Shown here: one piece after another, positions 1 through 59,762 of the stretch
Position numbering within the stretch: position 1 is the stretch's first letter
How the letters are laid out: each line of letters opens with the position of its first letter
Assembly: GCA_017964785.1 (NCBI GenBank)
Contig: JAGCRH010000107.1
Coordinates: 1-59,762, forward strand
DNA from: Prevotella sp.
GTDB taxonomy: Bacteria; Bacteroidota; Bacteroidia; Bacteroidales; Bacteroidaceae
Length of the DNA: 59,762 bases
Direction of reading: 5' to 3'
Translations under genes and position numbers: made by a program
Notes under the pieces: generated by a model
What the model saw: only the letters and a program-made list of their open reading frames with translations
The model's database searches: none
What the model was told of the DNA's origin: nothing

Positions 1-221
1 TGGATGGCGAAGCCCTCGGTCATCTTCTCGACGGCGGCCTGGCAGAAGCACTGCAGCACTGTCTCGGCCACGCTCTCGGGGATGAGCTGGTTCTGATGGT
101 GGATTTCCCGCGCCAGAGCCTTGGTGTCGGCTGTGCGCACTACTTCGTTGGCAGTGATGGTCTTCTCGGTCTGCCCGAAGTTCTCGTTTGCCAGGTTAAT
201 CTGGCCTACATACTCTATCAT
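1..221 (-). CDS. HU-like DNA-binding protein, N-terminal part, cut by window edge
   Basis: The frame opens with ATG at 221 and runs off the left end, so only about 73 residues are visible. The start follows a good GGAG ribosome site. The sequence begins MIEYVGQINLANENFGQ and goes on to an alpha-helical stretch ending EKMTEGFAI, which resembles the N-terminal domain of Bacteroidota HU-like proteins found next to phage structural genes. Family assignment is by overall look only. It has an unusually long upstream region (about 400 nt from the nearest -7 box at 626-633) carrying five tandem hairpins. If the replicon were closed at the window ends the frame would stay open into the right end, but the residues there do not look like this family. 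Confidence 0.6.
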   Translation of the reverse strand, partial: MIEYVGQINLANENFGQTEKTITANEVVRTADTKALAREIHHQNQLIPESVAETVLQCFCQAAVEKMTEGFAI

Positions 222-420
222 TTTGATAGTCTCCTATCGGACTGCCACGGTGCAGCCCCTTTTGTTATACTTCCGCTGCCCCCGTGCAGGCAGTGCTTTG
301 ATGTCGTTTGACTTTCGTCTTCCTCTGTCACGACTCGGCATAACTGGAGCGAGCTCCGTTGGCTTTCCACTTCGTGCCGCCGAGCTAAACCTTCTGCTCT
401 CGCTGCTCCATCGTTTTCAG

Positions 421-540
421 GCCGACCCTCGGTCGGGTTATGAAGCCGACCCTCGGTCGGGTTGCGATGCCGACCCTCGGTCGGGTTATGAAGCCGACCC
501 TCGGTCGGGTTATGATGCCGACCCTCGGTCGGGTTGGTTT
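421..540. repeat. Five tandem 24-bp units, each a perfect hairpin
   Basis: Units start at 421, 445, 469, 493 and 517. Each begins GCCGACCCTCGGTCGGGTT, whose core CCGACC-CTC-GGTCGG is a perfect 6-bp inverted repeat. The last five bases vary (ATGAA, GCGAT, ATGAA, ATGAT, GGTTT). The array lies between the promoter at 626-633 and the HU-like start at 221, so it should be transcribed as five consecutive small hairpins. It could be a DNA site for a dimeric protein, an RNA-protein binding array or a transcription brake. Confidence 0.9.
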
Positions 541-551
541 GCGACTGCAAC

Positions 552-620
552 GCTGCGATTGAGCGAGAGCAGAGCCAAACACGTTTGAGCTATGCCGAGC
601 GTGAGCAGGGTCGCTGCGAC
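552..620 (-). repeat. Dispersed repeat family 1, copy A
   Basis: About 69 bp containing a CAAACACGTTTG palindrome flanked by GAGCGAGAGCAG and GCCGAGCGTGAGCAG. Related copies in this window are at 2466-2538, 2937-3010 and 5911-6070. This copy lies just downstream of the leftward -7 box at 626-633, within the HU-like leader. Confidence 0.75.
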
Positions 621-625
621 AGCAG

Positions 626-633
626 CAAAGGTA
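626..633 (-). promoter_or_regulatory. -7 box (TACCTTTG) for HU-like gene
   Basis: Leftward TACCTTTG fits the Bacteroidota -7 consensus TAnnTTTG. No TTTG is seen at -33. A second possible box, TACCTTAG at 674-681, lies exactly 20 nt downstream of GTCCCA (702-707), but that hexamer belongs to a repeat copy, so it may be fortuitous. Confidence 0.5.
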
Positions 634-699
634 CGAATTTCGCCCCGGTCCTTGCGGACATTGTTTGCAGGTGCTAAGGTAATACATCGCGCTGGCGAA

Positions 700-752
700 A
701 GTGGGACAGACTTTTTCAGATGGCTGATGTCTGAGGGGTGAGGGCTGACCAC
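700..752. repeat. 53-bp repeat, copy 1 of an inverted pair
   Basis: Nearly identical, in reverse orientation, to 5565-5617. The copies share AGTGGGAC, GACTTTTTCAGA, GGCTGATGTCTGA and GAGGGCTGACCAC and differ at only a few positions. This copy lies just beyond the 3' end of gene 766-1296. The other copy supplies the stop codon of gene 5607-6308. Confidence 0.85.
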
Positions 753-773
753 GGATTGCACGGATTTAATCCG
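750..773. repeat. ATCCG array at a gene end
   Basis: Leftward the sequence reads CGGATTAAATCCG then CAATCCG units. The TAA of GATTAAATCCG is the stop codon of gene 766-1296. The same words occur at 3078-3115, again supplying a stop codon, and at 2548-2583. Confidence 0.7.
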
Positions 774-1296
774 ACGAACGCTTGATGCAGTCGCGCAGTA
801 TCTGCTCGGTAATAACACCGCCATTGGCACGGCTGGAAGCATCCAGTTTCTCCACGTCGAACTCTTCAGCCGAAAACTTGAACTGAATCCAGTTCGGCTC
901 ATACTCGCGGTAGTCAAGCCACGTCTTCGGCTCGTCGGTGTCAAGGATGTAGCGCACCATGCGCAGCAGTCGCAAGCCTGCGGCCTTTGACGTGATGAAT
1001 CCCGATACGTCGAAGGTCGATGCACCACGGCTCTTCCAATACTCGCCGACGGGTGGACGCTCGTCCTTTGGCTCAAATTTGATGATGTCGGAACGGAAAA
1101 ACTCGATGCCTACCGATGTGCCGTCGCTGCCCCATGCGAGGTAGCCGCTGAACGGACGGTATTCCTTACGCTCCGTAGAGTCCTTGATGACCAACTCGAC
1201 CTCACATGGGTCTTTGTGGTTTAGTTCGCAGTTGTGTACCCAGTCCTCGACCCACTGCTGCATGTTGGCGAGGGTAATTTTCTTTTGTTCTTTCAT
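766..1296 (-). CDS. Hypothetical protein, 176 aa
   Basis: I do not recognise a family. The start is MKEQKKITLANMQQW at 1296, four bases from the stop of the upstream gene (1300). It has mixed alpha/beta composition with many charged and aromatic residues, no membrane segment and no obvious catalytic motif. The C-terminus RSSD is formed by a dispersed ATCCG repeat, so the original end may have been altered. It is probably the last gene of the 2391-766 leftward run. Confidence 0.75.
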   Translation of the reverse strand: MKEQKKITLANMQQWVEDWVHNCELNHKDPCEVELVIKDSTERKEYRPFSGYLAWGSDGTSVGIEFFRSDIIKFEPKDERPPVGEYWKSRGASTFDVSGFITSKAAGLRLLRMVRYILDTDEPKTWLDYREYEPNWIQFKFSAEEFDVEKLDASSRANGGVITEQILRDCIKRSSD

Positions 1297-1299
1297 TGT

Positions 1300-1821
1300 C
1301 TATTGTCTGTTGTGGTTATACATTCTTTCGTAAGCGTCGTTCTGCGCCAGGCGGAAGATGCCGTGCGACGAGAACGTGTAGTAGCAGTCGAACTCCGCCG
1401 TACCCTTGCGGGCGGTCATCAGTTCCTCAAACCATTCCTTGCCGACGGCGAGGTCGTCGAGTAGCATCCCCTTGTAGAGCGTGCCGACCATCGTATTGCA
1501 GAGTGCCTTGCCCTTAATCAGCTCCATTCGGAACTGCGTCAGCGTCATATCCTCGCTCAGACTGAGGTAGTTCATACGGTGCTGTCTGATTTCCTTATGG
1601 TCGTAGTCCGTCCACTTGCGCCCGTCCTTGGTCACGATATTGTCGTCATCGTCGTGTTCCCAGCACTCGTCGCAGTAGTGCCGTCCCTCGCACTCTATCC
1701 AGTTGCATTCGTTGAGTATCTGCGTCGTGAGCGCATCCTTGTCGTCCCACCACGTCTCGTCATCAATCAGCCGCCCGCAAGCGTCGCACTTGATGTTATG
1801 GAATTGTCGGTCAACTATCAT
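1300..1821 (-). CDS. Small protein with zinc-ribbon motif
   Basis: 173 residues. Near the N-terminus CDAC (residues 13-16) and CDEC (about 50-53), the latter preceded by a His, form a plausible two-knuckle zinc site. An acidic EHDDDDN stretch follows. The rest looks helical and has no known motif. It lies between a membrane protein gene (1825) and an unknown gene (1296) with gaps of 3 nt, so the three are surely co-transcribed. Function is not inferable; zinc binding is an inference from cysteine spacing. Confidence 0.75.
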   Translation of the reverse strand: MIVDRQFHNIKCDACGRLIDDETWWDDKDALTTQILNECNWIECEGRHYCDECWEHDDDDNIVTKDGRKWTDYDHKEIRQHRMNYLSLSEDMTLTQFRMELIKGKALCNTMVGTLYKGMLLDDLAVGKEWFEELMTARKGTAEFDCYYTFSSHGIFRLAQNDAYERMYNHNRQ

Positions 1822-1824
1822 TGG

Positions 1825-2391
1825 TCATTCCTCCTTTTTGAACAATTCCCTCATTACCCGCTCAATGTTGTTGATGGAACCAACCACCAAGCCGAGCATC
1901 AGCGAGTAGGCGATAATCTCCCGTGTTGACAGTTCTAATCCTGCCACTCCGAAAAGGAAACAGAACGTCATGGAGTATATCAACCAACTTACCCTTCGGT
2001 CTAATGTCCTGACGGCATTATCTTTCCACGATGCCTTGTGTGGCTTGTCGAGTTCAAACGATGCAGCCATAGCCGCCATTGACAAATCTGGCTCCGGAAC
2101 GTCGGTTATGATTTCAGCCGAATCGCTGCCAAGTGTTTCGAGTTCGTGCTTGCATCGTTCCAATTCTCGCTCTACCACTTCCATCAGTGGCTTGTTCAAC
2201 CATCGTGGCAAGTCTTCGCGGTATGCCGAACCATCACCGTAATGTTTGTGGAATGCGAAATGGAACGTGCTGGCGGTATCGTTGATACCCCAATTACCCC
2301 ATCTTCCGTTTTTGTAATACTTCAGAGCCGTTTCCATCTCCCTGATGTCTTTTTCCAACTCTTTTGCTTTTGCTAATGTCTCTTTATCCAT
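1825..2391 (-). CDS. Membrane protein with N-terminal coiled coil
   Basis: 188 residues. Residues 1-30 form a charged helix (KAKELEKDIREMETAL). Two hydrophobic stretches lie near the C-terminus (about 135-175: WLIYSMTFCFLFGVAGLEL, then IIAYSLMLGLVVGSI), followed by a short basic tail. This predicts a two-helix inner-membrane hairpin with a long cytoplasmic N-terminal domain. No family is recognised. A holin-like or membrane-exclusion role is conceivable but unsupported. It is first in its small operon, with AATTCGT repeats directly upstream. Confidence 0.75.
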   Translation of the reverse strand: MDKETLAKAKELEKDIREMETALKYYKNGRWGNWGINDTASTFHFAFHKHYGDGSAYREDLPRWLNKPLMEVVERELERCKHELETLGSDSAEIITDVPEPDLSMAAMAASFELDKPHKASWKDNAVRTLDRRVSWLIYSMTFCFLFGVAGLELSTREIIAYSLMLGLVVGSINNIERVMRELFKKEE

Positions 2392-2455
2392 AATTCGTTT
2401 AATTCGTTCAATTCGTGGTCGTTAAAAACCTAATTCGTTAAATTCGTTAAATTAA
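2391..2455. repeat. AATTCGT tandem array
   Basis: Degenerate units AATTCGTTT, AATTCGTTC and AATTCGTGG, with further AATTCGTTA units. Equivalent arrays lie at 5480-5507 and 8112-8142, each followed by a hairpin element with AATCCCG. The stretch 2392-2672 holds only such repeats and no gene. Confidence 0.7.
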
Positions 2456-2465
2456 TCCCGCTGTC

Positions 2466-2538
2466 GCGGTCTTGACTTTGCTCACGCTCGGCATAGCTCA
2501 AAAGCGGTTTTGGCTCTGCTCTCGCTTACTCGCAAAGT
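2466..2538 (+). repeat. Dispersed repeat family 1, copy B
   Basis: Contains TTGCTCACGCTCGGC, ATAGCTCAAAAGCGG and CTGCTCTCGCTTACTCG, matching the copy at 2937-3010 with scattered differences. It lies between genes. ATCCG words follow at 2548-2583. Confidence 0.75.
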
Positions 2539-2672
2539 TCGTGTTCAAAAACCTAATCCGTATAATCCGCGTAATCCGTGGTTTCTTTCCTTATCCCTTG
2601 TCGGCACGCTGTCCGGCTCAAAGAAACAAGCCTTGTCGGGCTTCGCTCTGATCTTGATTTCTCTCATCATCG

Positions 2673-3041
2673 TCAGTCCTTTTCGTTATACGATTCCAGG
2701 TTCGTCAGTCTGCGCTTCAGGTCCCCGGCCTCGGCGGCATAGATGCCCGTGAGCGCTTCGATGAGTTTGTCCGCGTGCCCTGCCGGCACTTGGAAATGCT
2801 GCACGCCCACCTGCTTCCCGTCACGCCTGCGGAGGTCGAAGGCGACGTGCGCTATCGGTGTCGCATTGGCCGTCCTGACCTCGTTCAGCCGGTCCGTCTC
2901 CTTCATCAAGTAGATGATGGCATCGCGCAGATGCCTGACCTGCGGTCGAGCCTGCTCACGCTCGGCAATGCTCAAACACGTTTGGCACTGCTCTCGCTCA
3001 CTCGCAGCCTTCGCCGTCGGGTATAATTGTGCTTTCGTCAT
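2673..3041 (-). CDS. Hypothetical protein with in-frame repeat insertion
   Basis: 122 residues. After the first 11 residues (MTKAQLYPTAK) comes a block of about 24 residues (starting AASEREQCQTCLS, ending QARPQV) encoded by a dispersed DNA repeat. The remainder (RHLRDAIIYLMKE...) is a helix, then a beta-rich region with HFQVPAGHADKLIEAL, then a C-terminal helix. The same peptide block interrupts the gene at 5607-6308. The repeat kept the frame open, so the protein may still be made. The underlying family is not recognised. Confidence 0.7.
   Translation of the reverse strand: MTKAQLYPTAKAASEREQCQTCLSIAEREQARPQVRHLRDAIIYLMKETDRLNEVRTANATPIAHVAFDLRRRDGKQVGVQHFQVPAGHADKLIEALTGIYAAEAGDLKRRLTNLESYNEKD
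2937..3010 (+). repeat. Dispersed repeat family 1, copy C (inside a gene)
   Basis: About 74 bp from GACCTGCGGTCGAGCC to CTCACTCGCAGCC with a central CTCAAACACGTTTGG palindrome. Its length and frame add about 24 residues to the protein encoded at 2673-3041 without a stop codon. Confidence 0.85.
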
Positions 3042-3107
3042 ATCGCCATAGTCATTTTGATGTTTTGGGGTATTCTTTTGAACACGGATTGAGCGGATTG
3101 AGCGGAT

Positions 3108-3464
3108 TTAATCTTTGTTGAAATGAAATCCGTATCGCTCCTGGAACATTGCGTCGATATGGTCGGGCACCCGATTCTCGCGGTCTTGCACCAACTGCAA
3201 CTGTGACACATACGATTGCAGGATAGCGGCAAACTCCGCGTCGGGCGATTCGCCACCCTCAACGTGAAACCGCTTCTGAGCATAGCGCAGTTCGCAGACG
3301 AGCCGATGATGATGCGTGAACATTTCGTGATTGCCCCACACCAAGAGCATAGCACAGATGATGGCGCACACGTCACGGCTGACGATAGGCAGGCCAGCAG
3401 CCAAGGCTGAATCGTACATCGCCTCGCGCTGACGGAATTGGGGGTTATCGAGCAGACTTTCCAT
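3108..3464 (-). CDS. Hypothetical protein, paralogue of 18163-18582
   Basis: 118 residues from MESLLDNPQ. The ATG at 3464 follows an AAAAGGAAAAG ribosome site and is preferred to in-frame upstream starts that overlap the neighbour. Shared features with the gene at 18163: (L/I)P.V(T/S)RD, HEM, a MKYIQRR/LRYAQKR-like block, EGG..PD, and a C-terminal F..RYG. It is mostly helical, with no known motif. The stop is supplied by an ATCCG repeat. It overlaps the end of the upstream gene by 20 nt, suggesting coupled translation. Confidence 0.75.
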   Translation of the reverse strand: MESLLDNPQFRQREAMYDSALAAGLPIVSRDVCAIICAMLLVWGNHEMFTHHHRLVCELRYAQKRFHVEGGESPDAEFAAILQSYVSQLQLVQDRENRVPDHIDAMFQERYGFHFNKD

Positions 3465-3777
3465 TCTTCTTTTCCTTTTTAATTGGGTCGTACCAAGTGC
3501 AGTCGCTGAACGTGATGATGGCGATTGACGGGGTAAGCCCGTTGTCCTTTCTGTTGAATACATGCCTGTGGCAGTTCTTCAGCCGAGGGCATTGCGGATT
3601 GACGCACGTTGGGTTCGGGTCGGTGCCTTGCTTCACGATGACGCAGGGCGACTTGCCGCCTTCTTGTGGGCCATAGCTTGTGACTTTCGATTCGATAGGG
3701 TCCCACGCGGGGGAGGCCGTTACGCCTCTCCCGTGCAGACTTACTTCTTGAAATGTGTCACTTTGAACCTTTCCCAT
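3445..3777 (-). CDS. Small cysteine-containing protein
   Basis: 110 residues from MGKVQSDTF (ATG at 3777). A central CVNPQCPRLKNCHRH stretch (three Cys, two His) looks like a metal-binding knuckle and is the only recognisable feature. The C-terminus is basic (KKEKKNGKSAR). It overlaps the start of the next gene. No family name can be given. Small proteins with CxxxxC...C...H knuckles are common in Bacteroidota phages. Confidence 0.65.
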   Translation of the reverse strand: MGKVQSDTFQEVSLHGRGVTASPAWDPIESKVTSYGPQEGGKSPCVIVKQGTDPNPTCVNPQCPRLKNCHRHVFNRKDNGLTPSIAIITFSDCTWYDPIKKEKKNGKSAR

Positions 3778-3864
3778 AAGCAATCAAGTTTTAATTGTTG
3801 AACTTCTATCTTGATGGCCTTCGGCACCTCGGCGGTGTACCCGAACGAGCCAGTCTTTTTATAG

Positions 3865-4788
3865 TTATGGAGCAGCCTTCAAGTAGCGCTCGTAGTTGTA
3901 GAGACACATGCCAGCCATAATGACCTCGTACATTCGGGCGATGGCTTCGGCTGTCTGCTGCTTGGCCGTCTGTTCGCCCATCTGCAACGTCTTGATGGCG
4001 TACTGCACGACGCATGGGTAGAGATAGTCCTGCACGTGGCGGTTGATTTCGTCCATCTTCAACGTCTCGAAGTAGTGCTTGGTCATCAGTGCTTCGTCTG
4101 CTACCAGCTGGAGTTTACGCTTGCGCTCCTCCACGCCGTCGGCCACGTTGCCGCTGTTGCGCTGCATGTATTCGTAGTATTCCCGCTTGTCGGTCAGCGT
4201 TAGGTTTCCTGCGCTGATGTTATGGCAGTCGCCGTCATCGTAGGTAATGTAGTCGCTGTCCTCATAGCCACGGAGCCACGTCGCAGCTACCAGCCGTGCG
4301 GCCTGATAGTGCTGCTGCCGCTTGTCCTTCATCAGCGTGAGTTGCACCGACAAGGGCTGTCCCTGCTTGCCGAAGCCGCTGCGCAGTGCCTTGGGTTTGC
4401 CCTTATAGCGGAAGTCGCCGTCGTAGGTACACTCCAGCCATTCAATGCCCGGCACGGGTTTGTAGCGGTGGTCGCTCTCCTTGACCTCGCGGCCTTGGGC
4501 TACCCACATCGTGCGCTCCAGGTTCTCCAGCCGGTTGTCCGTGCGGTCGCCGTTCTTGTGGCTGACGCAGGGCAAATCCATCGGGTTCGCTATGAACGCA
4601 TCGGCTACGAGGGTATGCACCCGAGGCCAGCGACGCTTGGCGTTGTGGAACAGATACACCGTGAGCCAGCCACCCTTGACCTGCGTCTGGGGCAGTATGC
4701 GGTTGTCCTTAGTGAAGCGCACACGGCCTTGGTCTGATACCTCAAAGCGTCCGTGCCAGCCTTCTATGTCGCGCCACTGCTCAGTCAT
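3865..4788 (-). CDS. HNH endonuclease with NUMOD4 domain
   Basis: 307 residues. Residues 4-40 (QWRDIEGWHGRFEVSDQGRVR) are a NUMOD4 DNA-recognition module. Residues 55-92 carry the HNH signature (VH at 57-58, CVSHKNGD at 74-81, then NRLENL). Residues 105-200 repeat a degenerate version of the same layout (YDGDFRYKGKP, AARLVAATWL, DCHNISAGNLTL). The C-terminal 100 residues are helical. Family knowledge: such proteins are free-standing homing-type nucleases common in phages. It overlaps nothing downstream and ends 88 nt before the next start. It is probably selfish or used in exclusion of relatives. Confidence 0.85.
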   Translation of the reverse strand: MTEQWRDIEGWHGRFEVSDQGRVRFTKDNRILPQTQVKGGWLTVYLFHNAKRRWPRVHTLVADAFIANPMDLPCVSHKNGDRTDNRLENLERTMWVAQGREVKESDHRYKPVPGIEWLECTYDGDFRYKGKPKALRSGFGKQGQPLSVQLTLMKDKRQQHYQAARLVAATWLRGYEDSDYITYDDGDCHNISAGNLTLTDKREYYEYMQRNSGNVADGVEERKRKLQLVADEALMTKHYFETLKMDEINRHVQDYLYPCVVQYAIKTLQMGEQTAKQQTAEAIARMYEVIMAGMCLYNYERYLKAAP

Positions 4789-5080
4789 GCTTCTGCCGCA
4801 TTAAGTCGGTTTCTTGCACTATCATGCTGGCAAACTGCTCTGCCTGCTGATAGTTCTTGATGCTCAGCACCTCGCCGCCCTTGTTGAATATCAGTTTCAG
4901 CCGTCCGTCCTGTGCGTCTTGCAGTCGGAACATTCCCGTCTGTCGGGTCTGCACCTGCTCGTAGAGTTGCATGGCGAAGGAGTTCAGCGCCTTTGCCGTG
5001 CGGAACGTCTTGCTGATGTCGGCAACACGCAGGGTCAGCGTGCCGTCCACATTCTCTATTATTTCATACGGCTTCTTCAT
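4781..5080 (-). CDS. Hypothetical protein, 99 aa
   Basis: Starts MKKPYEIIENVDGTL. It looks like a small alpha/beta protein with two short beta-rich stretches (TLTLRVADI; LKLIFNKGGEVLSI) and two helices. There is no motif or membrane segment. Its 3' end overlaps the HNH gene start by 8 nt and its 5' end overlaps the upstream gene by 17 nt, so it belongs to the 5471-3865 translationally coupled group. Confidence 0.7.
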   Translation of the reverse strand: MKKPYEIIENVDGTLTLRVADISKTFRTAKALNSFAMQLYEQVQTRQTGMFRLQDAQDGRLKLIFNKGGEVLSIKNYQQAEQFASMIVQETDLMRQKHD

Positions 5081-5471
5081 CGGTCTCGCTGTTTATCTCG
5101 TCAATCACCTGTCGGCAGTCGTCGATAACCGCCACCACCTCCTGCGTCTGTTCCCACTGCTTGCGGCATTTAGCCACCGTGCGGTCGAAGGCTTCCTTGG
5201 CCGCTTCGGGCTGTTCGCCCAACCACTTTGCCGCCGCTGTCATCACGATGTTTCGCAGGTCGCAAGGCAGTTGGTCGTAGCACCGCATACACTCGTAGAG
5301 CTTGTGGGCTATTTGCGTATCGTCGCCCTTCGTCAGCATCTGCACCTGCATTTGCCCTCGCTCTCCGTGCGGCGCAACAATCGTCAGCACCGACAGCTTC
5401 GGCACGTCGTGCGTTGCCTCATGCAGTCCATGCAGGGCTTCCGTAATCTTGTCGTAAGTTTCTTGTTTCAT
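5064..5471 (-). CDS. Hypothetical protein, 135 aa
   Basis: Starts MKQETYDKITEALHGL. A beta-like segment (LSVLTIVAPHGE) is followed by long helices with an acidic C-terminus (EINSETDEEAV). No family is recognised. The first gene of the coupled set 5471-3865. AATTCGT repeats and a hairpin element sit directly upstream, replacing any clear promoter. Confidence 0.7.
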   Translation of the reverse strand: MKQETYDKITEALHGLHEATHDVPKLSVLTIVAPHGERGQMQVQMLTKGDDTQIAHKLYECMRCYDQLPCDLRNIVMTAAAKWLGEQPEAAKEAFDRTVAKCRKQWEQTQEVVAVIDDCRQVIDEINSETDEEAV

Positions 5472-5479
5472 ATTGCCAA

Positions 5480-5507
5480 TAATTCGTTTAATTCGTTTAA
5501 TTCGTGG
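5480..5507. repeat. AATTCGT tandem array
   Basis: Three AATTCGT units followed by GTGG, directly upstream of the gene starting at 5471. Same words as at 2391-2455 and 8112-8142. Confidence 0.65.
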
Positions 5508-5517
5508 TCTTCTTACT

Positions 5518-5564
5518 TGCCCTTTGGCTTACGCCGCAATCCCGTTTGTCGGGATAGCTCAAAC
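5518..5564 (+). repeat. 47-bp hairpin repeat, copy 1
   Basis: CCCTTTGGCTTACGCCGCAA, then ATCCCG-TTTGT-CGGGAT (perfect 6-bp stem), then AGCTCAAAC. It is identical over about 46 bp to 8153-8199, and both are preceded by an AATTCGT array, giving a composite element. Confidence 0.85.
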
Positions 5565-5617
5565 GTGGTCAGCCCTCAGCCATCAGACATCAGCCGTCTG
5601 AAAAAGTCAGTCCCACT
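5565..5617. repeat. 53-bp repeat, copy 2 of an inverted pair
   Basis: Reverse complement of 700-752 with few differences. It runs into the 3' end of gene 5607-6308 and supplies its TGA stop. Confidence 0.85.
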
Positions 5618-6308
5618 CCTTGCGGTCGAAGTCTGCGAGGAAGCGGAAATTGTAATCAATAATCTTCCTGGCCAGTTGCTCCACGGTCTCGGGCTTGTAG
5701 GTTTCGGGAGCCTTGCTGACGGTGTGCTCCTGCATGTCGTGAACCAGCTTGCGGACTATCAGGCCCTCCGTGTCCACCATGTCGATGCGCCACGCCATCC
5801 TGGGCTGTCGGCTGGTGCAGTACCACTCGCCAGCCCGGTCGCCGTGCGGTGACAGTCGGCGCACCACCTCGTCCATCGTGTACGGCTCCTTGTCGAAGTC
5901 GCGCCTCGGCTTGACCTGCGGTCGAGCCTGCTCACGTTGGCTTCGCCCACCTCTGTCGCGACTCGGCCATGTCTGAGCAAGCTCACATGGCTCTCGCTGC
6001 TCCATCGGTTCGGCAATGCTCAAGCACGTTTGGCATTGCTCTCGCTCACTCGCAGCCTTGACCTGCGGTTCCGGCATCGGGATGTGCGGCGGTATAATCG
6101 CCGAGCCCATATACTCCTGCGCCTTGTCGATTTGCCACTCTTCGATGCCGAGCGACTTCATCGCCTCGCGCATCCTCCACGTCAGATGTGCCGTCACGCG
6201 GCAGTAGAGCCATTCGTGCCGGCTCAGCCCCCACAGCCCGCCCAGTCCTGCGCCAAGCGCGAAGGCCAGTGTCATGCCGATCATCATCGGAATTGTGTAG
6301 TCTGTCAT
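5607..6308 (-). CDS. Single-pass membrane protein with in-frame repeat insertion
   Basis: 233 residues. Residues 7-28 (PMMIGMTLAFALGAGLGGLWG) form one transmembrane or signal-anchor helix. A helical region follows up to about residue 84. Then comes a block of about 48 residues derived from dispersed repeats (AASEREQCQ...ending QARPQVK), flanked in the DNA by short direct repeats of TTGACCTGCGG. The C-terminal 100 residues (PRRDFDKEPYTMDEVVRRL to FDRKEWD) are an unknown soluble domain. The stop codon comes from a 53-bp repeat. Family not recognised. Confidence 0.7.
   Translation of the reverse strand: MTDYTIPMMIGMTLAFALGAGLGGLWGLSRHEWLYCRVTAHLTWRMREAMKSLGIEEWQIDKAQEYMGSAIIPPHIPMPEPQVKAASEREQCQTCLSIAEPMEQREPCELAQTWPSRDRGGRSQREQARPQVKPRRDFDKEPYTMDEVVRRLSPHGDRAGEWYCTSRQPRMAWRIDMVDTEGLIVRKLVHDMQEHTVSKAPETYKPETVEQLARKIIDYNFRFLADFDRKEWD
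5911..6070 (+). repeat. Dispersed repeat family 1, copy E (compound, inside a gene)
   Basis: A 160-bp compound copy with two CTCGG.CAATG/CCATG-containing segments, bounded by direct repeats of TTGACCTGCGGT (about 5911 and 6058). It is longer than copy C but still in frame. A relative of its left half occurs at about 327-410. Confidence 0.8.
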
Positions 6309-6350
6309 ATTGCCAAATGTTTATTAAAATGTTTATAATTCATTTTTAAT

Positions 6351-6854
6351 TTATTTATTCCTTCGCCTTGCCTGCTTCTGCTGACGACGCTTGGCTTTCT
6401 TTTTCTTGGCATAGTCCTTGGGGGCCTGCCGACCTCCAATGTGCTTATGACCTTTGCCGATGCTTGCGCCTCCGTAATAAGGTGAAGGCTCCTGCCAAAG
6501 GATTTCGGGCACTTTCGGCATTTCGGGCACTGGTGTATATACAACGGCCTCCTGCCGAATCCTGTCCATTTCGTCACGCTCTACGGGGACGAGGATGCAG
6601 TGCGCCTCTTCCTGCTTCTCGCGGATGACGGCTGGGTCAAGTTTGTCATACTGCTCTCGGAGTATGAACACCTTGGGCAGTTCCTGCGTCCTTACGTCAA
6701 CGGCAACGAGGTCGGATGCACCTGCAACGGGCTCGCTGGCAACGATGCCGACGTGTCCCATCGGCATACGCCTGCGATTTCTAAGTCCCGGTGGGCACGG
6801 CTGGCACTCGTCCAGTCCTACCAGCGGCTCTTTCAGTGGTGGGCATTGTTTCAT
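6351..6854 (-). CDS. Hypothetical protein with strongly basic C-terminus
   Basis: 167 residues from MKQCPPLKEPLVG. The ATG at 6854 overlaps the stop of the upstream alpha-CTD gene in an ATGA arrangement, which decides this start over an upstream one at 6869. The N-terminus is proline-rich with Cys. A middle beta-like part (KVFILREQYDKLDPAV) follows, and the last 25 residues are almost all Lys/Arg/Gln (KKKKAKRRQQKQARRR), a likely nucleic-acid-binding tail. Coupled expression with the alpha-CTD protein hints at a joint role. No family is recognised. Confidence 0.7.
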   Translation of the reverse strand: MKQCPPLKEPLVGLDECQPCPPGLRNRRRMPMGHVGIVASEPVAGASDLVAVDVRTQELPKVFILREQYDKLDPAVIREKQEEAHCILVPVERDEMDRIRQEAVVYTPVPEMPKVPEILWQEPSPYYGGASIGKGHKHIGGRQAPKDYAKKKKAKRRQQKQARRRNK

Positions 6855-7246
6855 ACGTTCATTCCCCATTCAAGGTCGTGGTCTTTGATAAACTCGTCCA
6901 ACTCCGTGAGCGACTTCTTGCCGCTGGTGCGGAATTTCAGCCAGTCAGTCTTTTGGAGCCTAACGAGGTCGCGCATAGTCTCGATACCGTTGGCTTTGAG
7001 ACAATTAAGAGTGCGAACCGACAGCGAGTAGTCGGTCAGCTTACGGTCGAGCATTTCGTTGAACACGGCGGGCACTTCGGGCGCAGCTGACTTTATCTCC
7101 ACGATATTTCCGTTCTCTACCTTGAAGCCCATCTTCTCCAGTACATCGTCAAGGATGGTGTTGACCATCGTTCTGTCTATGCCCATGCGACGGCAATACG
7201 TCTCTATCAGCAGGGCAATGAATTTGTCAGTATCTACTTTTGGCAT
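6851..7246 (-). CDS. Stand-alone RNA polymerase alpha-subunit C-terminal domain protein
   Basis: 131 residues. Residues 66-128 match the RpoA C-terminal domain: LSVRTLNCLKANGIETM followed by DLVRLQK.DWLKF, GKKSLTEL and a closing LEWGM, the same order as in bacterial alpha-CTD (two helix-hairpin-helix elements that bind UP-element DNA and activators). Residues 1-60 are a different helical region with no RpoA N-terminal domain, so it cannot form core polymerase. Family knowledge: free alpha-CTD-like proteins occur in Bacteroidota mobile elements, but their role is not established. Inference: it may act as a transcription factor, perhaps at the GTCCCA promoters. It is coupled to a basic protein downstream. 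Confidence 0.85.
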   Translation of the reverse strand: MPKVDTDKFIALLIETYCRRMGIDRTMVNTILDDVLEKMGFKVENGNIVEIKSAAPEVPAVFNEMLDRKLTDYSLSVRTLNCLKANGIETMRDLVRLQKTDWLKFRTSGKKSLTELDEFIKDHDLEWGMNV

Positions 7247-7249
7247 AGC

Positions 7250-7897
7250 TTAGAACGGATTTTCGTCGTTTGACTTCGGCATCTTGATGTCTGCCCTTAC
7301 TTTATCCATATACTCCAGCATCGCGTCGGTATAGAAGTTCCTCATGCGGTGGGTCGCACCGTGCAGCGAATGGCGCAGCATGGCTTCCACGGAATCGAGA
7401 CAGGCTATGGCCGTGCGGGTGTTCACCTCGCCCAAGTCGTCAATCTCCTTCAGTCGGCGCGTCTTATCGAACACCTCGCGCTGCAATTCGTCAATCTTCT
7501 TGTCGCGCTTATCGACGGCCTCCTGCCATTCCGTTTCCAAGGTCTTTATCTGCTCCTCAGTGTAGCACTTTGGCTGTTCGGGCTGCGGTTCGGGTGCAGG
7601 GGCGGCCTTCTCCAGCTTTGCGTCTTTCTCCAAAAGGAATAAGCCGATGCCGTCCTCCGCTTCGACAATATACACATGAGCACCGCCATCCCAGAAACGG
7701 AACACCACTCGAAAGTGTTCCTTATATTCCTTGTTCGGGTCGGCAGGCGAAAAGAGCCCCGTCGTAGGAGATTCCAAACCAAGCATGTCGCCAATGTTGT
7801 ACTTGAAGTCATCCTTCACGACTTCCTTCTTTCTCTTTTGTGGAAGTGCTCTGCATTCGTGGCACTCCTCTTCTTCAATGTAAGTTGAATTGCTCAT
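7250..7897 (-). CDS. Hypothetical protein with C-terminal coiled coil
   Basis: 215 residues from MSNSTYIEEEECHEC. The N-terminal half contains a CHEC pair and a beta-rich region (YKEHFRVVFRFWDGGAHVYIVEA) reminiscent of a small barrel. A proline/glutamate linker (about 98-110) is followed by a long coiled coil (EEQIKTLETEWQEAVDKRD...) and a helical end. No family is recognised. It is first in the 7897-6351 group, directly upstream of the alpha-CTD gene (3-nt gap). Confidence 0.7.
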   Translation of the reverse strand: MSNSTYIEEEECHECRALPQKRKKEVVKDDFKYNIGDMLGLESPTTGLFSPADPNKEYKEHFRVVFRFWDGGAHVYIVEAEDGIGLFLLEKDAKLEKAAPAPEPQPEQPKCYTEEQIKTLETEWQEAVDKRDKKIDELQREVFDKTRRLKEIDDLGEVNTRTAIACLDSVEAMLRHSLHGATHRMRNFYTDAMLEYMDKVRADIKMPKSNDENPF

Positions 7898-7930
7898 AAT
7901 CGTATTCCTTTTAATTTATTTACCTTTTAA

Positions 7931-8047
7931 CTACAATACAATCACTTCCTCCTCGCCCCGTCGGCTGACGTAGGCGAACACCTGTTCACGGATCACCTGC
8001 ATCTGCTTCACGCGGCGGCCTTTCGCCCTGGCATAGCCGCGACACCT
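7931..8047 (-). pseudogene. Remnant open frame (C-terminal fragment)
   Basis: A leftward frame from just after a TAA (8048-8050) to TAG at 7931 encodes GYARAKGRRVKQMQVIREQV and ends in an acidic EEEVIVL tail. It looks like a real protein C-terminus but has no suitable start: the first ATG would leave 23 residues. The upstream side is filled with repeats (a perfect hairpin at 8053-8073, an AATTCGT array and the 47-bp element), so the 5' part may have been lost through repeat insertion. Confidence 0.4.
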
Positions 8048-8052
8048 TTAGA

Positions 8053-8073
8053 GTCCCCCGCCCATCGGGGGAC
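8053..8073. repeat. Perfect GC-rich hairpin
   Basis: GTCCCCCG, loop CCCAT, CGGGGGAC. No U-tract follows on either strand. Part of the repeat cluster 8048-8199 between two leftward genes; this stretch holds no complete gene. Confidence 0.75.
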
Positions 8074-8111
8074 GGCTATAATGCAGGGGGCATAAATCTT
8101 TTCTTTTACCA

Positions 8112-8142
8112 TAATTCGTGTCAATTCGTGAAAATTCGTGTT
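8112..8142. repeat. AATTCGT tandem array
   Basis: AATTCGTGTC, AATTCGTGAA, AATTCGTGTT: three units with a period of about 10, followed shortly by the 47-bp hairpin repeat. Confidence 0.65.
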
Positions 8143-8152
8143 CGCTATCTTT

Positions 8153-8199
8153 TACCCTTTGGCTTACGCCGCAATCCCGTTTGTCGGGATAGCTCAAAC
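8153..8199 (+). repeat. 47-bp hairpin repeat, copy 2
   Basis: Matches 5518-5564 almost perfectly. Its AGCTCAAAC end supplies the TGA stop of the gene 8194-8538. Confidence 0.85.
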
Positions 8200-8538
8200 C
8201 TCGGGCGTCATAAACCAACTGCGGCAGGGGCGGCTCGACTGCATCAGCGTGCGGAACAGCGGGGCCGTCTCGGTGCTGCCCACCGCCACCCACACCGTGC
8301 GCATCACCTCCCAGTAACGCGGATTCGACAGCAGACGGGCCTTGCGGCGGAAGATGTCGAGCACCTCCTGCCCCCTGCCCGCCTCGTAAGCGCGGATTAT
8401 CTGACTGACGATCTTCGCGTCCCTCGCCAGCTGCTTCTCCGGCAGCGCAGGGATGCGCCGCGTGAAGTCCGTCCGCTCGTTCACCGCCAGCCCCCGAGGG
8501 TCATACGTCGGCACAGTGTACTTTGGTAGTTCAATCAT
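8194..8538 (-). CDS. Hypothetical protein, possibly truncated by a repeat
   Basis: 114 residues from MIELPKYTVPTYDPRG. Helical in the middle (KQLARDAKIVSQIIRAYE), no known motif. The stop codon lies inside the 47-bp hairpin repeat, so the natural C-terminus may be missing; the short frame at 7931-8047 could be a piece of the same locus, though I cannot show this. The start overlaps the stop of the upstream primase-like gene by ATGA, indicating coupled translation. Confidence 0.65.
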   Translation of the reverse strand: MIELPKYTVPTYDPRGLAVNERTDFTRRIPALPEKQLARDAKIVSQIIRAYEAGRGQEVLDIFRRKARLLSNPRYWEVMRTVWVAVGSTETAPLFRTLMQSSRPCRSWFMTPEV

Positions 8539-9239
8539 AGTGCAGCCTCCTTTCTTTTTGCCCTACGAGCCCAGATGTTGTCAAGGTTCTCATAAAGCAG
8601 CGTCAGGTGGTTCTTCTTGATAGTCGGCACCTCGATATTCGACTTGGCCGTGACGTTCTCCCAAAAACCATCGTTAAACTTCTGAAGGTTGAACGGATGG
8701 GTAATCAGGTGGAAGCCCGAACGTGTCGGCATGGTGTAGATGACATTCACGTCGTGGCCCGATTCCATCGTGTTGATATAGTCTGTCAGCAGTTTCTCGG
8801 CATATTCCTTGCTGACATCGCCATACTCGTCAATATCGACCACCCAGCGGGCATTGCTCCTGTCAACGTACTTTCCCGAACAGGACTCAAAGATGGAATA
8901 GAACTTCTTGTAGTCGTGAGCGGCGATGCGACGGGCTGACTCTGCCAACGTGTCGAGTGCCACCTGCGACATCAGTTTGTAGTTCACGGAGCAGTATGCC
9001 CGCAAGTTGAGCAAGTCGCAGATGTCCTTGATTTCACGCTCATACTTGTCGAGGTCGCGCCACGAATAGATGTAGTAGTTGCGAAAGTGATAATTAGCCG
9101 CAGGCAGGTCGGGATTGTCCTTGCCGCGCCGCATCAACTCAATGACGTAGTATTTGTCGAGGTTGCCGTGCTCGTTGTTATCCGGCAATCCTCCATTGAG
9201 GTTTATCAGTTGGTTGTATCGCTCGAAATTGTCTGTCAT
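8535..9239 (-). CDS. Primase-like protein (possible archaeo-eukaryotic primase fold)
   Basis: 234 residues. Two motifs stand out: RWVVDIDEYGD (residues 131-141; hhDhD, the metal site of AEP primases) and PTRSGFHLI (171-179; the sGxH nucleotide-binding motif), correctly ordered and spaced. A third acidic motif is not clear; the region NIEVPTIKKNHLTLLY (201-216) would be the place. The N-terminal 120 residues are helical and of unknown type. The replication genes nearby (clamp, loader) support a nucleotidyltransferase role, but the family assignment is an inference from two motifs. Confidence 0.45.
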   Translation of the reverse strand: MTDNFERYNQLINLNGGLPDNNEHGNLDKYYVIELMRRGKDNPDLPAANYHFRNYYIYSWRDLDKYEREIKDICDLLNLRAYCSVNYKLMSQVALDTLAESARRIAAHDYKKFYSIFESCSGKYVDRSNARWVVDIDEYGDVSKEYAEKLLTDYINTMESGHDVNVIYTMPTRSGFHLITHPFNLQKFNDGFWENVTAKSNIEVPTIKKNHLTLLYENLDNIWARRAKRKEAAL

Positions 9240-9266
9240 ATCGCCTTTGTTTTAATTGGGTTGTTA

Positions 9267-9839
9267 CTATTTATACCTCTCTCCGAGGCTGATGATAAAC
9301 ACGTCACGGTCGGCGGGTGCGCCCCACTGTGTGTTTCCGTTCCCGATACGCAAGCCGTCGAAGCGGAACACCATCGACTTGGCCGTGTAGCCGCGATGGA
9401 AGCGGACGTGGGTGTAACGCTTGCCGCTCTGGATGCGCTTGCGCCAATAGGGGGTGATGGCGCGGTACTCCTCACGCTTCTCGCCGCTCTCTATCATGTC
9501 GTACCACTTGTAGGTCAGCACCAGGTCGAGCACCGTCATACCCTGCTCCACAAGCCAAACCTCCACCCAGCCGTTGCGGTAGTCGAGCGAATACATCACG
9601 GCACTTACCTGGTCGTAGTCCTCGCGGTCGAAGTTGTAGAGCTTCTGCGGCAGCGTGTAGCGTTCGCCCTTCATTGCCGGAATGTAGTGGCTCCAGTCCG
9701 ACGAGCCGTAGCGGTAGCCGTTCTCGTGCAGCCAGTGCTGCGCCTGATACATGGCCGAGAAATCCTCGCCCGTATTCTCGAACCGCATCACCTTCTTAGG
9801 ATCTGCGGGTCTGATGAAATTCCATAGCTTGCCTCTCAT
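9267..9839 (-). CDS. ASCH-domain protein
   Basis: 190 residues. The C-terminal half (about 100-190) carries the ASCH/PUA-like signature: VLTYKWYDMIESGEKREEYR, ITPYWRKRI and the beta-strand pair THVRFHRGY..KSMVFRFDGL. Family knowledge: ASCH domains bind RNA or modified nucleotides and act in RNA metabolism or as modified-cytidine hydrolases. The N-terminal 95 residues (about LHENGYRYGSSDWSHYIP) are an unrecognised domain. It overlaps the DUF4406 gene upstream by 4 nt. Confidence 0.75.
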   Translation of the reverse strand: MRGKLWNFIRPADPKKVMRFENTGEDFSAMYQAQHWLHENGYRYGSSDWSHYIPAMKGERYTLPQKLYNFDREDYDQVSAVMYSLDYRNGWVEVWLVEQGMTVLDLVLTYKWYDMIESGEKREEYRAITPYWRKRIQSGKRYTHVRFHRGYTAKSMVFRFDGLRIGNGNTQWGAPADRDVFIISLGERYK

Positions 9840-10246
9840 AATCGCCTTAGTCCTTTTTTATGTTTCTTACTCGTTTTCTTCTCAGGAGTCAGCACGTGGG
9901 TTGGTGCGGGCACCTCGCCGCGAGGCTTCATCTTTCCCTGATACATCGCCGTCTTGCCGAGCACTCTCGCAGCCGCCCTTTCGAGCCTTGCGCCGTCGCT
10001 GGTGTGCCAGCCGTCCATCAAAAAGATGCAGTCGCACGTCATCCAGAACCACGCCAGTTGAAGCAGTAAGCACCACCGATAATGGCCGTGTTGAGCAAGA
10101 AACACTGGTAAGCGCATTTTAGTTGGATTCACCGTGCGATACCCAAATTTCTGAAGATACTTTTCCGCCTCTCCAAAGCGTCGGCAGGCTTCCTCATAGC
10201 CGATGCTCGAAATAGGACCGCTTAGATACACTTTTTCTCGTTTCAT
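9836..10246 (-). CDS. DUF4406 protein (deoxyribosyltransferase-like fold)
   Basis: 136 residues. Residues 5-105 match DUF4406: KVYLSGPISSIGYEEACRRF at the N-terminus, FGYRTVNPTKM, then CDCIFLMDGWHTSDGARLE with the conserved GW..S.GA.LE signature. This family has the nucleoside 2-deoxyribosyltransferase fold and is frequent in phages, where it is thought to act on nucleotides. The last 30 residues are basic (KKTSKKHKKGLRRL). Four-base overlaps on both sides place it in the 10617-9267 operon. Confidence 0.85.
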   Translation of the reverse strand: MKREKVYLSGPISSIGYEEACRRFGEAEKYLQKFGYRTVNPTKMRLPVFLAQHGHYRWCLLLQLAWFWMTCDCIFLMDGWHTSDGARLERAAARVLGKTAMYQGKMKPRGEVPAPTHVLTPEKKTSKKHKKGLRRL

Positions 10247-10617
10247 ACGTTCCCTCCCATCTTCTTTACGGACTTTAGAATTTCCTCCTTATCTACGCCA
10301 GCCGCCTCCGACAGCTGCTTGACAAGATGTTCAACATGCTTCTTCTTCATTTCGTCACAATTGGAAACATATTCCACTGGTTCAAGTTCTACCGTTATCT
10401 TAATTCTGTGCGGCACGTTATCGTCAACGTCTCTTGCGAGTATCAGCAGTTCGTCGAGCTGGTCAAGGCGCTGCTCCTTCGACGAATCCTCAGTGTACCA
10501 CTCGTTATTCCACCAGTTGCACTCGTCAAAATATCCCTTGTCCTCAAAGGACGTCGGCGAGAATGTCGCGTTGCCGCAATCCCGCACGTAGTAGCCTTCT
10601 ATTGTTCTTGTAATCAT
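10243..10617 (-). CDS. Hypothetical protein, 124 aa
   Basis: Starts MITRTIEGYYVRDCGN. A tryptophan-rich N-terminal part (NWWNNEWY) is followed by a beta-strand (HRIKITVELEPVEYV) and a C-terminal helix (KHVEHLVKQLSEAAGV). No recognised family. Four-base overlap with the DUF4406 gene; 3 nt from the small gene upstream. Confidence 0.7.
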   Translation of the reverse strand: MITRTIEGYYVRDCGNATFSPTSFEDKGYFDECNWWNNEWYTEDSSKEQRLDQLDELLILARDVDDNVPHRIKITVELEPVEYVSNCDEMKKKHVEHLVKQLSEAAGVDKEEILKSVKKMGGNV

Positions 10618-10620
10618 CGG

Positions 10621-10758
10621 TCAGCCCTCCTTCTTGTTGCACAATTCACGATAATAGTTCCGTTCCTCGGTGATTGCGTTCACGAGGTCGAACATTGCTC
10701 TCAATGCGGCATTGTATGCCTTTTCCGTATTTCTGCGGAGTTGCTCGATTTCTGTCAT
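10621..10758 (-). CDS. Small helical protein, 45 aa
   Basis: ATG at 10758 overlaps the stop of the gene 10755-10970 (TTATGA). Starts MTEIEQLRRNTEKAYN and ends LCNKKEG. It is a single amphipathic helix by composition. No family. It was kept because of the coupled start, a coding-like sequence and exact fit between neighbours. Confidence 0.6.
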   Translation of the reverse strand: MTEIEQLRRNTEKAYNAALRAMFDLVNAITEERNYYRELCNKKEG

Positions 10759-10970
10759 AACTTACAATTTTTTAATGCGTTTTGATATTGCTCATGTAGA
10801 ATGTCTATCGCATCACTCAGTTTGATGTCACCGTAGATGGCTTTCATGCGTTGTAATAAAGACCGATTCTTTTGAATGACATCCAAAAGATTCATCCATT
10901 CTTGCGATTTCAAAGATGTTTCATGACACTCTCTGAGCAATTCGATAAGTTTATCAACCTCATTCTTCAT
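10755..10970 (-). CDS. Small helical protein, 71 aa
   Basis: Starts MKNEVDKLIELLRECHETS. It is entirely helical in composition, without motifs. It overlaps both the upstream membrane/coiled-coil gene (by 11 nt) and the 45-aa gene downstream, so it is part of the 11406-9267 leftward operon. Confidence 0.65.
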   Translation of the reverse strand: MKNEVDKLIELLRECHETSLKSQEWMNLLDVIQKNRSLLQRMKAIYGDIKLSDAIDILHEQYQNALKNCKL

Positions 10971-11406
10971 GCTGATACAACTTTTTGAGGTCTTCCCAAA
11001 GTGTGTTCAGATTCTTTGCGTCCGTGTGCTCATTCATCTGTTCCATAACTCCTGCAGCGGCATATACGCTTTTAATCTGTTCGATGGTCGGTCGCCACAC
11101 TATCAGCATTTGCTCACCGGGTTTTAGTACAATATCCTCCAGATGTCTGATATGCTTGCCTCGTTCGATGATTTCGGCTTGCATCTTTACCTTGTCAGAG
11201 GTCAGTTCTCTGATGGTATCGTCTTTTTTCGCAATGATTTCGCCAAAGCGTTTCTTTTCGTTACAAAAGTCCGCATGAGCATTTGTAAGTGCCTCTTGCG
11301 CTGCCGCCTGATTGCGGCGGGCTGACAAGTCAATAAAGTTTGAGTAGATGAACAGCACCGTCTGGGCTATCATCACTACAATCAAAATGACAATCAATGT
11401 TTCCAT
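10960..11406 (-). CDS. Membrane-anchored coiled-coil protein
   Basis: 148 residues. Residues 3-25 (TLIVILIVVMIAQTVLFIYSNF) form an N-terminal transmembrane anchor. Residues 30-95 are a charged coiled coil (AKKDDTIRELTSDKVKMQAE), followed by an unknown C-terminal part. The layout resembles an inner-membrane spanin, but no lysis gene is adjacent, so this is only a structural likeness. First gene of its operon, behind the hairpin at 11440-11502. Confidence 0.7.
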   Translation of the reverse strand: METLIVILIVVMIAQTVLFIYSNFIDLSARRNQAAAQEALTNAHADFCNEKKRFGEIIAKKDDTIRELTSDKVKMQAEIIERGKHIRHLEDIVLKPGEQMLIVWRPTIEQIKSVYAAAGVMEQMNEHTDAKNLNTLWEDLKKLYQHEE

Positions 11407-11439
11407 AATCTCTATATTCCTTTTTAAGTTAATATTAAA

Positions 11440-11502
11440 GGGCTGCGGTGCTGGCAGGGCTGAAAGAATCCCTGGGCACCACGTAAGCCCGCACCGCAGC
11501 CC
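11440..11502 (-). terminator. Large hairpin after the clamp gene, with alternative pairings
   Basis: GGGCTGCGGTGC (11440-11451) is the exact inverse of GCACCGCAGCCC (11491-11502). Inside, CAGGG (11455-11459) pairs with CCCTG (11470-11474), and GGTGC can also pair with the nearer GCACC (11476-11480). On the leftward transcript the structure is followed by TTTAATATT, a weak U-tract. It lies between the clamp stop (11512) and the next start (11406), so it is a terminator or attenuator of the clamp transcript. Confidence 0.7.
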
Positions 11503-11511
11503 GCACGTGGA

Positions 11512-12897
11512 TTAAGCCTCATTCACCAGCATTGGCATCTGGAGCAGGGTCTTCGACTGCAACTTGGGACTTTCGTTCCTGAGCAGGAAGGCTCGCGACG
11601 GGTCGGAGAAATAGAATACGATATTGTCCTCGTCGAGCAGATCGAGCAGATCGAGGGTCGATAAAATCTTCATGCCTATCTTGAAGCCCTGCGGCAGGAA
11701 GGCGTCGGTCTGCTGCACGGGGACGCGCTCGGAACCCGACTTGGAGTTGAGCATGTTGGAGGCTTCGATGACGAACGCGGTGCCGTCGCCGAGCATCGTG
11801 GCCATGTTCGACGAGCCGTCGGCAGAGAGTTGCACGCGGCGCAGCGCCATCTTCAGCGTGTCGCGGCTCATCTGTACTTTATAAGGATTGTCACGCGGGA
11901 TGACGCTCTCATAGTTGGGGTACCTGCCCTCGATGCAGAGCGCCACAAAGTTGACGCCGAGGGTGGAGAACTGCAGGCGGCGGCTGTCGGCGGTGACGGT
12001 GATGTTGATGGCCTGCTGGAAGGCGGCGTTGATGGTGGCCATCACGGTCTTCGGCACAATCAACTTCGCCGAGCCTGGCTCGCCCGTCTGCGGGTCGAGG
12101 GCGGGAAAGGTCTTGTAGTCGAGATAGCCCACGCCCGTCTCGATGACGTTCTTGTAGAACTTATGGCCGTCGCTGGCCACCACGACGAGGTGGTCGGCAA
12201 AGGTGTCGAGACAAACGCCGTTCATCACGGGGCGCAACTCGTCGTTGGCGGCACAGGTGCGGGCCTCGCGGACGGGACCGAGCAGCGACGGCGACTCGAT
12301 GCGGAAGCGGCAGATGGGCTCGGGGATGGCGGCGAGTTCCTGCTGGAGGGTGGCGAGGCCGTCGGTGCTGTTCTGCTCCTGGAGGGCGGCCACCTGCGCG
12401 GCGAGTTCCTCACGGCGGCGGTCGCGGTCGTCACCACGGGTCACGAGCGTCGGCGACTCGGGGTACTCGTCGGCGGCATCGTAGGAGAGCGACATCTGAC
12501 CGTCCTGATAGTCGATAGTCATCAGGCGCTGGCCGTCGGCACTCTCGTCGAACGTCACCGTGCAACGGCGGGCGGCGGGCAGCAGCGAGAACGTCTCGCG
12601 CAGATCGGCATAGGGCAGGCAGACGGGATGCCAGTGCTCCTTCGTGTCCTCCTGCAACATGTGGACGCATGGCACCATCTCGATGTCACCGTCGTCGTTG
12701 GTCTTCGGATCGGCGCAGTCGGCGGTCAGCCACGAGTCGGTGTTCGAGCCGGTCAGCCGGAACATGCCAGCCTGCTTGTCCCAGTCGAGTTTCACGTCGC
12801 CCAGTATCGGCAGGGCGCTCTTGTTGGAGATAACGGGTTTCATCATGTCGAGGATTCGCTTAAATCCTGCGACGTCAATCGTAATTACGTTTTGCAT
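11512..12897 (-). CDS. dnaN: DNA polymerase III beta sliding clamp
   Basis: 461 residues against about 370 for bacterial clamps. N-terminal FKRILDMMKPVISNKSALPIL is the standard clamp opening. SDGHKFYKN, LIVPKTVMATIN and VALCIEGRYPNYESVIP with the clamp loader-facing region are also typical. The C-terminus (LLQMPMLVNEA) corresponds to the clamp end. An extra helical segment at about 154-192 (RRREELAAQVAALQ) sits between domains 1 and 2 and explains the extra length. It acts as a ring that tethers a polymerase to DNA. No polymerase or clamp loader is in this window, so it probably works with the host Pol III. Starts at ATG 12897. Confidence 0.9.
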   Translation of the reverse strand: MQNVITIDVAGFKRILDMMKPVISNKSALPILGDVKLDWDKQAGMFRLTGSNTDSWLTADCADPKTNDDGDIEMVPCVHMLQEDTKEHWHPVCLPYADLRETFSLLPAARRCTVTFDESADGQRLMTIDYQDGQMSLSYDAADEYPESPTLVTRGDDRDRRREELAAQVAALQEQNSTDGLATLQQELAAIPEPICRFRIESPSLLGPVREARTCAANDELRPVMNGVCLDTFADHLVVVASDGHKFYKNVIETGVGYLDYKTFPALDPQTGEPGSAKLIVPKTVMATINAAFQQAINITVTADSRRLQFSTLGVNFVALCIEGRYPNYESVIPRDNPYKVQMSRDTLKMALRRVQLSADGSSNMATMLGDGTAFVIEASNMLNSKSGSERVPVQQTDAFLPQGFKIGMKILSTLDLLDLLDEDNIVFYFSDPSRAFLLRNESPKLQSKTLLQMPMLVNEA

Positions 12898-12951
12898 AAT
12901 GTTTGAATGTTTTTTAATTTGTGAATATTATTTGATTTCTTTTTACATCGT

Positions 12952-13134
12952 TCAACAACCTTGCGGATAGTCACTCTTCTTCGGCGGCTGCTCCACCTTA
13001 ACATACTTCGACGTGTGAAGGCAATGGTCAATCCATTGGTCCTCGCAGCCGTCGTATTGTGTCCTGCCCAGTCCGAGCACATACAACTGGCAAGTTTTCT
13101 TGTAGCGGCACTGTTTACCCTTGCATAATGTCAT
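12952..13134 (-). CDS. Cysteine-rich small protein, 60 aa
   Basis: Starts MTLCKGKQCRYKKTCQLYV. Six cysteines, with CxxxxC and CxxxxxC spacing, suggest metal binding. The stop overlaps no downstream gene; its start overlaps the stop of the gene upstream by 4 nt. No family recognised. Confidence 0.65.
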   Translation of the reverse strand: MTLCKGKQCRYKKTCQLYVLGLGRTQYDGCEDQWIDHCLHTSKYVKVEQPPKKSDYPQGC

Positions 13135-13349
13135 GGCCTGCCTCCTTTCTTCTCTTTGAGTTCGTCACTCACGGGATTGCTGATACCAATCTCGCCCTTG
13201 AAATTCTCTTCGATGTACGTCTTGAACCTATACATATCGCGGCGCTCCAGCAGTCCCGTCGAACTGACGGCACGGTAGAACATCGCGACGTCCGAGCCGC
13301 TGACCCTCACCTCCAACTCCCCACTCGGGGTCTTTCCAAAATGAAACAT
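13131..13349 (-). CDS. Hypothetical protein, 72 aa
   Basis: Starts MFHFGKTPSGELEVRVSG and ends with a basic ELKEKKGGRP tail. Short beta-rich N-terminus, helix in the second half. No known motif. Coupled to the cysteine-rich gene downstream. Confidence 0.65.
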   Translation of the reverse strand: MFHFGKTPSGELEVRVSGSDVAMFYRAVSSTGLLERRDMYRFKTYIEENFKGEIGISNPVSDELKEKKGGRP

Positions 13350-13354
13350 AATCT

Positions 13355-13786
13355 TTATTTTTTTAAGTCAATGATTTTCTCCTCGTCGCGACACCGCAGA
13401 TTCAGCAGGTCGTCGAGCGCATAGACATCCACATGGCCGCCGTTCACCTCCTTGCTGCGCGAGAGCCACGACTGGCAGAGCAGCATCACGTCGGCAGGCG
13501 AGGCGAACTTCGCGTGGTAGCCGTCGAGCAGTACCGCCAGTCGGTGATAACAATACCCCTGCCGCTGATACGGCGGGTGCTGCCATTCGATGTGGTAGCC
13601 GTCGGCCAGTCCGCGCCCACCGGCACAGAGCCAGTCGAACAGCCGTTGCAACAGTTCGCCGTCGGCCCCGACAAACACGATGGCCAGTACGTCGTCGTTC
13701 TCCCCCTGCCAGTCGTAAGCCATCGCGATGTTGCGTCGCGGGTGCTCTGCAGGTCTCAGTCTCTTCACTCCTATCTGTGGTGGCAT
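13355..13786 (-). CDS. Hypothetical protein, 143 aa
   Basis: Starts MPPQIGVKRLRPAEHPR; a later Met (MAYDWQGEN) is an alternative start. Contains IVFVGADGELLQRLFDWL and a C-terminal VYALDDLLNLRCRDEEK. Alpha/beta composition, no catalytic motif that I recognise. It lies between the helicase loader and small genes in the replication operon. Confidence 0.65.
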   Translation of the reverse strand: MPPQIGVKRLRPAEHPRRNIAMAYDWQGENDDVLAIVFVGADGELLQRLFDWLCAGGRGLADGYHIEWQHPPYQRQGYCYHRLAVLLDGYHAKFASPADVMLLCQSWLSRSKEVNGGHVDVYALDDLLNLRCRDEEKIIDLKK

Positions 13787-13801
13787 ATCTCTTTCTCCTT
13801 T

Positions 13802-14557
13802 CTATCTTTTCATTCTCAAATCCTCACCCTCAAAATAGACGCGCACCGTGTTGCCGACAAGGCGGGAAAAGATGCGCTGGTCGTAGCGGGCTGGCAGTAT
13901 CTGGCCGAAGGTTGGCGACTCGGGGTCGTCATCCTTGCCGCCGAAGAGTTGTATCTGCGTCAGGTTTGTCGAACAGATGAGCAGTTTGTCACGGTCATTG
14001 CAAATGTCCACCAACTCGGCGAAATAATTGTGCGTCTCACCATAGACCTTCGCAATCGGTTCGGTACCCACGTCATCGACACACACAATCTTGCAACGCT
14101 CTATCTCGCTCCACCGGGTCCTCAGTTCCTTTGCAAGGAAATAATTGTAGATGGGATGCCCAACGCTACCGTCGGAAAAGCGCACCTCGATAAGCGTCTT
14201 GAACAGCACGGGCAGAATATCACGGGTGATGACGGTTTTGCCCCTGCCGCAGTCGCCGATGCACATCAGACCCTTGCCCTTATTGTCGGCGAGCCAGTCC
14301 ACCACGCCGTCGTACTCCGGCAACCACTGCGCGTCAGGGCCGATGGCGTATACCAGACCGCGCATCAGTTGCAGGTCTGCCGACGGCAATGTCCAGCGCA
14401 CCTTCGTGTCGCCCTTGAAACCGCCGTTGCGCCGATACTGACGGGCAATGTCACCCATCAGTGCCGTGCGGTCTTTCTTCTTCGACCGTGCCTGCTCCGC
14501 CTCGATACGCTCCTTCTCGGCCAGCAACTTCGCCCTCTGCTCGTCCGTCAAGTCCAT
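13802..14557 (-). CDS. DnaC-like AAA+ helicase loader
   Basis: 251 residues. Residues 1-40 are a charged helix. Walker A GDCGRGKT (101-108), Walker B IVCVDDVG (157-164) and sensor-1 STN (196-198) give the DnaC/IstB-type ATPase layout. QRIFSRLVGNTVRVYFEG at the C-terminus contains the arginine-finger/sensor-2 region typical of DnaC. It should load the host replicative helicase at the element's origin. The DnaD-like gene directly upstream (30-nt gap) fits a primosome module. Confidence 0.85.
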   Translation of the reverse strand: MDLTDEQRAKLLAEKERIEAEQARSKKKDRTALMGDIARQYRRNGGFKGDTKVRWTLPSADLQLMRGLVYAIGPDAQWLPEYDGVVDWLADNKGKGLMCIGDCGRGKTVITRDILPVLFKTLIEVRFSDGSVGHPIYNYFLAKELRTRWSEIERCKIVCVDDVGTEPIAKVYGETHNYFAELVDICNDRDKLLICSTNLTQIQLFGGKDDDPESPTFGQILPARYDQRIFSRLVGNTVRVYFEGEDLRMKR

Positions 14558-14587
14558 AATTCTTTTATGTATATATGCGTATATGCG

Positions 14588-15757
14588 TTACCATTTGTCT
14601 TTATATTTGCGCGGCTTGGGTTTAGTGGCGGGGACGGGATCACCTGGCTTCGGTGGTGTCGTGGGCTGTACCCCACCCTGCCATTGGGCAACGGGACGGT
14701 CGCCGTGCTCTTTACGAAAACTCTCGAAAGTACGGACACGAGCCCGCCAGTCAATCATCGGCTTACCATCCTTCAACGTCCATCCCGACTGACAACAGGC
14801 ATCGTAGAAACCATCGGCAGTGACATAGAGAAACGGTTTACCCTGTTGGGCACGTTCGTCGAAGTAGGCTTGTATCTCTTTCAGCGTGGGCGGGTTGTCG
14901 GCCACAGAAGGCTTGTTTTTGCCCTTTTGGGGCGATTTGGCGGGTTTTTCTTTCGCCGGCGGAGTATTTTGCATCCCCGACTTTTTCACACCGCCAGGAG
15001 CCCCGTCTTTGCCGTCAGGGGATTTTTCTTCCGTTTTACCATCGTCGGGCGCGTCGCCCCCCATACCCCCTATATTACCATTATCATTATCTATATTCTT
15101 ACTCTTACTCGCACTCTCTGATTGGGCGGGCTCGTCGCCTGCGCCTACGCGAGGATTTTTTGAGTTATTTTTGATGGTATTTTTAGACCCTTTTTTACCA
15201 TCTTTTCCGTCCGTTCTTAAACGCTCTGCATCGGGGTCGCTGTCAGCGTCGTCAGGCGAGCCTATGGCAACAATATTTCCATCGCCCGTCTCCTCGGTCT
15301 GATCGTTATCAATCGTCAGTTCATAACCATTATCTATATACATACGAGGTTGTATCAGCGTCTCGCCTTCGATGATAACCATCCCGCGCAGATACAATTC
15401 TTGCAGACCGTGTATCAGTCCAGGTCGCGGGCCGCTGGCTCCGCTCACGGCGATGGCTTCGGCAAAATACTTAATCGACTGATACTCACCATTCTTAGCC
15501 TTCTTCTGACATTGGAGGCAACGGAACGTCAACGACCGTTCGTTCTTAGGTTTCAGATCAAAGTCAGAGAGGCTGATAGCACCGGGTTTGGGCTGTAAGG
15601 CCAGCACGTTCAACAGATCGAAATAGACCCCCTTTGCCACCCACGAACAACATCTGTACCGGCGACTGCTGAGCAGGTCGCGTGAGAACATATAGAAACC
15701 CTTGCGGGTGGTACTTACCCTCATTCCCCGGGTAGTCTTTATCTTATTCCTTGCCAT
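14588..15757 (-). CDS. DnaD/replisome-organiser-like protein
   Basis: 389 residues. The N-terminal 140 residues contain YMFSRDLLSSRRYRCCSWVAKG and IHGLQELYLRGMVII, the winged-helix layout of phage replisome organisers. Residues about 141-285 are low-complexity (Asp, Gly, Lys, Pro, Asn). The C-terminal part has PTLKEIQAYFDERAQQGKPF and FYDACCQSGWTLKDGKPMID, a module seen in Bacteroidota phage replication proteins. It probably binds origin DNA and recruits the adjacent DnaC-like loader. Start ATG 15757; a long leader (15758-15997) with TTTTGCA repeats precedes it. Confidence 0.7.
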   Translation of the reverse strand: MARNKIKTTRGMRVSTTRKGFYMFSRDLLSSRRYRCCSWVAKGVYFDLLNVLALQPKPGAISLSDFDLKPKNERSLTFRCLQCQKKAKNGEYQSIKYFAEAIAVSGASGPRPGLIHGLQELYLRGMVIIEGETLIQPRMYIDNGYELTIDNDQTEETGDGNIVAIGSPDDADSDPDAERLRTDGKDGKKGSKNTIKNNSKNPRVGAGDEPAQSESASKSKNIDNDNGNIGGMGGDAPDDGKTEEKSPDGKDGAPGGVKKSGMQNTPPAKEKPAKSPQKGKNKPSVADNPPTLKEIQAYFDERAQQGKPFLYVTADGFYDACCQSGWTLKDGKPMIDWRARVRTFESFRKEHGDRPVAQWQGGVQPTTPPKPGDPVPATKPKPRKYKDKW

Positions 15758-15997
15758 ATTAAAACCTAATTAAAACCCCCACTTTTTCGCGTCGTTTTGC
15801 ATCGCGTTTTGTATTTCGTTTTGTGTCGCGTCCTGGTGCATTTTTGTGATACGTTTTGCAGCCTCTTTTTTGCACAAAAGGCGATACCGAAACGGCATTG
15901 TTTTCAATGCAGAATGTGCAAAATATCATCGCATTTTGCAAAAGACGGGTAAATATAGCCGTTTTTATTTTCATATCGCCGTGAATAATTCCGTTTA
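15758..15997 (-). promoter_or_regulatory. Long leader with TTTTGCA repeats (possible origin or operator)
   Basis: No gene is supported here. From about 15788 a degenerate 12-bp tandem repeat is seen (CGTTTTGCATCG, CGTTTTGTATTT, CGTTTTGTGTCG). TTTTGCA recurs in both orientations, including an exact 8-bp inverted repeat TGCAAAAT-8 nt-ATTTTGCA near 15919-15942. The clustering next to the helicase-loader genes makes a second replication origin or an operator plausible; neither is shown. Confidence 0.4.
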
Positions 15998-16029
15998 CAA
16001 AATTAGTTACGTTCAAAATGAATTAGGGA
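15998..16029 (-). promoter_or_regulatory. Leftward promoter for replication genes
   Basis: TAATTTTG (16005-15998) fits the -7 consensus. Upstream, TTGTCCCT (GTCCC at 16029-16025) sits 18 nt away from the box after the hexamer, one or two bases closer than in the GTCCCA promoters of the late genes. It should drive 15757 and the loader. Confidence 0.5.
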
Positions 16030-16045
16030 CAATTTTCCGCCGCGT

Positions 16046-16780
16046 CTATCCTTTCTTCTGATATCTCTTGGCACGTTTCAGATCATCATCGCTGATATGG
16101 TCCTGCCACACCTGGTTGAAGTTCACTCGGTCGTTGGGCCGTTTCTTGGCATTTTCCAACCAGCGGTTGCGCATGCGTCGCAACGACTCCTGTTCCTTTG
16201 AATCGACGCTGATGGGGATGTTGTACTGCACAAGGAACCGCTCCATCACCTCCAGGTTCTTGCGGTGGATGCCCATGCGGTTGCAGAACCGCTCGTCCTG
16301 TTCCACCCAGTCGAGAAACACATGGTAGAACTCCTGACAGAGCATCTGTGTGAAGTGCTGGGCACAGTCGTAGGAGAGCGCATAGCACTGATTGGTGCGC
16401 ATCACCTTCTTGTTGAGCCATACCTCTCGCGGCATCTGCACGGCGAGGTAGTCCGACGACTGCATCCGTGCCGAGAGCGCCGCCCCCGTCAGCGTACAGA
16501 GTTCCTGCGTCGAGGGCCACGTCTTCGCGTCGCGGGTCATTATCAGCATCGTCCCGTCGGGTGTCCGTCCGTGCAGGATATTCTCCCACGCCCGCTGCGA
16601 GTAACAGAGCCGCGAGAGGTTCTGTTCGGGGATGTAGCGCAGGTTGTTCTGCAGTATCACGTACTCGTGGGTATAGTCGCAGAACACCAGCGGCTCCCAC
16701 TCCGTGAGTTGGTGGTCCTCGTCCATCCCTCGATAATATGCCGCGACGTACCACGGCAGTTTCACATATATATTTGCCAT
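16046..16780 (-). CDS. Hypothetical protein, 244 aa
   Basis: Starts MANIYVKLPWYVAAYYRGMD. It contains a long helical middle (CAQHFTQMLCQEFYHVFLDW) and a basic C-terminus (KRAKRYQKKG). Cys and His are frequent but not arranged as a known site. No family. It ends 17 nt upstream of the replication promoter and follows the gene at 16785. Confidence 0.7.
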   Translation of the reverse strand: MANIYVKLPWYVAAYYRGMDEDHQLTEWEPLVFCDYTHEYVILQNNLRYIPEQNLSRLCYSQRAWENILHGRTPDGTMLIMTRDAKTWPSTQELCTLTGAALSARMQSSDYLAVQMPREVWLNKKVMRTNQCYALSYDCAQHFTQMLCQEFYHVFLDWVEQDERFCNRMGIHRKNLEVMERFLVQYNIPISVDSKEQESLRRMRNRWLENAKKRPNDRVNFNQVWQDHISDDDLKRAKRYQKKG

Positions 16781-16784
16781 CGTC

Positions 16785-17093
16785 CTATTGTTTTTTTGTC
16801 CGTTCTTCTTCCTTTCGCAACCAGCGCAGCATCTCGGTCAGTATCGTGTCTTCGTTCATGCCGCGCTTCGTCCAGAGGATCTGCATCGTGTCCTTCCGCC
16901 GGATGCGGATGATCCAACGGTCGAAAATGCGCTGGCGGTCGGTCATCAGCCCCAACCGCCCCATAATCTGCGATGCCTCGGCGGCCTTCTGCTGCCGTGC
17001 CGCGTCGGCTGCCGTCACCTCCATCTTCCGCCATGGGTCGAGTTTCGGCGCCTGCGGTCGCTTGTCCTTGTCCTTATCCTTCTTGGGTCTCAT
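16785..17093 (-). CDS. Small basic protein, 102 aa
   Basis: Starts MRPKKDKDKDKRPQAPK. A Lys/Asp-rich N-terminus is followed by helices rich in Arg (FDRWIIRIRRKDTMQILW) and ends in KEEERTKKQ. DNA or RNA binding is plausible from charge; no motif. It overlaps the stop of the upstream membrane gene by 4 nt. Confidence 0.65.
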   Translation of the reverse strand: MRPKKDKDKDKRPQAPKLDPWRKMEVTAADAARQQKAAEASQIMGRLGLMTDRQRIFDRWIIRIRRKDTMQILWTKRGMNEDTILTEMLRWLRKEEERTKKQ

Positions 17094-17575
17094 ACGATCC
17101 TTTTATCGAAATAATCCAAAAATGCAATCAACAATGTGCCTACGATGCCGCCAGCAATAATGAGCGAAAAAAACACGCCTACAAGATTATGCAAAAGCAT
17201 GCAAATGCAGCCGCCAATGGCAACGAGTGCAAACGGCAGACAGAAAAACAGCCACTTAGCGCTCTCCAAGGAAATTTCCTTTTTCGATAGTATATCCATG
17301 CCAAACCGTGTTCTGAGAATGTTTTCCGCCACGCGATTGCCTCCATTGGCCAGTCTCAGCAGACCGATATTTTCTTGAAAGGTTTTCCTCTTTACAAGTT
17401 CTGCACCAGAAACGATAGTGCGCGGGATTTTAATAGTCTCCCCTTTCTCATCCTTACATACAAAGATGATGCGCTGCGGGTTCTCGAAGTAATGGTAGAT
17501 ATACTTCATCATCGGTCTGCCAAGCACAAGAAAATCATCACCTGTCTTTAAGTCATTCAAAGTCCTATATCCCAT
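17090..17575 (-). CDS. Two-helix membrane protein, 161 aa
   Basis: Starts MGYRTLNDLKTGDDFLVLG. The N-terminal 100 residues look like a small beta-rich cytoplasmic domain. Residues about 103-125 (WLFFCLPFALVAIGGCICML) and 128-152 (LVGVFFSLIIAGGIVGTLLI) are two transmembrane helices, with a short DYFDKRIV tail. No family recognised. Confidence 0.75.
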   Translation of the reverse strand: MGYRTLNDLKTGDDFLVLGRPMMKYIYHYFENPQRIIFVCKDEKGETIKIPRTIVSGAELVKRKTFQENIGLLRLANGGNRVAENILRTRFGMDILSKKEISLESAKWLFFCLPFALVAIGGCICMLLHNLVGVFFSLIIAGGIVGTLLIAFLDYFDKRIV

Positions 17576-17586
17576 AGCCTTTCTCC

Positions 17587-17880
17587 TTATTCACCATAAC
17601 TCAACTCTTTTACAGATAACTCGACATCCCCCACCTTACGCTTCGAGGCAAAGACTTTCTTAGCGATGTATTTTTCTACGGGCATCACACGCCAATAGTG
17701 GCTGAACTTTTCACCCTGCGGCGACTTCTTATACGAGGCCCTGTGCGAGAGCCGACAGAGATAGTGCTGCCCGTCAACGAGGATGACGTCTACAAACCTG
17801 TCTCCCCTCTTGCACCCGCTCTGGAACTTCATCCCCCTGCGCCACTCGAAAAGCCTAATTATCTTTCCCGTCTTTGCCAT
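17587..17880 (-). CDS. Small basic protein, 97 aa
   Basis: Starts MAKTGKIIRLFEWRRGMKF. Beta-rich with many Lys/Arg and aromatics (HYWRVMPVEKYIAKKVF). Possibly a small nucleic-acid-binding barrel by composition. No family. Part of the 18909-16046 leftward run, 3 nt from its neighbour. Confidence 0.65.
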   Translation of the reverse strand: MAKTGKIIRLFEWRRGMKFQSGCKRGDRFVDVILVDGQHYLCRLSHRASYKKSPQGEKFSHYWRVMPVEKYIAKKVFASKRKVGDVELSVKELSYGE

Positions 17881-17883
17881 AAC

Positions 17884-18132
17884 TCAACACTCTATCAGTT
17901 TCTGTTCTGCGCAGGCGGCCTTGTAACCCTCCTCGCTGATCTGGTTCACTTTCTCGTGGAAGAGCCGCAGGGTCTCCATAGGGTCAAGGCGCTCCACACG
18001 GCAATAGGTCAGTATCGACACCATGTATGCCTCTGCCATCAGGTCGGGAAACTCCGACACTTTCAGACCCTTGCCTTCCAGTTGCCTTACCATGTCGAAG
18101 GCAATCTTCTTCGCCAATCTCTCGTACTTCAT
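17884..18132 (-). CDS. Small helical protein, 82 aa
   Basis: Starts MKYERLAKKIAFDMVRQLEG. All-helical composition, no motif. It sits between the paralogue gene (18163) and the basic gene (17880). Confidence 0.65.
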   Translation of the reverse strand: MKYERLAKKIAFDMVRQLEGKGLKVSEFPDLMAEAYMVSILTYCRVERLDPMETLRLFHEKVNQISEEGYKAACAEQKLIEC

Positions 18133-18162
18133 AATATTTCGTTTTTAGTCGTGGTTTATCGC

Positions 18163-18582
18163 TCAATACCTTAGTTTGATGCCGTAGCGGTCACGGAAGA
18201 GGTTGACCGCCCAATCGGGTGCCGAGTCAGTCACCTTGGAGCCGTCGGTATCGGTGGCCGTGTCGGCGGCGTGCTTGCTCTCGTATTGCTCCAACTCTGT
18301 GACGTAGTGCTGCACGAGGTTGACCACCTGCGGGTCGGGCTTCTGACCGCCCTCGATGCCATAGCGCCGCTGGATATACTTCATCTCGTTGGTGAACTTG
18401 CGGTTCATCACCATTTCCTCGTGCCCGCCTCCGTGGACGTAGAGCACCGCCAGCAGCCGCGCCGCCGTGTCGCGAGTCACCGCCGGGATGTCAGCCGCAA
18501 GACAGGCGTTCAACCAGTCCTGTTGCAACTTTGTGGCGAAATCCAGTTTACCGTCGCCATTGTCGAAATTAATCTGTTCCAT
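18163..18582 (-). CDS. Hypothetical protein, paralogue of 3108-3464
   Basis: 139 residues from MEQINFDNGDGKLDFATKLQ. It shares with 3108-3464 the pattern IPAVTRD, a small His-rich loop (HGGGHEEM), MKYIQRRYGIEGGQKPDP and the C-terminal LFRDRYGIKLRY. A serine/threonine/aspartate-rich insert (TATDTDGSKVTDS) separates the last block. Two diverged copies imply a useful but unknown function. Confidence 0.75.
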   Translation of the reverse strand: MEQINFDNGDGKLDFATKLQQDWLNACLAADIPAVTRDTAARLLAVLYVHGGGHEEMVMNRKFTNEMKYIQRRYGIEGGQKPDPQVVNLVQHYVTELEQYESKHAADTATDTDGSKVTDSAPDWAVNLFRDRYGIKLRY

Positions 18583-18588
18583 ATTCCT

Positions 18589-18909
18589 TTATTGTTTATA
18601 ATAATCGTCTCGCCATTGTGCCTTGAAAGAAGATTTCTTCGTACCGTCACCGACAACCTCCGCACGTCTGAGGTGAGTGCATCCGCTCTCCAGATACTCG
18701 ACAAACGGGCGCGGCTCGCGGGCTATCAGTTGTAGTATGAGGAATACCTGCTTTTCCTGTGACAACCGCTTCGGCAGTTTCAGGTCGTTGCAGATAAAGT
18801 GCGTACCTCCTCTGTTGTCGCGGTCGCCCTTGACGAGTGCTTCGGCTGCCAGCCGTACCCAGTGGATAATCTGCGCTTCCTCATGCAGGTTGATTGGTTT
18901 CTGATCCAT
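18589..18909 (-). CDS. Hypothetical protein, 106 aa
   Basis: Starts MDQKPINLHEEAQIIHWV. Helical N-terminal half, then a more mixed part (CTHLRRAEVVGDGTKKSSF). No motif. First gene downstream of the structured noncoding stretch 18910-19327, so that stretch may be its leader. Confidence 0.65.
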   Translation of the reverse strand: MDQKPINLHEEAQIIHWVRLAAEALVKGDRDNRGGTHFICNDLKLPKRLSQEKQVFLILQLIAREPRPFVEYLESGCTHLRRAEVVGDGTKKSSFKAQWRDDYYKQ

Positions 18910-18959
18910 ATATCTCTTTCTTTTGTCGTTCGTTCAAAAACCTGCGGATGTGAGACCCA

Positions 18960-19325
18960 GGGGTGCCGTCTTTCTGGCTGTCAAAACACCGGCCAATCGT
19001 CCATGAGTGGAGATTTGGTCTGACTTCGTAAGGAAAATCAATAGCGTAGCATTATTCGTTGAACATCTGAAACCGCAAGACGTCTTTCGTCACCTCCGAT
19101 ATAGTACCGTTGCTCTCCAACACGGGATTTGCACCCGCCCGGCTGCCTTTTCAGCCGTATTTTGAAGTTTAACGTTGTTCACTAATGTTACTCTCACATG
19201 CAGCCCCCTTGCGGGAACTGCGCTATTTCTGCGCCGCTACGCATAGTGGTACGGTAGGGACTCGAACCCCCGCTCAGTGCTAATTATCGCCTGTTGCACC
19301 ATTTACAGGCTTTCCGTACAGATCC
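18960..19325 (-). ncRNA. Structured noncoding region with tRNA-like elements
   Basis: No gene is supported in 18910-19327. Read leftward, 19322-19250 has a tRNA-like acceptor pair (GTACGG...CCGTAC) and a classic T-arm word (GGTTCGAGTCC) at tRNA distance, plus a possible D-arm (CTGT...ACAG), but I cannot fold an anticodon arm. Farther on are GCGC hairpins, an 8-bp stem closed by a GCAA tetraloop (CAGTTCCC-GCAA-GGGGGCTG, 19203-19222), a GGCTG/CAGCC stem and a second degenerate T-arm word (GGGTGCAAATCCC, about 19120-19140). It is either decayed tRNAs or a structured RNA of another type. Confidence 0.4.
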
Positions 19326-19327
19326 GT

Positions 19328-19552
19328 TCAAAGTTTGTCCTTCACCTCCCACTTGCCGTCGTAGTCCAGACAGAGCCACTGGCCGGGGCGGAGTTCTACA
19401 TACTTACCTTGCTCGTCCCAGTCGTAGAGCAGGTAGCAGATGCGCCCGTCGGACTCCTTGTGACAGGAGTAGATGCACGGCAGGGCGAAGATGGTAGGCG
19501 TGATCCCGTCGGGGATGAGTATCGCCTGTTTGTATCGTTTCGTCTCTTTCAT
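19328..19552 (-). CDS. Hypothetical protein, 74 aa
   Basis: Starts MKETKRYKQAILIPDGITP. Beta-rich, with CLDYDGKWEVKDKL at the end and two Cys in the middle. No family. Located 3 nt from the upstream gene stop and directly before the structured RNA region. Confidence 0.65.
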   Translation of the reverse strand: MKETKRYKQAILIPDGITPTIFALPCIYSCHKESDGRICYLLYDWDEQGKYVELRPGQWLCLDYDGKWEVKDKL

Positions 19553-19555
19553 ATC

Positions 19556-20341
19556 TCATTCGTTTTCGTCAATGACTCCGAGTTCCTTCAAGTCCTCGTC
19601 GGTGGAGAAGCGTCTGGCCACTTCGAGATTCTGCTCGATGGCGTGCTTGCCGATGCGGTTGAGCACGTCGCTGTCGGAGAGTTTCCGCGCCAGCACGTCC
19701 GCCGCCAGCCGCAGGTTCGCGTCGTCATTTAGGTTGATATACTGCTTCGGGTCGTCGGTCTGCACGTAGATGTCGCACACCCGCCGCCATGCCCATAGCG
19801 GACCGTCATATCGCCCGCGGATGAACAGCGGCGAGTAGTCCACGCCGAATTTCTCCTTCAGGTCGGCCATCAGCGCGTCGAACTGTCCTACGGCGAGTTC
19901 TGCACAGATGCGTCCGCACTCGATGCGGGCCTTCAGCTCGGTGTTCGTCTGCCTGTGGCGGTCGAGCGCCATCTTCACGGCCATGTAGATATTGAAGATG
20001 TGGCGGCGGTACTCGTCCTCGGTGCCGTCGAGGTAGTCGAGCCAGAGTTTCAGGCGGTCGCCGAAGTTCTGGTTGTGCTGCGCCTCGTACTCCTCCTGCC
20101 GGCGGAAGGTCTCGTTGCAGAGTTGCTTTGTCTTCTGCCTGTACTTGCCTGCCCGCTTGATGGCGTCGATGCCGTCGCTGATGGCCAGCCGCGCCACCTC
20201 GTTGGCCACGCCGATCATCGTGTTCACCAGCGAGTTCGCCCTGTCCCAGCCTTCCATGTACCGCTCCTGCGTCATGGTCGGACAGGCCGCCTGCACCTGG
20301 TTCGAGTGCCGATGTGTATAGTATAGTGGATTTGCTGCCAT
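19556..20341 (-). CDS. Helical hypothetical protein, 261 aa
   Basis: Starts MAANPLYYTHRHSNQ at ATG 20341, chosen because it lies 7 nt after the stop of the tiny membrane gene; a longer frame exists. Nearly all helical (YMEGWDRANSLVNTMIGVAN; NETFRRQEEYEAQHNQNF), with WAWRRVCDIYV in the second half. No motif. It could be structural, but this is a guess from composition only. Confidence 0.7.
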   Translation of the reverse strand: MAANPLYYTHRHSNQVQAACPTMTQERYMEGWDRANSLVNTMIGVANEVARLAISDGIDAIKRAGKYRQKTKQLCNETFRRQEEYEAQHNQNFGDRLKLWLDYLDGTEDEYRRHIFNIYMAVKMALDRHRQTNTELKARIECGRICAELAVGQFDALMADLKEKFGVDYSPLFIRGRYDGPLWAWRRVCDIYVQTDDPKQYINLNDDANLRLAADVLARKLSDSDVLNRIGKHAIEQNLEVARRFSTDEDLKELGVIDENE

Positions 20342-20348
20342 CGCGGGT

Positions 20349-20432
20349 TCATTTTGTACGCCATACCCAGATGAAGAAGGCGACGACAAGTATCGCGCCG
20401 AGGATGGCCCATACTGTAATTTTGGTTTCCAT
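20349..20432 (-). CDS. Tiny membrane protein, 27 aa
   Basis: METKITVWAILGAILVVAFF and a short IWVWRTK tail: one transmembrane helix with a positively charged C-terminus. It ends 7 nt before the start of the 261-aa gene. Such one-helix proteins are common in phages. Function is unknown, and it was kept because of its ideal membrane-helix composition. Confidence 0.55.
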   Translation of the reverse strand: METKITVWAILGAILVVAFFIWVWRTK

Positions 20433-20610
20433 ACGTTTTATCGTTTTGTTCGTTGTCAGAGAAAGAAGCCCCGCCGCACGTCCATTTCGGGCTTGGCAGC
20501 ATTAGATGTCGGTGGCGGCGGGGTCGGGTTTGCGCAGAAATGGGAGTCAGCGCGGGTTGAAAACTTTGGTCAGCTATCCTTGGTCGGACACTTAGCGTGA
20601 GTGCATATTG

Positions 20611-21308
20611 CTATGTTAAAGGTATCGACTGAATAAAATAGCTCTGCAGTATCATACATTGCCAGACGCTCCAGGTCGAACGCAGACAGTCGTAGAGTCC
20701 ATCGTGCTGTGCGCGTCCTTCAAGCAGTTCGGCAGGGATTTTCGGAAGAGGTCGTAGGCAAGCATCGGCTTGCGAAGGATATCGTCGTGACTGCCACTGC
20801 GTCTGATATAGTCGGGCAGTCTCTTGGCATTCTCACCGTCAGTCACCATCAGTGCCGTTTCGAGTACGAATGTGCGGCAGTCGCGGAAGTAGTGCTGATG
20901 GATGGGCATCGTCATAAAAAACTTCCTCGCGATTGTCTTCAAAATAGGAAAGTCGAAGTCCTGGCCCTGACACCAGAGGCAGACGGTTTCCGCCTCATAT
21001 TTCTTTTTCACGTCATCGACCCAATCGAAGAATTTCCTGAAAGCATCGTTGACTGGCAGCGGCTCGTCAGCTAAGACGCATGACTTCGCCGTGTTGTTCT
21101 GTCGGCTCCAGAAGTCAATCGTGTCCTGATCAAACGAGAAACCTGCCACGACACAGGTACGCAAATCGACGCCGACACAGAAAGTGTCTTCAAGGAAAGG
21201 GTTGTCCTTGGCACTACGGCTCCATGCAACGGCAGCCAACTGCATCGGGGCGGCATCGGGGGCGGTGGAGCAGGTCTCAAAGTCGAATGTAATATCCAGA
21301 TGTTTCAT
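20611..21308 (-). pseudogene. DEDD-type 3'-5' exonuclease with a frameshift near the 3' end
   Basis: The first frame (start 21308) runs to a stop at 20652, 218 residues. N-terminal ITFDFETCS (metal-binding D9 and E11), CLWCQGQDFDFPIL in the middle and the overall length fit the Rv2179c-like 3'-5' exoribonuclease family. The C-terminal motif is missing in this frame (DAHSTMDSTTVC). The -1 frame from the A-run at 20739-20742 gives IPAELLEGRAQHDGLYDCLR, which restores the Hx4D motif, and continues to TAG at 20611. So a base was lost, or a -1 slip at CGA-AAA-TCC makes the full enzyme. Confidence 0.7.
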
Positions 21309-21316
21309 GTTTACCT

Positions 21317-21877
21317 TTATTTATTTGTAAGTTTCTCGGCGAACTGCTCGGTGAACTGGCGGATGCCCTGACGCTCCCACTCGTGCCAGTCGTCGGCGGC
21401 GAAGCGCTTCATCACAGTCTTGTAGGACTTCATGCCGCGCTCGAACATGAACTGTCCGAAGCGTTTGCGGTAAGCCACGTCGCCGAGGAAGCGCCAAAAG
21501 TCGCCCGGCACGGTGATGTCAAACTCTCGCTCCTCGAACGACTGTCCCTCCATCGGTCGGGGCGGGATGCGGTAGAAATGTCGGTACTGCGCCATATTGT
21601 CGTCGCCTGGCACGGCGACCTCGCCCACGCAGCGCACCTCGATGAACAGTTTCTCCTCGGTCTTCAGCCAGTTGATGTACGCCACCTTCAGGGCGAGGAT
21701 GCCGTCAATCTCCCACTGGGCGAAGCCGTCGCGGAAGAAACGGGTGTAGGCGAACATCTCGCTCGCGCCGCAGTCCTGCATCTCCGCGTAGAGCGATTTC
21801 TTCTCGTCGGCGGTCAGGTCCGAGGGTGCCAGGATGCCCTGCGGTACGAGGATTTTATCAAAAATTCCTTTGGTCAT
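21317..21877 (-). CDS. Hypothetical protein, 186 aa
   Basis: Starts MTKGIFDKILVPQGILAPSD. Mixed alpha/beta (FIEVRCVGEVAVPGDDNM; FDITVPGDFWRFLGDVAYRK) with a helical end. No family recognised. It has its own -7 box (21911-21904), lies divergent from the HTH gene at 21988 and heads the 21877-16046 leftward run. Confidence 0.75.
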   Translation of the reverse strand: MTKGIFDKILVPQGILAPSDLTADEKKSLYAEMQDCGASEMFAYTRFFRDGFAQWEIDGILALKVAYINWLKTEEKLFIEVRCVGEVAVPGDDNMAQYRHFYRIPPRPMEGQSFEEREFDITVPGDFWRFLGDVAYRKRFGQFMFERGMKSYKTVMKRFAADDWHEWERQGIRQFTEQFAEKLTNK

Positions 21878-21903
21878 ATCAGATGTATTTTATAAATTTG
21901 CAG

Positions 21904-21911
21904 CAAAGATA
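21904..21911 (-). promoter_or_regulatory. -7 box (TATCTTTG) for gene 21877
   Basis: Leftward TATCTTTG matches the consensus. No TTTG is seen 20 nt upstream; instead the palindrome at 21931-21945 covers that position, so the promoter is probably controlled by the protein that binds it. Confidence 0.6.
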
Positions 21912-21930
21912 AATAGAAAAATCGGAAATA

Positions 21931-21945
21931 ATATCGAAACGATAT
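21931..21945. promoter_or_regulatory. Candidate operator (ATATCG-AAA-CGATAT)
   Basis: Perfect 6-bp inverted repeat in the divergent intergenic region between 21877 and 21988, over the -33 position of the leftward promoter. The HTH product of 21988 is the natural candidate ligand. Confidence 0.5.
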
Positions 21946-21987
21946 ATCATTTTAATATTTTTAATGTTTTTACTTTGTTTTTAATTT

Positions 21988-22467
21988 ATGGCTTACAATT
22001 ACAAGAAAGAGTTCTTCCGCGACTGGTACGAGAAGAACAAGAAGAGCATCCGCAAGGAAGACCTGAAAATCGTCTTGAAGACATCGAGTGCCAACAATCT
22101 GCAATACTGGCTGTTGGAAAAGCCGTTGCCGCCATTGAAGGAGGGACAGCCCGACACGGGCGACAGAGACTGGCTGCCGCTGCGCTGCATCCTACGGCTG
22201 TGCAACCACTACGGTCTGCGACTCTCCGACTTCATCGAGAACGCGGAGGAACCGCGACAGCGGAAGCGGCAGACGAAAAGCGAGACGAAGACGCTGGCTG
22301 CGGTGAAGGAAGCCTACCAAGCGGCGCTCGATGCGAAGGAAGAGGCGCTGACCGCGAAGGACGAAACGATCGCCGCACAGCGCGAGACCATCGCGGCCCT
22401 TCAGACGGCCCTCGGCAGAAAGGGCGGTGCGCCAGCCTTCGCAGGGGAAAAAACGCCAGCGACCTGA
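21988..22467 (+). CDS. HTH regulator with C-terminal coiled coil
   Basis: 159 residues from MAYNYKKEFFRDWYEKN. Residues about 15-85 look like a divergent XRE-type helix-turn-helix (LKTSSANNLQYWLLEK; WLPLRCILRLCNHYGLRLSDF), followed from 86 to 140 by a long coiled coil (AALDAKEEALTAKDETIAAQ). It is the only rightward gene in the first 31 kb, transcribed divergently from 21877 across a palindrome. Probably a repressor controlling the leftward run; assignment is by pattern. Confidence 0.65.
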   Translation: MAYNYKKEFFRDWYEKNKKSIRKEDLKIVLKTSSANNLQYWLLEKPLPPLKEGQPDTGDRDWLPLRCILRLCNHYGLRLSDFIENAEEPRQRKRQTKSETKTLAAVKEAYQAALDAKEEALTAKDETIAAQRETIAALQTALGRKGGAPAFAGEKTPAT

Positions 22468-22495
22468 GCCGCCGCCCGCCGCACGACCCGTCCGC

Positions 22496-23266
22496 TCAGT
22501 TGCCCTGCTGCCTGGCCTCGTACTCCGCCAGGTCGGCGTTCATCTTGTATATCTGGGGCGTAATCTCCTCCAGTCCCTCGGCACCGCAGGCATAGGCACA
22601 GCCGATATAGTAGGTGGCCGACCTGACGAAGAACGTCGGCGTCTGGTCAGCGAGCCGTCCCTCGGGCAACCGCGCCCCGAGCAGCCCGTAAATCTGCTGC
22701 ACGGTGGTCACGGGCAACCGCAGCCGCTTCTGTTCGGCGATGATGGCGCGGCGCATCTTCCGCGAGGCGACCACAGGCCGACCGCAGGCGTCCTTCTGTC
22801 CGTCGGCGGTGCGGAACGATATCTTCGGCATCACGAGCCGACTCACCTCCGAACCGTCGGCGCCACGACCCCGCACCTCACGGATATGGTCGCGCAGGTA
22901 CATCGTGTCCCACGAGTCCTTCATCTGATACTCGCGGCTGGGCACCTCAACCGTCTCGCGCACCGCCTCGCAGGCAGGCACCCAGTACTGCTCATCGTCG
23001 ATGACCATAAACCGCCGCCACTCGCGCTCGTCCACCTTCGCACCGGCCTCGAACGCCACGCAGGCCACGCCGCCCGCAAAGTACTTCGGGTCTTCATAAT
23101 AGTACTTCGCCCCGAACTTCTTGCAGTAATCCTCCGCCGCCTCCTCGCACTTCTGGCAGGCGTGCCAGAACCGCGTCAGCGCCTTGCCCGTCTTCGAATC
23201 CACGAGCACCTTGTAATACTTCCGCTCCGCCACCGGAGCCTCGATTTTCTTTGTCTTTGGTTTCAT
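22496..23266 (-). CDS. Hypothetical protein, 256 aa
   Basis: Starts MKPKTKKIEAPVAERKYYKV. HACQKCEEAAEDYCKKFG gives a Cys-rich helix near residue 35; later YYIGCAYACGAEGLEEITP. Looks like a soluble alpha/beta protein. I do not recognise it. It is convergent with the HTH gene (29-nt gap), so the two share a terminator region. Confidence 0.7.
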   Translation of the reverse strand: MKPKTKKIEAPVAERKYYKVLVDSKTGKALTRFWHACQKCEEAAEDYCKKFGAKYYYEDPKYFAGGVACVAFEAGAKVDEREWRRFMVIDDEQYWVPACEAVRETVEVPSREYQMKDSWDTMYLRDHIREVRGRGADGSEVSRLVMPKISFRTADGQKDACGRPVVASRKMRRAIIAEQKRLRLPVTTVQQIYGLLGARLPEGRLADQTPTFFVRSATYYIGCAYACGAEGLEEITPQIYKMNADLAEYEARQQGN

Positions 23267-23290
23267 AAGTCTGATATATTAAAATAATGT

Positions 23291-23470
23291 TTACGGGTCG
23301 TAGAGAAAAACCCGCCGCTGGCCGTACTCGTCGGGGAGGGTGATGTAGAGGTCGCATTCGAGGCGGTCTTGCAGCGCCAGCAGTTCGTCGAGACTGTTGA
23401 CGACGCTCTCGCCCTCTTTCAGCCGCCGGAACGCCCGCGTCGGGGTCATCGCTATCAGGAAACAGCACAT
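23291..23470 (-). CDS. Small protein, 59 aa
   Basis: ATG at 23470 lies 4 nt after the stop of the upstream membrane gene; stop TAA at 23291. Starts MCCFLIAMTPTRAFRRLKEG and ends with YITLPDEYGQRRVFLYDP, a neat beta-hairpin-like end. No family. The close spacing to 23474 argues for a real, coupled gene. Confidence 0.55.
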   Translation of the reverse strand: MCCFLIAMTPTRAFRRLKEGESVVNSLDELLALQDRLECDLYITLPDEYGQRRVFLYDP

Positions 23471-23473
23471 ACG

Positions 23474-24142
23474 TCACTTGCCGATGGGGAGCCAGCCGCG
23501 CCAGAGACGGCGGGTGAGGAACAAGACGGAACAAATCACGACCCCCGCGAGGAAGCCCTTCCACTGCTGCCACAACCGCTGCCACCACGAGAGGGCTGGC
23601 GCGGCACTGGTCTCGCTGATGCGGTCGAGGGCGGTGGCGAGAGAGTCGCGCAGGTGGCTCTCGAAGGTCTCGATGCGGTCGGCCCACGCCGAGTCGAGCG
23701 TGCTGACGTGGCGGCGCAGGTCGGCGGAGAGTTGCCGCAGTTGCTCCTGCTGCCGTTGCAGTTCCTGCCGGCTCACGGTGCGGTCGGTCGTCCGCTGCTG
23801 CTGGCGGATGATGCGCCCGAGGCTGTCGATGGTCTCCGTCAGCGTCTCGGTCGTCACCTCGTGCTCCTGCTCACTCTTGGCAAACTCCTGCATCGCGGCC
23901 CACACCGAGGCCGTCACGATCGAGTCGAGGTCTTGCACGGTCTGACTGACGTGTCCGTCGTGCTTCGCCTCCGTCACCGCCGTGTCGGCCACGACCGTGT
24001 GCGACGTGTGCTCGTGCAGTTCCTTCTTCGTGGCGCAACTGCTGCACGTGGCCACCAGCGCCGCTACCACCACGGCCACCGTCTGGGGATAGACCACCCA
24101 CACCAGCATCCGCAGCCATCTCTTTCTTTTTTCCTGATTCAT
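23474..24142 (-). CDS. Membrane protein with large coiled coil
   Basis: 222 residues from MNQEKRKRWLRMLVW (ATG 24142). A hydrophobic stretch (about 17-35, VAVVVAALVATC) ends in a Cys-rich SSCATKK, which could be a lipoprotein site. Residues 55-185 are a coiled coil (RQELQRQQEQLRQLSADLRR), and near the C-terminus lies a second hydrophobic helix (GFLAGVVICSVLFLTRRLW). A spanin-like envelope-spanning protein is possible. It is driven by a GTCCCA-type promoter like the packaging and lysis operons, which supports a late role. Confidence 0.65.
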   Translation of the reverse strand: MNQEKRKRWLRMLVWVVYPQTVAVVVAALVATCSSCATKKELHEHTSHTVVADTAVTEAKHDGHVSQTVQDLDSIVTASVWAAMQEFAKSEQEHEVTTETLTETIDSLGRIIRQQQRTTDRTVSRQELQRQQEQLRQLSADLRRHVSTLDSAWADRIETFESHLRDSLATALDRISETSAAPALSWWQRLWQQWKGFLAGVVICSVLFLTRRLWRGWLPIGK

Positions 24143-24175
24143 TATTTGTCGATTTTTATAAATTATTTCCGCCTG

Positions 24176-24208
24176 CAAAGTAAGAAAAAAGAAAATAAAA
24201 AATGGGAC
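24176..24208 (-). promoter_or_regulatory. GTCCCA-class promoter for gene 24142
   Basis: Leftward GTCCCA (24208-24203), 19 nt, TTACTTTG (24183-24176). The -7 box is one base off consensus. GTCCCA is also the far arm of the terminator hairpin. Confidence 0.55.
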
Positions 24209-24239
24209 AACTTTCGGGGGTGCCCGAAAATCGTCCCAT
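24202..24239 (-). terminator. Rho-independent terminator of rep
   Basis: Perfect interrupted dyad ATGGGAC-nnn-TTTCGGG-nnnn-CCCGAAA-nnn-GTCCCAT. Read leftward it is followed by TTTTTTATTTTC. It lies 40 nt beyond the rep stop and simultaneously carries the GTCCCA element of the next promoter. Confidence 0.8.
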
Positions 24240-24255
24240 CCAAGATGGTCGCCAG

Positions 24256-24274
24256 AACTATAAATCGGTTAACC
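24256..24274 (+). repeat. Extra iteron-like copy downstream of rep
   Basis: AACTATAAATCGGTTAACC resembles iteron 1 (AACTCTAAATTGGTTCACC) with three differences. It lies just after the rep stop (24280), on the opposite side of the gene from the iteron cluster. Confidence 0.55.
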
Positions 24275-24279
24275 TAAAA

Positions 24280-25557
24280 TCATTTTTTCCTGCTGTCGAG
24301 GATGCGGTAGTTGAGCATACAGATGTCGGGGAAGTGGCGCTTCAGGTGCGACACAAACCAAGGCTTCAACTTCTCGCCCTCAATCCACTCCCAGAACTTC
24401 TTGTCGGGCACCTGCAACAGCAGCGTGTGTGTCTTGTCGTCGTAGTCCTCGAAGGTAATACGGCGGAACTGGTTGCGCATCTCTTCCAGTTCGACCGCCG
24501 CCAACACGTCGGCCATCACCGCCGAGAAGGCGTCGCTGTATCGCTGCTGCTCCTCGGTGAAGATTTCCGTCTGCACGGGCTCCGTCTGCACGGGCAGTTT
24601 GGCATGGTTCACCACCACGTTGTAGGCATCGCCCAGGTGAGTGCGGTAGATGGTGAAGTCGATATACTCGGGGTCGCCGCGCTTTCGCTGACCGGGATAG
24701 ACCAAATCGTAGTCGAAGGTGATGTCGGTCTGATCGAGCCGCGCCATACGGTTCAAATCCTGCCGCACGGCCTCCAGTACCTTCGTCTTGAAGTGGGCAA
24801 ATTTCGGGTAGGGTGTCACCATCTCACCCGTCTTCTCGTCTTTGTAGGGTACGATGCCGAGGTACTCTTTCACCTCCTCAACGGTGAAGCGGGCATGGAG
24901 TCGTCCCTTACCCACCTCGCGCATCAGCAACAGGTAGAGGCGTGGCGTGGTGCGCTTCGACGAATAGCGGGCGATGAGTTTGTAGTGGTTCACGTAGCCA
25001 GCCGACATGTCGAAGGCCCACTCGGCCACCTTGTGATTGATGGTCACGTCGATATAACCGTAGTGACGCGCACTGATGGCGGTCTCCTTCAGTCCCTGCT
25101 CGTTCTCGGTCTCGTATTTGTAGTAGTCTCCGGTCTCCTTCACGCGGAACTCCTCGAAGACGGGCGTAAAGGCGGTCTCACCCGTCGGCACACCGTTCTC
25201 GTCGATGACGGGATGCTCCACCAGCACGTTCATCTCCTCGATAGCCTCGCGCACCACCTTGTAGTTGTTGGGCTGTACGCCCAGGTCGGCCAGCCAGATG
25301 CGGAACGAGGGGATGCCGTTATTCAACAGGTGCTCGGTGAAGAGCGACTTCGGACGCTTCTTCGCCTTGTCAAGGTGCATGTTGTAGAAGTCCTTGATGT
25401 ACTGTTGCAGGCGGTCGCTCACCATCAACAGCGCGTTCTGCTGTATCAGCGTGGCCTTCGATGCCAACCGCGTGTAGGCGAATGGGGTCTTGATCCACGA
25501 GTTCTGCGCCACCAGTTCACGCATCTCCTGCAATTGCTGTTTCTTGTCGTCGTTCAT
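24280..25557 (-). CDS. rep: Rep_3-family plasmid replication initiator
   Basis: 425 residues. The N-terminal part (RLASKATLIQQNALLMVSDR) and the block YNVVVNHAKLP, with ISARHYGYIDVTINHKVAEW and SKRTTPRLYLLLMREVGKGR, follow the two winged-helix layout of RepA/RepB/Pi initiators (Initiator replication protein family) as found on Bacteroides plasmids. A C-terminal extension (about 340-425) is more variable. The protein should bind the iterons at 25584-25661 upstream and melt the origin. Preceded by a -7 box at 25909-25902 and terminated at 24239-24202. Confidence 0.85.
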   Translation of the reverse strand: MNDDKKQQLQEMRELVAQNSWIKTPFAYTRLASKATLIQQNALLMVSDRLQQYIKDFYNMHLDKAKKRPKSLFTEHLLNNGIPSFRIWLADLGVQPNNYKVVREAIEEMNVLVEHPVIDENGVPTGETAFTPVFEEFRVKETGDYYKYETENEQGLKETAISARHYGYIDVTINHKVAEWAFDMSAGYVNHYKLIARYSSKRTTPRLYLLLMREVGKGRLHARFTVEEVKEYLGIVPYKDEKTGEMVTPYPKFAHFKTKVLEAVRQDLNRMARLDQTDITFDYDLVYPGQRKRGDPEYIDFTIYRTHLGDAYNVVVNHAKLPVQTEPVQTEIFTEEQQRYSDAFSAVMADVLAAVELEEMRNQFRRITFEDYDDKTHTLLLQVPDKKFWEWIEGEKLKPWFVSHLKRHFPDICMLNYRILDSRKK

Positions 25558-25583
25558 ATACCTTTATATATTATATATTGTGC

Positions 25584-25661
25584 TTTAACTCTAAATTGGT
25601 TCACCTTTCAGTCGGGGCTTAACTCTAAACTTGGGTGTCCTAAACTCTAAACTTGTTCACC
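25584..25661. repeat. Iterons (candidate replication origin)
   Basis: Three direct repeats, TTTAACTCTAAATTGGTTCA (25584), CTTAACTCTAAACTTGGGTG (25618) and TAAACTCTAAACTTGTTCAC (25641), sharing AACTCTAAA.TTG. The first and last continue into CACC. Spacing 34 and 23 bp. They lie upstream of rep and are followed by an AT-rich stretch (25662-25800), the usual iteron-origin plan. The interval 25558-25912 contains no gene. Confidence 0.8.
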
Positions 25662-25901
25662 TTTTCTTATCTTAAATGCTCTATTTTCGTAGATTTTCGA
25701 TAAAGAAAGAAAAGAAATTTGATAAAATACCTTTTTTAATCTCTCTAAAAAAAAAGAGTATCGTCGTTATCTTATTTTCTCTTACGCTTTTCGGTTTTCC
25801 GCGATTTTAGGGCATTTGCGCCTTATTTTGGTTGCCAGATATAGAGTATTGGGTTGTCTTTTTTAGAGTCTCAGCCACCTCATTTCGTAGTCTTCAGTTG
25901 C

Positions 25902-25909
25902 CAAAGATA
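25902..25909 (-). promoter_or_regulatory. -7 box (TATCTTTG) for rep
   Basis: Leftward TATCTTTG directly overlaps TTAACTCTATC, a partial iteron word, suggesting Rep autoregulation. The transcript would run 340 nt through the iterons before the rep start. Confidence 0.5.
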
Positions 25910-25912
25910 GAG

Positions 25913-26260
25913 TTAAGGTAACTTCTCCACCTTCATCTTCCCTTCCTGCACGTCGATCCACAGACGGATGGCCTGGAGGAACATCGAACCGAGCGGCTCT
26001 TTCGTTTTCAACTTGCGCATCACCAGCCGTTCGTAGAGCGACATCGGGATATAAGCCTGTATGCCCTTCGTCTCTTCCTCTGGCTGTGCTGTCTGCGGTG
26101 CGGCGGCGGTTTCCTTTGCGGACTCCGCCTCTCCCCCACTCTGTTCTTCACTCTCGATACGCTGGTAGCCTTCCACCAGTTTCTGTTCGGTCTGCTTCAC
26201 CACTGGCGAATTGCCGATGCCGAAATTAAACGGCGTCTCCGGGTTTGTCTTCTCTTTCAT
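25913..26260 (-). CDS. Small partition-operon protein with RHH-like C-terminus
   Basis: 115 residues from MKEKTNPETPFNFGIG (ATG 26260). Residues 1-60 are acidic and disordered (EESEQSGGEAESAKE-like). The C-terminal 45 residues (IQAYIPMSLYERLVMRKLKT) match a ribbon-helix-helix pattern. Third gene after ParA in the same transcript, so it is the best candidate for the centromere-binding adaptor, although a canonical ParB is absent. Confidence 0.6.
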   Translation of the reverse strand: MKEKTNPETPFNFGIGNSPVVKQTEQKLVEGYQRIESEEQSGGEAESAKETAAAPQTAQPEEETKGIQAYIPMSLYERLVMRKLKTKEPLGSMFLQAIRLWIDVQEGKMKVEKLP

Positions 26261-26265
26261 AATAA

Positions 26266-26775
26266 TCAAATTTTGTTGTTTTCTTGATTTCTTGATTTGT
26301 TTAATTTTGGATTCATCGCAAGCCAGTCCATAATCCTGTCAAGTTTCTGTAACTGTTCCTTGCTATGCAGTTTACTGATACTCTCGATGACGATGCGCTG
26401 CGCCACGATATGCCGACGGCTCAGAGGGTCTGCCACACGCAGCACGTCGGCTATATGCTTGGCCGTAACATCCTCTTTCTTAGTCCACCAATACTTGCAG
26501 ATAAATTCATCGACCACGTACTCAATCTCCTGCAGCGTCCGCTTATACTCACTCTTGGCGGCGATGTTCTTGATCCATGAACCCTCCTTCTGGATATTCT
26601 CCACAAGTTCGTGAATATCGAACGATAAGTCATCCATATCAAACTCGTCGGCTCCAAACTCGGCGCACAGGCTATTGAAATTCTCCCGAAGGTCGGAAAT
26701 GTCGTCGCTGATAGTGATATACCTCACGGCAGCATTTACGGTCTGCTGTGTATGTAAGTCCTTCACTGATATCAT
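26266..26775 (-). CDS. Hypothetical protein of the partition operon
   Basis: 169 residues from MISVKDLHTQQTVNAAVRY. Acidic N-terminal half and helical C-terminal half (RRHIVAQRIVIESISKLHSK). No recognised family. It lies between ParA (6-nt gap) and the RHH-like gene (5-nt gap), so a maintenance role is likely by context only. Confidence 0.65.
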   Translation of the reverse strand: MISVKDLHTQQTVNAAVRYITISDDISDLRENFNSLCAEFGADEFDMDDLSFDIHELVENIQKEGSWIKNIAAKSEYKRTLQEIEYVVDEFICKYWWTKKEDVTAKHIADVLRVADPLSRRHIVAQRIVIESISKLHSKEQLQKLDRIMDWLAMNPKLNKSRNQENNKI

Positions 26776-26781
26776 AGTCGT

Positions 26782-27594
26782 TTAATTAAAAAGTTCCTTG
26801 CAGAGCATTTCATAGTCGATGCCGACGGGCGAGTAGGGCTTGTAGTCGTAGATGTCCTTGGCCATCGTCTGGGCCTCGTTCATTTTCACGTTGCGACGGA
26901 TCATCGTCTGACAGACATAACCCTGATACGACCGGCGCAGGTAGTCCACGAACTCCTTCACAATCTTCGGACGGGCGTCCACCATCGTCGGCAGCAGACC
27001 GCGCAACTTCAAATTAGGGTTTAGTTCCGACTGAACTTCGCGCATCGCCAAAATGATATTGCCGAGTCCGTTCACGCTCAGTCCCTCCATCTGGACGGGA
27101 ACCAGCAAGCCTGTGGCAACGGTCATCGCATTGTAGGTTGATTGACTCAGTGCGGGCGGACAGTCTATCAACACGTAGTCGAAACTCTCGATGATGGTTG
27201 TCAGCCCGATGTCCGTGTGGTCGTCTAACGGCAGACCAAAGCACTTCTGCAGTACCTTTTTCGGGTTCATCTGCCGGAAGAGGTCTGAGTCCACGTCCTG
27301 CATCGTCGTGTCGCCTGGCACGAGAAACACGCCCTCGCGGGTCGTCCGATACACGGGGATGTTCGTAGCGTGACGCATCGCCGAGTAAATCGTCGGGATG
27401 TTCATGTGGTCGTTCGCCGCACTCCAGCCGTGGAGGATGCTCAGGTGCATCTGCGGGTCGAGATCCACCACCAGCACGCGGTAGTCCTTATGTTCCCTGA
27501 CGAGTGCCGCCGCCAGTGATTGTACGGTGGTGGTCTTGCCTACCCCACCCTTGTTGTTGACAACAGCCAACACTTCTTTCAGTCTTGTTACCAT
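26782..27594 (-). CDS. parA: ParA partition ATPase
   Basis: 270 residues. Deviant Walker A KGGVGKT (15-21), Walker A' VVDLDPQ (42-48) and Walker B LIDCPPA (about 148-154) define ParA/Soj. There is no N-terminal HTH extension, so it is of the small type Ib or Soj-like class. Together with the two downstream genes it forms an active partition module. It has an ordinary promoter (TTTG at 27672-27669, 20 nt, TAAATTTG at 27648-27641), with AT-rich repeats beyond that could be the centromere. Confidence 0.9.
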   Translation of the reverse strand: MVTRLKEVLAVVNNKGGVGKTTTVQSLAAALVREHKDYRVLVVDLDPQMHLSILHGWSAANDHMNIPTIYSAMRHATNIPVYRTTREGVFLVPGDTTMQDVDSDLFRQMNPKKVLQKCFGLPLDDHTDIGLTTIIESFDYVLIDCPPALSQSTYNAMTVATGLLVPVQMEGLSVNGLGNIILAMREVQSELNPNLKLRGLLPTMVDARPKIVKEFVDYLRRSYQGYVCQTMIRRNVKMNEAQTMAKDIYDYKPYSPVGIDYEMLCKELFN

Positions 27595-27640
27595 TGTTCT
27601 TAATTCTTAAAGTCAAATACTATTCTTAACAAAGTCGGTG

Positions 27641-27672
27641 CAAATTTACAAAATACACACGAAACTTCCAAA
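27641..27672 (-). promoter_or_regulatory. Promoter of the parA operon
   Basis: TTTG, 20 nt, TAAATTTG: an exact Bacteroidota housekeeping promoter. It lies 47 nt upstream of the parA ATG. Confidence 0.7.
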
Positions 27673-27685
27673 CATTTTGCAGTTT

Positions 27686-27829
27686 ATTTGTTGTTTTGAG
27701 ATAAAATTTCTTTGTTTTATGCCTTATTTCTTTTATTTTTGATTCAAAAACTTCTTTATTTCCATACACCTTTATTTATATATATGTTTATTTGTTGTTT
27801 TGTAGAAAACAAATAAAGAAAACAACAAA
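27686..27829. repeat. AT-rich repeats upstream of parA (candidate centromere)
   Basis: GTTTATTTGTTGTTTTG occurs at 27682-27698 and 27786-27802. The second copy forms an exact 11-bp inverted repeat with AAAACAACAAA at 27819-27829. The region 27595-27880 has no gene. Location and symmetry suggest a parS-like site or strong structure; other AAAACA-rich words continue to 27860. Confidence 0.45.
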
Positions 27830-27880
27830 ACAAAAACATTTGTTTTCTTGAAATATTGATTTCTTGTTTTGTGGATTTCT

Positions 27881-28096
27881 TCATTTCCGTCGTTTTTGTT
27901 CTGAGAGAACCCATGGCTCGGCGAGGGAAGAGTAGGCGATATTGTCGAAGTCGCGCCAGTCGTGCTTCTCCGCCATCGTGCGACCAATCTTCTGTGCCTG
28001 ATACATATCCGTCGCCGTCACCTCCACGTCCTTTGTCACAATGCGGGTCATGCGGACGCGGAACTTGATCATCCCGCAGGTCATCAATTTAGGCAT
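27881..28096 (-). CDS. Small hypothetical protein, 71 aa
   Basis: Starts MPKLMTCGMIKFRVRMTRIV. An N-terminal beta-hairpin-like part is followed by a helix (ATDMYQAQKIGRTMAEKHDW) and a short end. Similar small proteins are encoded next to plasmid genes in Bacteroidota. No function can be given. 5 nt from the upstream gene. Confidence 0.65.
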   Translation of the reverse strand: MPKLMTCGMIKFRVRMTRIVTKDVEVTATDMYQAQKIGRTMAEKHDWRDFDNIAYSSLAEPWVLSEQKRRK

Positions 28097-28101
28097 AGCA
28101 G

Positions 28102-28593
28102 TTACTTGTTTTCAAAGTCAAACAAATCGGGTGGGGGAGTGGTATTTTCCTGCGAGACATCTTTCTTCGGGTGCAAAATCCGATGCGAGGGATAACTCCT
28201 GGCAACAGCCGCCCGCCGTTGTGCCGTCGTTTGGACTGGTGCCATATCTTCTCGCACGAAGGGCGATACCATCTCCACGGTCGCAGCGGTGCTTGGTGCA
28301 GGTGCCGATGCCCGTCTTGGGGCAAAGCCCGACCAGGAGTTGACCCTCGTGACGCCCGTCTTCGGATCGGTCGTGACTGCCGGTGAACTTTGTTGCCGCG
28401 CCGATGCAGACGGAACTCTACCGCTGCGCCGGCGCTGTTTGTAGGCGAAACTCTTATGTGCCGCCTGCGGTGACTTGTAGCCGTGACCGTTGCAGTCGTC
28501 AACGACCTCGCGAGTGTCGCGGTCGATAACCACATAACGCGCATCGTTCCGCGACAGACTTTCTGATTTGATAGCAATAAACTGTTGTTCCAT
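28102..28593 (-). CDS. Hypothetical protein with long disordered region
   Basis: 163 residues from MEQQFIAIKSESLSRND (ATG 28593). The first 55 residues are an ordered alpha/beta part (RYVVIDRDTREVVDDCNG, then GYKSPQAAHKSFAYK). The rest is Ser/Ala/Pro-rich and low complexity (SAPAPSTAATVEMV). No known family. Confidence 0.65.
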   Translation of the reverse strand: MEQQFIAIKSESLSRNDARYVVIDRDTREVVDDCNGHGYKSPQAAHKSFAYKQRRRSGRVPSASARQQSSPAVTTDPKTGVTRVNSWSGFAPRRASAPAPSTAATVEMVSPFVREDMAPVQTTAQRRAAVARSYPSHRILHPKKDVSQENTTPPPDLFDFENK

Positions 28594-28619
28594 ATCCTTT
28601 GCGTTTATATTTGAAAATT

Positions 28620-28647
28620 GTGCCGCCACCCTCACGAACGGCGGCAC
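28620..28647 (-). terminator. Terminator after the fimbrillin-like genes
   Basis: GTGCCGCC (28620-28627) pairs with GGCGGCAC (28640-28647). Read leftward AATTTT follows. It separates the cargo operon from 28593. Confidence 0.7.
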
Positions 28648-28684
28648 ATGAAGACTTTCTTATATTATTATCAGGTCAACATTT

Positions 28685-29596
28685 CTAAAACGTATAATTG
28701 AGCGTACCGTCCCAGCCCGTGTCGAGCGTGATACTGATACCGCCCGAGGTGATGGGTCCGCCGCCGTCGCCGCCGAAGGGTGCGCCCGTCCAGGTCGTAA
28801 TCTTATTCCGCACCACTGGCATGTTCTCGAAGACCGTCGAGTACATCTCCTCGCCGCCTTCGCCGAGTGCGGTGATGGTCATTTTCAGCACGTCGTTTTC
28901 CTCGTGCGGCAGGGTGTAGAGTTCATACACCGTCACTGCCTCTCCGTCATCGTCGTAGCAGTCGCGATACTCCGTCTGTTTCGAGTTCACGCAACCGTAG
29001 CCCGTCGTCGGACTGTAAGTCGATGAACCGCCCGTATAGTAGAACTTCATCCGCTTGACGCCCTCCGGCAATGCGCCGTCACTGAGCGTCAGTCTGACCA
29101 TCGCCACGCGCCGCGTCATCTGCACCTCCTGTTCGATGGGCACCCCTTCTTCCACCACGAGCGTTCCGTAGTAGGCGAACGTGTCCGTCACCTTGTTCGA
29201 GGCAAACGTCACCTTCTCCGTCGAAGTGATGGTCGCCGCCCCGAGACCGTTGTGTGCGATGGCCGCAAGCCGGTAGGTACCAGCCGACAGCGACAGGCTC
29301 ACCGTGCCGTAGCCAGCGTCGCCCACCTTCTGCGTGATGTTCTTCGCCTTCGTACCGTCGGTCGTGAACACCGCCACTGAGAGTTTCGCGCACTGGTCGG
29401 TCAGTGGCGACACCGCCCGCGTGTGATTTCCCAGCGACCGTGTAAATGCCGTCTGGTCATAGGGCGCAAACCGCAGTATGACGTTGGCATTGTCCTCCTG
29501 TGCCGCCACTGGCAGCGAAACCTTCTCGCAGGCCGTCAGTGCGAGTGCAGCCACTACCGCCGCCAACCAACCTGATATCAACAGTATCTTTTTCAT
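28685..29596 (-). CDS. Fimbrillin-family lipoprotein (Mfa2/FimB-like)
   Basis: 303 residues from MKKILLISGWLAAVVA (ATG 29596). Lipoprotein signal with lipobox ALTAC (Cys about 23). Beta-rich repeats with YRLAAIAHNGLGAATIT and MTRRVAMVRLTLSD, the conserved RxxA(K/M) strand of Bacteroidota fimbrillins, and a C-terminal GGISITLDTGWDG. Family knowledge: these are type V fimbria subunits or anchors, exported through the outer membrane and cleaved by Arg-gingipain-like proteases. Placed 1 nt after the second fimbrillin gene, so both are coexpressed. On a phage-plasmid this is cargo that could alter host adhesion. Confidence 0.8.
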   Translation of the reverse strand: MKKILLISGWLAAVVAALALTACEKVSLPVAAQEDNANVILRFAPYDQTAFTRSLGNHTRAVSPLTDQCAKLSVAVFTTDGTKAKNITQKVGDAGYGTVSLSLSAGTYRLAAIAHNGLGAATITSTEKVTFASNKVTDTFAYYGTLVVEEGVPIEQEVQMTRRVAMVRLTLSDGALPEGVKRMKFYYTGGSSTYSPTTGYGCVNSKQTEYRDCYDDDGEAVTVYELYTLPHEENDVLKMTITALGEGGEEMYSTVFENMPVVRNKITTWTGAPFGGDGGGPITSGGISITLDTGWDGTLNYTF

Positions 29597-29597
29597 A

Positions 29598-30461
29598 TCA
29601 CCAAGTACCAGTCTGATCGTCATTCCATGTTGCATTCAGGCTCAGGTCGAAGCCGCTGGCGCCTGAGAACAGATTGCCCGAGTAGCAGGTGGCTCGGTTG
29701 GCCGTCATCGGCGCATCGCTGATGGTCGCCGTTCCCAACACGTTGTCATCCCCGTCGCAGGCGTTCACCGTCACGTCGGTGGTCCACTCCACCGTACCGC
29801 TCAATCCGAAGATACTCAATGTCGTTCCCGTCGTTCCGATCTTCGCGGCAGGTATAGTGATGGTTCGCGGCTCCGAGGTCTGTGCTTCCGTTGCCGAACC
29901 GTCGAGATAGTCGAGTCCGTAGTACCAGGTCGCGGGGATGATTTCCACATACGCCGTGCCGTCGGGTAGCTCGTCGGCGATGGTCACGCTCAGTTTCGTG
30001 GCCACGCGGTTCAGTGTCACGTTGTGTGCCGCCGCCGTCCCTGATGTCACGCTCACGCTATAATCAGTCCAGAAGGTGTCCGAGGTCGAAGCCCACGTCA
30101 CTGTATGTTCGTCGGTGTCGAGGGTAGGGGAGGAACCTCGCGAGGCGACGAAATACACATGGTGGTCGCCGAAGTCGAGTGTCAGCGACGGACTGCCGAA
30201 GTCGTCATCCTCCGCCGTCTGATGCAGTTGCTGCACCAAGGCCCCGCCCATGTAATCGAGCACCCATAAATCGGTCATCTGCTTGCCGTCGGCGGTCATC
30301 GCCCCACGGGTGAACGTCGCTGCTCCGAAGTCACCCTCCACGGCGAAGGTCAGTTCCTTCTTCTGGGTTTCATACTGCGCGTCCACCGCGTCCACCGACT
30401 GTTTCTCACACGCCGTCAGTGCCATCATCGCACCTGCCAGCAGAACAAAGTTCTTTTTCAT
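29598..30461 (-). CDS. Fimbrillin-family lipoprotein (FimA/Mfa1-like)
   Basis: 287 residues from MKKNFVLLAGAMMALTA with lipobox LTAC (Cys 18). Beta-rich; contains VTLNRVATKLSVTI, the typical fimbrillin core strand, and YVEIIPATWYYGLDYLDG. C-terminus SLNATWNDDQTGTW. The pair with 28685 resembles a minimal fimbrial locus: one stalk-like and one anchor- or tip-like subunit. No regulator or protease is linked. Between this gene and 30507 the 3' end of a TM protein gene lies 45 nt upstream. Confidence 0.8.
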   Translation of the reverse strand: MKKNFVLLAGAMMALTACEKQSVDAVDAQYETQKKELTFAVEGDFGAATFTRGAMTADGKQMTDLWVLDYMGGALVQQLHQTAEDDDFGSPSLTLDFGDHHVYFVASRGSSPTLDTDEHTVTWASTSDTFWTDYSVSVTSGTAAAHNVTLNRVATKLSVTIADELPDGTAYVEIIPATWYYGLDYLDGSATEAQTSEPRTITIPAAKIGTTGTTLSIFGLSGTVEWTTDVTVNACDGDDNVLGTATISDAPMTANRATCYSGNLFSGASGFDLSLNATWNDDQTGTW

Positions 30462-30506
30462 AATGCTTAAATTTTTTGAAGGTTTATAAAAAAAAAGAAG
30501 GGTCGC

Positions 30507-31445
30507 CTATCCTTTCAGCAACCCTCCACAAAGCAGTCCGAATATCGCAGGCCCGAGCAGCCCGAAGAAATATATCATCGTCAGCGTCACCGCAGCCGCA
30601 CCGACAGCGGCGAAAATCTTCCTGCGCTCCTGCTGACGGGCGTAGGCTTCGGCTTCGGCGGCCTCGCGCTCCAGCCGTTCCTCATAAGCCATGCGCTGTG
30701 TCTCGCGCTCCATCCTGCGCTGACGTCTGCGCTCGGCATTCCGATCCCGATCCGTCTGTTGAGTCTGTTGCTGTGCCACAGCGACCTCAGAACACACGGG
30801 GACTGCCTCTGCCGTTGCCACGGAGAGACTGTCCCCTGCGTGTTCATCATCCTGAAAAACGACCATCCCCGCTGCATCCGCATCAGCGACCACAGGGGAA
30901 CAGTTCTCAACCTTTTCTTCGGTCTCTTCGACTTCCGTCTCTGCGACCTGACGCACCTCGCCCACTGCGGGCAACATCACTTCCATAGTATCGGATTCCT
31001 CTATCTCGGGAAGAGTAGATTCCTCTAACAAATGCAAATCCTTCGGGAACAGGGCAATCCAACCGCCACCCGGCAACCGCGTGATTTTCTCACTCGGACA
31101 ACGCTCTGGCAGCACGTCGCCAGGACGTAAGTCCATGCGCCAGTAGTCACCAGCCGTGTGCCATACCTTCATGGCAGCAGGCCGATGGGCACCGCCGTTG
31201 TTCGGACAAATCGACTTGTCGCCCTGGATAGGCATCGACAGCGTGGCCGTCCACACCTTGTGCAGCACCTCGCGACTTTCCTCGAACTCGCTTCCGGCAA
31301 ACTCCTGATATACGTCCTCGATCAACTGATCCACGTTCAGCGGATGGCGCTCGGCCCAGTCGCTCGTCATGCGGTCAATCATAAACACCTTGCCCGTCGT
31401 CGGCATTCTCCGTTCAATGTCTGTCTTAAAACCAAACTGTCTCAT
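30507..31445 (-). CDS. C-terminally membrane-anchored protein
   Basis: 312 residues from MRQFGFKTDIERRMPTTG (ATG 31445). N-terminal 120 residues are soluble and mixed; 140-210 acidic; 215-265 a very charged helix (RDRNAERRRQRRMERETQRM); the final 40 residues hold a hydrophobic anchor (AAVGAAAVTLTMIYFFGLLG, then PAIFGLL). Divergent from the HTH/zinc gene and preceded by a canonical promoter embedded next to its operators, so it is probably under that repressor's control. Function unknown. Confidence 0.7.
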   Translation of the reverse strand: MRQFGFKTDIERRMPTTGKVFMIDRMTSDWAERHPLNVDQLIEDVYQEFAGSEFEESREVLHKVWTATLSMPIQGDKSICPNNGGAHRPAAMKVWHTAGDYWRMDLRPGDVLPERCPSEKITRLPGGGWIALFPKDLHLLEESTLPEIEESDTMEVMLPAVGEVRQVAETEVEETEEKVENCSPVVADADAAGMVVFQDDEHAGDSLSVATAEAVPVCSEVAVAQQQTQQTDRDRNAERRRQRRMERETQRMAYEERLEREAAEAEAYARQQERRKIFAAVGAAAVTLTMIYFFGLLGPAIFGLLCGGLLKG

Positions 31446-31471
31446 ATACATTATATTTATTAATTATGGCG

Positions 31472-31503
31472 CAAAGATACAATAAATATCTTGTACTACC
31501 AAA
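31472..31503 (-). promoter_or_regulatory. Leftward promoter of gene 31445
   Basis: TTTG (31503-31500), 20 nt, TATCTTTG (31479-31472): exact consensus. The spacer contains a degenerate ACAAT-type operator half (31480-31498). Confidence 0.7.
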
Positions 31504-31520
31504 TATTTTAGGAAGAAAAT

Positions 31521-31693
31521 ACAATATATATATTAACTTTTAACCTTCATTCAGTAAGACAATATATATATTTACAGAAATTAAGAAAACGAAGCAACAA
31601 ACAATATATATATTTAATTTTTGCGAAAAGATTTGGAACTTAAAGATATTATTTCTATCTTTGCAACCCATTTCGCTTCAAAATATATATTGT
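31521..31693. promoter_or_regulatory. Four operators ACAATATATATATT
   Basis: Exact copies ACAATATATATATT at 31521-31534, 31559-31572 and 31601-31614, and an inverted shorter copy AATATATATTGT at 31682-31693 abutting the ATG of the HTH gene. The arrangement between divergent promoters strongly suggests autoregulation by the product of 31694. Confidence 0.7.
31632..31663 (+). promoter_or_regulatory. Rightward promoter of the HTH/zinc-ribbon gene 31694
   Basis: TTTG (31632-31635), 20 nt, TATCTTTG (31656-31663). A perfect housekeeping-type promoter between operator 3 and operator 4. Confidence 0.75.
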
Positions 31694-31939
31694 ATGGATA
31701 TCAAGGGAGTTATCAACAGACAGGGTTTCACGATGCAGCAGGTGGCCGACGCACTCGGCATCTCGCAGCAGGCCGTGAGTCAGGCCGTCAACGGCAACCC
31801 ATCGCTTTCCCGACTCAGGGAGATTGCGCAAGCCATCGGCGTGACCGTCTCGGAACTGGTGGCCGACGCACCCGCGCCGCCCAGTCCTTTGATGAAGTGT
31901 CCCCATTGCGGGCACACCCTGACCGTCGAATTGAAATAA
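31694..31939 (+). CDS. XRE-family repressor with C-terminal zinc knuckle
   Basis: 81 residues from MDIKGVINRQGFTMQ; this ATG is chosen over upstream Met codons because the promoter -7 box at 31656 would overlap an earlier start, and because its paralogue begins MDI too. Helix-turn-helix at about 13-50 (MQQVADALGISQQAVSQAVN). Linker SELVADAPAPPSP, then KCPHCGHTLTVELK, a CxxC zinc knuckle. Same architecture as 59132-59449 (MDI start, SELVAD, CPxCG). Likely a repressor of its own and the divergent gene. Terminated at 32029-32062. Confidence 0.85.
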   Translation: MDIKGVINRQGFTMQQVADALGISQQAVSQAVNGNPSLSRLREIAQAIGVTVSELVADAPAPPSPLMKCPHCGHTLTVELK

Positions 31940-31951
31940 AACTAACCCAAA

Positions 31952-32062
31952 CTCGCAGTGATGCGAGCCGTTAATAAATCAAGTGACTTATGAAACCGAC
32001 CCGTGCTCTCACGGGGTACTGAACAAATCGGCGGGGCACCAATCAGATGCCCCGCCGTTTTT
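31952..32062 (+). terminator. Structured 3' end with strong rho-independent terminator
   Basis: Three hairpins in a row: CTCGCA-GTGA-TGCGAG (31952-31967), CCCGTG-CTCT-CACGGG (32000-32015) and the terminator CGGCGGGGCA...TGCCCCGCCG (32029-32057) followed by TTTTTATTATT. The two small hairpins could protect or regulate the mRNA end, or this could be a small RNA made from the 3' end. Confidence 0.8.
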
Positions 32063-32083
32063 ATTATTATATATATAAGGTGT

Positions 32084-32503
32084 CTAAATCTCAAATGTCA
32101 GCATCGTCCTGCCGCTGGTCGAGTCAACCTCAAACCGCCCAAGACCGATGACATCCATCCCGATCAGCACATCCATATCGCCTGTCGGCAGTTCTCAAAC
32201 AGTCATCTTCAACGGTGCATAGTCTGCCGATAGCGACAGACAGGCTTCGTAGGCGTGCGACAAAAACACGCCGTTGGCCGTGTTCACAGGTCTTGGCGGC
32301 TGGTCGAGCCGTCGCAGTCCGAGGGCATTGACCACACCAGTCACTACTCCCGTATCGCTTGCTCCTGTGTCCCAAATCCCCTTGCACCTGATACACCGCT
32401 TGTCGGCGGGGAAGTCGCCATGCACCACATCAACCTGCCATAGCAGTTCTGATGCTTTCGATGGGTAAGGGTGCTTGATTGCCAGTAAACTCATACACTT
32501 CAA
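32084..32503 (-). pseudogene. Retropepsin-like aspartic protease with in-frame TGA
   Basis: Reads through as 139 codons with one TGA at 32197-32195 (codon 103). Before it lies GIWDTGASDTGVVTG with the catalytic DTGAS (45-49). Directly after the TGA the same frame continues ELPTGDMDVLIGMDVIGLGR, the characteristic C-terminal strand of retropepsin-like proteases, to TAG at 32084. Both halves fit one family, so the TGA either kills the gene (a single change from CGA or TGG) or is read through. Likely start is MSLLAIKH (32494). Overlaps the small gene 32430-32576. Confidence 0.75.
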
Positions 32504-32576
32504 CTTTTGTCGGTTTTCTCACCTCGCCTGATTTGCAGACGTGCAAATAACCGATTCTTCCTTCATTCTGTTTCAT
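32430..32576 (-). CDS. Small protein, 48 aa, overlapping the protease start
   Basis: ATG 32576, stop TGA 32430. Starts MKQNEGRIGYLHVCKSGEVR and ends PIESIRTAMAG. It overlaps the beginning of the protease frame by 74 nt. Composition is protein-like but there is no known family; the overlap lowers confidence. It directly follows a GTCCCA-class promoter. Confidence 0.45.
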   Translation of the reverse strand: MKQNEGRIGYLHVCKSGEVRKPTKVEVYEFTGNQAPLPIESIRTAMAG

Positions 32577-32602
32577 ATATCATTTCGTTTAGGGTTCCTC
32601 TG

Positions 32603-32636
32603 CCAAGATAAGTCGCTCTCGCTTATGATTTGGGAC
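32603..32636 (-). promoter_or_regulatory. GTCCCA-class promoter of the protease locus
   Basis: Leftward GTCCCA (32636-32631), 20 nt, TATCTTGG (32610-32603; one mismatch to TAnnTTTG). Spacing matches the other promoters of this class. Confidence 0.5.
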
Positions 32637-32824
32637 TATCCGCCCAGGTCGCGCTTGATCACGTCGTCGATATACTCCGACTTGTTCTTCGCATGTTCGT
32701 TCAGCAGGTCCATTGCCTCCTGACTGATGCGCACCATCAAGGGCTGTTTCAGTGCCGTCACTGGCCTCCCGCCGCCGCGCCAACCGCCACGGCCCGATGT
32801 CTTCTTTGATTCTTGGTTTGCCAT
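32636..32824 (-). CDS. Ribbon-helix-helix-like protein, 62 aa
   Basis: Starts MANQESKKTSGRGGWRGGGR. A Gly/Arg-rich N-terminus is followed by RPVTALKQPLMVRISQEAMD and a helix pair (DLLNEHAKNKSEYIDDVIKR), the typical RHH/CopG strand-helix-helix layout. Possibly a DNA-binding regulator. Preceded by a short degraded frame. Confidence 0.65.
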   Translation of the reverse strand: MANQESKKTSGRGGWRGGGRPVTALKQPLMVRISQEAMDLLNEHAKNKSEYIDDVIKRDLGG

Positions 32825-32845
32825 AATCGTTACTATTTATTGTTA

Positions 32846-32986
32846 CTACTCAAAAACAAGATACATATAACCGCCACGGTCACAATACACAAAGCAATCG
32901 AGCGAAGACTTGTTGCACATATCCTCCGTGCGCTTGTCCTGACGGTTGAACATGGTGTCATAATCTTCATCAGTCCATATCTTATA
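32846..32986 (-). pseudogene. In-frame continuation after a stop codon
   Basis: Directly after the TAA of the 34-residue gene (32987-33091), the same frame continues open for 46 codons to TAG at 32846 (KIWTDEDYDTMFNRQDKRTE and on to GGYMYLVFE). The sequence looks protein-like but has no ATG near its beginning (first Met MFNRQDK at 32953). Either a separate gene whose start was lost, or the second half of a gene split by a stop. Confidence 0.4.
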
Positions 32987-33091
32987 TTATTTCCCTTTCA
33001 TTTTTTTGAACAGTTTCTCGAACCACTCGTAAATTTTGTAGTTGACGTAAGCGATGTCGTCAGTTCCTTCCCAGTCTTCAATTTTTGCCAT
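32987..33091 (-). CDS. Tiny protein, 34 aa
   Basis: ATG 33091, TAA 32987. Starts MAKIEDWEGTDDIAYVNYKI and ends FKKMKGK; a helix with a basic end. The frame stays open past the TAA for another 46 codons. No family. Confidence 0.5.
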   Translation of the reverse strand: MAKIEDWEGTDDIAYVNYKIYEWFEKLFKKMKGK

Positions 33092-33137
33092 AATATTTTC
33101 CTTTCTTAATTACTGATTATTCCTATAAACTATAATA

Positions 33138-33317
33138 TTACTCATCTCTTACGTTGCTGATTTCATAGAACGGGCTGGGGTTGTTCACCTCACAGTAAGC
33201 GTTCCAATCATCATCACACCACACCTCGCGGCCATAGCTGCTGGCACTGCTCTCCGTCGTTGCAAACACCTCTACTGTCTGCCCGTTGATCACGTTTTTC
33301 AATGTTGCTCGCTTCAT
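33138..33317 (-). CDS. Small protein, 59 aa
   Basis: ATG 33317, TAA 33138. Starts MKRATLKNVINGQTVEVFAT; contains REVWCDDDWNAYCEVNNPSP. Lies 3 nt after the stop of 33321-33755, so coupled. No known family, but sequence and placement support a real gene. Confidence 0.6.
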   Translation of the reverse strand: MKRATLKNVINGQTVEVFATTESSASSYGREVWCDDDWNAYCEVNNPSPFYEISNVRDE

Positions 33318-33320
33318 GGC

Positions 33321-33755
33321 TCAGTCCTCCTCTTCCATTAAGTCCTCCAGTCGCAGCTCTATCTCCCAGGGACGTGCATACTTCGCTTTTTCGTCATCCA
33401 TATCAAAGTGGAACATTTCGGCTATAGTCTTGTCGGCGGCAGTCATTTCAGCCTCGAACTGGTAGTGCTTAATCTTTGCGCCACCGAACCCAACCGACAG
33501 CACAGAGCAGCTTTCAGGCTCGTTCTCGATACCGCCCATGTCGTAAATCTTCCCGTCCTTCGACTGAGCCGACAGGAACCTGAACAGACGATCGCTCACC
33601 TTGTAGTCCATCACATTACCCTGTGGACTGATAAGGTCTGCATAAGCCTTGCTATACTTACGAGCCACCTCTTCACCTTTACCGTTGCAAAGAGTAACAA
33701 CGATGATTTTGTTTTCGGCAATCTGCGTGCCGTCGCCTTTCTTCAATGTATTCAT
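33321..33755 (-). CDS. Hypothetical protein, 144 aa
   Basis: Starts MNTLKKGDGTQIAENKII (ATG 33755; an upstream Met would overlap the promoter). Beta-rich (IIVVTLCNGKGEEVARKYSK), C-terminal helix acidic (ELRLEDLMEEED). No known motif. First gene of the 33755-32084 leftward set, behind the -7 box at 33809-33802. Confidence 0.7.
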   Translation of the reverse strand: MNTLKKGDGTQIAENKIIVVTLCNGKGEEVARKYSKAYADLISPQGNVMDYKVSDRLFRFLSAQSKDGKIYDMGGIENEPESCSVLSVGFGGAKIKHYQFEAEMTAADKTIAEMFHFDMDDEKAKYARPWEIELRLEDLMEEED

Positions 33756-33801
33756 AATGTCGCCTAAGTTTAAAAGTTTGTAATTCTTGATTTCTATGCT
33801 G

Positions 33802-33809
33802 CAAAGATA
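33802..33809 (-). promoter_or_regulatory. -7 box (TATCTTTG) for gene 33755
   Basis: Leftward TATCTTTG; at the -33 position is CTTG, inside the first copy of the CAAGCAACAAACAAA repeat, so a repeat-binding protein would affect it. Confidence 0.55.
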
Positions 33810-33828
33810 GGTATTCTTTTTGATATAT

Positions 33829-33937
33829 GCAAGCAACAAACAAAATATTTGCTTGCATTTAACATTGTTTTATGATTGCAACAAACAAAACGCTATTTCT
33901 TTAACATCTGTTAGTAAATGCAAGCAACAAACAAAAA
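33829..33937. repeat. Three direct repeats GCAAGCAACAAACAAA
   Basis: Copies at 33829-33846, 33876-33890 (shorter: TTGCAACAAACAAAA) and 33920-33937. The inverse words TTTGCTTGCATTT (33848-33860) and ATTTACTAAC occur between. Spacings of about 45 bp. Could be an operator array, an origin or an attachment-like site. The third copy lies at the end of the ncRNA terminator. Confidence 0.6.
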
Positions 33938-34121
33938 ACAACCGCCATCCTCACGGACGGCGGCGACAAAGAGAGAAAAAGGTTCTCAGTATAACTTAAC
34001 TTTTAGCGTGGCCGCGCCCGGCCTGTTACAAATTAACCAATGGCCGCCGCCATCAAACAATTATTCAATACTAAAACAATTTATAAAATATTATGTCAGT
34101 CAATGAAAAAACGCGATTTCT
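33933..34121 (-). ncRNA. Candidate small noncoding RNA, about 190 nt
   Basis: A leftward GTCCCA-class promoter (34160-34128) predicts a start near 34121. The transcript meets an intrinsic terminator at 33963-33942 (CCGCC.TCC-TCAC-GGA.GGCGG) followed leftward by TTGTTTTTTG. No open frame of more than 20 codons with a good start lies between. Internal helices include GGCC-GGGCGC-GGCC and TGGC-GGCG-GCCA. Transcribed divergently from the packaging operon. Confidence 0.55.
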
Positions 34122-34127
34122 TGACTT

Positions 34128-34160
34128 CAAAATTAATGTCTGACTTTCCGAAAATGGGAC
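34128..34160 (-). promoter_or_regulatory. GTCCCA-class promoter of the ncRNA
   Basis: Leftward GTCCCA (34160-34155), 19 nt, TAATTTTG (34135-34128), consensus -7 box. Divergent partner of the packaging-operon promoter. Confidence 0.6.
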
Positions 34161-34173
34161 AAGTGGCCAGATA

Positions 34174-34207
34174 GTCCCATTTTACTCTCGACCTGACATT
34201 AATTTTG
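34174..34207 (+). promoter_or_regulatory. GTCCCA-class promoter of the packaging operon
   Basis: GTCCCA (34174-34179), 20 nt, TAATTTTG (34200-34207), consensus -7 box. No TTTG at -33. The start codon of the first gene is at 34235. Confidence 0.7.
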
Positions 34208-34234
34208 TATCAGAATCAAAAACGAAACGAGATT

Positions 34235-34966
34235 ATGAGTCAACTATCACAGAGTTATCTGGAGAAGGTGGTGGCGTGGACGCACGGCGGCGTGGCCATC
34301 GAGCGGATGAATATGACGCTGGAACAGAAGTTCAGGGCGCAGATGTGCCTGGAGTGCTACCGTGTGTTTATGAACAACCCGGCGACGCCGATACGCACCA
34401 TCGTGAAGAACATCGCGGCGCGGGACTACAAGCAACTGATGGACTGTGCCGACATGGGTAATCAGGCGAGCATCGAGATGGCACAGGCGCTGGGGGTGCA
34501 TCGGCATCCCGAGACGGGGGCGATATCGCTCCGTAGCGAGACAAACATCTCAAATGATATCTGGCTCGTGAATCAGCTGCTGGCACGGCTGAACACCTCG
34601 AAGAAGCACATCCACCTGGCGATGGTCGAGGCAAACGTGGAGTGGCTCTCGGAGTACGGGCGTCAGACGGGCACGTGGCAGGCGGTGAAGGAGGCCAACC
34701 AGGAGATGTTCAAGCTGCACAACGACTTCAAGGACGATGACGATCCGCAGGAGCAGATGCCGAACACGAACATCAACATCACGGGCGACGTGAGCGTGGT
34801 GAAGGAAGGTCGCGAATCGCTCAGCGACGAGGAGCGCGAGAAGCTGCGCAAGAAGTACGGTCTGACCGACAAGGAACTGTCGCAGGAACTGGAGGAAATC
34901 AACGGCGTGTGGCAGCCCGTGGACGATGAGGAAGAGAAACCCGATATTTTTGACGAGAACCTATGA
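34235..34966 (+). CDS. Probable small terminase or packaging accessory protein
   Basis: 243 residues from MSQLSQSYLEKVVAWTHG (ATG 34235). Helical N-terminal 150 residues with KNIAARDYKQLMDCADMG and HIHLAMVEANVEWLSEYG. C-terminal third with NTNINITGDVSVVKEGRE and a coiled SLSDEEREKLRKKYG. The place, first in the operon with the large terminase and in the expected size range, suggests the small subunit; no HTH is obvious. Overlaps the next gene by 4 nt. Confidence 0.5.
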   Translation: MSQLSQSYLEKVVAWTHGGVAIERMNMTLEQKFRAQMCLECYRVFMNNPATPIRTIVKNIAARDYKQLMDCADMGNQASIEMAQALGVHRHPETGAISLRSETNISNDIWLVNQLLARLNTSKKHIHLAMVEANVEWLSEYGRQTGTWQAVKEANQEMFKLHNDFKDDDDPQEQMPNTNINITGDVSVVKEGRESLSDEEREKLRKKYGLTDKELSQELEEINGVWQPVDDEEEKPDIFDENL

Positions 34967-35319
34967 CAAAGAAAAAAAAGAAGCAATACGACTACGACGA
35001 CTGGGAGGATGCGCCCAGCGCCGACGAGATACCGACGGGCAACGGCGACGCATTCCAGGTGCATCTGTCGGACTATGTGATTCCCGAGAAGGTCGCGGCC
35101 TTTCAGTCGGCCTTTGCGCCTGCGCCGGAGGGTATGGACGACACGAGCGAATATGTGGAGGTGTTCGACGATGCCCGTCTGCGCACCTACTTCAAGGCTT
35201 ACGTCTGCGGACTCGGCGATCCGCTGAAACTGTATATCGAGGACTTGAAACTGGCGGGCTTCCGCATGCAGGTCAGCGTCACCGGCAAGCCCTGCATCTT
35301 CGCCATCAGAAAGGGATAG
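34963..35319 (+). CDS. Hypothetical packaging-operon protein, 118 aa
   Basis: Starts MTKKKKKQYDYDDWEDAP. Basic N-terminus, acidic disordered region to about 30, then a mixed domain (DYVIPEKVAAFQSAFAPAPE; LKLYIEDLKLAGFRMQVSVT). No family. It overlaps its upstream neighbour by 4 nt and is 4 nt from the terminase, so it is translationally coupled to both. Confidence 0.7.
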   Translation: MTKKKKKQYDYDDWEDAPSADEIPTGNGDAFQVHLSDYVIPEKVAAFQSAFAPAPEGMDDTSEYVEVFDDARLRTYFKAYVCGLGDPLKLYIEDLKLAGFRMQVSVTGKPCIFAIRKG

Positions 35320-35323
35320 GATT

Positions 35324-37324
35324 ATGGCAGAGACGAGAGACGTTTACATGAACCGCATGCAGATGCTCATCTTCTACGCGATGGCAAAGGACCTGTGGGT
35401 GGAAGCAGCCCGCCGCTTTGGCAAGACTGATGGCGTCATAGGTCCTCGCATCTGGGCGGCAGCCGACTCACAGCCGCAGGGTGCAGGCGGATTCCTCGGA
35501 GCGAGTCGCAAACAGTTGTTTTCGCGTACAGTGCCGGGTGTGATTGCCGCCATCGAACGTTTCTATGGCATGAAGGAAGGCACGCATTTCGGTTGGGGCA
35601 AACCGCCGAAGGGTACGCCGCCGTGCATCATCCGACCAAAGTCGTATGAGAACTGTCTGTGGTTTGCCAACGGCCATCTGATCCACACCCTCTCGCTCGC
35701 CACACTTGGTTCGGCCAACGGTATGACGCTCAACGAACTCTTCGGCGACGAGTGCAAGTTCCTGCCGAAGAAGAAGATCGATGAAGAGGTGATGCCAGCC
35801 TTGTCGGGTATGGTGCATCCGCTGGGCGACCGCCGTTTCTCGGAAGAGAACCCCTACTATAAGAGTACCTGTTTCGTGAGTGACGCCTCGCTGTCGAACC
35901 GTGGCAACTGGCTCGGCAAGGGTGAGGAAAAGATGCAGGATGTGGTGAACGACGGCGGACCGTGCGACGGCATGACCTATCAGCAGATCAAGGATGAACT
36001 CGACGCCTATGCCGGGCGGGTCATCTTCTTCAACGAACTGTTGCGATCGGCGAAGAAGAGTGGGCACCGTGTGCAGGTGGTCTCAGCCGACACCAAGGAG
36101 CGCATCCTCGCACTCGCCGCCGCCGTGGAGCGCCGCGAGGGACAGTTCCGCATCATCCCCCGCCAGTACGGCGTAGATACCAAGGGTACCATCGACACGC
36201 TGCTGTCTTACAAACTCATCGAGCAGGCCGACGCGGAGTTGCTATACGACTACAAATACCTGATTACGCACGACGAGCAGATGGAGATGTTTGCCATCCG
36301 CAACTCGAAGAAATACCAGAAGCATATCAACGATCTGCGCTGTGCGGCGTTCTATTACATCCGTGCTTCGTCGCTCGACAACATCGACATCCTGGGCGAG
36401 GACTATATCCGGCGCATGAAGCGCGACCTGCCGCCGCTGGTGTTTGCCATCAGCATCCTGAACATCCGTCCGAAGAAGAGCGGCGAGGGTTTCTACTGCA
36501 ACTTCGACCCCGATATCCATACCTACATCGACGACGACTGCCCGGCGGTGAACGACTCGTATAAAATCAAGCAGGGCAAGCAGATTGTCGGAGGCACGGC
36601 CTATGGTACGGAGTATGAGAGCCCTGACTTCGACTATCTGAGCAACATCAAGGACTGCACGCTCGACGGCGACCTGCGCGACGACCTCGACCTGGAGGTG
36701 GCACTCGACTACAACAACCTGATCAACTGGATCTGCATCGGGCAACTCTACAAGCGCGGCGGGGTGGAGACGCTGAATGTCATCAACTCGATGTTCGTGA
36801 AGAACGGCGGTATGATTCAGGACCTGATACGCGACTTCGACCGCTACTACACGCCGCACAAGAAGAAGAACCGCAAAATCAACTATTACTACTCGCACAC
36901 GGCGAAGTTCAAACTCCACGGCATCTCGATGGACGACATCAAGGACACGGTAATCAAGGAACTGCGCAAGTACGGCTGGGAGGTGAACCCCATCGACATG
37001 GGACAGGCACCGGGCCACATGCAGAAGTATAAGGACATCAACGAGGCGTTTGCGGGCTTCGGCTATCCCGCCATCGCGTTCAACAAGCAGAACAACGAGC
37101 CGTTGACGGCGGCGGTGGAACAGTGCGACGTGAAACTCAGTTACGGGCGCAACGGATCGACGTTCTCGAAGCAGAAAGGCGGTGAGAAACTCTCTGTGGA
37201 CGCTCAGGATGCGACGCCGGAGGAACTCCGCACCGACGGAACTGACGCTTTCGACGAGCTCTACATGGGCGTGAAGCACTTCCGTCAGGGTTTCTCGATG
37301 CTGATGACGCCGAGCGGGAACTAA
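35324..37324 (+). CDS. Terminase large subunit
   Basis: 666 residues. Walker A-like EAARRFGKTDG (residues about 27-37), then LNELFGDECKF (about 137-147) as Walker B with catalytic Glu, define the packaging ATPase. The C-terminal half contains LEVALDYNNLINWICIGQLY (about 457-476), the RNase H-fold nuclease strand with its metal-binding Asp, and later KYGWEVNPIDMGQAPGHM. Its role is to translocate and cut concatemeric DNA at the procapsid portal. No portal or capsid gene follows in this window. Confidence 0.85.
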   Translation: MAETRDVYMNRMQMLIFYAMAKDLWVEAARRFGKTDGVIGPRIWAAADSQPQGAGGFLGASRKQLFSRTVPGVIAAIERFYGMKEGTHFGWGKPPKGTPPCIIRPKSYENCLWFANGHLIHTLSLATLGSANGMTLNELFGDECKFLPKKKIDEEVMPALSGMVHPLGDRRFSEENPYYKSTCFVSDASLSNRGNWLGKGEEKMQDVVNDGGPCDGMTYQQIKDELDAYAGRVIFFNELLRSAKKSGHRVQVVSADTKERILALAAAVERREGQFRIIPRQYGVDTKGTIDTLLSYKLIEQADAELLYDYKYLITHDEQMEMFAIRNSKKYQKHINDLRCAAFYYIRASSLDNIDILGEDYIRRMKRDLPPLVFAISILNIRPKKSGEGFYCNFDPDIHTYIDDDCPAVNDSYKIKQGKQIVGGTAYGTEYESPDFDYLSNIKDCTLDGDLRDDLDLEVALDYNNLINWICIGQLYKRGGVETLNVINSMFVKNGGMIQDLIRDFDRYYTPHKKKNRKINYYYSHTAKFKLHGISMDDIKDTVIKELRKYGWEVNPIDMGQAPGHMQKYKDINEAFAGFGYPAIAFNKQNNEPLTAAVEQCDVKLSYGRNGSTFSKQKGGEKLSVDAQDATPEELRTDGTDAFDELYMGVKHFRQGFSMLMTPSGN

Positions 37325-37344
37325 TATATAAAGGTAAAGGCGAT

Positions 37345-38346
37345 ATGGAAACAAGACATTTGGATTTACACGTGCCGAAGGGTTGGGCGCAGTGCTCGAC
37401 GCGGGAACTGGAGATGATTGCGGAAGAAATGAACCGCAGTCAGATGATGGCCAGCCTTTCGCGGTACCACCCCTTCGACTGGACCGAAATCAAGACGCGA
37501 CTGTTCTTCCGCTTCGCAGAAGTGACGATTGTCAGCCAGTACGTTTACGACGGCGACGAGACCGACGCCCGCTACGGCAATACAACGTTCGTCTGTCGCC
37601 ACCCGTCGCTCGGCAAGGAGACGTTCGAGTTGCAGACGTGGCAGGTGCATTCGTTCATGGAACAGTTGGCTTGGCTCGACGCCACCGACGCGAAAGGCCG
37701 TGCGCTGCCGATGCCGAAGATACTTTGGCCATACCACGAACGGCTGTGGCACTGGCAATGGAAGCGGTGGAAACCCGAGAAGGACTACTATCGACCGGGA
37801 GAGCTGCTCGACGGCCTCTCGTGGCAGCAGTACCGGCTGGCGAACGACTGGATGGAGGTATATACCAATGCCTCGAACGCGCTGATTGCTGAAAGAGAGA
37901 AGCACGCCAAGGCCGATGTAGAACGCATCCGCAGCCTCGCCGAGCAGCAGGAAAACGCCCGTCTGGAGGTGCTGGCGCAACTGTTCTACGTCAGCGACCC
38001 CGCCGAGCCGTCGAAGGTGAAGCCCGCCCCGCGCCGACTGCTGCGCAAGATCAGCGAAGTGGAATGGCAGGTGATTATGTTCTGGTGGTCGAGTATGATG
38101 CAGTATCTGAAGGAGCAGTACCCGAAGTGCTTCAAGTCTTCCGACAAGCGCCCGAGGTCGCGCTCGAAGCAGCAGCCGCTGCCCATCGAACTCTACACCC
38201 GCTCGATGGCCACGCTGCAGAAGTACCTCGGCGGACTGACCGAGGCGGAGATCAACGCCCAGACCGCCCACGCCATCCTGCGCCACCTGAACGACATGGC
38301 CGTCGAAGCCGAGGAAATGGAGAAAATCAGAAAGAAACACAAATAA
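37345..38346 (+). CDS. Hypothetical structural-region protein, 333 aa
   Basis: Starts METRHLDLHVPKGWAQCSTR. First 160 residues mixed with many Trp/Tyr (WPYHERLWHWQWKRWKPEKD); then a helical region (EREKHAKADVERIRSLAEQQ), SEVEWQVIMFWWSSMMQYLK, and a basic C-terminus. Not recognised as portal or capsid. Fourth gene of the packaging operon; 20 nt after the terminase stop. Confidence 0.7.
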   Translation: METRHLDLHVPKGWAQCSTRELEMIAEEMNRSQMMASLSRYHPFDWTEIKTRLFFRFAEVTIVSQYVYDGDETDARYGNTTFVCRHPSLGKETFELQTWQVHSFMEQLAWLDATDAKGRALPMPKILWPYHERLWHWQWKRWKPEKDYYRPGELLDGLSWQQYRLANDWMEVYTNASNALIAEREKHAKADVERIRSLAEQQENARLEVLAQLFYVSDPAEPSKVKPAPRRLLRKISEVEWQVIMFWWSSMMQYLKEQYPKCFKSSDKRPRSRSKQQPLPIELYTRSMATLQKYLGGLTEAEINAQTAHAILRHLNDMAVEAEEMEKIRKKHK

Positions 38347-38358
38347 AACCAAAAGATT

Positions 38359-38922
38359 ATGAGCATTTTCACGTATTTCACGAAGAAGCGCCGCGAGCAA
38401 AGGCGCAAGTTAAAGGAGTTGAAGGCATTCGCCAGCGGGTTTTCGACGCTCGACCGCCTGGAACAGTCAGGACTGTTGACATTTGACGCCAAACAGCGTC
38501 GCCTGTTCATCGCTCAGTCGCTGGCCGTGCTGATGATGCGCAACGCCGAGAGTTGGGTCAACTTCATCACCAACGTCTATCAGTGGCTCTACTATCAGCA
38601 GGCGCAGGAGGCTTGGAATGCCCACTTCCTGAAAGAGGAACTCGCCGCCGTGCGCAAAGCCTCGGTGGGCGAGAACCACCAGACCGTGCAACTCTCGCGT
38701 GCCGACATCGAGCGCATCCGTCTCGCCGCCCGCCAACAGGTGGCCGAGAGCGACATCGAACCTCCAAAGATCGAGCCCTTCGAGTTCTTCATCGTCCAGG
38801 ACACGACCGACGCCGCCGCCAAACTCATCGCGGTCGGCTACTTCAATCCGGAGACCAACGACATGGAACTCGCCCCGTGGTCGGAGGTGGAGCCGCTGAT
38901 AAAAAAGGGTGGAGACAATTAG
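38359..38922 (+). CDS. Hypothetical structural-region protein, 187 aa
   Basis: Starts MSIFTYFTKKRREQRRKLKE. Basic helical N-terminus, long helix through residue 120, then a beta-like end (FEFFIVQDTTDAAAKLIAVG; YFNPETNDMELAPWSEVEP). Last gene of the operon before a bidirectional terminator. No family recognised. Confidence 0.7.
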   Translation: MSIFTYFTKKRREQRRKLKELKAFASGFSTLDRLEQSGLLTFDAKQRRLFIAQSLAVLMMRNAESWVNFITNVYQWLYYQQAQEAWNAHFLKEELAAVRKASVGENHQTVQLSRADIERIRLAARQQVAESDIEPPKIEPFEFFIVQDTTDAAAKLIAVGYFNPETNDMELAPWSEVEPLIKKGGDN

Positions 38923-38933
38923 TCACCACCCTT
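38905..38933. terminator. Bidirectional terminator
   Basis: AAGGGTGG (38905-38912) pairs with CCACCCTT (38926-38933). TCTC plus T-rich on the right and TTTTTTAT on the left side. It separates the rightward packaging operon (stop 38922) from the convergent tape-measure gene (stop 38956). Confidence 0.75.
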
Positions 38934-38955
38934 TCTCTTGATACCTTTATATATA

Positions 38956-41900
38956 TTACTTGTACTTACTCACGAACTTCAATCCCGACTGCACTTCGTC
39001 GATGAGCCCGCCGGTGCCGTACTTCTGGATCTTCGCGGGGATGCCGTTCTTCTGCATGGCGGCGACGGTCTGGGCGAACACACCGATGGCGGCGGTCAGT
39101 GCGCGTGCGTCCTCCGAGGTCAAGTCGGTCTGTTGTTGCGAGGTCGCCTGACCGCTCGGCATGTCTGTCGGTCGGATGGCACTGGCCAGGTCGCTCAGGT
39201 TGCCCTCGTCGAAGGTGCGGGCCTTGCGGGTAGTCATGCCCTTGTCGAACATCACCAGGTCGCGCAGCAAATCAGGCCGGTTCATCTGTATGGCGCGAGT
39301 GGTTTTCCTACCAATCACAATCTCTGGGCCTCTTTCGCCCACCAAGGCTTGCTGGCCGTTGACGGTGGTAGCGATGGGTTCGGTAATCATACTTACCCCG
39401 CTCGGCAGCGACTTCTGGCTGCGAGCCTTATACACGCGACCATCATCACCGACGACCGTCTGCACATTTCCTTCATCATACGTCAGCATGCCAGACGCCA
39501 GTTTCACCTTTTTGGCCGGAGAGTTCGTGTTATTGCTGTTGTTGGATGCGAAGGCAGCGGCGAGCAGTCCGTGTAGCACGGCGGCGATGACGGGGATAAG
39601 TGCGAGACCCCACCAGCCGAGTTGTCCTACGGTCTTGGCGGCGGCGCTGGCCGTACCTGCGGCCACATCGACCTGTGCCTTGCTCAGTGCCTCCGACTTC
39701 GACTGATCGTTCATCATCTTCTCCATAATCATGTTCTGCGCGTACTGCGCCATCATGTCGATGATGCTGTCGCCGACGGCCTGCGCCATCGACTGCCATA
39801 TCTCTTTCCACGTCAGCGAGTCGTCCTCCACGCCGCGTATCATCTCACCGAACTTCTTGCCTATTTTCTGTGCGCCATCCTGAATGGGCTTTGTCAGGCT
39901 GTTGATGGTCTGCACGCGCTTCTGCATCTCCTGCGAAATCTTTGTGGCCATCAAAATCTGTGTATCAAGGAGTGCCGTCTGACGCTCTTTCAACAGGTCT
40001 TCGAGACCCATGCGGCGTTGTGCGAACTCTGCATCAATGGCTGCCTCGTCCTCACCGGCGGCAATGCGGGCGGCACGCTCTTCGGCCCATGCGGCTTCTT
40101 TCTGTGCCAATTGTTGCTCGATGTCGGCTACCTCGCGGGCTCGCCACTCCATACGTTTCTGTATGAGCAGCACTTCCGGGTCTTCGGCTATCGAACCCAG
40201 TCCCTGCTGTTCCCAGAAGGTTGCACCGATGCCCGTGTCTCTCACCTTGGCCTTATTCTCCAGTTCCGTGGTGGTGCGCTCTTCTTCGTCGGTATAGCCC
40301 GCCGCACGGAAGCGCTGTTCTTGCTGCTGCTTCTCGAAGTTGTACGACTCCTTGCGCTTCTTGTAGTAGTTGTCCTCGGCATCCACCAGCGAGAGGTAGA
40401 ATGCCTGAATCTCCTGTTTGTAGCGACTGCTGTTGCGGAGCCACTTGTCGAAGTCTTCTTGGAAGGTCTCGGCCCACGACGAGAAGTGGAACTCCATTCC
40501 GTTCTGTCCTATCGACACGGTAGCCTCGGTGAGTTCGCGCAGCCACTCGGCCAGTTCGTCGGAGTCCTCGTAGTTGACGGCCATCGACTTGCTGCCGTTC
40601 TGTATGAACTTCATGGCTGCCGTGGCGATACTCTGTCGGCGCTGGCGCTGTATGTCCTCCTCAGTAGCGGGTGCCGTGTAGTTTGGTTTCAGTGTCTCGG
40701 CGGGGTTGGCATTGGCAGCGTCCTGTATGCGCTTGGCGGCGGCGCGAGCCGATTCGGTGAGCAGTCCGAGTTGCGTCAGGCGGTTGTCGAACTGGTCGAT
40801 GGCCTGCTGCAGGAAGTCATACTGCTTCAACATCTTCTCCACCTCCTTGGTGCTGTTGTTCAGAATGCGCTGCACCTCGCGGTCGTTGCCAGCCGCATTC
40901 TTATTCAGTTTGTCGCGCATGGCCGTGCTGCTGATACCCTCCACGCCTGCCTTGTCAATGTTGCCGAGGGCGGTGCGCACATTTTCGAGTTTCACTTTTA
41001 AGATGTCATCGAGCAGGTGCTGCGACATATCGCTGGTATCAAACATCAGGTCGCCGATGCGCTGTTTGGTAATCTCCCACGACTTTTCGTCGCGTCCCGA
41101 GATGCCGCGCCGTGCGTCGGCGAGTGCTTGGTTCTTGGCCATGTTCAGTTGGTCAATCATCATGTCGGCCTGCTTCTGCGTCCACGTGCCGTCGGCGGCA
41201 TACGAGGTGATAATCGTCTCTTGCAGACGGTACCACTCCTCAATCTTCGAGATGATGGCGTCGCTGTCGCGCTGTGCGTCCTGCAATTCCTTTCGCAGTG
41301 CCTGCTTGTATTCCGCCTCTGCTTTCTGTTGCTCGCGAAGTTCAGCCTTAGTCAAACGATCACTGTCGATAGGAGTGATGGGCTCCTGCTTGTTCTGATC
41401 GGCAAGATAGGAATCAATGGCATCCTGCTCGGGCTTCCACTTCTTGTTGACTTTACGCATGGCATTCTCTGCGGCACGGTCTTGGCGCAGGAAACTGCCA
41501 GCGGCGAGCAAGGCGTTGGCCTTATCCAGGAACTTACTATTAATGATATTGCCGTAGTTGTTGAACTCACGATTGCCCGCAGCGGCCTGCGTGGCCACCT
41601 CGTCGATAATCTGCTGCGGCAGATTGTAATATTGCTTACCGATTTGGCGCACAAGGTCGTTGATATTCTTACCTTGGTTGTCCTGCGCAAAACCTGTAAT
41701 CCAGTCGGCACCGTACTGACCGAGACCAGCGGCCTGGACACGCTGTTCGTATTCTGTGCGACGCTCGGCACGCCACTGTTCACGCGGCAATACCTGTTCG
41801 TTGATATCCTTCTCTTTCAGTTGCAGGGCGAGTTTGGCACGCAAGGCTTTCGTCACCTCATTATAGGCATTAGCCACGTCGATGGCGGTACTCTTTTCCG

Positions 41901-44900
41901 TCAGAAGGTTCTTCATATACTGACCAAACTTGCTGTTGAAAGTCTGGATGGCTGCCTGACGCTGCTTAGTGCCCTTGTTGGCTTCGTCGATGGCCTTCTT
42001 ATAGCGGCGCAACTCTGCCTCGCCCTTACCATATTCTGTATTTAGGTCGGAAAGGTCTTTCTTGAAGCCTTTCATAAACTCTGAATTGCGCTGCAGTTCC
42101 TCGTTGAGCGACTTGAAGTGGGAATAGAGCGTAGCAACACCCATTGCCACACCAGCGATGATGCCAGCCCAACCTGCAAACGATAAACCACGAATGGCCG
42201 TACTAATAGCGGCAATCAGTCCGCCGAGTTCCCTGATTTTTGTTATCAGTGCAGCGCCGCCAGCCCACATGCCCCAAGTGGCGAAACCAGTAATCAATGC
42301 AGGAATCATCTCGACAATGAGTTTCATTATGCCAAAGATGCCTTGCAATACAATCTTGATGACGGTAGCGCTGGCTTCAGTCTGTGTCAGCGACTTCGAT
42401 ACATCGTACCAAGCCTTTGCAAACTCCTTGGTCAGGTCAATGCCTTCTGGATTGACAAAGGCTTTCTCCCACATATTAGCGGCACGCTGCATGTAGGCTT
42501 CGGCGGTTTCCATCTGGATGGCATACTCCTGAGCCACGGCAGAACCCTCGCTGAATGCCTGACTTGATGTATGCAGGTGTGTTTTCAGCATGTCGATGCG
42601 GTCTGACATCGTAATCATCACGTTGTTCAGACGGGCACCGTCAGAGCCGAGGGCCTTGAATACGCCTTGTGCTTTCAACTGGTCCATGTTCATGCCGTGC
42701 ATCTTGTCGAAAACGGTCACGATGGCTTCCATTGTCTTACCCTCATTGATAAGTGCTGCCAGTTCGCCCTTTTGCATCTGGAGCGACTGCTCGATAGCCT
42801 TGGTGTTACTCTGTATGCTGGTGAATACTTTGTTGAATGCAGTAGCAGATACCTCGGGCATCAGACCCATAGCATCTGAGGCACTACCGAGGGCGAGCAA
42901 CTGGTCGGTCGTGATGTGCGACACGTTGGCCAAGCCCATGAGTCGTTTCGAGAACTCGATGATATTACCTCCCGTCGCAGTAGAAGTAGATGCCAGTTTG
43001 AAGATGGCAGAACCTGCCGAGTCCATTGCCTTCTCCACACCCATCTTCGGAATCAAGCCCATCACCTCGACGAGTTTCGAGATGGCCATCATACTATCCT
43101 CACCAAGATCTTCTTTCAGGGCATTGTTGACCTTAACGGCACTTTTCACAAACGACTCCAGTCCTTCTATACCATAGTTGCCGAAACCGAGTTTAGAGCC
43201 AACGTATGCCAGTTCGTTCAGTTCCTTGATGCTGGAGCGGGTGTCAATCTTAGCGAGGTTCTTGGTGAGTTGGGTGATATCACTCATGGCCAAACCTGAT
43301 ACCTTACGGATATTGGCCAACTGATCAGAGAAGGCGAGGTTAAGTTTCAGAATCTCCTGGAGTTTGTTCTTGATCATATTGAACATGCCGAACACACCGA
43401 CATAGGCCGTGATGTTCTTGACGGCAGTGCTCCAGACGGAGTTCTGCTTGCTTGCTGCCTGCGTCACCTCGTCGATGGCACCCTTCAGTTTCTTCATCTG
43501 AAGCTGCGTCTCGCGGATTTCCTTCTTCTGTCCCGTATTCAGCGACATCAGCTTTTGCTGCAAAGTGTTGTAGGCTTGCTGCAACTCATAGACGGAATGC
43601 TTGCCCGTTTCGCCAGCAACTTTCTCTGCATTGGCAAAGTCCTGCGTCTGTTGCTTGCATTTCTGGATTTGCTCTTGTACCATACGCTTCTTACGGGCAA
43701 CCTCTTCGGCTTCGGCCTTTTGATTGCCTGAGAGACGTTTCTCCTGTGCTTCAAGATTCTTCAAAGCGGTTTCCAGTCTTTCAACCGAAGCGGTAGAAAG
43801 ACCATCCTCGCTGTCGAAATCAAGTCCGTCAAGTGATATCTCGTCAATCAGTTCCCTGATGTCTTGCAACTTGTCTTTTGTCTGGGAGAGTTTCATGGTG
43901 TCGTCAGGATCAAGGTTTACGCCCTCCATCTTCTTGACTTGCTCCTGCAATGCTTTTTCGGCTATTGTCAGTTCATCAAGGGAAACCTTCTCGCCGCGAT
44001 AGGCTCTGATGACAATCTCAGACGCTTCAGCCTCTTTCTGCTGAGCCTGTGCAAGTTCGTGCCATTTGGGCGTCATTTGCTCAATGGCAGCGTCGATTTC
44101 CTGAATATCTCTTTTGAGCTGGTTGTAGCCCAATTCGTCGGGCTTCATCCGAGCGAACTGCTCCTTTCCAGCCTTTGACGCTTCTTGCAGTTCTTCGAGC
44201 GAATAATTGCCAGGGTATTGGGCCATTGGGCGAATATAAGTGGTGTTCAGTTCGTTTCGAGCAGCTTTTATTCGCTTCATATCCTCTTCAATACGTCTGG
44301 TGGCATCTTCATCGACGCCCTTGACCTCCTTTAACTGCAATTCGTAGTTCTTCAAGGCGGTGTTGAGGTCTTTCAGGCTGACGGCTTGGTCGAAGTTCAG
44401 TTTACTCATTACCTCTTCGGTCTGCTTTCTCGCAGAGCGCAATTCGGTAATCTGACGCTCTTCGTCAATAGCCTTTTTCAATTCTGTATTGACGGCTTGG
44501 AGTCGATTGATGGCATCGTCACTGATGCGGAAGAAACCGTCGGCACCTTCTGTGGCTGTGTATAGGCTTTGCAGTCGTTTCTGTTCTGCACGGAGCTGTT
44601 CCGTGTTCATCTGGCTCAAATCAGCATGGCCTGCAACACCAAGTTCGTTGACAGCAATCTGGGCACGGTATTGCTTGGCATAGCCTTGGTATCTTTCACG
44701 AGTGGTAGCGGATGTGGTCTTTGCCGCTTCCTCCTGTACGGCCTGCAGCCCTTGCTTCAACTTGTCGAGCGAGGCATTGTTGAGGTTCTTCAACTGTGCC
44801 TCGGCATCTTTCAGCGACATAGTGAGTCCACGGCGGTCGGAGAGTTCACGCTTGAGGTCGGCCACGACATCGCGCAACTTCTCCAGCTTGGCCTTGCCTT

Positions 44901-45228
44901 CGTCGGTGGATGAAGAGGTCTTGTTGAACTCCTTGGATGTCTCGCGGAGTGCTCGGTTCAGGTCTTTGCCGATGTGACCTGATATGTCGCCCATCACCTT
45001 GTCAATGAGTTCCATGCCGCGCAGCATCTCGTTGATCTTCGCCTTGGTGTCCTCGGCGAGTTTCTGCATCTGCTTGAACTCGGAGGTGTCGGTCTTTCCC
45101 TCGGCCCGCATCTTGTTCAACTGCTCGTTGATGTCGGCATAAATCTGCTTCAGTTTCTTACCGTCATCAATCGCCTTGACCGCATTCGTCGTAATGGTTA
45201 CGACCGCATTTACGTCATGTAGTGCCAT
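38956..45228 (-). CDS. Phage tail tape-measure protein
   Basis: 2090 residues. N-terminal 600 residues are almost continuous coiled coil. Residues about 640-900 carry the tape-measure core (SDITQLTKNLAKIDTRSSIK; TSTATGGNIIEFSKRLMGLA; ATAFNKVFTSIQSNTKAIEQ). Around 940-1040 is a set of hydrophobic segments, and another near 1865-1900, for membrane insertion. The C-terminal part has LVGERGPEIVIGRKTTRAIQ, a common tape-measure tail motif. Family knowledge: the length sets the tail length, roughly 0.15 nm per residue, here about 300 nm. It runs opposite to the packaging operon, from its own GTCCCA promoter. Confidence 0.9.
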   Translation of the reverse strand: MALHDVNAVVTITTNAVKAIDDGKKLKQIYADINEQLNKMRAEGKTDTSEFKQMQKLAEDTKAKINEMLRGMELIDKVMGDISGHIGKDLNRALRETSKEFNKTSSSTDEGKAKLEKLRDVVADLKRELSDRRGLTMSLKDAEAQLKNLNNASLDKLKQGLQAVQEEAAKTTSATTRERYQGYAKQYRAQIAVNELGVAGHADLSQMNTEQLRAEQKRLQSLYTATEGADGFFRISDDAINRLQAVNTELKKAIDEERQITELRSARKQTEEVMSKLNFDQAVSLKDLNTALKNYELQLKEVKGVDEDATRRIEEDMKRIKAARNELNTTYIRPMAQYPGNYSLEELQEASKAGKEQFARMKPDELGYNQLKRDIQEIDAAIEQMTPKWHELAQAQQKEAEASEIVIRAYRGEKVSLDELTIAEKALQEQVKKMEGVNLDPDDTMKLSQTKDKLQDIRELIDEISLDGLDFDSEDGLSTASVERLETALKNLEAQEKRLSGNQKAEAEEVARKKRMVQEQIQKCKQQTQDFANAEKVAGETGKHSVYELQQAYNTLQQKLMSLNTGQKKEIRETQLQMKKLKGAIDEVTQAASKQNSVWSTAVKNITAYVGVFGMFNMIKNKLQEILKLNLAFSDQLANIRKVSGLAMSDITQLTKNLAKIDTRSSIKELNELAYVGSKLGFGNYGIEGLESFVKSAVKVNNALKEDLGEDSMMAISKLVEVMGLIPKMGVEKAMDSAGSAIFKLASTSTATGGNIIEFSKRLMGLANVSHITTDQLLALGSASDAMGLMPEVSATAFNKVFTSIQSNTKAIEQSLQMQKGELAALINEGKTMEAIVTVFDKMHGMNMDQLKAQGVFKALGSDGARLNNVMITMSDRIDMLKTHLHTSSQAFSEGSAVAQEYAIQMETAEAYMQRAANMWEKAFVNPEGIDLTKEFAKAWYDVSKSLTQTEASATVIKIVLQGIFGIMKLIVEMIPALITGFATWGMWAGGAALITKIRELGGLIAAISTAIRGLSFAGWAGIIAGVAMGVATLYSHFKSLNEELQRNSEFMKGFKKDLSDLNTEYGKGEAELRRYKKAIDEANKGTKQRQAAIQTFNSKFGQYMKNLLTEKSTAIDVANAYNEVTKALRAKLALQLKEKDINEQVLPREQWRAERRTEYEQRVQAAGLGQYGADWITGFAQDNQGKNINDLVRQIGKQYYNLPQQIIDEVATQAAAGNREFNNYGNIINSKFLDKANALLAAGSFLRQDRAAENAMRKVNKKWKPEQDAIDSYLADQNKQEPITPIDSDRLTKAELREQQKAEAEYKQALRKELQDAQRDSDAIISKIEEWYRLQETIITSYAADGTWTQKQADMMIDQLNMAKNQALADARRGISGRDEKSWEITKQRIGDLMFDTSDMSQHLLDDILKVKLENVRTALGNIDKAGVEGISSTAMRDKLNKNAAGNDREVQRILNNSTKEVEKMLKQYDFLQQAIDQFDNRLTQLGLLTESARAAAKRIQDAANANPAETLKPNYTAPATEEDIQRQRRQSIATAAMKFIQNGSKSMAVNYEDSDELAEWLRELTEATVSIGQNGMEFHFSSWAETFQEDFDKWLRNSSRYKQEIQAFYLSLVDAEDNYYKKRKESYNFEKQQQEQRFRAAGYTDEEERTTTELENKAKVRDTGIGATFWEQQGLGSIAEDPEVLLIQKRMEWRAREVADIEQQLAQKEAAWAEERAARIAAGEDEAAIDAEFAQRRMGLEDLLKERQTALLDTQILMATKISQEMQKRVQTINSLTKPIQDGAQKIGKKFGEMIRGVEDDSLTWKEIWQSMAQAVGDSIIDMMAQYAQNMIMEKMMNDQSKSEALSKAQVDVAAGTASAAAKTVGQLGWWGLALIPVIAAVLHGLLAAAFASNNSNNTNSPAKKVKLASGMLTYDEGNVQTVVGDDGRVYKARSQKSLPSGVSMITEPIATTVNGQQALVGERGPEIVIGRKTTRAIQMNRPDLLRDLVMFDKGMTTRKARTFDEGNLSDLASAIRPTDMPSGQATSQQQTDLTSEDARALTAAIGVFAQTVAAMQKNGIPAKIQKYGTGGLIDEVQSGLKFVSKYK

Positions 45229-45257
45229 ATTCTGTGTTGGATTTTATTAATTTTCGG

Positions 45258-45291
45258 TAAAGGTAATGCCGCAAACAATCCAATTTGGGAC
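45258..45291 (-). promoter_or_regulatory. GTCCCA-class promoter of the tape measure
   Basis: Leftward GTCCCA (45291-45286), 20 nt, TACCTTTA (45265-45258; last base off consensus). Back-to-back with the promoter of 45371. Confidence 0.6.
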
Positions 45292-45307
45292 ATAGCCCTC
45301 GGAGCAA

Positions 45308-45340
45308 GTCCCATTTTGGCGGGAAAATGTTGTATCTTTG
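45308..45340 (+). promoter_or_regulatory. GTCCCA-class promoter of gene 45371
   Basis: GTCCCA (45308-45313), 19 nt, TATCTTTG (45333-45340). The opposing GTCCCA elements of this promoter and the tape-measure promoter are separated by 16 bp and form an apparent dyad. Confidence 0.7.
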
Positions 45341-45370
45341 TGGTGAAGTAATAATAAAAAGATATAGACT

Positions 45371-45919
45371 ATGGCACGACCGACAGGTAATCCGCAGTGG
45401 CCTTTGAAACGGGCGGTGTCGAGGTTTCATCGCGACACATTGGAAAATTTGAGACGAAACATGGAGACACAGAAGGTGTTCCCGAACGAAATCTATCCGG
45501 GCTTCCGCAAGGTGAACGAAGAGCGCAAGCGCATGGCTAAGGGCGACCACAACAAGGGATGGTTTGCCAGCGGCGAGGGCGCACGGTCGTTCGAGGGCAG
45601 GATTCTAAGCGACGACGGGGCTGGGAATGTAACACTGGAATACCGCTACCGTCAATACCTCAGATTCGTGGATATGGGTGTGATGGCCGGTGTGTCGAAG
45701 GAGGACGTGGAACGTTCAAGGAAGGTGCGCTACTATCAGCGATACATCCGCAAGTGGGCTCCGAAGGCTTCGTTCTCGCATCGTCCGGGTATCATGCCAG
45801 AACTGGCGCATACCGAAACGCGACTGGCAACATACCTGCGCGACTTCTACGGATGGGATTTCATAGATACGATTGCAGGCATCGAAGAGAAGGCGGTGGA
45901 GGTCGTGTTGAGACCATAG
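45371..45919 (+). CDS. Hypothetical tail-region protein, 182 aa
   Basis: Starts MARPTGNPQWPLKRAVSRFH. Basic N-terminal helices (RHDTLENLRRNMETQ-like), RYRQYLRFVDMGVMAGVSKE in the middle, then PELAHTETRLATYLRDFYGW. A single rightward gene between two leftward ones. Layout resembles small tail-completion proteins (HK97 gp10 type), but the match is weak. Its promoter class links it to the structural genes. Confidence 0.6.
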   Translation: MARPTGNPQWPLKRAVSRFHRDTLENLRRNMETQKVFPNEIYPGFRKVNEERKRMAKGDHNKGWFASGEGARSFEGRILSDDGAGNVTLEYRYRQYLRFVDMGVMAGVSKEDVERSRKVRYYQRYIRKWAPKASFSHRPGIMPELAHTETRLATYLRDFYGWDFIDTIAGIEEKAVEVVLRP

Positions 45920-46027
45920 CGGCCTTATACCTTTATATATATTATATAGGGCGCAGAAAAATCGTGTGCGGCTGGCCATCGCGGTCGGTCGCACACTTCG
46001 CTTACGTTTAATTAAAAAAATCTTTGG

Positions 46028-46600
46028 TTATTCGTCGTAATCTTCACTGTTGACGCAGAGGGGGCGGGGGTCGATGCCGTAGAACTCGATGCCCATCAGC
46101 CACCAGCCGTTGAGGTGGACGGGGGTGGTCCAGAAGGCGGTCTTGTTGATGCGCAGTCCGCGCAGTCCCTCGCGAGTCTCGCGGTCGGTGAGCGAGAAGA
46201 AGGGGTTGCTGACGTCGGTGCGCCCGTTGTTGGCCCACTCTTGCAGTCGGGCTACCCAGGCGATGAGTGCGGCGGTCATGCGGAGCAGTTCGCGCTTGCA
46301 GTCGGCGGCTCCCAGTTCATCGACCACGTTGTTGGGCGCTCCCTTCTGCTTCACGGCGAGGTAGATGCCCCAGAAGCGGTCGAGGCGGTTGGGGTTATCG
46401 CTGTTCACCTGTCCGTCCTCTGCCATTCGGAACAGCAGGCAGGGCTTGTCAATCAGGTTCATATTGCGGCTCCACTCGCTCTGCAGGTCGATCTCCTGAA
46501 TGCGGAAGAAGCGCTTGTCCTTCGACTTGGCGGCGGGGTCGTGCTTGATGCGCTTGTACTTCGTCGCCCAGTATTCTAATACGTTATCGAATGCGAACAT
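46028..46600 (-). CDS. Hypothetical tail-region protein, 190 aa
   Basis: Starts MFAFDNVLEYWATKYKRIKH. Helical middle (CKRELLRMTAALIAWVARLQ), ends WLMGIEFYGIDPRPLCVNSE. No family. It follows the amidase gene (stop 46620) by 20 nt in the same leftward operon. Confidence 0.7.
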   Translation of the reverse strand: MFAFDNVLEYWATKYKRIKHDPAAKSKDKRFFRIQEIDLQSEWSRNMNLIDKPCLLFRMAEDGQVNSDNPNRLDRFWGIYLAVKQKGAPNNVVDELGAADCKRELLRMTAALIAWVARLQEWANNGRTDVSNPFFSLTDRETREGLRGLRINKTAFWTTPVHLNGWWLMGIEFYGIDPRPLCVNSEDYDE

Positions 46601-46619
46601 AATTATAATGGTTTTGAGA

Positions 46620-47378
46620 TTATATATTCCGATACGCCCGCTTCGCGTCGAACGACGGGCAGTCCTTGATCCACTCGCTCGGCTCGATGGTGCCGTTGTG
46701 GTTCAGGTCGGGCGAGAAGTCGCGGTGTCCCTGGATGGTGGCCTTTGGATAGAGTTTCCGCAGGTCCATCAGCAGCGCCAGCAGCGACGCTTTCTGCTGG
46801 TCGGTGCGCGTGTCCTTCGCCCTCAGCCGCGAGTAGGCCACGCCCGGCTTGTCCTCCAGTCCGCCGACGTAGGCGATGCCGATGCTGTACGAGTTGTAGC
46901 CGCTCACGTGTGCCCCGCTGACGTCCACGTCGCGCCCCTGATGCACCGTGCCGTCGCGATAGACGACGTAGTGGTAGCCGATGTCGCTCCATCCCTGCGC
47001 CCGGTGCTCCTTGCGGATTTGCTCCATCGTCAGGTTCTGTCCCTCGCGGCTCGCCGTACAATGCACCGCGATATAGTCAATCCTCCGCTTCGAGCGTTTC
47101 AGGGTGATGGCCCTGCCGCCGTAGGCCGCCGTCACCCACTGCAGGTTGCCCGTATTTGTGTTTGCGTTTTGCGCCGGCATCACGGCGGCAATCCCCATCG
47201 CCGCTAAGGTGCGCGGCCCTGCCACTCCGTCTGGAGTCAGCGAATGAGCCTTCTGCCAGTTCCTCACCGCCTCCGTTGTGAGTTTACCCCAGATAGAATC
47301 GGGATAACATCCGACGACCTTTTGGATCATTGCCACCACTGGCCCGCGTGATCCTTCGCGATAAGTCATCATTCCCAT
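46620..47378 (-). CDS. N-acetylmuramoyl-L-alanine amidase (endolysin)
   Basis: 252 residues from MGMMTYREGSRGPVV (ATG 47378). Residues 5-62 are a peptidoglycan-binding domain (type 1: VVAMIQKVVGCYPDSIWGKL). Residues 100-245 are an Amidase_2/T7-lysozyme domain: zinc ligands H106 (VHCTAS), H218 (GHRDFSPD) and C240, catalytic Y135 (GYHYVV) and K238 (KDC). No signal peptide, so release needs a holin; none is obvious. It cleaves the amide between MurNAc and L-Ala. In one operon with the HU-like gene and a unknown tail-region gene, under a GTCCCA promoter. Confidence 0.9.
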   Translation of the reverse strand: MGMMTYREGSRGPVVAMIQKVVGCYPDSIWGKLTTEAVRNWQKAHSLTPDGVAGPRTLAAMGIAAVMPAQNANTNTGNLQWVTAAYGGRAITLKRSKRRIDYIAVHCTASREGQNLTMEQIRKEHRAQGWSDIGYHYVVYRDGTVHQGRDVDVSGAHVSGYNSYSIGIAYVGGLEDKPGVAYSRLRAKDTRTDQQKASLLALLMDLRKLYPKATIQGHRDFSPDLNHNGTIEPSEWIKDCPSFDAKRAYRNI

Positions 47379-47420
47379 AGTCTGTATAATTGTAAAATAG
47401 TAAATAGTCAAATTGTCAAA

Positions 47421-47744
47421 TCAGTGAGTGACAATCCTGATGCCGTCGATTTCCATTATCAGATAGTCCCTCACTCGCCGTATCTGCTTCGACTCCGTGA
47501 ATTGGATCATCCTCTGCTTGATTGACGGGAAAACCTTGATACAGACGCAAAAACCTGTCTCGACCTGACCCTTTCCAGTTAGATATTTAATATGAAATGG
47601 TACACGTGAGACTCCGCGCCCGTCCTTCCCGCCGGGCGGATTGAACCCCCTGACGGTGATGCCCGTCTTCGCGTCCTTCCACTCGAACTTCTCGGTCAAG
47701 TCTCTGACCTCGTTCCAACTCCGTGTCGGTTTCATCTTCGGCAT
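47421..47744 (-). CDS. Hypothetical protein, 107 aa
   Basis: Starts MPKMKPTRSWNEVRDLTEKF. Beta-rich (TGITVRGFNPPGGKDGRGVS; YLIMEIDGIRIVTH at the end), with two Cys. No known family. It lies between the HU-like gene (4-nt gap) and the amidase, so is part of the late operon. Confidence 0.7.
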   Translation of the reverse strand: MPKMKPTRSWNEVRDLTEKFEWKDAKTGITVRGFNPPGGKDGRGVSRVPFHIKYLTGKGQVETGFCVCIKVFPSIKQRMIQFTESKQIRRVRDYLIMEIDGIRIVTH

Positions 47745-47747
47745 ATG

Positions 47748-48362
47748 CTATCCTTCCAAGTCGTTGCCGCCGTTGCCACCGCCGTTGTCGCCGGAACCGG
47801 AGCCTTCACCCGAGCCTGAGCCCGCGCCGTTGCCCTCAGAACCCGCGCCCTGCGCCCCCGAGTTACCGCCCGTGCCGTCGCCTGCCGGGTCCACCTGCGT
47901 AGCGTCCTCCTCTTCCTCGTTGTCGCCGCCCACCACGGGCTTGCCGTCCTTGCCGACGCGCCGCCACTGCACCTCCGTGTCGAACTTCTTCGAGAACACG
48001 GGACTGACGCTTGCCGCCACGCGACCCTTCGCCGCCTGCGCGTTCACGTCGTCGATGGTCACGGCCTTGATCACGTTGCCGTCCTTGTCCACCTGATCCT
48101 TCACGCTCAGGTCGATGCAGGGATATACGAACAGGAAGTTCTTACCCAGCGGCACGCGATAGCCCATCAGCAGCAGTTCCTTCACCTTCCTCATGTAGCG
48201 GCTCACGGCTCCCTGCATGATTTCCGGTTCGATACTCGTACCCTCGCAAGCCTTCTCCACCATGTCGTCGAAGGTCAGCGTCGATTTGTTCACCGTCTTG
48301 CCGTAGAATGAGTGCGGCTTCATCTTGTTGTTCTCCAGAATCTGAAAGTCAACCTTTGCCAT
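47748..48362 (-). CDS. HU-like DNA-binding protein with acidic/glycine-rich tail
   Basis: 204 residues from MAKVDFQILENNKMKPHS (ATG 48362; frames farther upstream include the promoter). Residues 1-125 follow the Bacteroidota HU-related protein layout (KSTLTFDDMVEKACEGTSIE; SRYMRKVKELLLMGYRVPLG). The C-terminal 60 residues are Glu- then Gly/Ser-rich (GNGAGSGSGEGSGSGDNGGG). Probably binds DNA; such genes commonly sit beside the endolysin in Bacteroidota phages. First gene of the late operon 48362-46028. Confidence 0.8.
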   Translation of the reverse strand: MAKVDFQILENNKMKPHSFYGKTVNKSTLTFDDMVEKACEGTSIEPEIMQGAVSRYMRKVKELLLMGYRVPLGKNFLFVYPCIDLSVKDQVDKDGNVIKAVTIDDVNAQAAKGRVAASVSPVFSKKFDTEVQWRRVGKDGKPVVGGDNEEEEDATQVDPAGDGTGGNSGAQGAGSEGNGAGSGSGEGSGSGDNGGGNGGNDLEG

Positions 48363-48471
48363 AATTCTAATTTTTTGTGGGTTATACAATATTTGTTTCC
48401 TTAAAACTTTTTTGAGTTTGCCTAAAACGCAATTGAGTTTGCCTAAAACTACATTTGGCTTTCTCTTGGGA

Positions 48472-48505
48472 CAAATATAGCACCGAGCCAAAATGTTTTT
48501 GGGAC
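48472..48505 (-). promoter_or_regulatory. GTCCCA-class promoter of the HU/amidase operon
   Basis: Leftward GTCCCA (48505-48500), 20 nt, TATATTTG (48479-48472). Two further copies of the word lie near: TGGGAC at 48467-48472, directly abutting the -7 box, and CGGGAC at 48517-48522. Confidence 0.7.
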
Positions 48506-48529
48506 AACCCTTGCGACGGGACAAAAAAA

Positions 48530-48560
48530 GAGCCAGCGGCTCGTCACGAGTGGCTGGCTC
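48530..48560 (-). terminator. Rho-independent terminator
   Basis: GAGCCAG..CTCG-TCA-CGAG..CTGGCTC; leftward a TTTTTTTG tract follows. It ends the transcript of 48661-49080 just before the next promoter. Confidence 0.85.
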
Positions 48561-48602
48561 AACCCTAAAAGATTTACGTGTTATGAAAACGTAAACCGTT
48601 GT

Positions 48603-48650
48603 GGCTTGCTGGGGTATCGCTCCCCGTCAATCTCCGCGATTTAGCAAGCC
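48603..48650. repeat. Inverted repeat GGCTTGCT/AGCAAGCC with inner stem
   Basis: GGCTTGCT (48603-48610) pairs with AGCAAGCC (48643-48650); the interior holds GGGG-TATCGC-TCCCC. With the TTACG/CGTAA hairpin (about 48574-48594) it forms a structured 3' region between 48661 and the terminator. No gene lies in 48363-48660. Confidence 0.65.
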
Positions 48651-48660
48651 TCCTGTGTGT

Positions 48661-49080
48661 CTATGTGTCTTTGCGTACTTCATCACCATACTGATGCCAC
48701 CAGCGGGCGGCCTCACGAATAGTCTCGTGAAGTTCTGTCATTACTTCATGTGGATCGTGCTGTTTCCAGTCGATGCACTCCTGAGTACCCATCTGCATCA
48801 CGAAAAAGTCCGTGCGCCCTTCGATATACTCAGCCCATCGTTTCATGCCAAGGGCTGTGCCAAAAAGACGGTCAAAGTGTGCCGTGTCGTTGGTCTCAAT
48901 AATCTGCACTTCCACATGCGGCCATGCCTCCTGACGAAGCGACCAAACCTTACCCATCGTTTCCACGTCACGACATATAGGAGAAAACTTTCCACGTTTC
49001 ACCGCCTGCGGCTCCAGCCCCTTCTGCTGAGTCCTTGGGAACATCACCAAGTCTTTAATATCTAATTTTTTTGTTGTCAT
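48661..49080 (-). CDS. Hypothetical protein, 139 aa
   Basis: Starts MTTKKLDIKDLVMFPRTQQK. Contains VEVQIIETNDTAHFDRLFGT and a helical C-terminus (HEVMTELHETIREAARWWHQ). No known motif. Last gene of the leftward cluster 51946-48661. Confidence 0.7.
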   Translation of the reverse strand: MTTKKLDIKDLVMFPRTQQKGLEPQAVKRGKFSPICRDVETMGKVWSLRQEAWPHVEVQIIETNDTAHFDRLFGTALGMKRWAEYIEGRTDFFVMQMGTQECIDWKQHDPHEVMTELHETIREAARWWHQYGDEVRKDT

Positions 49081-49103
49081 ATTCTAATAACGTTTTTTCT
49101 CGA

Positions 49104-49511
49104 TTAATATTGTTTCCCAATCAATTCGGGATTGTCTGTCACATTGCCGACAACTTCGGTCATTGGTTCGCCCTCCATCCGCTTGCGCAGTGCCCAGGCT
49201 AAATCCGTTCTACATCCAGAACGGAAGGAGCGCACAATAAAGCCATTGTCCTCATACTCCACCACTCCGTAGATTTCGGCATTGAGCATCGTCTCTGGCA
49301 CTCTCAGGATGTCACCCTCATATACGTCCTTGCCGTTCTTGTCCTGCATACCCGTAAACTGTCCGATGCTCTCCGTGTCGCACTCAATGGGCCACATGTT
49401 GTTTTCGGTCTTCTGCCAGATAAACATTGTTCCTTTGTCTTCATACACATAACCGTACATCCATCTGTTTGGTTTTGCCGTCTCGCGGCCTCTGAATTTA
49501 ATCTGTCTCAT
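49104..49511 (-). CDS. YopX-family phage protein
   Basis: 135 residues from MRQIKFRGRETAKPNRWM. The sequence follows the YopX signature: IKFRGR, WMYGYVYE, SIGQFTGMQDKNGKDVYEGD, ILRVPETM and the final EVVGNVTDNPELI. Family knowledge: widespread in phages of Bacillota and Bacteroidota; function unknown. ATG 49511 chosen over a longer frame that overlaps the next gene. Confidence 0.9.
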   Translation of the reverse strand: MRQIKFRGRETAKPNRWMYGYVYEDKGTMFIWQKTENNMWPIECDTESIGQFTGMQDKNGKDVYEGDILRVPETMLNAEIYGVVEYEDNGFIVRSFRSGCRTDLAWALRKRMEGEPMTEVVGNVTDNPELIGKQY

Positions 49512-49515
49512 AATC

Positions 49516-49989
49516 TTATGCCTCCTCTTCTTTTGTATAGTCCTTGATCTTGATGTTTGGCAGTCGCTTGCGCAGTCGGCAGAACATCCGCTTGTCGTAA
49601 ATCCTGTAATGGAAAGCGTAAGAGCATTCGCGAAGGTTGCCATGGAACTCGTAGAACATACCATATTGGCTGTTGCAGATGACCAGTTTCGTAAAGTTTT
49701 CAAATGTATAACCCTTAGTCTTCACGAGTTTCAGAAAGTCCCATACCTCTGGTTTGCCGTAGAAGCAGAGATAGCGTCCGTCGTTGGCTTCCAGTTGAAT
49801 GCGGAAGCCGTCAATTCTCTCTCGACTCTGTTCCTCCTTATACTTGGTGGTAACGACATTGTTAATAACAAAGTGTTTCTTTCCGTTGTGCTCGAAATAC
49901 ACAGGCACATACTTTTCGATACCGCCCTCAAAGGCGATGTGTCTTTCAAATGCCTGCGCACTGTCTTGTTTCAATTTTATCTGTGTCAT
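49516..49989 (-). CDS. Hypothetical protein, 157 aa
   Basis: Starts MTQIKLKQDSAQAFERHIAF. Beta-rich middle (YVPVYFEHNGKKHFVINNVV; FTKLVICNSQYGMFYEFHGN) and basic helix near the end (RLRKRLPNIKIKDYTKEEEA). No family recognised. 4-nt gap to the YopX gene. Confidence 0.7.
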   Translation of the reverse strand: MTQIKLKQDSAQAFERHIAFEGGIEKYVPVYFEHNGKKHFVINNVVTTKYKEEQSRERIDGFRIQLEANDGRYLCFYGKPEVWDFLKLVKTKGYTFENFTKLVICNSQYGMFYEFHGNLRECSYAFHYRIYDKRMFCRLRKRLPNIKIKDYTKEEEA

Positions 49990-50096
49990 AATTCGTTTCC
50001 TTTCTCTAATTGTTGATAGTGATTAAAATTGAAGTTTGTAACGGAGCGTGCCCACATCCCACGCTCCATGATGAGAGTAAGACAGGGCGAATCAAA

Positions 50097-50228
50097 TCAA
50101 TCCTCTATCCAGAACACGAAGCACTTCCTCTTGCGAGGGAAGTAAATCTTACCGTTCTTTCGGATGTATCGGCAGAAAACAAGTCTTCTACCAATCTTCG
50201 TTTGTGAGACGCTTACAGATTGTTTCAT
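50097..50228 (-). CDS. Small basic protein, 43 aa, behind an attenuator-like leader
   Basis: ATG 50228, TGA 50097. Starts MKQSVSVSQTKIGRRLVFCR and continues YIRKNGKIYFPRKRKCFVFW. Very basic with beta-rich ends; likely nucleic acid binding. The leader (50376-50229) contains an intrinsic terminator, so expression may require antitermination. Confidence 0.6.
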   Translation of the reverse strand: MKQSVSVSQTKIGRRLVFCRYIRKNGKIYFPRKRKCFVFWIED

Positions 50229-50289
50229 ATCCTAAGAAGTTTAGTTTCTGACAAGCCGTCAGACGGCCCGTTGCCGAGTTGCAACAAAA

Positions 50290-50390
50290 AAGCCCAAGAG
50301 TGTGGGTCTCCTGGGCTTCTGTGGATTCCTCCTTTCGGAAGTTTTGTCTTACCGATATGAAAAAATCACACGTCTCACGCTGCAAAGATA
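50290..50390 (-). promoter_or_regulatory. Promoter, leader and intrinsic terminator before gene 50228
   Basis: -7 box TATCTTTG (50390-50383), with CTTG 20 nt upstream. About 60 nt after the predicted start comes a hairpin (AAGCCCA.GAG-TGTGGGT-CTC.TGGGCTT, 50290-50318), followed leftward by TTTTTTGTTGC. The hairpin lies between promoter and gene, so this is either an attenuator or a roughly 90-nt small RNA. Nothing else is seen in 50229-50504. Confidence 0.65.
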
Positions 50391-50504
50391 AGAATTAATT
50401 TTTTATCTTGCAAGGGAAAGCCCTGAATTTTTACAAAATTTATCAAAGAACGTTATCGTGCTGGCCCGACGGCCAGTGATTGCAGAAGCCTGCTATAACG
50501 TAGA

Positions 50505-51104
50505 TTACTCTGCAATATAATAGTCGTAGATGGCCTTGGCCATAATCTCGGCGGCGTTCTTGGGAAGTTGTTCCCACTCCTTGCGACGCACACCGTGGAA
50601 GCCCTCGCGTTCGTCCTGTTCGTCGGCATCCTCGAAGAACATATTGCCACACTCGATATAACTCTCGCACTCTGCCAGCACCTCTTCGTAGGTCATGGGG
50701 CGAGGCTCGTCGTAAACGTCGTTCTCGTCGTCGTCCTCATAGACATAAAAGTTGTCGGCAGGATCCACCCAGTTCAACAGCGTGCGTCCGTCGCCGTCTG
50801 TCAAGTGCCACTCGTAGTATGCCGGACGGAACACATAGTTGTCCCTCTTAGGCAGTTGCGGTTTCAGTCCAATGCGCTTGCAGATGGTCTTGTAAGCCCG
50901 TCGCACAGCAGCCGCCATCTGTCGTGTAGTGATGCCGACGGCGATGTCCTCGCGCTTGCCCTGGCAGATAATGGTCACACCCTTCTGCTTCGGATTCTGG
51001 CGGTTCTCCCAGATGTAAATCTTGCCGCCGTTGTCGTTACCGCGTCGCGACCAGAGGTCTTCATTCAGTCGCTGCGTCAGTTCGATATAATTTCTGTATG
51101 CCAT
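50505..51104 (-). CDS. Hypothetical protein, 199 aa
   Basis: Starts MAYRNYIELTQRLNEDLWSR. Beta-rich N-terminal half (KGVTIICQGKREDIAVGITT), a helix (MAAAVRRAYKTICKRIGLKP) and a strongly acidic segment (VYEDDDENDVYDEPRP). No known family. The acidic stretch is reminiscent of DNA mimicry but not diagnostic. Confidence 0.7.
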   Translation of the reverse strand: MAYRNYIELTQRLNEDLWSRRGNDNGGKIYIWENRQNPKQKGVTIICQGKREDIAVGITTRQMAAAVRRAYKTICKRIGLKPQLPKRDNYVFRPAYYEWHLTDGDGRTLLNWVDPADNFYVYEDDDENDVYDEPRPMTYEEVLAECESYIECGNMFFEDADEQDEREGFHGVRRKEWEQLPKNAAEIMAKAIYDYYIAE

Positions 51105-51133
51105 AATGCTCTGATTTTAGATGTTTGCTGTAA

Positions 51134-51946
51134 TTAATAACGGTCACAATAGATATCGAGCACGCGCCCGGCTTGTATCATCTTCTCGGCCCAGCGTGTT
51201 GCGTTGTTCGGGTTTGTTACGATGCAGTGCAGTTGTGCCCAGTTGTCGGCATAGCCCTCACTATTGCTCCAGTTGGGACGGTGTACCTCAAACGGCGACT
51301 CCACCGTGTCTATGCGGATAACGTGCCACTCTCCTGAGTACTCGGCAATGCTTTCCTTTTCAGATCCGTCAACCATGTAGTAACGGCCAAACTCATTGTC
51401 TGGAGCCAACGGGTCAACCTCGTTTGTTTCAACGATGACGCGCAGTTCTTCGGGGTCTGCCTGTGCCTCGCGCCAAGATACATCCCACTTGTGGGCCAGT
51501 TCGCGGGCAGTTCCCTCCCACTGCTGCAGGGCAAACAGTCGTGCGTAACGGTCATAGAGTGCCGTCTGTGGGTGAGTCTCTTTCTCAATAGAACCGAAGA
51601 GCGTGCGCTCCCATTCTGGTGTTTCCGCATTCTGACCGTCGAGCCAGTCGATGCGTGCGCCCTGTTTGGCAAAGGCATACACCTCTGTTGGTGTCTGCTG
51701 TGCCATCCACCAGCCCACATACTCCTGCACCTTCTGACGCTCTTCGCCTTTCATTTCATCGGCACTCAGTTCCTGGCACTCTGTCACTTCCTCCGTCGTG
51801 TCGGTCACGGTCATGGTCTTGGCAAACAAATCCATCGACTTAGCGTCGCGGCGGGCTATCTCGCGGGCTTCTTGCTCCGTCTCTGCTATAATACCGTGCA
51901 TCGTGATCACTGCGTCGAAATGCACATCTATATTGAACTTCTTCAT
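51134..51946 (-). CDS. Hypothetical protein, 270 aa
   Basis: Starts MKKFNIDVHFDAVITMHGII; the first 40 residues look like a small alpha/beta module (TEQEAREIARRDAKS). The remainder is acidic with many Trp (EYVGWWMAQQTPTEVYAFAK). C-terminus ends VLDIYCDRY. No family recognised. Confidence 0.7.
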   Translation of the reverse strand: MKKFNIDVHFDAVITMHGIIAETEQEAREIARRDAKSMDLFAKTMTVTDTTEEVTECQELSADEMKGEERQKVQEYVGWWMAQQTPTEVYAFAKQGARIDWLDGQNAETPEWERTLFGSIEKETHPQTALYDRYARLFALQQWEGTARELAHKWDVSWREAQADPEELRVIVETNEVDPLAPDNEFGRYYMVDGSEKESIAEYSGEWHVIRIDTVESPFEVHRPNWSNSEGYADNWAQLHCIVTNPNNATRWAEKMIQAGRVLDIYCDRY

Positions 51947-52009
51947 AATCGTAATATTCTTCTTTGGTTTAACACTGATTTTTCCGATACTCTCTAACGT
52001 ATATATTTG

Positions 52010-52600
52010 TTAATCAATGATGGCAAAGTGGTGACGGTCGCCTTCGCGGTCGGTATAGTCGAAGTTCAAGGTGTCGCGGTTCTCACCGTAATAGACAACC
52101 TCGTTGTTCTCTGCCTTACTGTACTTTCCAAAACTTAGCCGGATGCTCACTACCCACGTCAGGGGTACGCAGCAGTTCTTGATGAATGTCTGTGCGCGGC
52201 GCGTTGCGTCGGTCAGACTCGATCCTGTAAACTCTGCTATCTCGTCGCGTATTTCCTTCAATGTCATGCCGTACTTCGTGCGGTCGGTGGCGTAGGGTAC
52301 TTCGATTTCCTGTTCTTCTTTCTTGATGGTGACGTGATAACCGCAATAAGCCTCGCTTTCCACTCGGTAGGAGTCCTGTTCCTTGCGCTCGCTGATGGCA
52401 TACTCTGTGGCCTCCTTGCGCTCGTCCTGGTCGGCATCCCAATACTCGGCCCACTGGCATTCACACCGTGCCTTGTTGCACTGATCCTCATAATAATCCT
52501 GTGCGTTCAGGCTGTTGGTAAATACTTTCTGCTCGGTGTGCAGATAGTTGTCACTTTCGGTATAACTCGTAAATGATACGATAATAATCTTTGTCTTCAT
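52010..52600 (-). CDS. Hypothetical protein, 196 aa
   Basis: Starts MKTKIIIVSFTSYTESDNYL. Beta-strand N-terminus, charged helical middle (DQCNKARCECQWAEYWDADQ), and a basic/beta C-terminal part. No recognised family. Its start is preceded by the conserved leader AACCCCTAAAAGATTTA shared with 58934. Confidence 0.7.
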   Translation of the reverse strand: MKTKIIIVSFTSYTESDNYLHTEQKVFTNSLNAQDYYEDQCNKARCECQWAEYWDADQDERKEATEYAISERKEQDSYRVESEAYCGYHVTIKKEEQEIEVPYATDRTKYGMTLKEIRDEIAEFTGSSLTDATRRAQTFIKNCCVPLTWVVSIRLSFGKYSKAENNEVVYYGENRDTLNFDYTDREGDRHHFAIID

Positions 52601-52628
52601 AACTCTAAATCTTTTAGGGGTTTAATAC
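52598..52628 (-). promoter_or_regulatory. Conserved leader, copy 1
   Basis: Leftward TTAAACCCCTAAAAGATTTA then GAGTTATG, matching 58932-58961 (...TTTAAAGTTATG) almost base for base. A third related word (AACCCTAAAAGATTTA) is at 48561-48576 on the other strand. Confidence 0.6.
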
Positions 52629-52649
52629 TTTACTAATTTCTGATATTTA

Positions 52650-52940
52650 TTATTTCCGCTGGAGGCACAAGTCTTCTGCCGTCCAGACGGGGAAGAGGGA
52701 ATACATGCTGTTCACGTCGGCATACTCGAAGCCTTCCGGTGCGCTGCCGCAAAGTTCTGGATCTGTGCAGTCGGCAATATGTCTGCTGTTATAGACCACC
52801 ACTGCCCCGTTCTCGTTCAGGGCAAAAGCCATATTGGCTTCCTGCATCTTCTTATAAAGGTCCTCCATCTGTTTGGCCAGGGCCTGCTGATCGTCGGTCA
52901 ACTTCACCAGTTCGTCGATATTAATATTCATCTTTGCCAT
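52650..52940 (-). CDS. Hypothetical protein, 96 aa
   Basis: Starts MAKMNINIDELVKLTDDQQA. N-terminal helix pair (LAKQMEDLYKKMQEANMAFA), then a more extended part with two Cys and CTDPELCGSAPEGFEY. No known family. 62 nt downstream of the large polyvalent gene's stop is not relevant; it follows that gene in the leftward direction. Confidence 0.65.
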   Translation of the reverse strand: MAKMNINIDELVKLTDDQQALAKQMEDLYKKMQEANMAFALNENGAVVVYNSRHIADCTDPELCGSAPEGFEYADVNSMYSLFPVWTAEDLCLQRK

Positions 52941-53002
52941 AATATAACCTCCTATAAATTTTAATTGATTTACTAATTTCTGATATTTTGTATAATGTAT
53001 AA

Positions 53003-56000
53003 CTATGCGGCGTGACGGCAGAAGGTGTCTGAATTTTCTATTGGTTCCCAGCCGTTAGCCTTGGTGAAGTGAGTACGCAGCCAGTCGAGCGGGCGCACGT
53101 TGCACTTGACTTCGTTCATAAACTCGTCCCAGATGTAATAAATGGCGTGGCGTTCGTTGCCTGCATAGTCGCTGATGAACACCTGCAATTCTCCGAGCAG
53201 GGCTTTGCCGTCCTTGCCAGTCAGACGGAAGCGGCGGCCCATAATGTCGCGGTCGTCGTCGCTGATTTCGTAGCGACTCTGTAACTTGGCGAAGTCGTCG
53301 CCTGTGTAGTCCGTTACCCATGCACTCGGCTGGGGTGCGCCTGATTTCTCCGATGCGCTGTAATTAGGCTTCTCAGTAGGGTTCAGGATTTCGCCGATGG
53401 TGTCAAAGCCTACCATGTCGGCCAGCAGATGAAAGTCGGCCATTGCACGGGCTGCCTGCCAGATGCTCACGCCGTTCTCACACTCCACGATTTCCGATTT
53501 CTCGCTCTCCGTTTCTTTCCAGCGATACCAGTTCACGCAGTACGACATATCCTCCGGCTTGTCCGTGTCGTTGTCGTAGGCCACCTTCACGCGGATCTTA
53601 CCCGCATTGTGCTTGTAGGTCGATTCCTTGCCTCCGAACTTCACTTTGTTGCTGATGACCTCGGCAAAGAATTTCGTCCACTTCTCCAAATCCTCGGCCT
53701 TGACAATCTTTCCGTTCCACGTCGTGAAGTCCTGGAACTTGCGTCCCTCTGGGTCAGTGATTGCCGACGCACTCTCTAACGTAAGAGCCTCGGCGATAAA
53801 CTCCCCGCCGTTCAGTTCGGTGCCGAAGGGACCGGGCACGGACTCGCCGAAGTTCAGGCGATAGACCTTGCGATATTCGCCGAAGACCTTCATTTCCCTT
53901 GTCACTCTCACGGCCTCAATGGTGGCCACACGTCTGCTCTGGTTGTGGCGCACGCGGTCGCCCTTCTTGTAGTCGTCCTTGATGTCGGCTTTCGGCTTGT
54001 AGTCGTCTTCCGTCAGCGGTGTCACCTCGTCCGATGTTTTGATGATGTTATAGCCGTTTTTCTCGCGGCAGTCCTGGCACCAGTTTGTAAAGTCATCCAG
54101 ATAGAGGATAACGCCGTGACCTTCGCACACGAGGCCGATACCAGTCACGATGGCGGTACGTCCGTCGGTGTTAATCTTCACGAAACTGCCTACCTCGATG
54201 CCCTCGGCGTCTGCAATTTCTGCGACCTCCTGTAACGCCTCGGCCTCTGCCTCGGTCTTGGCCTGCTTCTCGGCCTCGCGGCGGGCCTTGTTCAGTTCCT
54301 TTTCTTCCTTCTTGTTGATCCAGCGGCAAAGGGTGCGCCCGTTCTGTCCTGCGGCCTCCTTGATGTAGCCAGCCTGCAAAAGTCGGTCGTATTCCTCTTG
54401 CACAAATCCAGCCACTGCCTTACGCTCCCTATAATAGCCCGTGCCGTGGCCCGTCAGGTCGGTGCGCTTGTTCTGAATGGCTATGCGGCTACGGATGCAG
54501 CCCAGCGCGTCACCCTTGTCCTTATATAGGTTACTCCGCTTCGTGGTCGTACACTCCTTGATCACGTCGGCGATTCCCTCCGTGTAGGTCTCGCGGTATA
54601 ACATACGTTCGTCGGCCTCTGAGCGCGTCAGAACGATGTCGCCGTAGTTATCAGTGCAATGATATTCGCACGTTGTCAGTACCTTAAATTTGGCCTCCAG
54701 CGTGTCGATGTCGGCGGGGTTCACCTCTCCGCTAATGCTGTCTGGATGCACGTACAGATACTGTGCGCCCTTGGCCAACTCAGGGCAGTTGTGCCAGTGT
54801 GCGTAACTCTCATTCAGCAGCGTCCAGCCCTCGCCCTTCAGCAGTTCCACCACCTCGCTATAAAAGGCCGTCAGTGCCTTCTCTGCGGCTTCGTGGGCCT
54901 CCTGCGAATAGTCGCCGTACACCTGGCGGCTGTATGCCCGTACCTGAGTGCGGAAATACACGTCGGCCACTTTCTCGCGTCCGTGTCCGTCCTGGTGCTT
55001 TACCTGTGGGCGCAAATCAATTACTACCTGGCTCATGCCGTTCTTACTCTCGTTGCTGTTGTCGCCTATCTTGATACCCTCGGCCTCAGTAATTTCCGAA
55101 GTCTCCTGTAAAGGCGCGTCGTTGGTGTCGTAGCAGGCGCACACCTCTGAGGGCTGCGGATCGTCGCTGATGGGTGCGAACTGGTTCCAATGCCAAAGCC
55201 AACTAAATTCGTGGGAACCGTTGCGGAAACTGTCGGAAGCCTCCGGCACTGTGATGGTGTGGCGTTCCTCGTCGATGGCCTCGCAGGTGTAGCGGCAATT
55301 TGTCGGCTTTCCTGTAACGTGGTCAACGAGTGCAAAGCGGGTGCCAACCTTCAACCAGTCGGGCTTCTGTGCCTCGGCGTGGCTGATGTCAAAGAAACCG
55401 TTAGCATAGTTCCAGCGGGCTTGTGCCTCGGTCTGGCCATAGGCAATCCTGTTGGTGCCTTCGTCCCCAATCTTGCAATACTCGTATAATATATGCGTGG
55501 CGGGTTCTTCCTCGCCCTGCGGATTGGTCCAGGCATCTTGCAGATGGTTCGACGCTTTCGCCTCGTCGAGAGTCAGGAAGGCGGGCAGGTCGTCGCCGTT
55601 TGCGTAAATCTCGCCCACGGCGTTTATAACAAAGCGCCACTGATCGCCGTCTCTCTGCTCGGGCTCTGCCAACTTAGCGGCCTCGCGCTGTGCGTTGCTC
55701 TCTGCTGCGGGTGCGTCGCTGGTGTCATAACTTGCAGCGATGGCCAGCGACTCGGCGGGTTCCTCAATTTCCGAAGAGGTCTCTAACGGGGCGGGTGCGG
55801 CGGTCTGCACTTCCTGACGAAGTGCGAACCACTCGCGAACCATTGCCACGGCCTCCGGCTCGGTAGCCTCCCACTGCTTGCGCTCCTTGTTCCAGGTGCA
55901 GCCGTGCGCCTTGATCTGACGTTTATTAAAGTAAGTGTCTTTCCAGTCGTTGCCAACGACGGCCACGCCCTCGGCTGTCTCAACGAGTCGCAGGCCCTCG

Positions 56001-58285
56001 GCGGGTGCCTCGCTATTCTCTGCTGCCTCACGGATGGCGCGGCGGGCTTCTTTTGCGTCTTCCTTGGCCTTAGTCGTCTCGGCATCCTTGCGCACTCCTT
56101 GGGCGGCTTTCTGTCGCTGGGTGTCGCTCCAGATGCGGGCGGCCTTCTCCACGTTTGCGGTGGTCGCCTTGTAGTCCCATTGGTTCGCAAGTTGTATAAC
56201 GGCGGGCATTAATTCCTCATTCTTCAAATCCTGGCACAGTGCGGCGGCGGTGCGGTATAGGTTGCACTTCACCACGTCCGGGCGGTTGATGATACGGCGG
56301 GCACTGGCGCAGTACTGATAACGGCGGCAAGTCATCGGAGCGGCCTCGATGTCGGCGCGGGTGGCTTTCTTGTCTATCTTAATAGTATAGATCTCGCCCT
56401 CCAGATGACAAACGGCGTAAATGGTGGCGGATGTGTAGGCGGTGGCGATATCCTCAAAGTGGCGGTCGGTCAGCACCTCGCGCACCGTTGCCACGGCGGC
56501 GGCTGTCTCGGCCTTCATTTGCTCGGCAATCCGTTCGCGTTCCTCCTGTGCCTTGCGCTCGGCCTCTTTGCGCTCTTCCTCGGCCTTGCGCTGACGCTCG
56601 GCGCGGATGGCTTCGGCCTTGGCCTTGTCTTCCTCGGCCTGGCGGCGGGCTTTCTCGATGGCATCAAAGGCGGCGGCGGACAAGTTCACACCCTCACCGA
56701 AAACAAGGCGCAGAAAGTCCAGATAATAAGGTACTAGGGCGGCGGCCTCCTGGGCGGTGGGGTAGGGGTAGCAGTTATCTCGGTGCTCGATGTCGGCAGC
56801 CGTAAACTCGTCCATATCCAAACAATTTACAAGAAAATCGCTGCAAACGCCTTCTGCATTCAGCAACACGGCGCACACACCCTCAAAGGCGCGGGCGGTC
56901 AGTTCGCGGCCTTGGATCCAATATTTACCGAGCCAGTCGCTCAAATTCTTAGACCTCGTATAATAGTCGCTTTTCTTGATTTCTGCAAGAATGGCGGCGG
57001 CAGCCTGCAAAAGTTCGGGGTTGCTGTTGCTAGTGCGGCTGTTGGTTTCGGTGGCAAAATTATTCACGGTCAACCCTGCGGCCATTGCTGCGTAATTATC
57101 GACGGCGTGGAACCATTCATGAGCCATGCAACCGGCTCCGGCCTTCTTGGTCAAGTTGATGACGCGGCGGGCGCATTCATAATGCGCCATCGCTTTAGAG
57201 TGGCCACGGCTACCGAAAGCGAAAGCCAGCGAGCCCGACAGGGTGACGGCCTCGGGCTTGATGCCGATAATCTGGGCGAGATCGTGGAAACCATCAAAGG
57301 AACTATTTAACATACTGGCACGCTCGGCCTGGTTCAACCAGTTGCCAAACTCAACACCACGGAAGGGCAGGGCAGCGGCGAACTGTTCGGGGGTCATATT
57401 CTCACCCTTGCGCCAGTCCTCACCGATGCGCGGGCGGTTCCATTCGCGGCGAAGGCTCGGGAATTTCTTCAAAGACTCATAACGGGCCACCAGTGCGGGG
57501 CGGTCTTCGTCGTATTTCTTCACCACCTCGGCGCGGTCTTCTGATTTATATAATACGATTTCGGTTCGGCCTTCTGGGGTGATGACATACTCACCGGCAC
57601 GGGTGCGGTAGATGCTCAGGGCGGGGCCGTTGCCTCGGCGGTCTGCGTCCTTGCCTGTCAGTTCGCGCAGTTTCTCCACGATGGCGGCGGGGTCGCTGCT
57701 GGATGCCTGATAATAGCCACCGCCTATAATAGTGAGTAATTTCTCAGTATCATTGTAACGTGTACGGAAGGCGACGCGGTAGCGGCCAAACGTCAACGGC
57801 TCGGCGGGCCAGTTTGCGGCGGTCATAGTCTGCACTTCTGCACCCTCTTCGGCTCTCTTGATGATTTCGCGGGCTGTGTCGCTGATGATTTCGGCGCGGC
57901 CTATAACGGCACCGATGGCGGCCAGACGCTCGGCGGTATCTTTCGCCCAACGGCTAACGCCGTAGGCTTGCGGCTTGGTCTGGATGGTGCGCCAGATAGC
58001 CCACGCCGTGCGGGCCTGCTGTGTGCTGATGGCTCCGGCCTCGCTCAACTTCTGAAGGTTTGGCAGGGTGACACACTTCGACAGTGCGAGCCGTTGCAAG
58101 TCGTCCAGGCTGACCGACTCAAAGCGGGCGGCGGCCTCCTTGGCCTCTGCTGCGTAGTCCTTGCGGGCTCCGCCTATCTTCTGGCCGAAATCCTCGATTT
58201 TCTCGATCTTCTGGGTATTGTTATAACTTGCCACGTTTGCGGCGTTCATATTCTCGGGGCGGGGGTTGTTTACTGTTGTATTCAT
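53003..58285 (-). CDS. Very large polyvalent-type protein with metallopeptidase-like domain
   Basis: 1760 residues. Residues about 345-400 contain AFGSRGHSKAMAHYECARRV, INLTKKAGAGC and AHEWFHAVDNYA, the LPD1 domain of polyvalent proteins with an HExxH zinc site (HEWFH near 388). Residues about 541-600 are a long Ala/Glu/Lys coiled coil. Around 780-825 lies WKDTYFNKRQIKAHGCTWNK..WEATEPEAV, a repeat-like DNA- or ligand-binding module. Later segments contain further mixed domains, with SFVKINTDGRTAIVTGIGL near 1360. Family knowledge: polyvalent proteins of phages and conjugative elements are injected with the DNA and protect the incoming genome. Downstream of the promoter under the second repressor. 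Confidence 0.8.
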   Translation of the reverse strand: MNTTVNNPRPENMNAANVASYNNTQKIEKIEDFGQKIGGARKDYAAEAKEAAARFESVSLDDLQRLALSKCVTLPNLQKLSEAGAISTQQARTAWAIWRTIQTKPQAYGVSRWAKDTAERLAAIGAVIGRAEIISDTAREIIKRAEEGAEVQTMTAANWPAEPLTFGRYRVAFRTRYNDTEKLLTIIGGGYYQASSSDPAAIVEKLRELTGKDADRRGNGPALSIYRTRAGEYVITPEGRTEIVLYKSEDRAEVVKKYDEDRPALVARYESLKKFPSLRREWNRPRIGEDWRKGENMTPEQFAAALPFRGVEFGNWLNQAERASMLNSSFDGFHDLAQIIGIKPEAVTLSGSLAFAFGSRGHSKAMAHYECARRVINLTKKAGAGCMAHEWFHAVDNYAAMAAGLTVNNFATETNSRTSNSNPELLQAAAAILAEIKKSDYYTRSKNLSDWLGKYWIQGRELTARAFEGVCAVLLNAEGVCSDFLVNCLDMDEFTAADIEHRDNCYPYPTAQEAAALVPYYLDFLRLVFGEGVNLSAAAFDAIEKARRQAEEDKAKAEAIRAERQRKAEEERKEAERKAQEERERIAEQMKAETAAAVATVREVLTDRHFEDIATAYTSATIYAVCHLEGEIYTIKIDKKATRADIEAAPMTCRRYQYCASARRIINRPDVVKCNLYRTAAALCQDLKNEELMPAVIQLANQWDYKATTANVEKAARIWSDTQRQKAAQGVRKDAETTKAKEDAKEARRAIREAAENSEAPAEGLRLVETAEGVAVVGNDWKDTYFNKRQIKAHGCTWNKERKQWEATEPEAVAMVREWFALRQEVQTAAPAPLETSSEIEEPAESLAIAASYDTSDAPAAESNAQREAAKLAEPEQRDGDQWRFVINAVGEIYANGDDLPAFLTLDEAKASNHLQDAWTNPQGEEEPATHILYEYCKIGDEGTNRIAYGQTEAQARWNYANGFFDISHAEAQKPDWLKVGTRFALVDHVTGKPTNCRYTCEAIDEERHTITVPEASDSFRNGSHEFSWLWHWNQFAPISDDPQPSEVCACYDTNDAPLQETSEITEAEGIKIGDNSNESKNGMSQVVIDLRPQVKHQDGHGREKVADVYFRTQVRAYSRQVYGDYSQEAHEAAEKALTAFYSEVVELLKGEGWTLLNESYAHWHNCPELAKGAQYLYVHPDSISGEVNPADIDTLEAKFKVLTTCEYHCTDNYGDIVLTRSEADERMLYRETYTEGIADVIKECTTTKRSNLYKDKGDALGCIRSRIAIQNKRTDLTGHGTGYYRERKAVAGFVQEEYDRLLQAGYIKEAAGQNGRTLCRWINKKEEKELNKARREAEKQAKTEAEAEALQEVAEIADAEGIEVGSFVKINTDGRTAIVTGIGLVCEGHGVILYLDDFTNWCQDCREKNGYNIIKTSDEVTPLTEDDYKPKADIKDDYKKGDRVRHNQSRRVATIEAVRVTREMKVFGEYRKVYRLNFGESVPGPFGTELNGGEFIAEALTLESASAITDPEGRKFQDFTTWNGKIVKAEDLEKWTKFFAEVISNKVKFGGKESTYKHNAGKIRVKVAYDNDTDKPEDMSYCVNWYRWKETESEKSEIVECENGVSIWQAARAMADFHLLADMVGFDTIGEILNPTEKPNYSASEKSGAPQPSAWVTDYTGDDFAKLQSRYEISDDDRDIMGRRFRLTGKDGKALLGELQVFISDYAGNERHAIYYIWDEFMNEVKCNVRPLDWLRTHFTKANGWEPIENSDTFCRHAA

Positions 58286-58361
58286 AACTTTAAAAACTTT
58301 TGCGGGTTGTTTGTTTTTTTATATTTCCTCACTTTTTTATGATGCCTATAAATAGGCGTTA

Positions 58362-58502
58362 TTAATGGAATAATACGACCAGAAAAGCGGCGGCGGCCTC
58401 AGTGGTAAATATAACGGTATTTAATACGGGGTGCGCATCCACGAAGCGGGCGGCGCGGCGGGCGGCGTTTAACGTGTGCCGATAGGTTTTATTAATTCTC
58501 AT
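58362..58502 (-). CDS. Small protein with hydrophobic C-terminus, 46 aa
   Basis: ATG 58502, TAA 58362. Starts MRINKTYRHTLNAARRAARF, a basic amphipathic helix; ends in VIFTTEAAAAFLVVLFH, a short hydrophobic helix. A small membrane-interacting protein. No family. It lies in the leader of the polyvalent gene, 76 nt upstream of its start. Confidence 0.5.
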   Translation of the reverse strand: MRINKTYRHTLNAARRAARFVDAHPVLNTVIFTTEAAAAFLVVLFH

Positions 58503-58550
58503 AATTTCCTATTTTTTAATCTGTGAATAATTCTATAATTTATAAATAAG

Positions 58551-58571
58551 AGGGGGGCGGGGTGCCCCCCT
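58551..58571 (-). terminator. GC-rich hairpin between 58578 and 58502
   Basis: AGGGGGGC (58551-58558) pairs with GCCCCCCT (58564-58571). The right side carries GTTTTTTTA; leftward CTTATTTAT follows. It can end either transcript, or attenuate reading into the polyvalent gene. Confidence 0.7.
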
Positions 58572-58577
58572 GTTTTT

Positions 58578-58934
58578 TTAGACTGGAATACATTCGCCTG
58601 TTGTCAGGTTGCAATATTCCAACTGTTTGTTAAGTATTGCGAACTCCCTGGCCTCGCTTTCGTCTTCAAAAATCATGGTGGCATCAAAATAAAATTCTTT
58701 TGTGTCCTTCCTGTACCAACCCCCAAACGCTGGGACTTCAGGATGTTGATCCATGTATTTAATAACGTGTGCGAGTCCTTTGTTACCAAAACTTTCCTGA
58801 GTTCCCTCAACCGCTACAGCGTACCCGCTTTTAATGGGTTCAAACTTTTTGCGGTCAACGGTGTAACCTTCAGGACAAGCGGCGGCGATGGCTGCGATCA
58901 TCTCAAATGCGAAATTAATCTCTTTTACTGTCAT
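58578..58934 (-). CDS. Hypothetical protein, 118 aa
   Basis: Starts MTVKEINFAFEMIAAIAAAC. Alpha/beta protein with YAVAVEGTQESFGNKGLAHV and a C-terminal FYFDATMIFEDESEAREFAI, which looks like a common small-protein fold of Bacteroidota plasmids and ICEs. No function known. It follows a promoter that overlaps repressor sites and the conserved leader AACCCCTAAAAGATTTA. Confidence 0.7.
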   Translation of the reverse strand: MTVKEINFAFEMIAAIAAACPEGYTVDRKKFEPIKSGYAVAVEGTQESFGNKGLAHVIKYMDQHPEVPAFGGWYRKDTKEFYFDATMIFEDESEAREFAILNKQLEYCNLTTGECIPV

Positions 58935-58961
58935 AACTTTAAATCTTTTAGGGGTTTAACT
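58932..58961 (-). promoter_or_regulatory. Conserved leader, copy 2
   Basis: Leftward GTTAAACCCCTAAAAGATTT, then AAAGTTATG, ending at the start of gene 58934. Same words as 52598-52628, suggesting a shared ribosome-site or regulatory leader. Confidence 0.6.
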
Positions 58962-58972
58962 TAAATCTGATG

Positions 58973-59004
58973 CAAAGATAATACTTTTATATTATATTTC
59001 CAAA
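58973..59004 (-). promoter_or_regulatory. Promoter of the 58934 leftward operon
   Basis: TTTG (59004-59001), 20 nt, TATCTTTG (58980-58973): exact housekeeping consensus. The operator copy at 58978-58993 overlaps its -7 box and spacer. Confidence 0.75.
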
Positions 59005-59130
59005 TAACACAATACTTTTCTATTCACAATTAACACTAATTATAATATAAATATATTCTTTTTACAGATATTAATAATATATATCAATTATTATTTGTAA
59101 TTTTGCACCCGAAAATAATACTTTTATATT
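58978..59130. promoter_or_regulatory. Operators ATAATACTTTTATATT
   Basis: Identical 16-mers at 58978-58993 and 59115-59130 (the latter abuts the repressor ATG at 59132) and a degenerate copy AATACTTTTCTATT at 59011-59024. One site sits on the divergent promoter, one on the repressor gene start, as in the first repressor locus but with a different sequence. Confidence 0.7.
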
Positions 59131-59131
59131 T

Positions 59132-59449
59132 ATGGATATTCGGGTAATAATAGAAAAGAAAATAAAAGCGGCAAATCTGAATAAAAAAGATTTAGCCGAG
59201 CGGGTTGGCATTGCATCCCAAAACGTTAATAAAATGATTTCGTCGCCCACTTGGGCGACATTGGAACGGATCGCGGCGGCTCTCGGTTTGTCGGTGTCGG
59301 AATTGGTGGCGGATGACGGTGGCGGCTGTGGTGTGTCACATGATGAGCACGGCGGCGGCTTGGTGTGTCCTGTGTGCGGTGCTCGTTTGGTTGTTTCCCC
59401 TGCTGATGGTGGCGGTGATGTCTCACATGATGAGCACGGCGGTGGCTGA
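59132..59449 (+). CDS. XRE-family repressor with zinc knuckle and duplicated tail
   Basis: 105 residues from MDIRVIIEKKIKAANLN. HTH at about 17-45 (KKDLAERVGIASQNVNKMIS), then LGLSVSELVADDGGG, CPVCGARLVV (CxxC) and a Gly/His/Asp-rich tail in which VSHDEHGGG occurs twice (DNA 20-mer TCACATGATGAGCACGGCGG at 59336-59355 and 59423-59442). Paralogue of 31694-31939. -7 box TAATTTTG near 59098. Its operators overlap the promoter for the divergent operon carrying the 1760-residue protein. Terminated at 59476-59510. Confidence 0.85.
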   Translation: MDIRVIIEKKIKAANLNKKDLAERVGIASQNVNKMISSPTWATLERIAAALGLSVSELVADDGGGCGVSHDEHGGGLVCPVCGARLVVSPADGGGDVSHDEHGGG

Positions 59450-59475
59450 TCCTTTTACACCTTATTATATATATA

Positions 59476-59510
59476 AGAGAGTGCGCCCGGTGGCGTGCTC
59501 TCTTTTTTTC
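59476..59510 (+). terminator. Rho-independent terminator
   Basis: AGAGAG..CGCC-CGGT-GGCG..CTCTCT (59476-59503) followed by TTTTTTT. Ends the repressor transcript. Confidence 0.85.
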
Positions 59511-59512
59511 TG

Positions 59513-59762
59513 CTGATGGTTGCGGCGTGCCTTCAGGATCGGCGGCGGTGTGTCCTGTGTCCGGTGCGCTTTTCTCGATGGCGTGCGAATTGCTTTGCAG
59601 CGGTTCCCGTGCTGATGCCGTCCAGTTTCCAGGGTGTCCCCGTCCAGATTGGCACCCCCCGCCGGCATATTCCCCGCCAACACGCCCCGCAGGGCAGGGG
59701 CGAGGCTCCGCAGTGTGGCGGCGGTCTCGCGTCTGTTTGAGAGGCATCGTTTTTGAGCACCA
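59513..59762. other. Right end without a supported gene; partial copy of repressor 3' end
   Basis: GTGTGTCCTGTGTCCGGTGC (59548) resembles GTGTGTCCTGTGTGCGGTGC (59363) in the repressor gene, and GCTGATGGTTGCGGCG repeats another part of it, so this is a decayed duplicate of the zinc-knuckle end in which the second Cys codon became Ser. Frames on both strands are open but look random (high Arg/Pro/Gly). No gene is claimed. Confidence 0.5.

Follow-up and report, generated by a model that had tools for sequence, protein, structure and literature searches.

Which promoters drive the packaging operon of this Prevotella DNA, and whose protein recognises them? The sequence analysed, called the window below, is positions 1-59762 of contig C57 (59,762 nucleotides), in a genome bin of 81% completeness. 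We take it for a fragment of a phage or phage-plasmid, because it encodes a large terminase, a tape measure protein, an amidase, a DnaN clamp, a DnaC-like loader and ParA (Table 1). The fragment is incomplete, since several common head-region families (F30, F31, F34, F53, F29 and F35, found in 9 to 11 relatives) are missing from it. The packaging operon opens with a terminase small subunit-like gene that has no Pfam or PHROG match and whose family is present in all 12 contigs compared. The window also encodes a 1760-aa large polyvalent protein with LPD5 and LPD1 domains (53003-58285, minus strand). A first-pass annotation had pointed to a hexamer, GTCCCA, lying 19-20 nt before a TAnnTTTG -7 box, and had proposed that it marks a second promoter class with strict spacing, which controls the structural genes and is served by a factor that the element itself encodes.

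Table 1. Predicted promoters and selected genes of the window; class 2 denotes promoters of the GTCCCA type.
Feature	Position	Strand	Description
Class-2 promoter, terminase operon	34174..34207	+	GTCCCA, 20-nt spacer, TAATTTTG; exact match
Divergent class-2 promoter	34128..34160	-	GTCCCA, 19-nt spacer, TAATTTTG; exact match
Class-2 promoter, gene 45371-45919	45308..45340	+	Exact match
Class-2 promoter, tape measure gene	45258..45291	-	-7 box TACCTTTA, one mismatch
Class-2 promoter, HU/amidase operon	48472..48505	-	Exact match
Class-2 promoter, gene 23474-24178	24176..24208	-	-7 box TTACTTTG, one mismatch
Possible class-2 promoter, protease-like gene 32195-32503	32603..32636	-	-7 box TATCTTGG, one mismatch
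Class-2 variant, replication region	15998..16030	-	GTCCCT-N19-TAATTTTG
Host-type promoter, ParA gene 26782-27594	27641..27672	-	TTTG-N20-TAAATTTG
Host-type TTTG promoter, gene 30507-31451	31472..31503	-	
Host-type TTTG promoter, gene 58578-58934	58973..59004	-	
F62, candidate trans factor	34963..35319	+	118-aa conserved protein; winged helix weakly predicted
Terminase small subunit-like gene	34235..34966	+	First in operon; adjoins large terminase; function assigned from position
Terminase large subunit	35324..37324	+	tblastn to annotated terminases, 26-30% identity
Tail tape measure gene	38956..45228	-	PF10145, phrog_25337
Replication region	11512..15757	-	DnaN clamp 11512-12897, DnaC-like loader 13802-14557, conserved 14588-15757
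ParA partition gene	26782..27594	-	phrog_164, E 1.5e-54

A hexamer and its distance to the -7 box

The exact pattern GTCCCA-N18..21-TAnnTTTG occurs four times in the window (34160-, 34174+, 45308+ and 48505-) against 0.01 expected, and none of 100 shuffles reaches four. GTCCCA by itself is at chance, with 27 copies seen and 26.6 expected from shuffled sequence, so the signal is the distance between the hexamer and the -7 box. When up to one mismatch in the -7 box is allowed and the spacer is held to 19 or 20 nt, eight sites are found against 0.18 expected, a number reached by none of 200 shuffles; the additional sites are 45291-, 24208- and 32636-, all three already in the first-pass annotation, and 707-, which it did not list. 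The seven GTCCCA sites named there are thus all present, although the -7 box has the exact TAnnTTTG of host sigma-ABfr promoters in only four and carries one mismatch in the other three. The GTCCCT near variant described before the replication genes (16030-) is also present and has an exact -7 box, with a spacer of 19 nt rather than 18. The scan of replicon and relatives against controls that had been proposed as a check has yielded an excess over shuffles in the window and, as described below, none in related host genomes.

Site 707- falls inside ORF 510-1076 and sits 48 nt upstream of a conserved CAAACAATGTCCGCAAGGAC element. The same element, followed by a -7-like box, is seen in the window at 626-707 (minus strand) and in two relatives (G003, 7360 and 7562; G001, 58374), and may represent a structure distinct from the promoters.

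At the head of the packaging operon two sites stand back to back. The ATG of gene 34235 lies 27 nt past the -7 box of the 34174 promoter, and the divergent pair shares letters beyond the two boxes, because its -7 regions (window 34128-34207) form a perfect 13-nt inverted repeat, GACATTAATTTTG. G003 likewise has a head-to-head class-2 pair, at 86985/87034. The divergent transcript at 34160 had been read as a non-coding RNA, a reading that is not established: no Rfam family is found in the window at gathering score, and the divergent promoter of G003 has an ATG 4 nt past its -7 box.

The position of the element is sharply defined. In the window and G003, 17 GTCCCA copies lie within 8-70 nt of a -7 box, and 15 of them begin 25-27 nt ahead of it. 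In eight phages with TGTCC, 48 of 62 copies lie at 25-27 nt, 43 of them at 27, which places the G at 26; in contig C4 all five GTACCA copies lie at 26 nt. Three control boxes gave no copy at 25-27 nt. A few sites are found at 24 nt (G003 47461, G001 41528, G007 43151). Sixty-nine promoters from 11 contigs, taken at a distance of 25 or 26 nt, include 59 at 26, and their logo is that of a single short asymmetric element; the 30 nt further upstream show no clear second half-site. In PMC6847099 the -7 element spans -12 to -5; by that numbering the G falls at about -38/-37, where the -33 element would be contacted.

How do these promoters differ from those of the host? The -7 box is identical to that of the Bacteroidota sigma-ABfr promoter (TTTG / TAnnTTTG), and start codons often follow 24-48 nt downstream, but the TTTG is replaced by GTCC-type letters slightly further upstream, at 25-26 rather than 23-24 nt. 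The 103 gene-proximal TAnnTTTG boxes of 12 contigs divide into 54 of GTCC/GTACC type and 49 others, 14 of which have TTTG 23-24 nt upstream. The class-2 boxes lack the -33 TTTG of sigma-ABfr promoters: TTG occurs in the -33 stretch of none of the 54, as against 23 of the 49 others, a difference that is partly one of definition, GTCC filling the place. The absence of TTTG proves little by itself, because the -33 motif is weak in most Flavobacterium promoters according to PMC6847099. Host-type promoters are nonetheless there. The two reported earlier before ParA (27672-) and before gene 58578-58934 (59004-) were recovered, and 31503-, before gene 30507-31451, is a third. Exact TTTG promoters precede ParA in three of its six holders (the window, G049 and C4) and, among others, XRE-type HTH genes in G001, G006 and C4.

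The window itself encodes two small XRE-type HTH proteins (31661-31939 and 59132-59449, both plus strand), whose C-terminal CPHCG/CPVCG letters look like half of a zinc ribbon. They have relatives in several phages, and AT-rich repeats upstream look operator-like.

Spellings in related phages and the genes served

Terminase searches returned seven close contigs (71-80% identity) and more distant ones; one relative sits in a contig of a Prevotellaceae metagenome-assembled genome, for which the isolate name indicates a rumen origin. The exact GTCCCA pattern is found in one of the seven close contigs, G003, where it occurs 12 times. A motif-free test for hexamers enriched ahead of all TAnnTTTG boxes recovered the element in 10 of 12 contigs with no motif named. 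GTCCCA ranked highest in the window (4 seen, 0.04 expected) and G003 (12 seen, 0.07 expected), TGTCCG in G001 (11 seen, 0.12 expected), G002 and G007 and, tied with GTGTCC, in G005, TGTCCC in G049 and G048 and, second just behind TTGTCC, in G051, and GTACCA in C4. No GTCC word emerged for G004 and G006, near duplicates that have two TGTCCG sites each.

Across related phage contigs, then, one architecture is written as GTCCCA, TGTCCG, TGTCCC, TGTCCT or GTACCA. The spelling is near-uniform in G003 (11 GTCCCA, 1 GTCCGC), G001, G002 and C4, and mixed in G005, G007 and G056. In 71 sites from 11 contigs, element positions 3, 5 and 6 depend on the phage (permutation p 0.0005 each) and position 7 does not visibly do so (p 0.29), p values that are optimistic in that sites within one phage and its relatives are not independent. 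Among contigs found through the conserved protein F62, GTCC-N21/22-TAnnTTTG occurs in 11 of the 12 searched, with 65 sites against 2 in the backwards control. G059 and G060 have one site each, and the short fragments L118 and L132 have none. In total, more than 100 sites are known from more than 20 phage contigs (71 in 11, and 65 in 11 others).

Two observations in individual phages stand beside this series. L108 (MT835542.1), a 40.8-kb human gut phage with a terminase identity of 29%, has sites at 18383-, 7562- and 428-: two read TGTCCTTTA with the G 27 nt before the -7 box, and a third TGTCCTTTA is without an exact -7 box; the promoter class may reach beyond this phage lineage. In G001 (62564-63908) very small conserved proteins are clustered, with counterparts in C4, G005, G006 and G049; the G049 counterpart stays open in a single frame, whereas the others seem to terminate in a different one, which may reflect a frameshift or an overlap between genes.

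Which genes are served by the class? Family F31, whose products have 350-534 aa and whose position assigns it to the head or packaging region, is preceded by a class-2 promoter in all 11 contigs that hold it, and F29 has one in 7 of 10. The family of window gene 45371, F20, has one in 6 of 9 contigs, with counterparts in G003, G001, G002, C4 and G048; an additional G005 site (26737-) by the start of its F20 gene was left unassigned by the script and stands outside this count. Exact class-2 promoters precede the tape measure gene in 3 of 8 holders (G003, G005 and G049) and the family of gene 23474 in G001, G049, G007, G057 and G058, which lends support to window sites 45291 and 24208 in spite of their imperfect -7 boxes. 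The HU-family gene is under class 2 in G001 too, at 14427. Site 32636 of the window has no support from orthologous promoters.

The class is also found, by position, upstream of the replication region in the window (16030), G001 (48559), G005 (18571, with three genes in between) and G007 (34181). The terms 'structural genes' and 'late' in the first-pass annotation are thus too narrow, and because replication genes are also preceded by these promoters the class is probably lytic rather than strictly late. Window counts, the hexamers of the relatives, the spacing peak and the orthologous promoters together strongly support the core of the earlier proposal, a second promoter class with strict spacing that is specific to the element.

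Possible readers of the element

What reads the element? An explanation by chance or base composition could appeal to the frequency of GTCCCA alone in the window, but is refuted by the shuffles, the motif-free recovery and the empty control boxes, and we regard it as negligible. A host-encoded alternative sigma factor or activator, borrowed by the phages, could account for several spellings as a mirror of different hosts, the host ranges being mostly unknown. The comparison covers relatives of the window's own host genome; the related phages may have other hosts, with specific factors of their own. With that genome left out, the GTCCCA pattern was found 36 times in 39 related host genomes against 67 in the backwards control, and 16 times against 18 in 23 same-genus genomes; TGTCC[CG] gave 43 against 63 in the same 39 genomes, again with the own genome left out, and 21 against 25 in the 23. 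Neither promoter pattern is therefore in excess over control in the 39 related host genomes, and the own genome holds five exact GTCCCA occurrences, four of them inside the window and one outside. This favours a factor that belongs to the phage and makes a host factor very improbable. The element might instead be the operator of a repressor that lies over the promoter and keeps lytic genes silent in a lysogen, with no activator involved. The marked promoters are indeed those of lytic genes, and the phages carry ParA and XRE-type HTH genes, so that some are probably temperate or phage-plasmids. A repressor operator, however, is usually a dyad and does not need one fixed spacing; here a single half-site stands at a near-fixed distance, and the XRE genes that were inspected mostly adjoin AT-rich sequence rather than the GTCC element. 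We consider such an operator improbable.

A very divergent phage sigma factor, whose region 4 would read GTCC and whose region 2 would read the host-like TAnnTTTG, is likewise unlikely, though less so. A sigma factor would be expected to leave such a strict spacing and a single asymmetric element where the -33 element stands, and phage late sigma factors such as T4 gp55 and SPO1 gp28/gp34 redirect host polymerase to a phage regulon. Unlike in those systems, no sigma domain was found over cut-off in 10 phage records: Sigma70_r2 had no match, in records that may be incomplete and from which a divergent factor would escape, and for region 4 nothing passed the cut-off, the four weaker matches including three on XRE-type HTH genes. 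Nor is a sigma factor among the 25 listed of the 36 Pfam families from 89 G003 ORFs. The -7 box is that of the host; its constancy is partly by design, TAnnTTTG having been demanded in all scans, and does not count against a phage sigma factor. A putative phage-encoded factor, as first proposed, fits best, because the spelling depends on the phage and related hosts are not above control.

The conserved protein F62, encoded at 34963-35319 just before the large terminase, is the best candidate, though a weakly supported one. It was found in 15 of 15 long contigs, 7 of which were fetched by F62 itself; the fragments G048 and G051 (34 and 43 kb) have the promoters, but no F62 was found in them. 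In a covariation test the nearest neighbour of F62 had the same box type in 9 of 16 cases, against 10 of 16 and 10 of 16 for the terminase genes, so F62 is not singled out, the terminase genes tracking the box spelling at least as well. In several phages F62 is itself behind class-2 promoters and would therefore not be the first trigger unless it is expressed in some other way.

A 131-aa protein of the window (6851-7246, minus strand) carries PF03118, the C-terminal domain of RNA polymerase alpha (E 2.5e-14), and has no match in 10 relatives. In host genome G047 (contigs C2, C68, C102 and C113) and in G040, repeats, among them TGTCCCACGATTTGAGACA in 4-5 similar copies and TGTCCGGTCTGACCGAGT in 5 copies, have TAACTTTG or a similar box a comparable distance downstream; they are possibly mobile-element ends or an unrelated host promoter family.

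A model of lytic transcription

Based on these observations, we propose that GTCCCA is a phage-specific upstream element of a lytic promoter class, an explanation that we consider probable. Host RNA polymerase with its primary sigma factor would still read the TAnnTTTG -7 box, and a phage-encoded protein would read the GTCC-type element in place of the host -33 TTTG. Partition and several repressor-like genes would stay under host-type promoters, while the phage factor would switch on the genes for replication, packaging, head, tail and lysis. Factor and promoters would have diverged together, as the different spellings of different phages indicate. Computed from sequence are the motif and its spacing, its occurrence at orthologous genes, the way it varies with the phage and the lack of an excess in related hosts; promoter function in vivo, a phage-encoded factor, activation and the replacement of the -33 sigma contact, as by MotA/AsiA in T4, we infer, in part by analogy.

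The closest parallel is that of T4 middle promoters. According to PMC2988021, the -35 element gives way there to a MotA box with its centre at -30, 12 bp +/-1 from a kept -10, and MotA binds its asymmetric box as a monomer. As in the present class, a phage element stands in for the host upstream element, the downstream box of the host is kept and replication genes are covered. On the DNA side the present class thus resembles T4 middle promoters, with a fixed spacing between the substituted upstream element and the retained -7 box. It differs in sequence and host phylum, and in position, the G lying mostly 25-26 nt before the -7 box, at about -38/-37, rather than at -30. The Pfam matches listed for 60 window ORFs include no family resembling MotA or AsiA. 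Packaging and tail genes also fall under the present class, whereas in T4 they are left to late promoters. The crAss-like phages infect Bacteroidales, the host order here, and encode their own RNA polymerase subunits. PMC8375218 regards a dependence of their middle and late genes on host RNA polymerase as likely, and its relevant sections describe no GTCC-type promoter. A search by title and start of abstract in open-licence full texts, a scope that most subscription journals and all preprints fall outside, returned no such promoter class.

What would such a class mean? The findings suggest that, within a family of large, uncultured Bacteroidota phages from gut and rumen, each phage carries its own switch protein for host RNA polymerase. 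A bolder reading, which we hold only as a tentative possibility, is that a lineage of Bacteroidota phages runs its lytic cycle by a form of sigma appropriation independent of T4, in which winged-helix F62 or another protein binds at about -38 to -33 and takes over the sigma contact, and in which the code has been rewritten several times. If this is true, the rewritings (GTCCCA, TGTCCG, TGTCCC, TGTCCT and GTACCA) would each span most lytic promoters of a phage, and related phages of one habitat would have different, perhaps orthogonal, promoter sets. Little is known of how phages take over the polymerase of the Bacteroidota, which form a dominant phylum of the gut and whose sigma factor is unusual. 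Offered here are a defined cis element, a set of naturally rewritten spellings in front of orthologous genes and a specific protein candidate, which could yield mutually orthogonal promoter-factor pairs for gut Bacteroidota.
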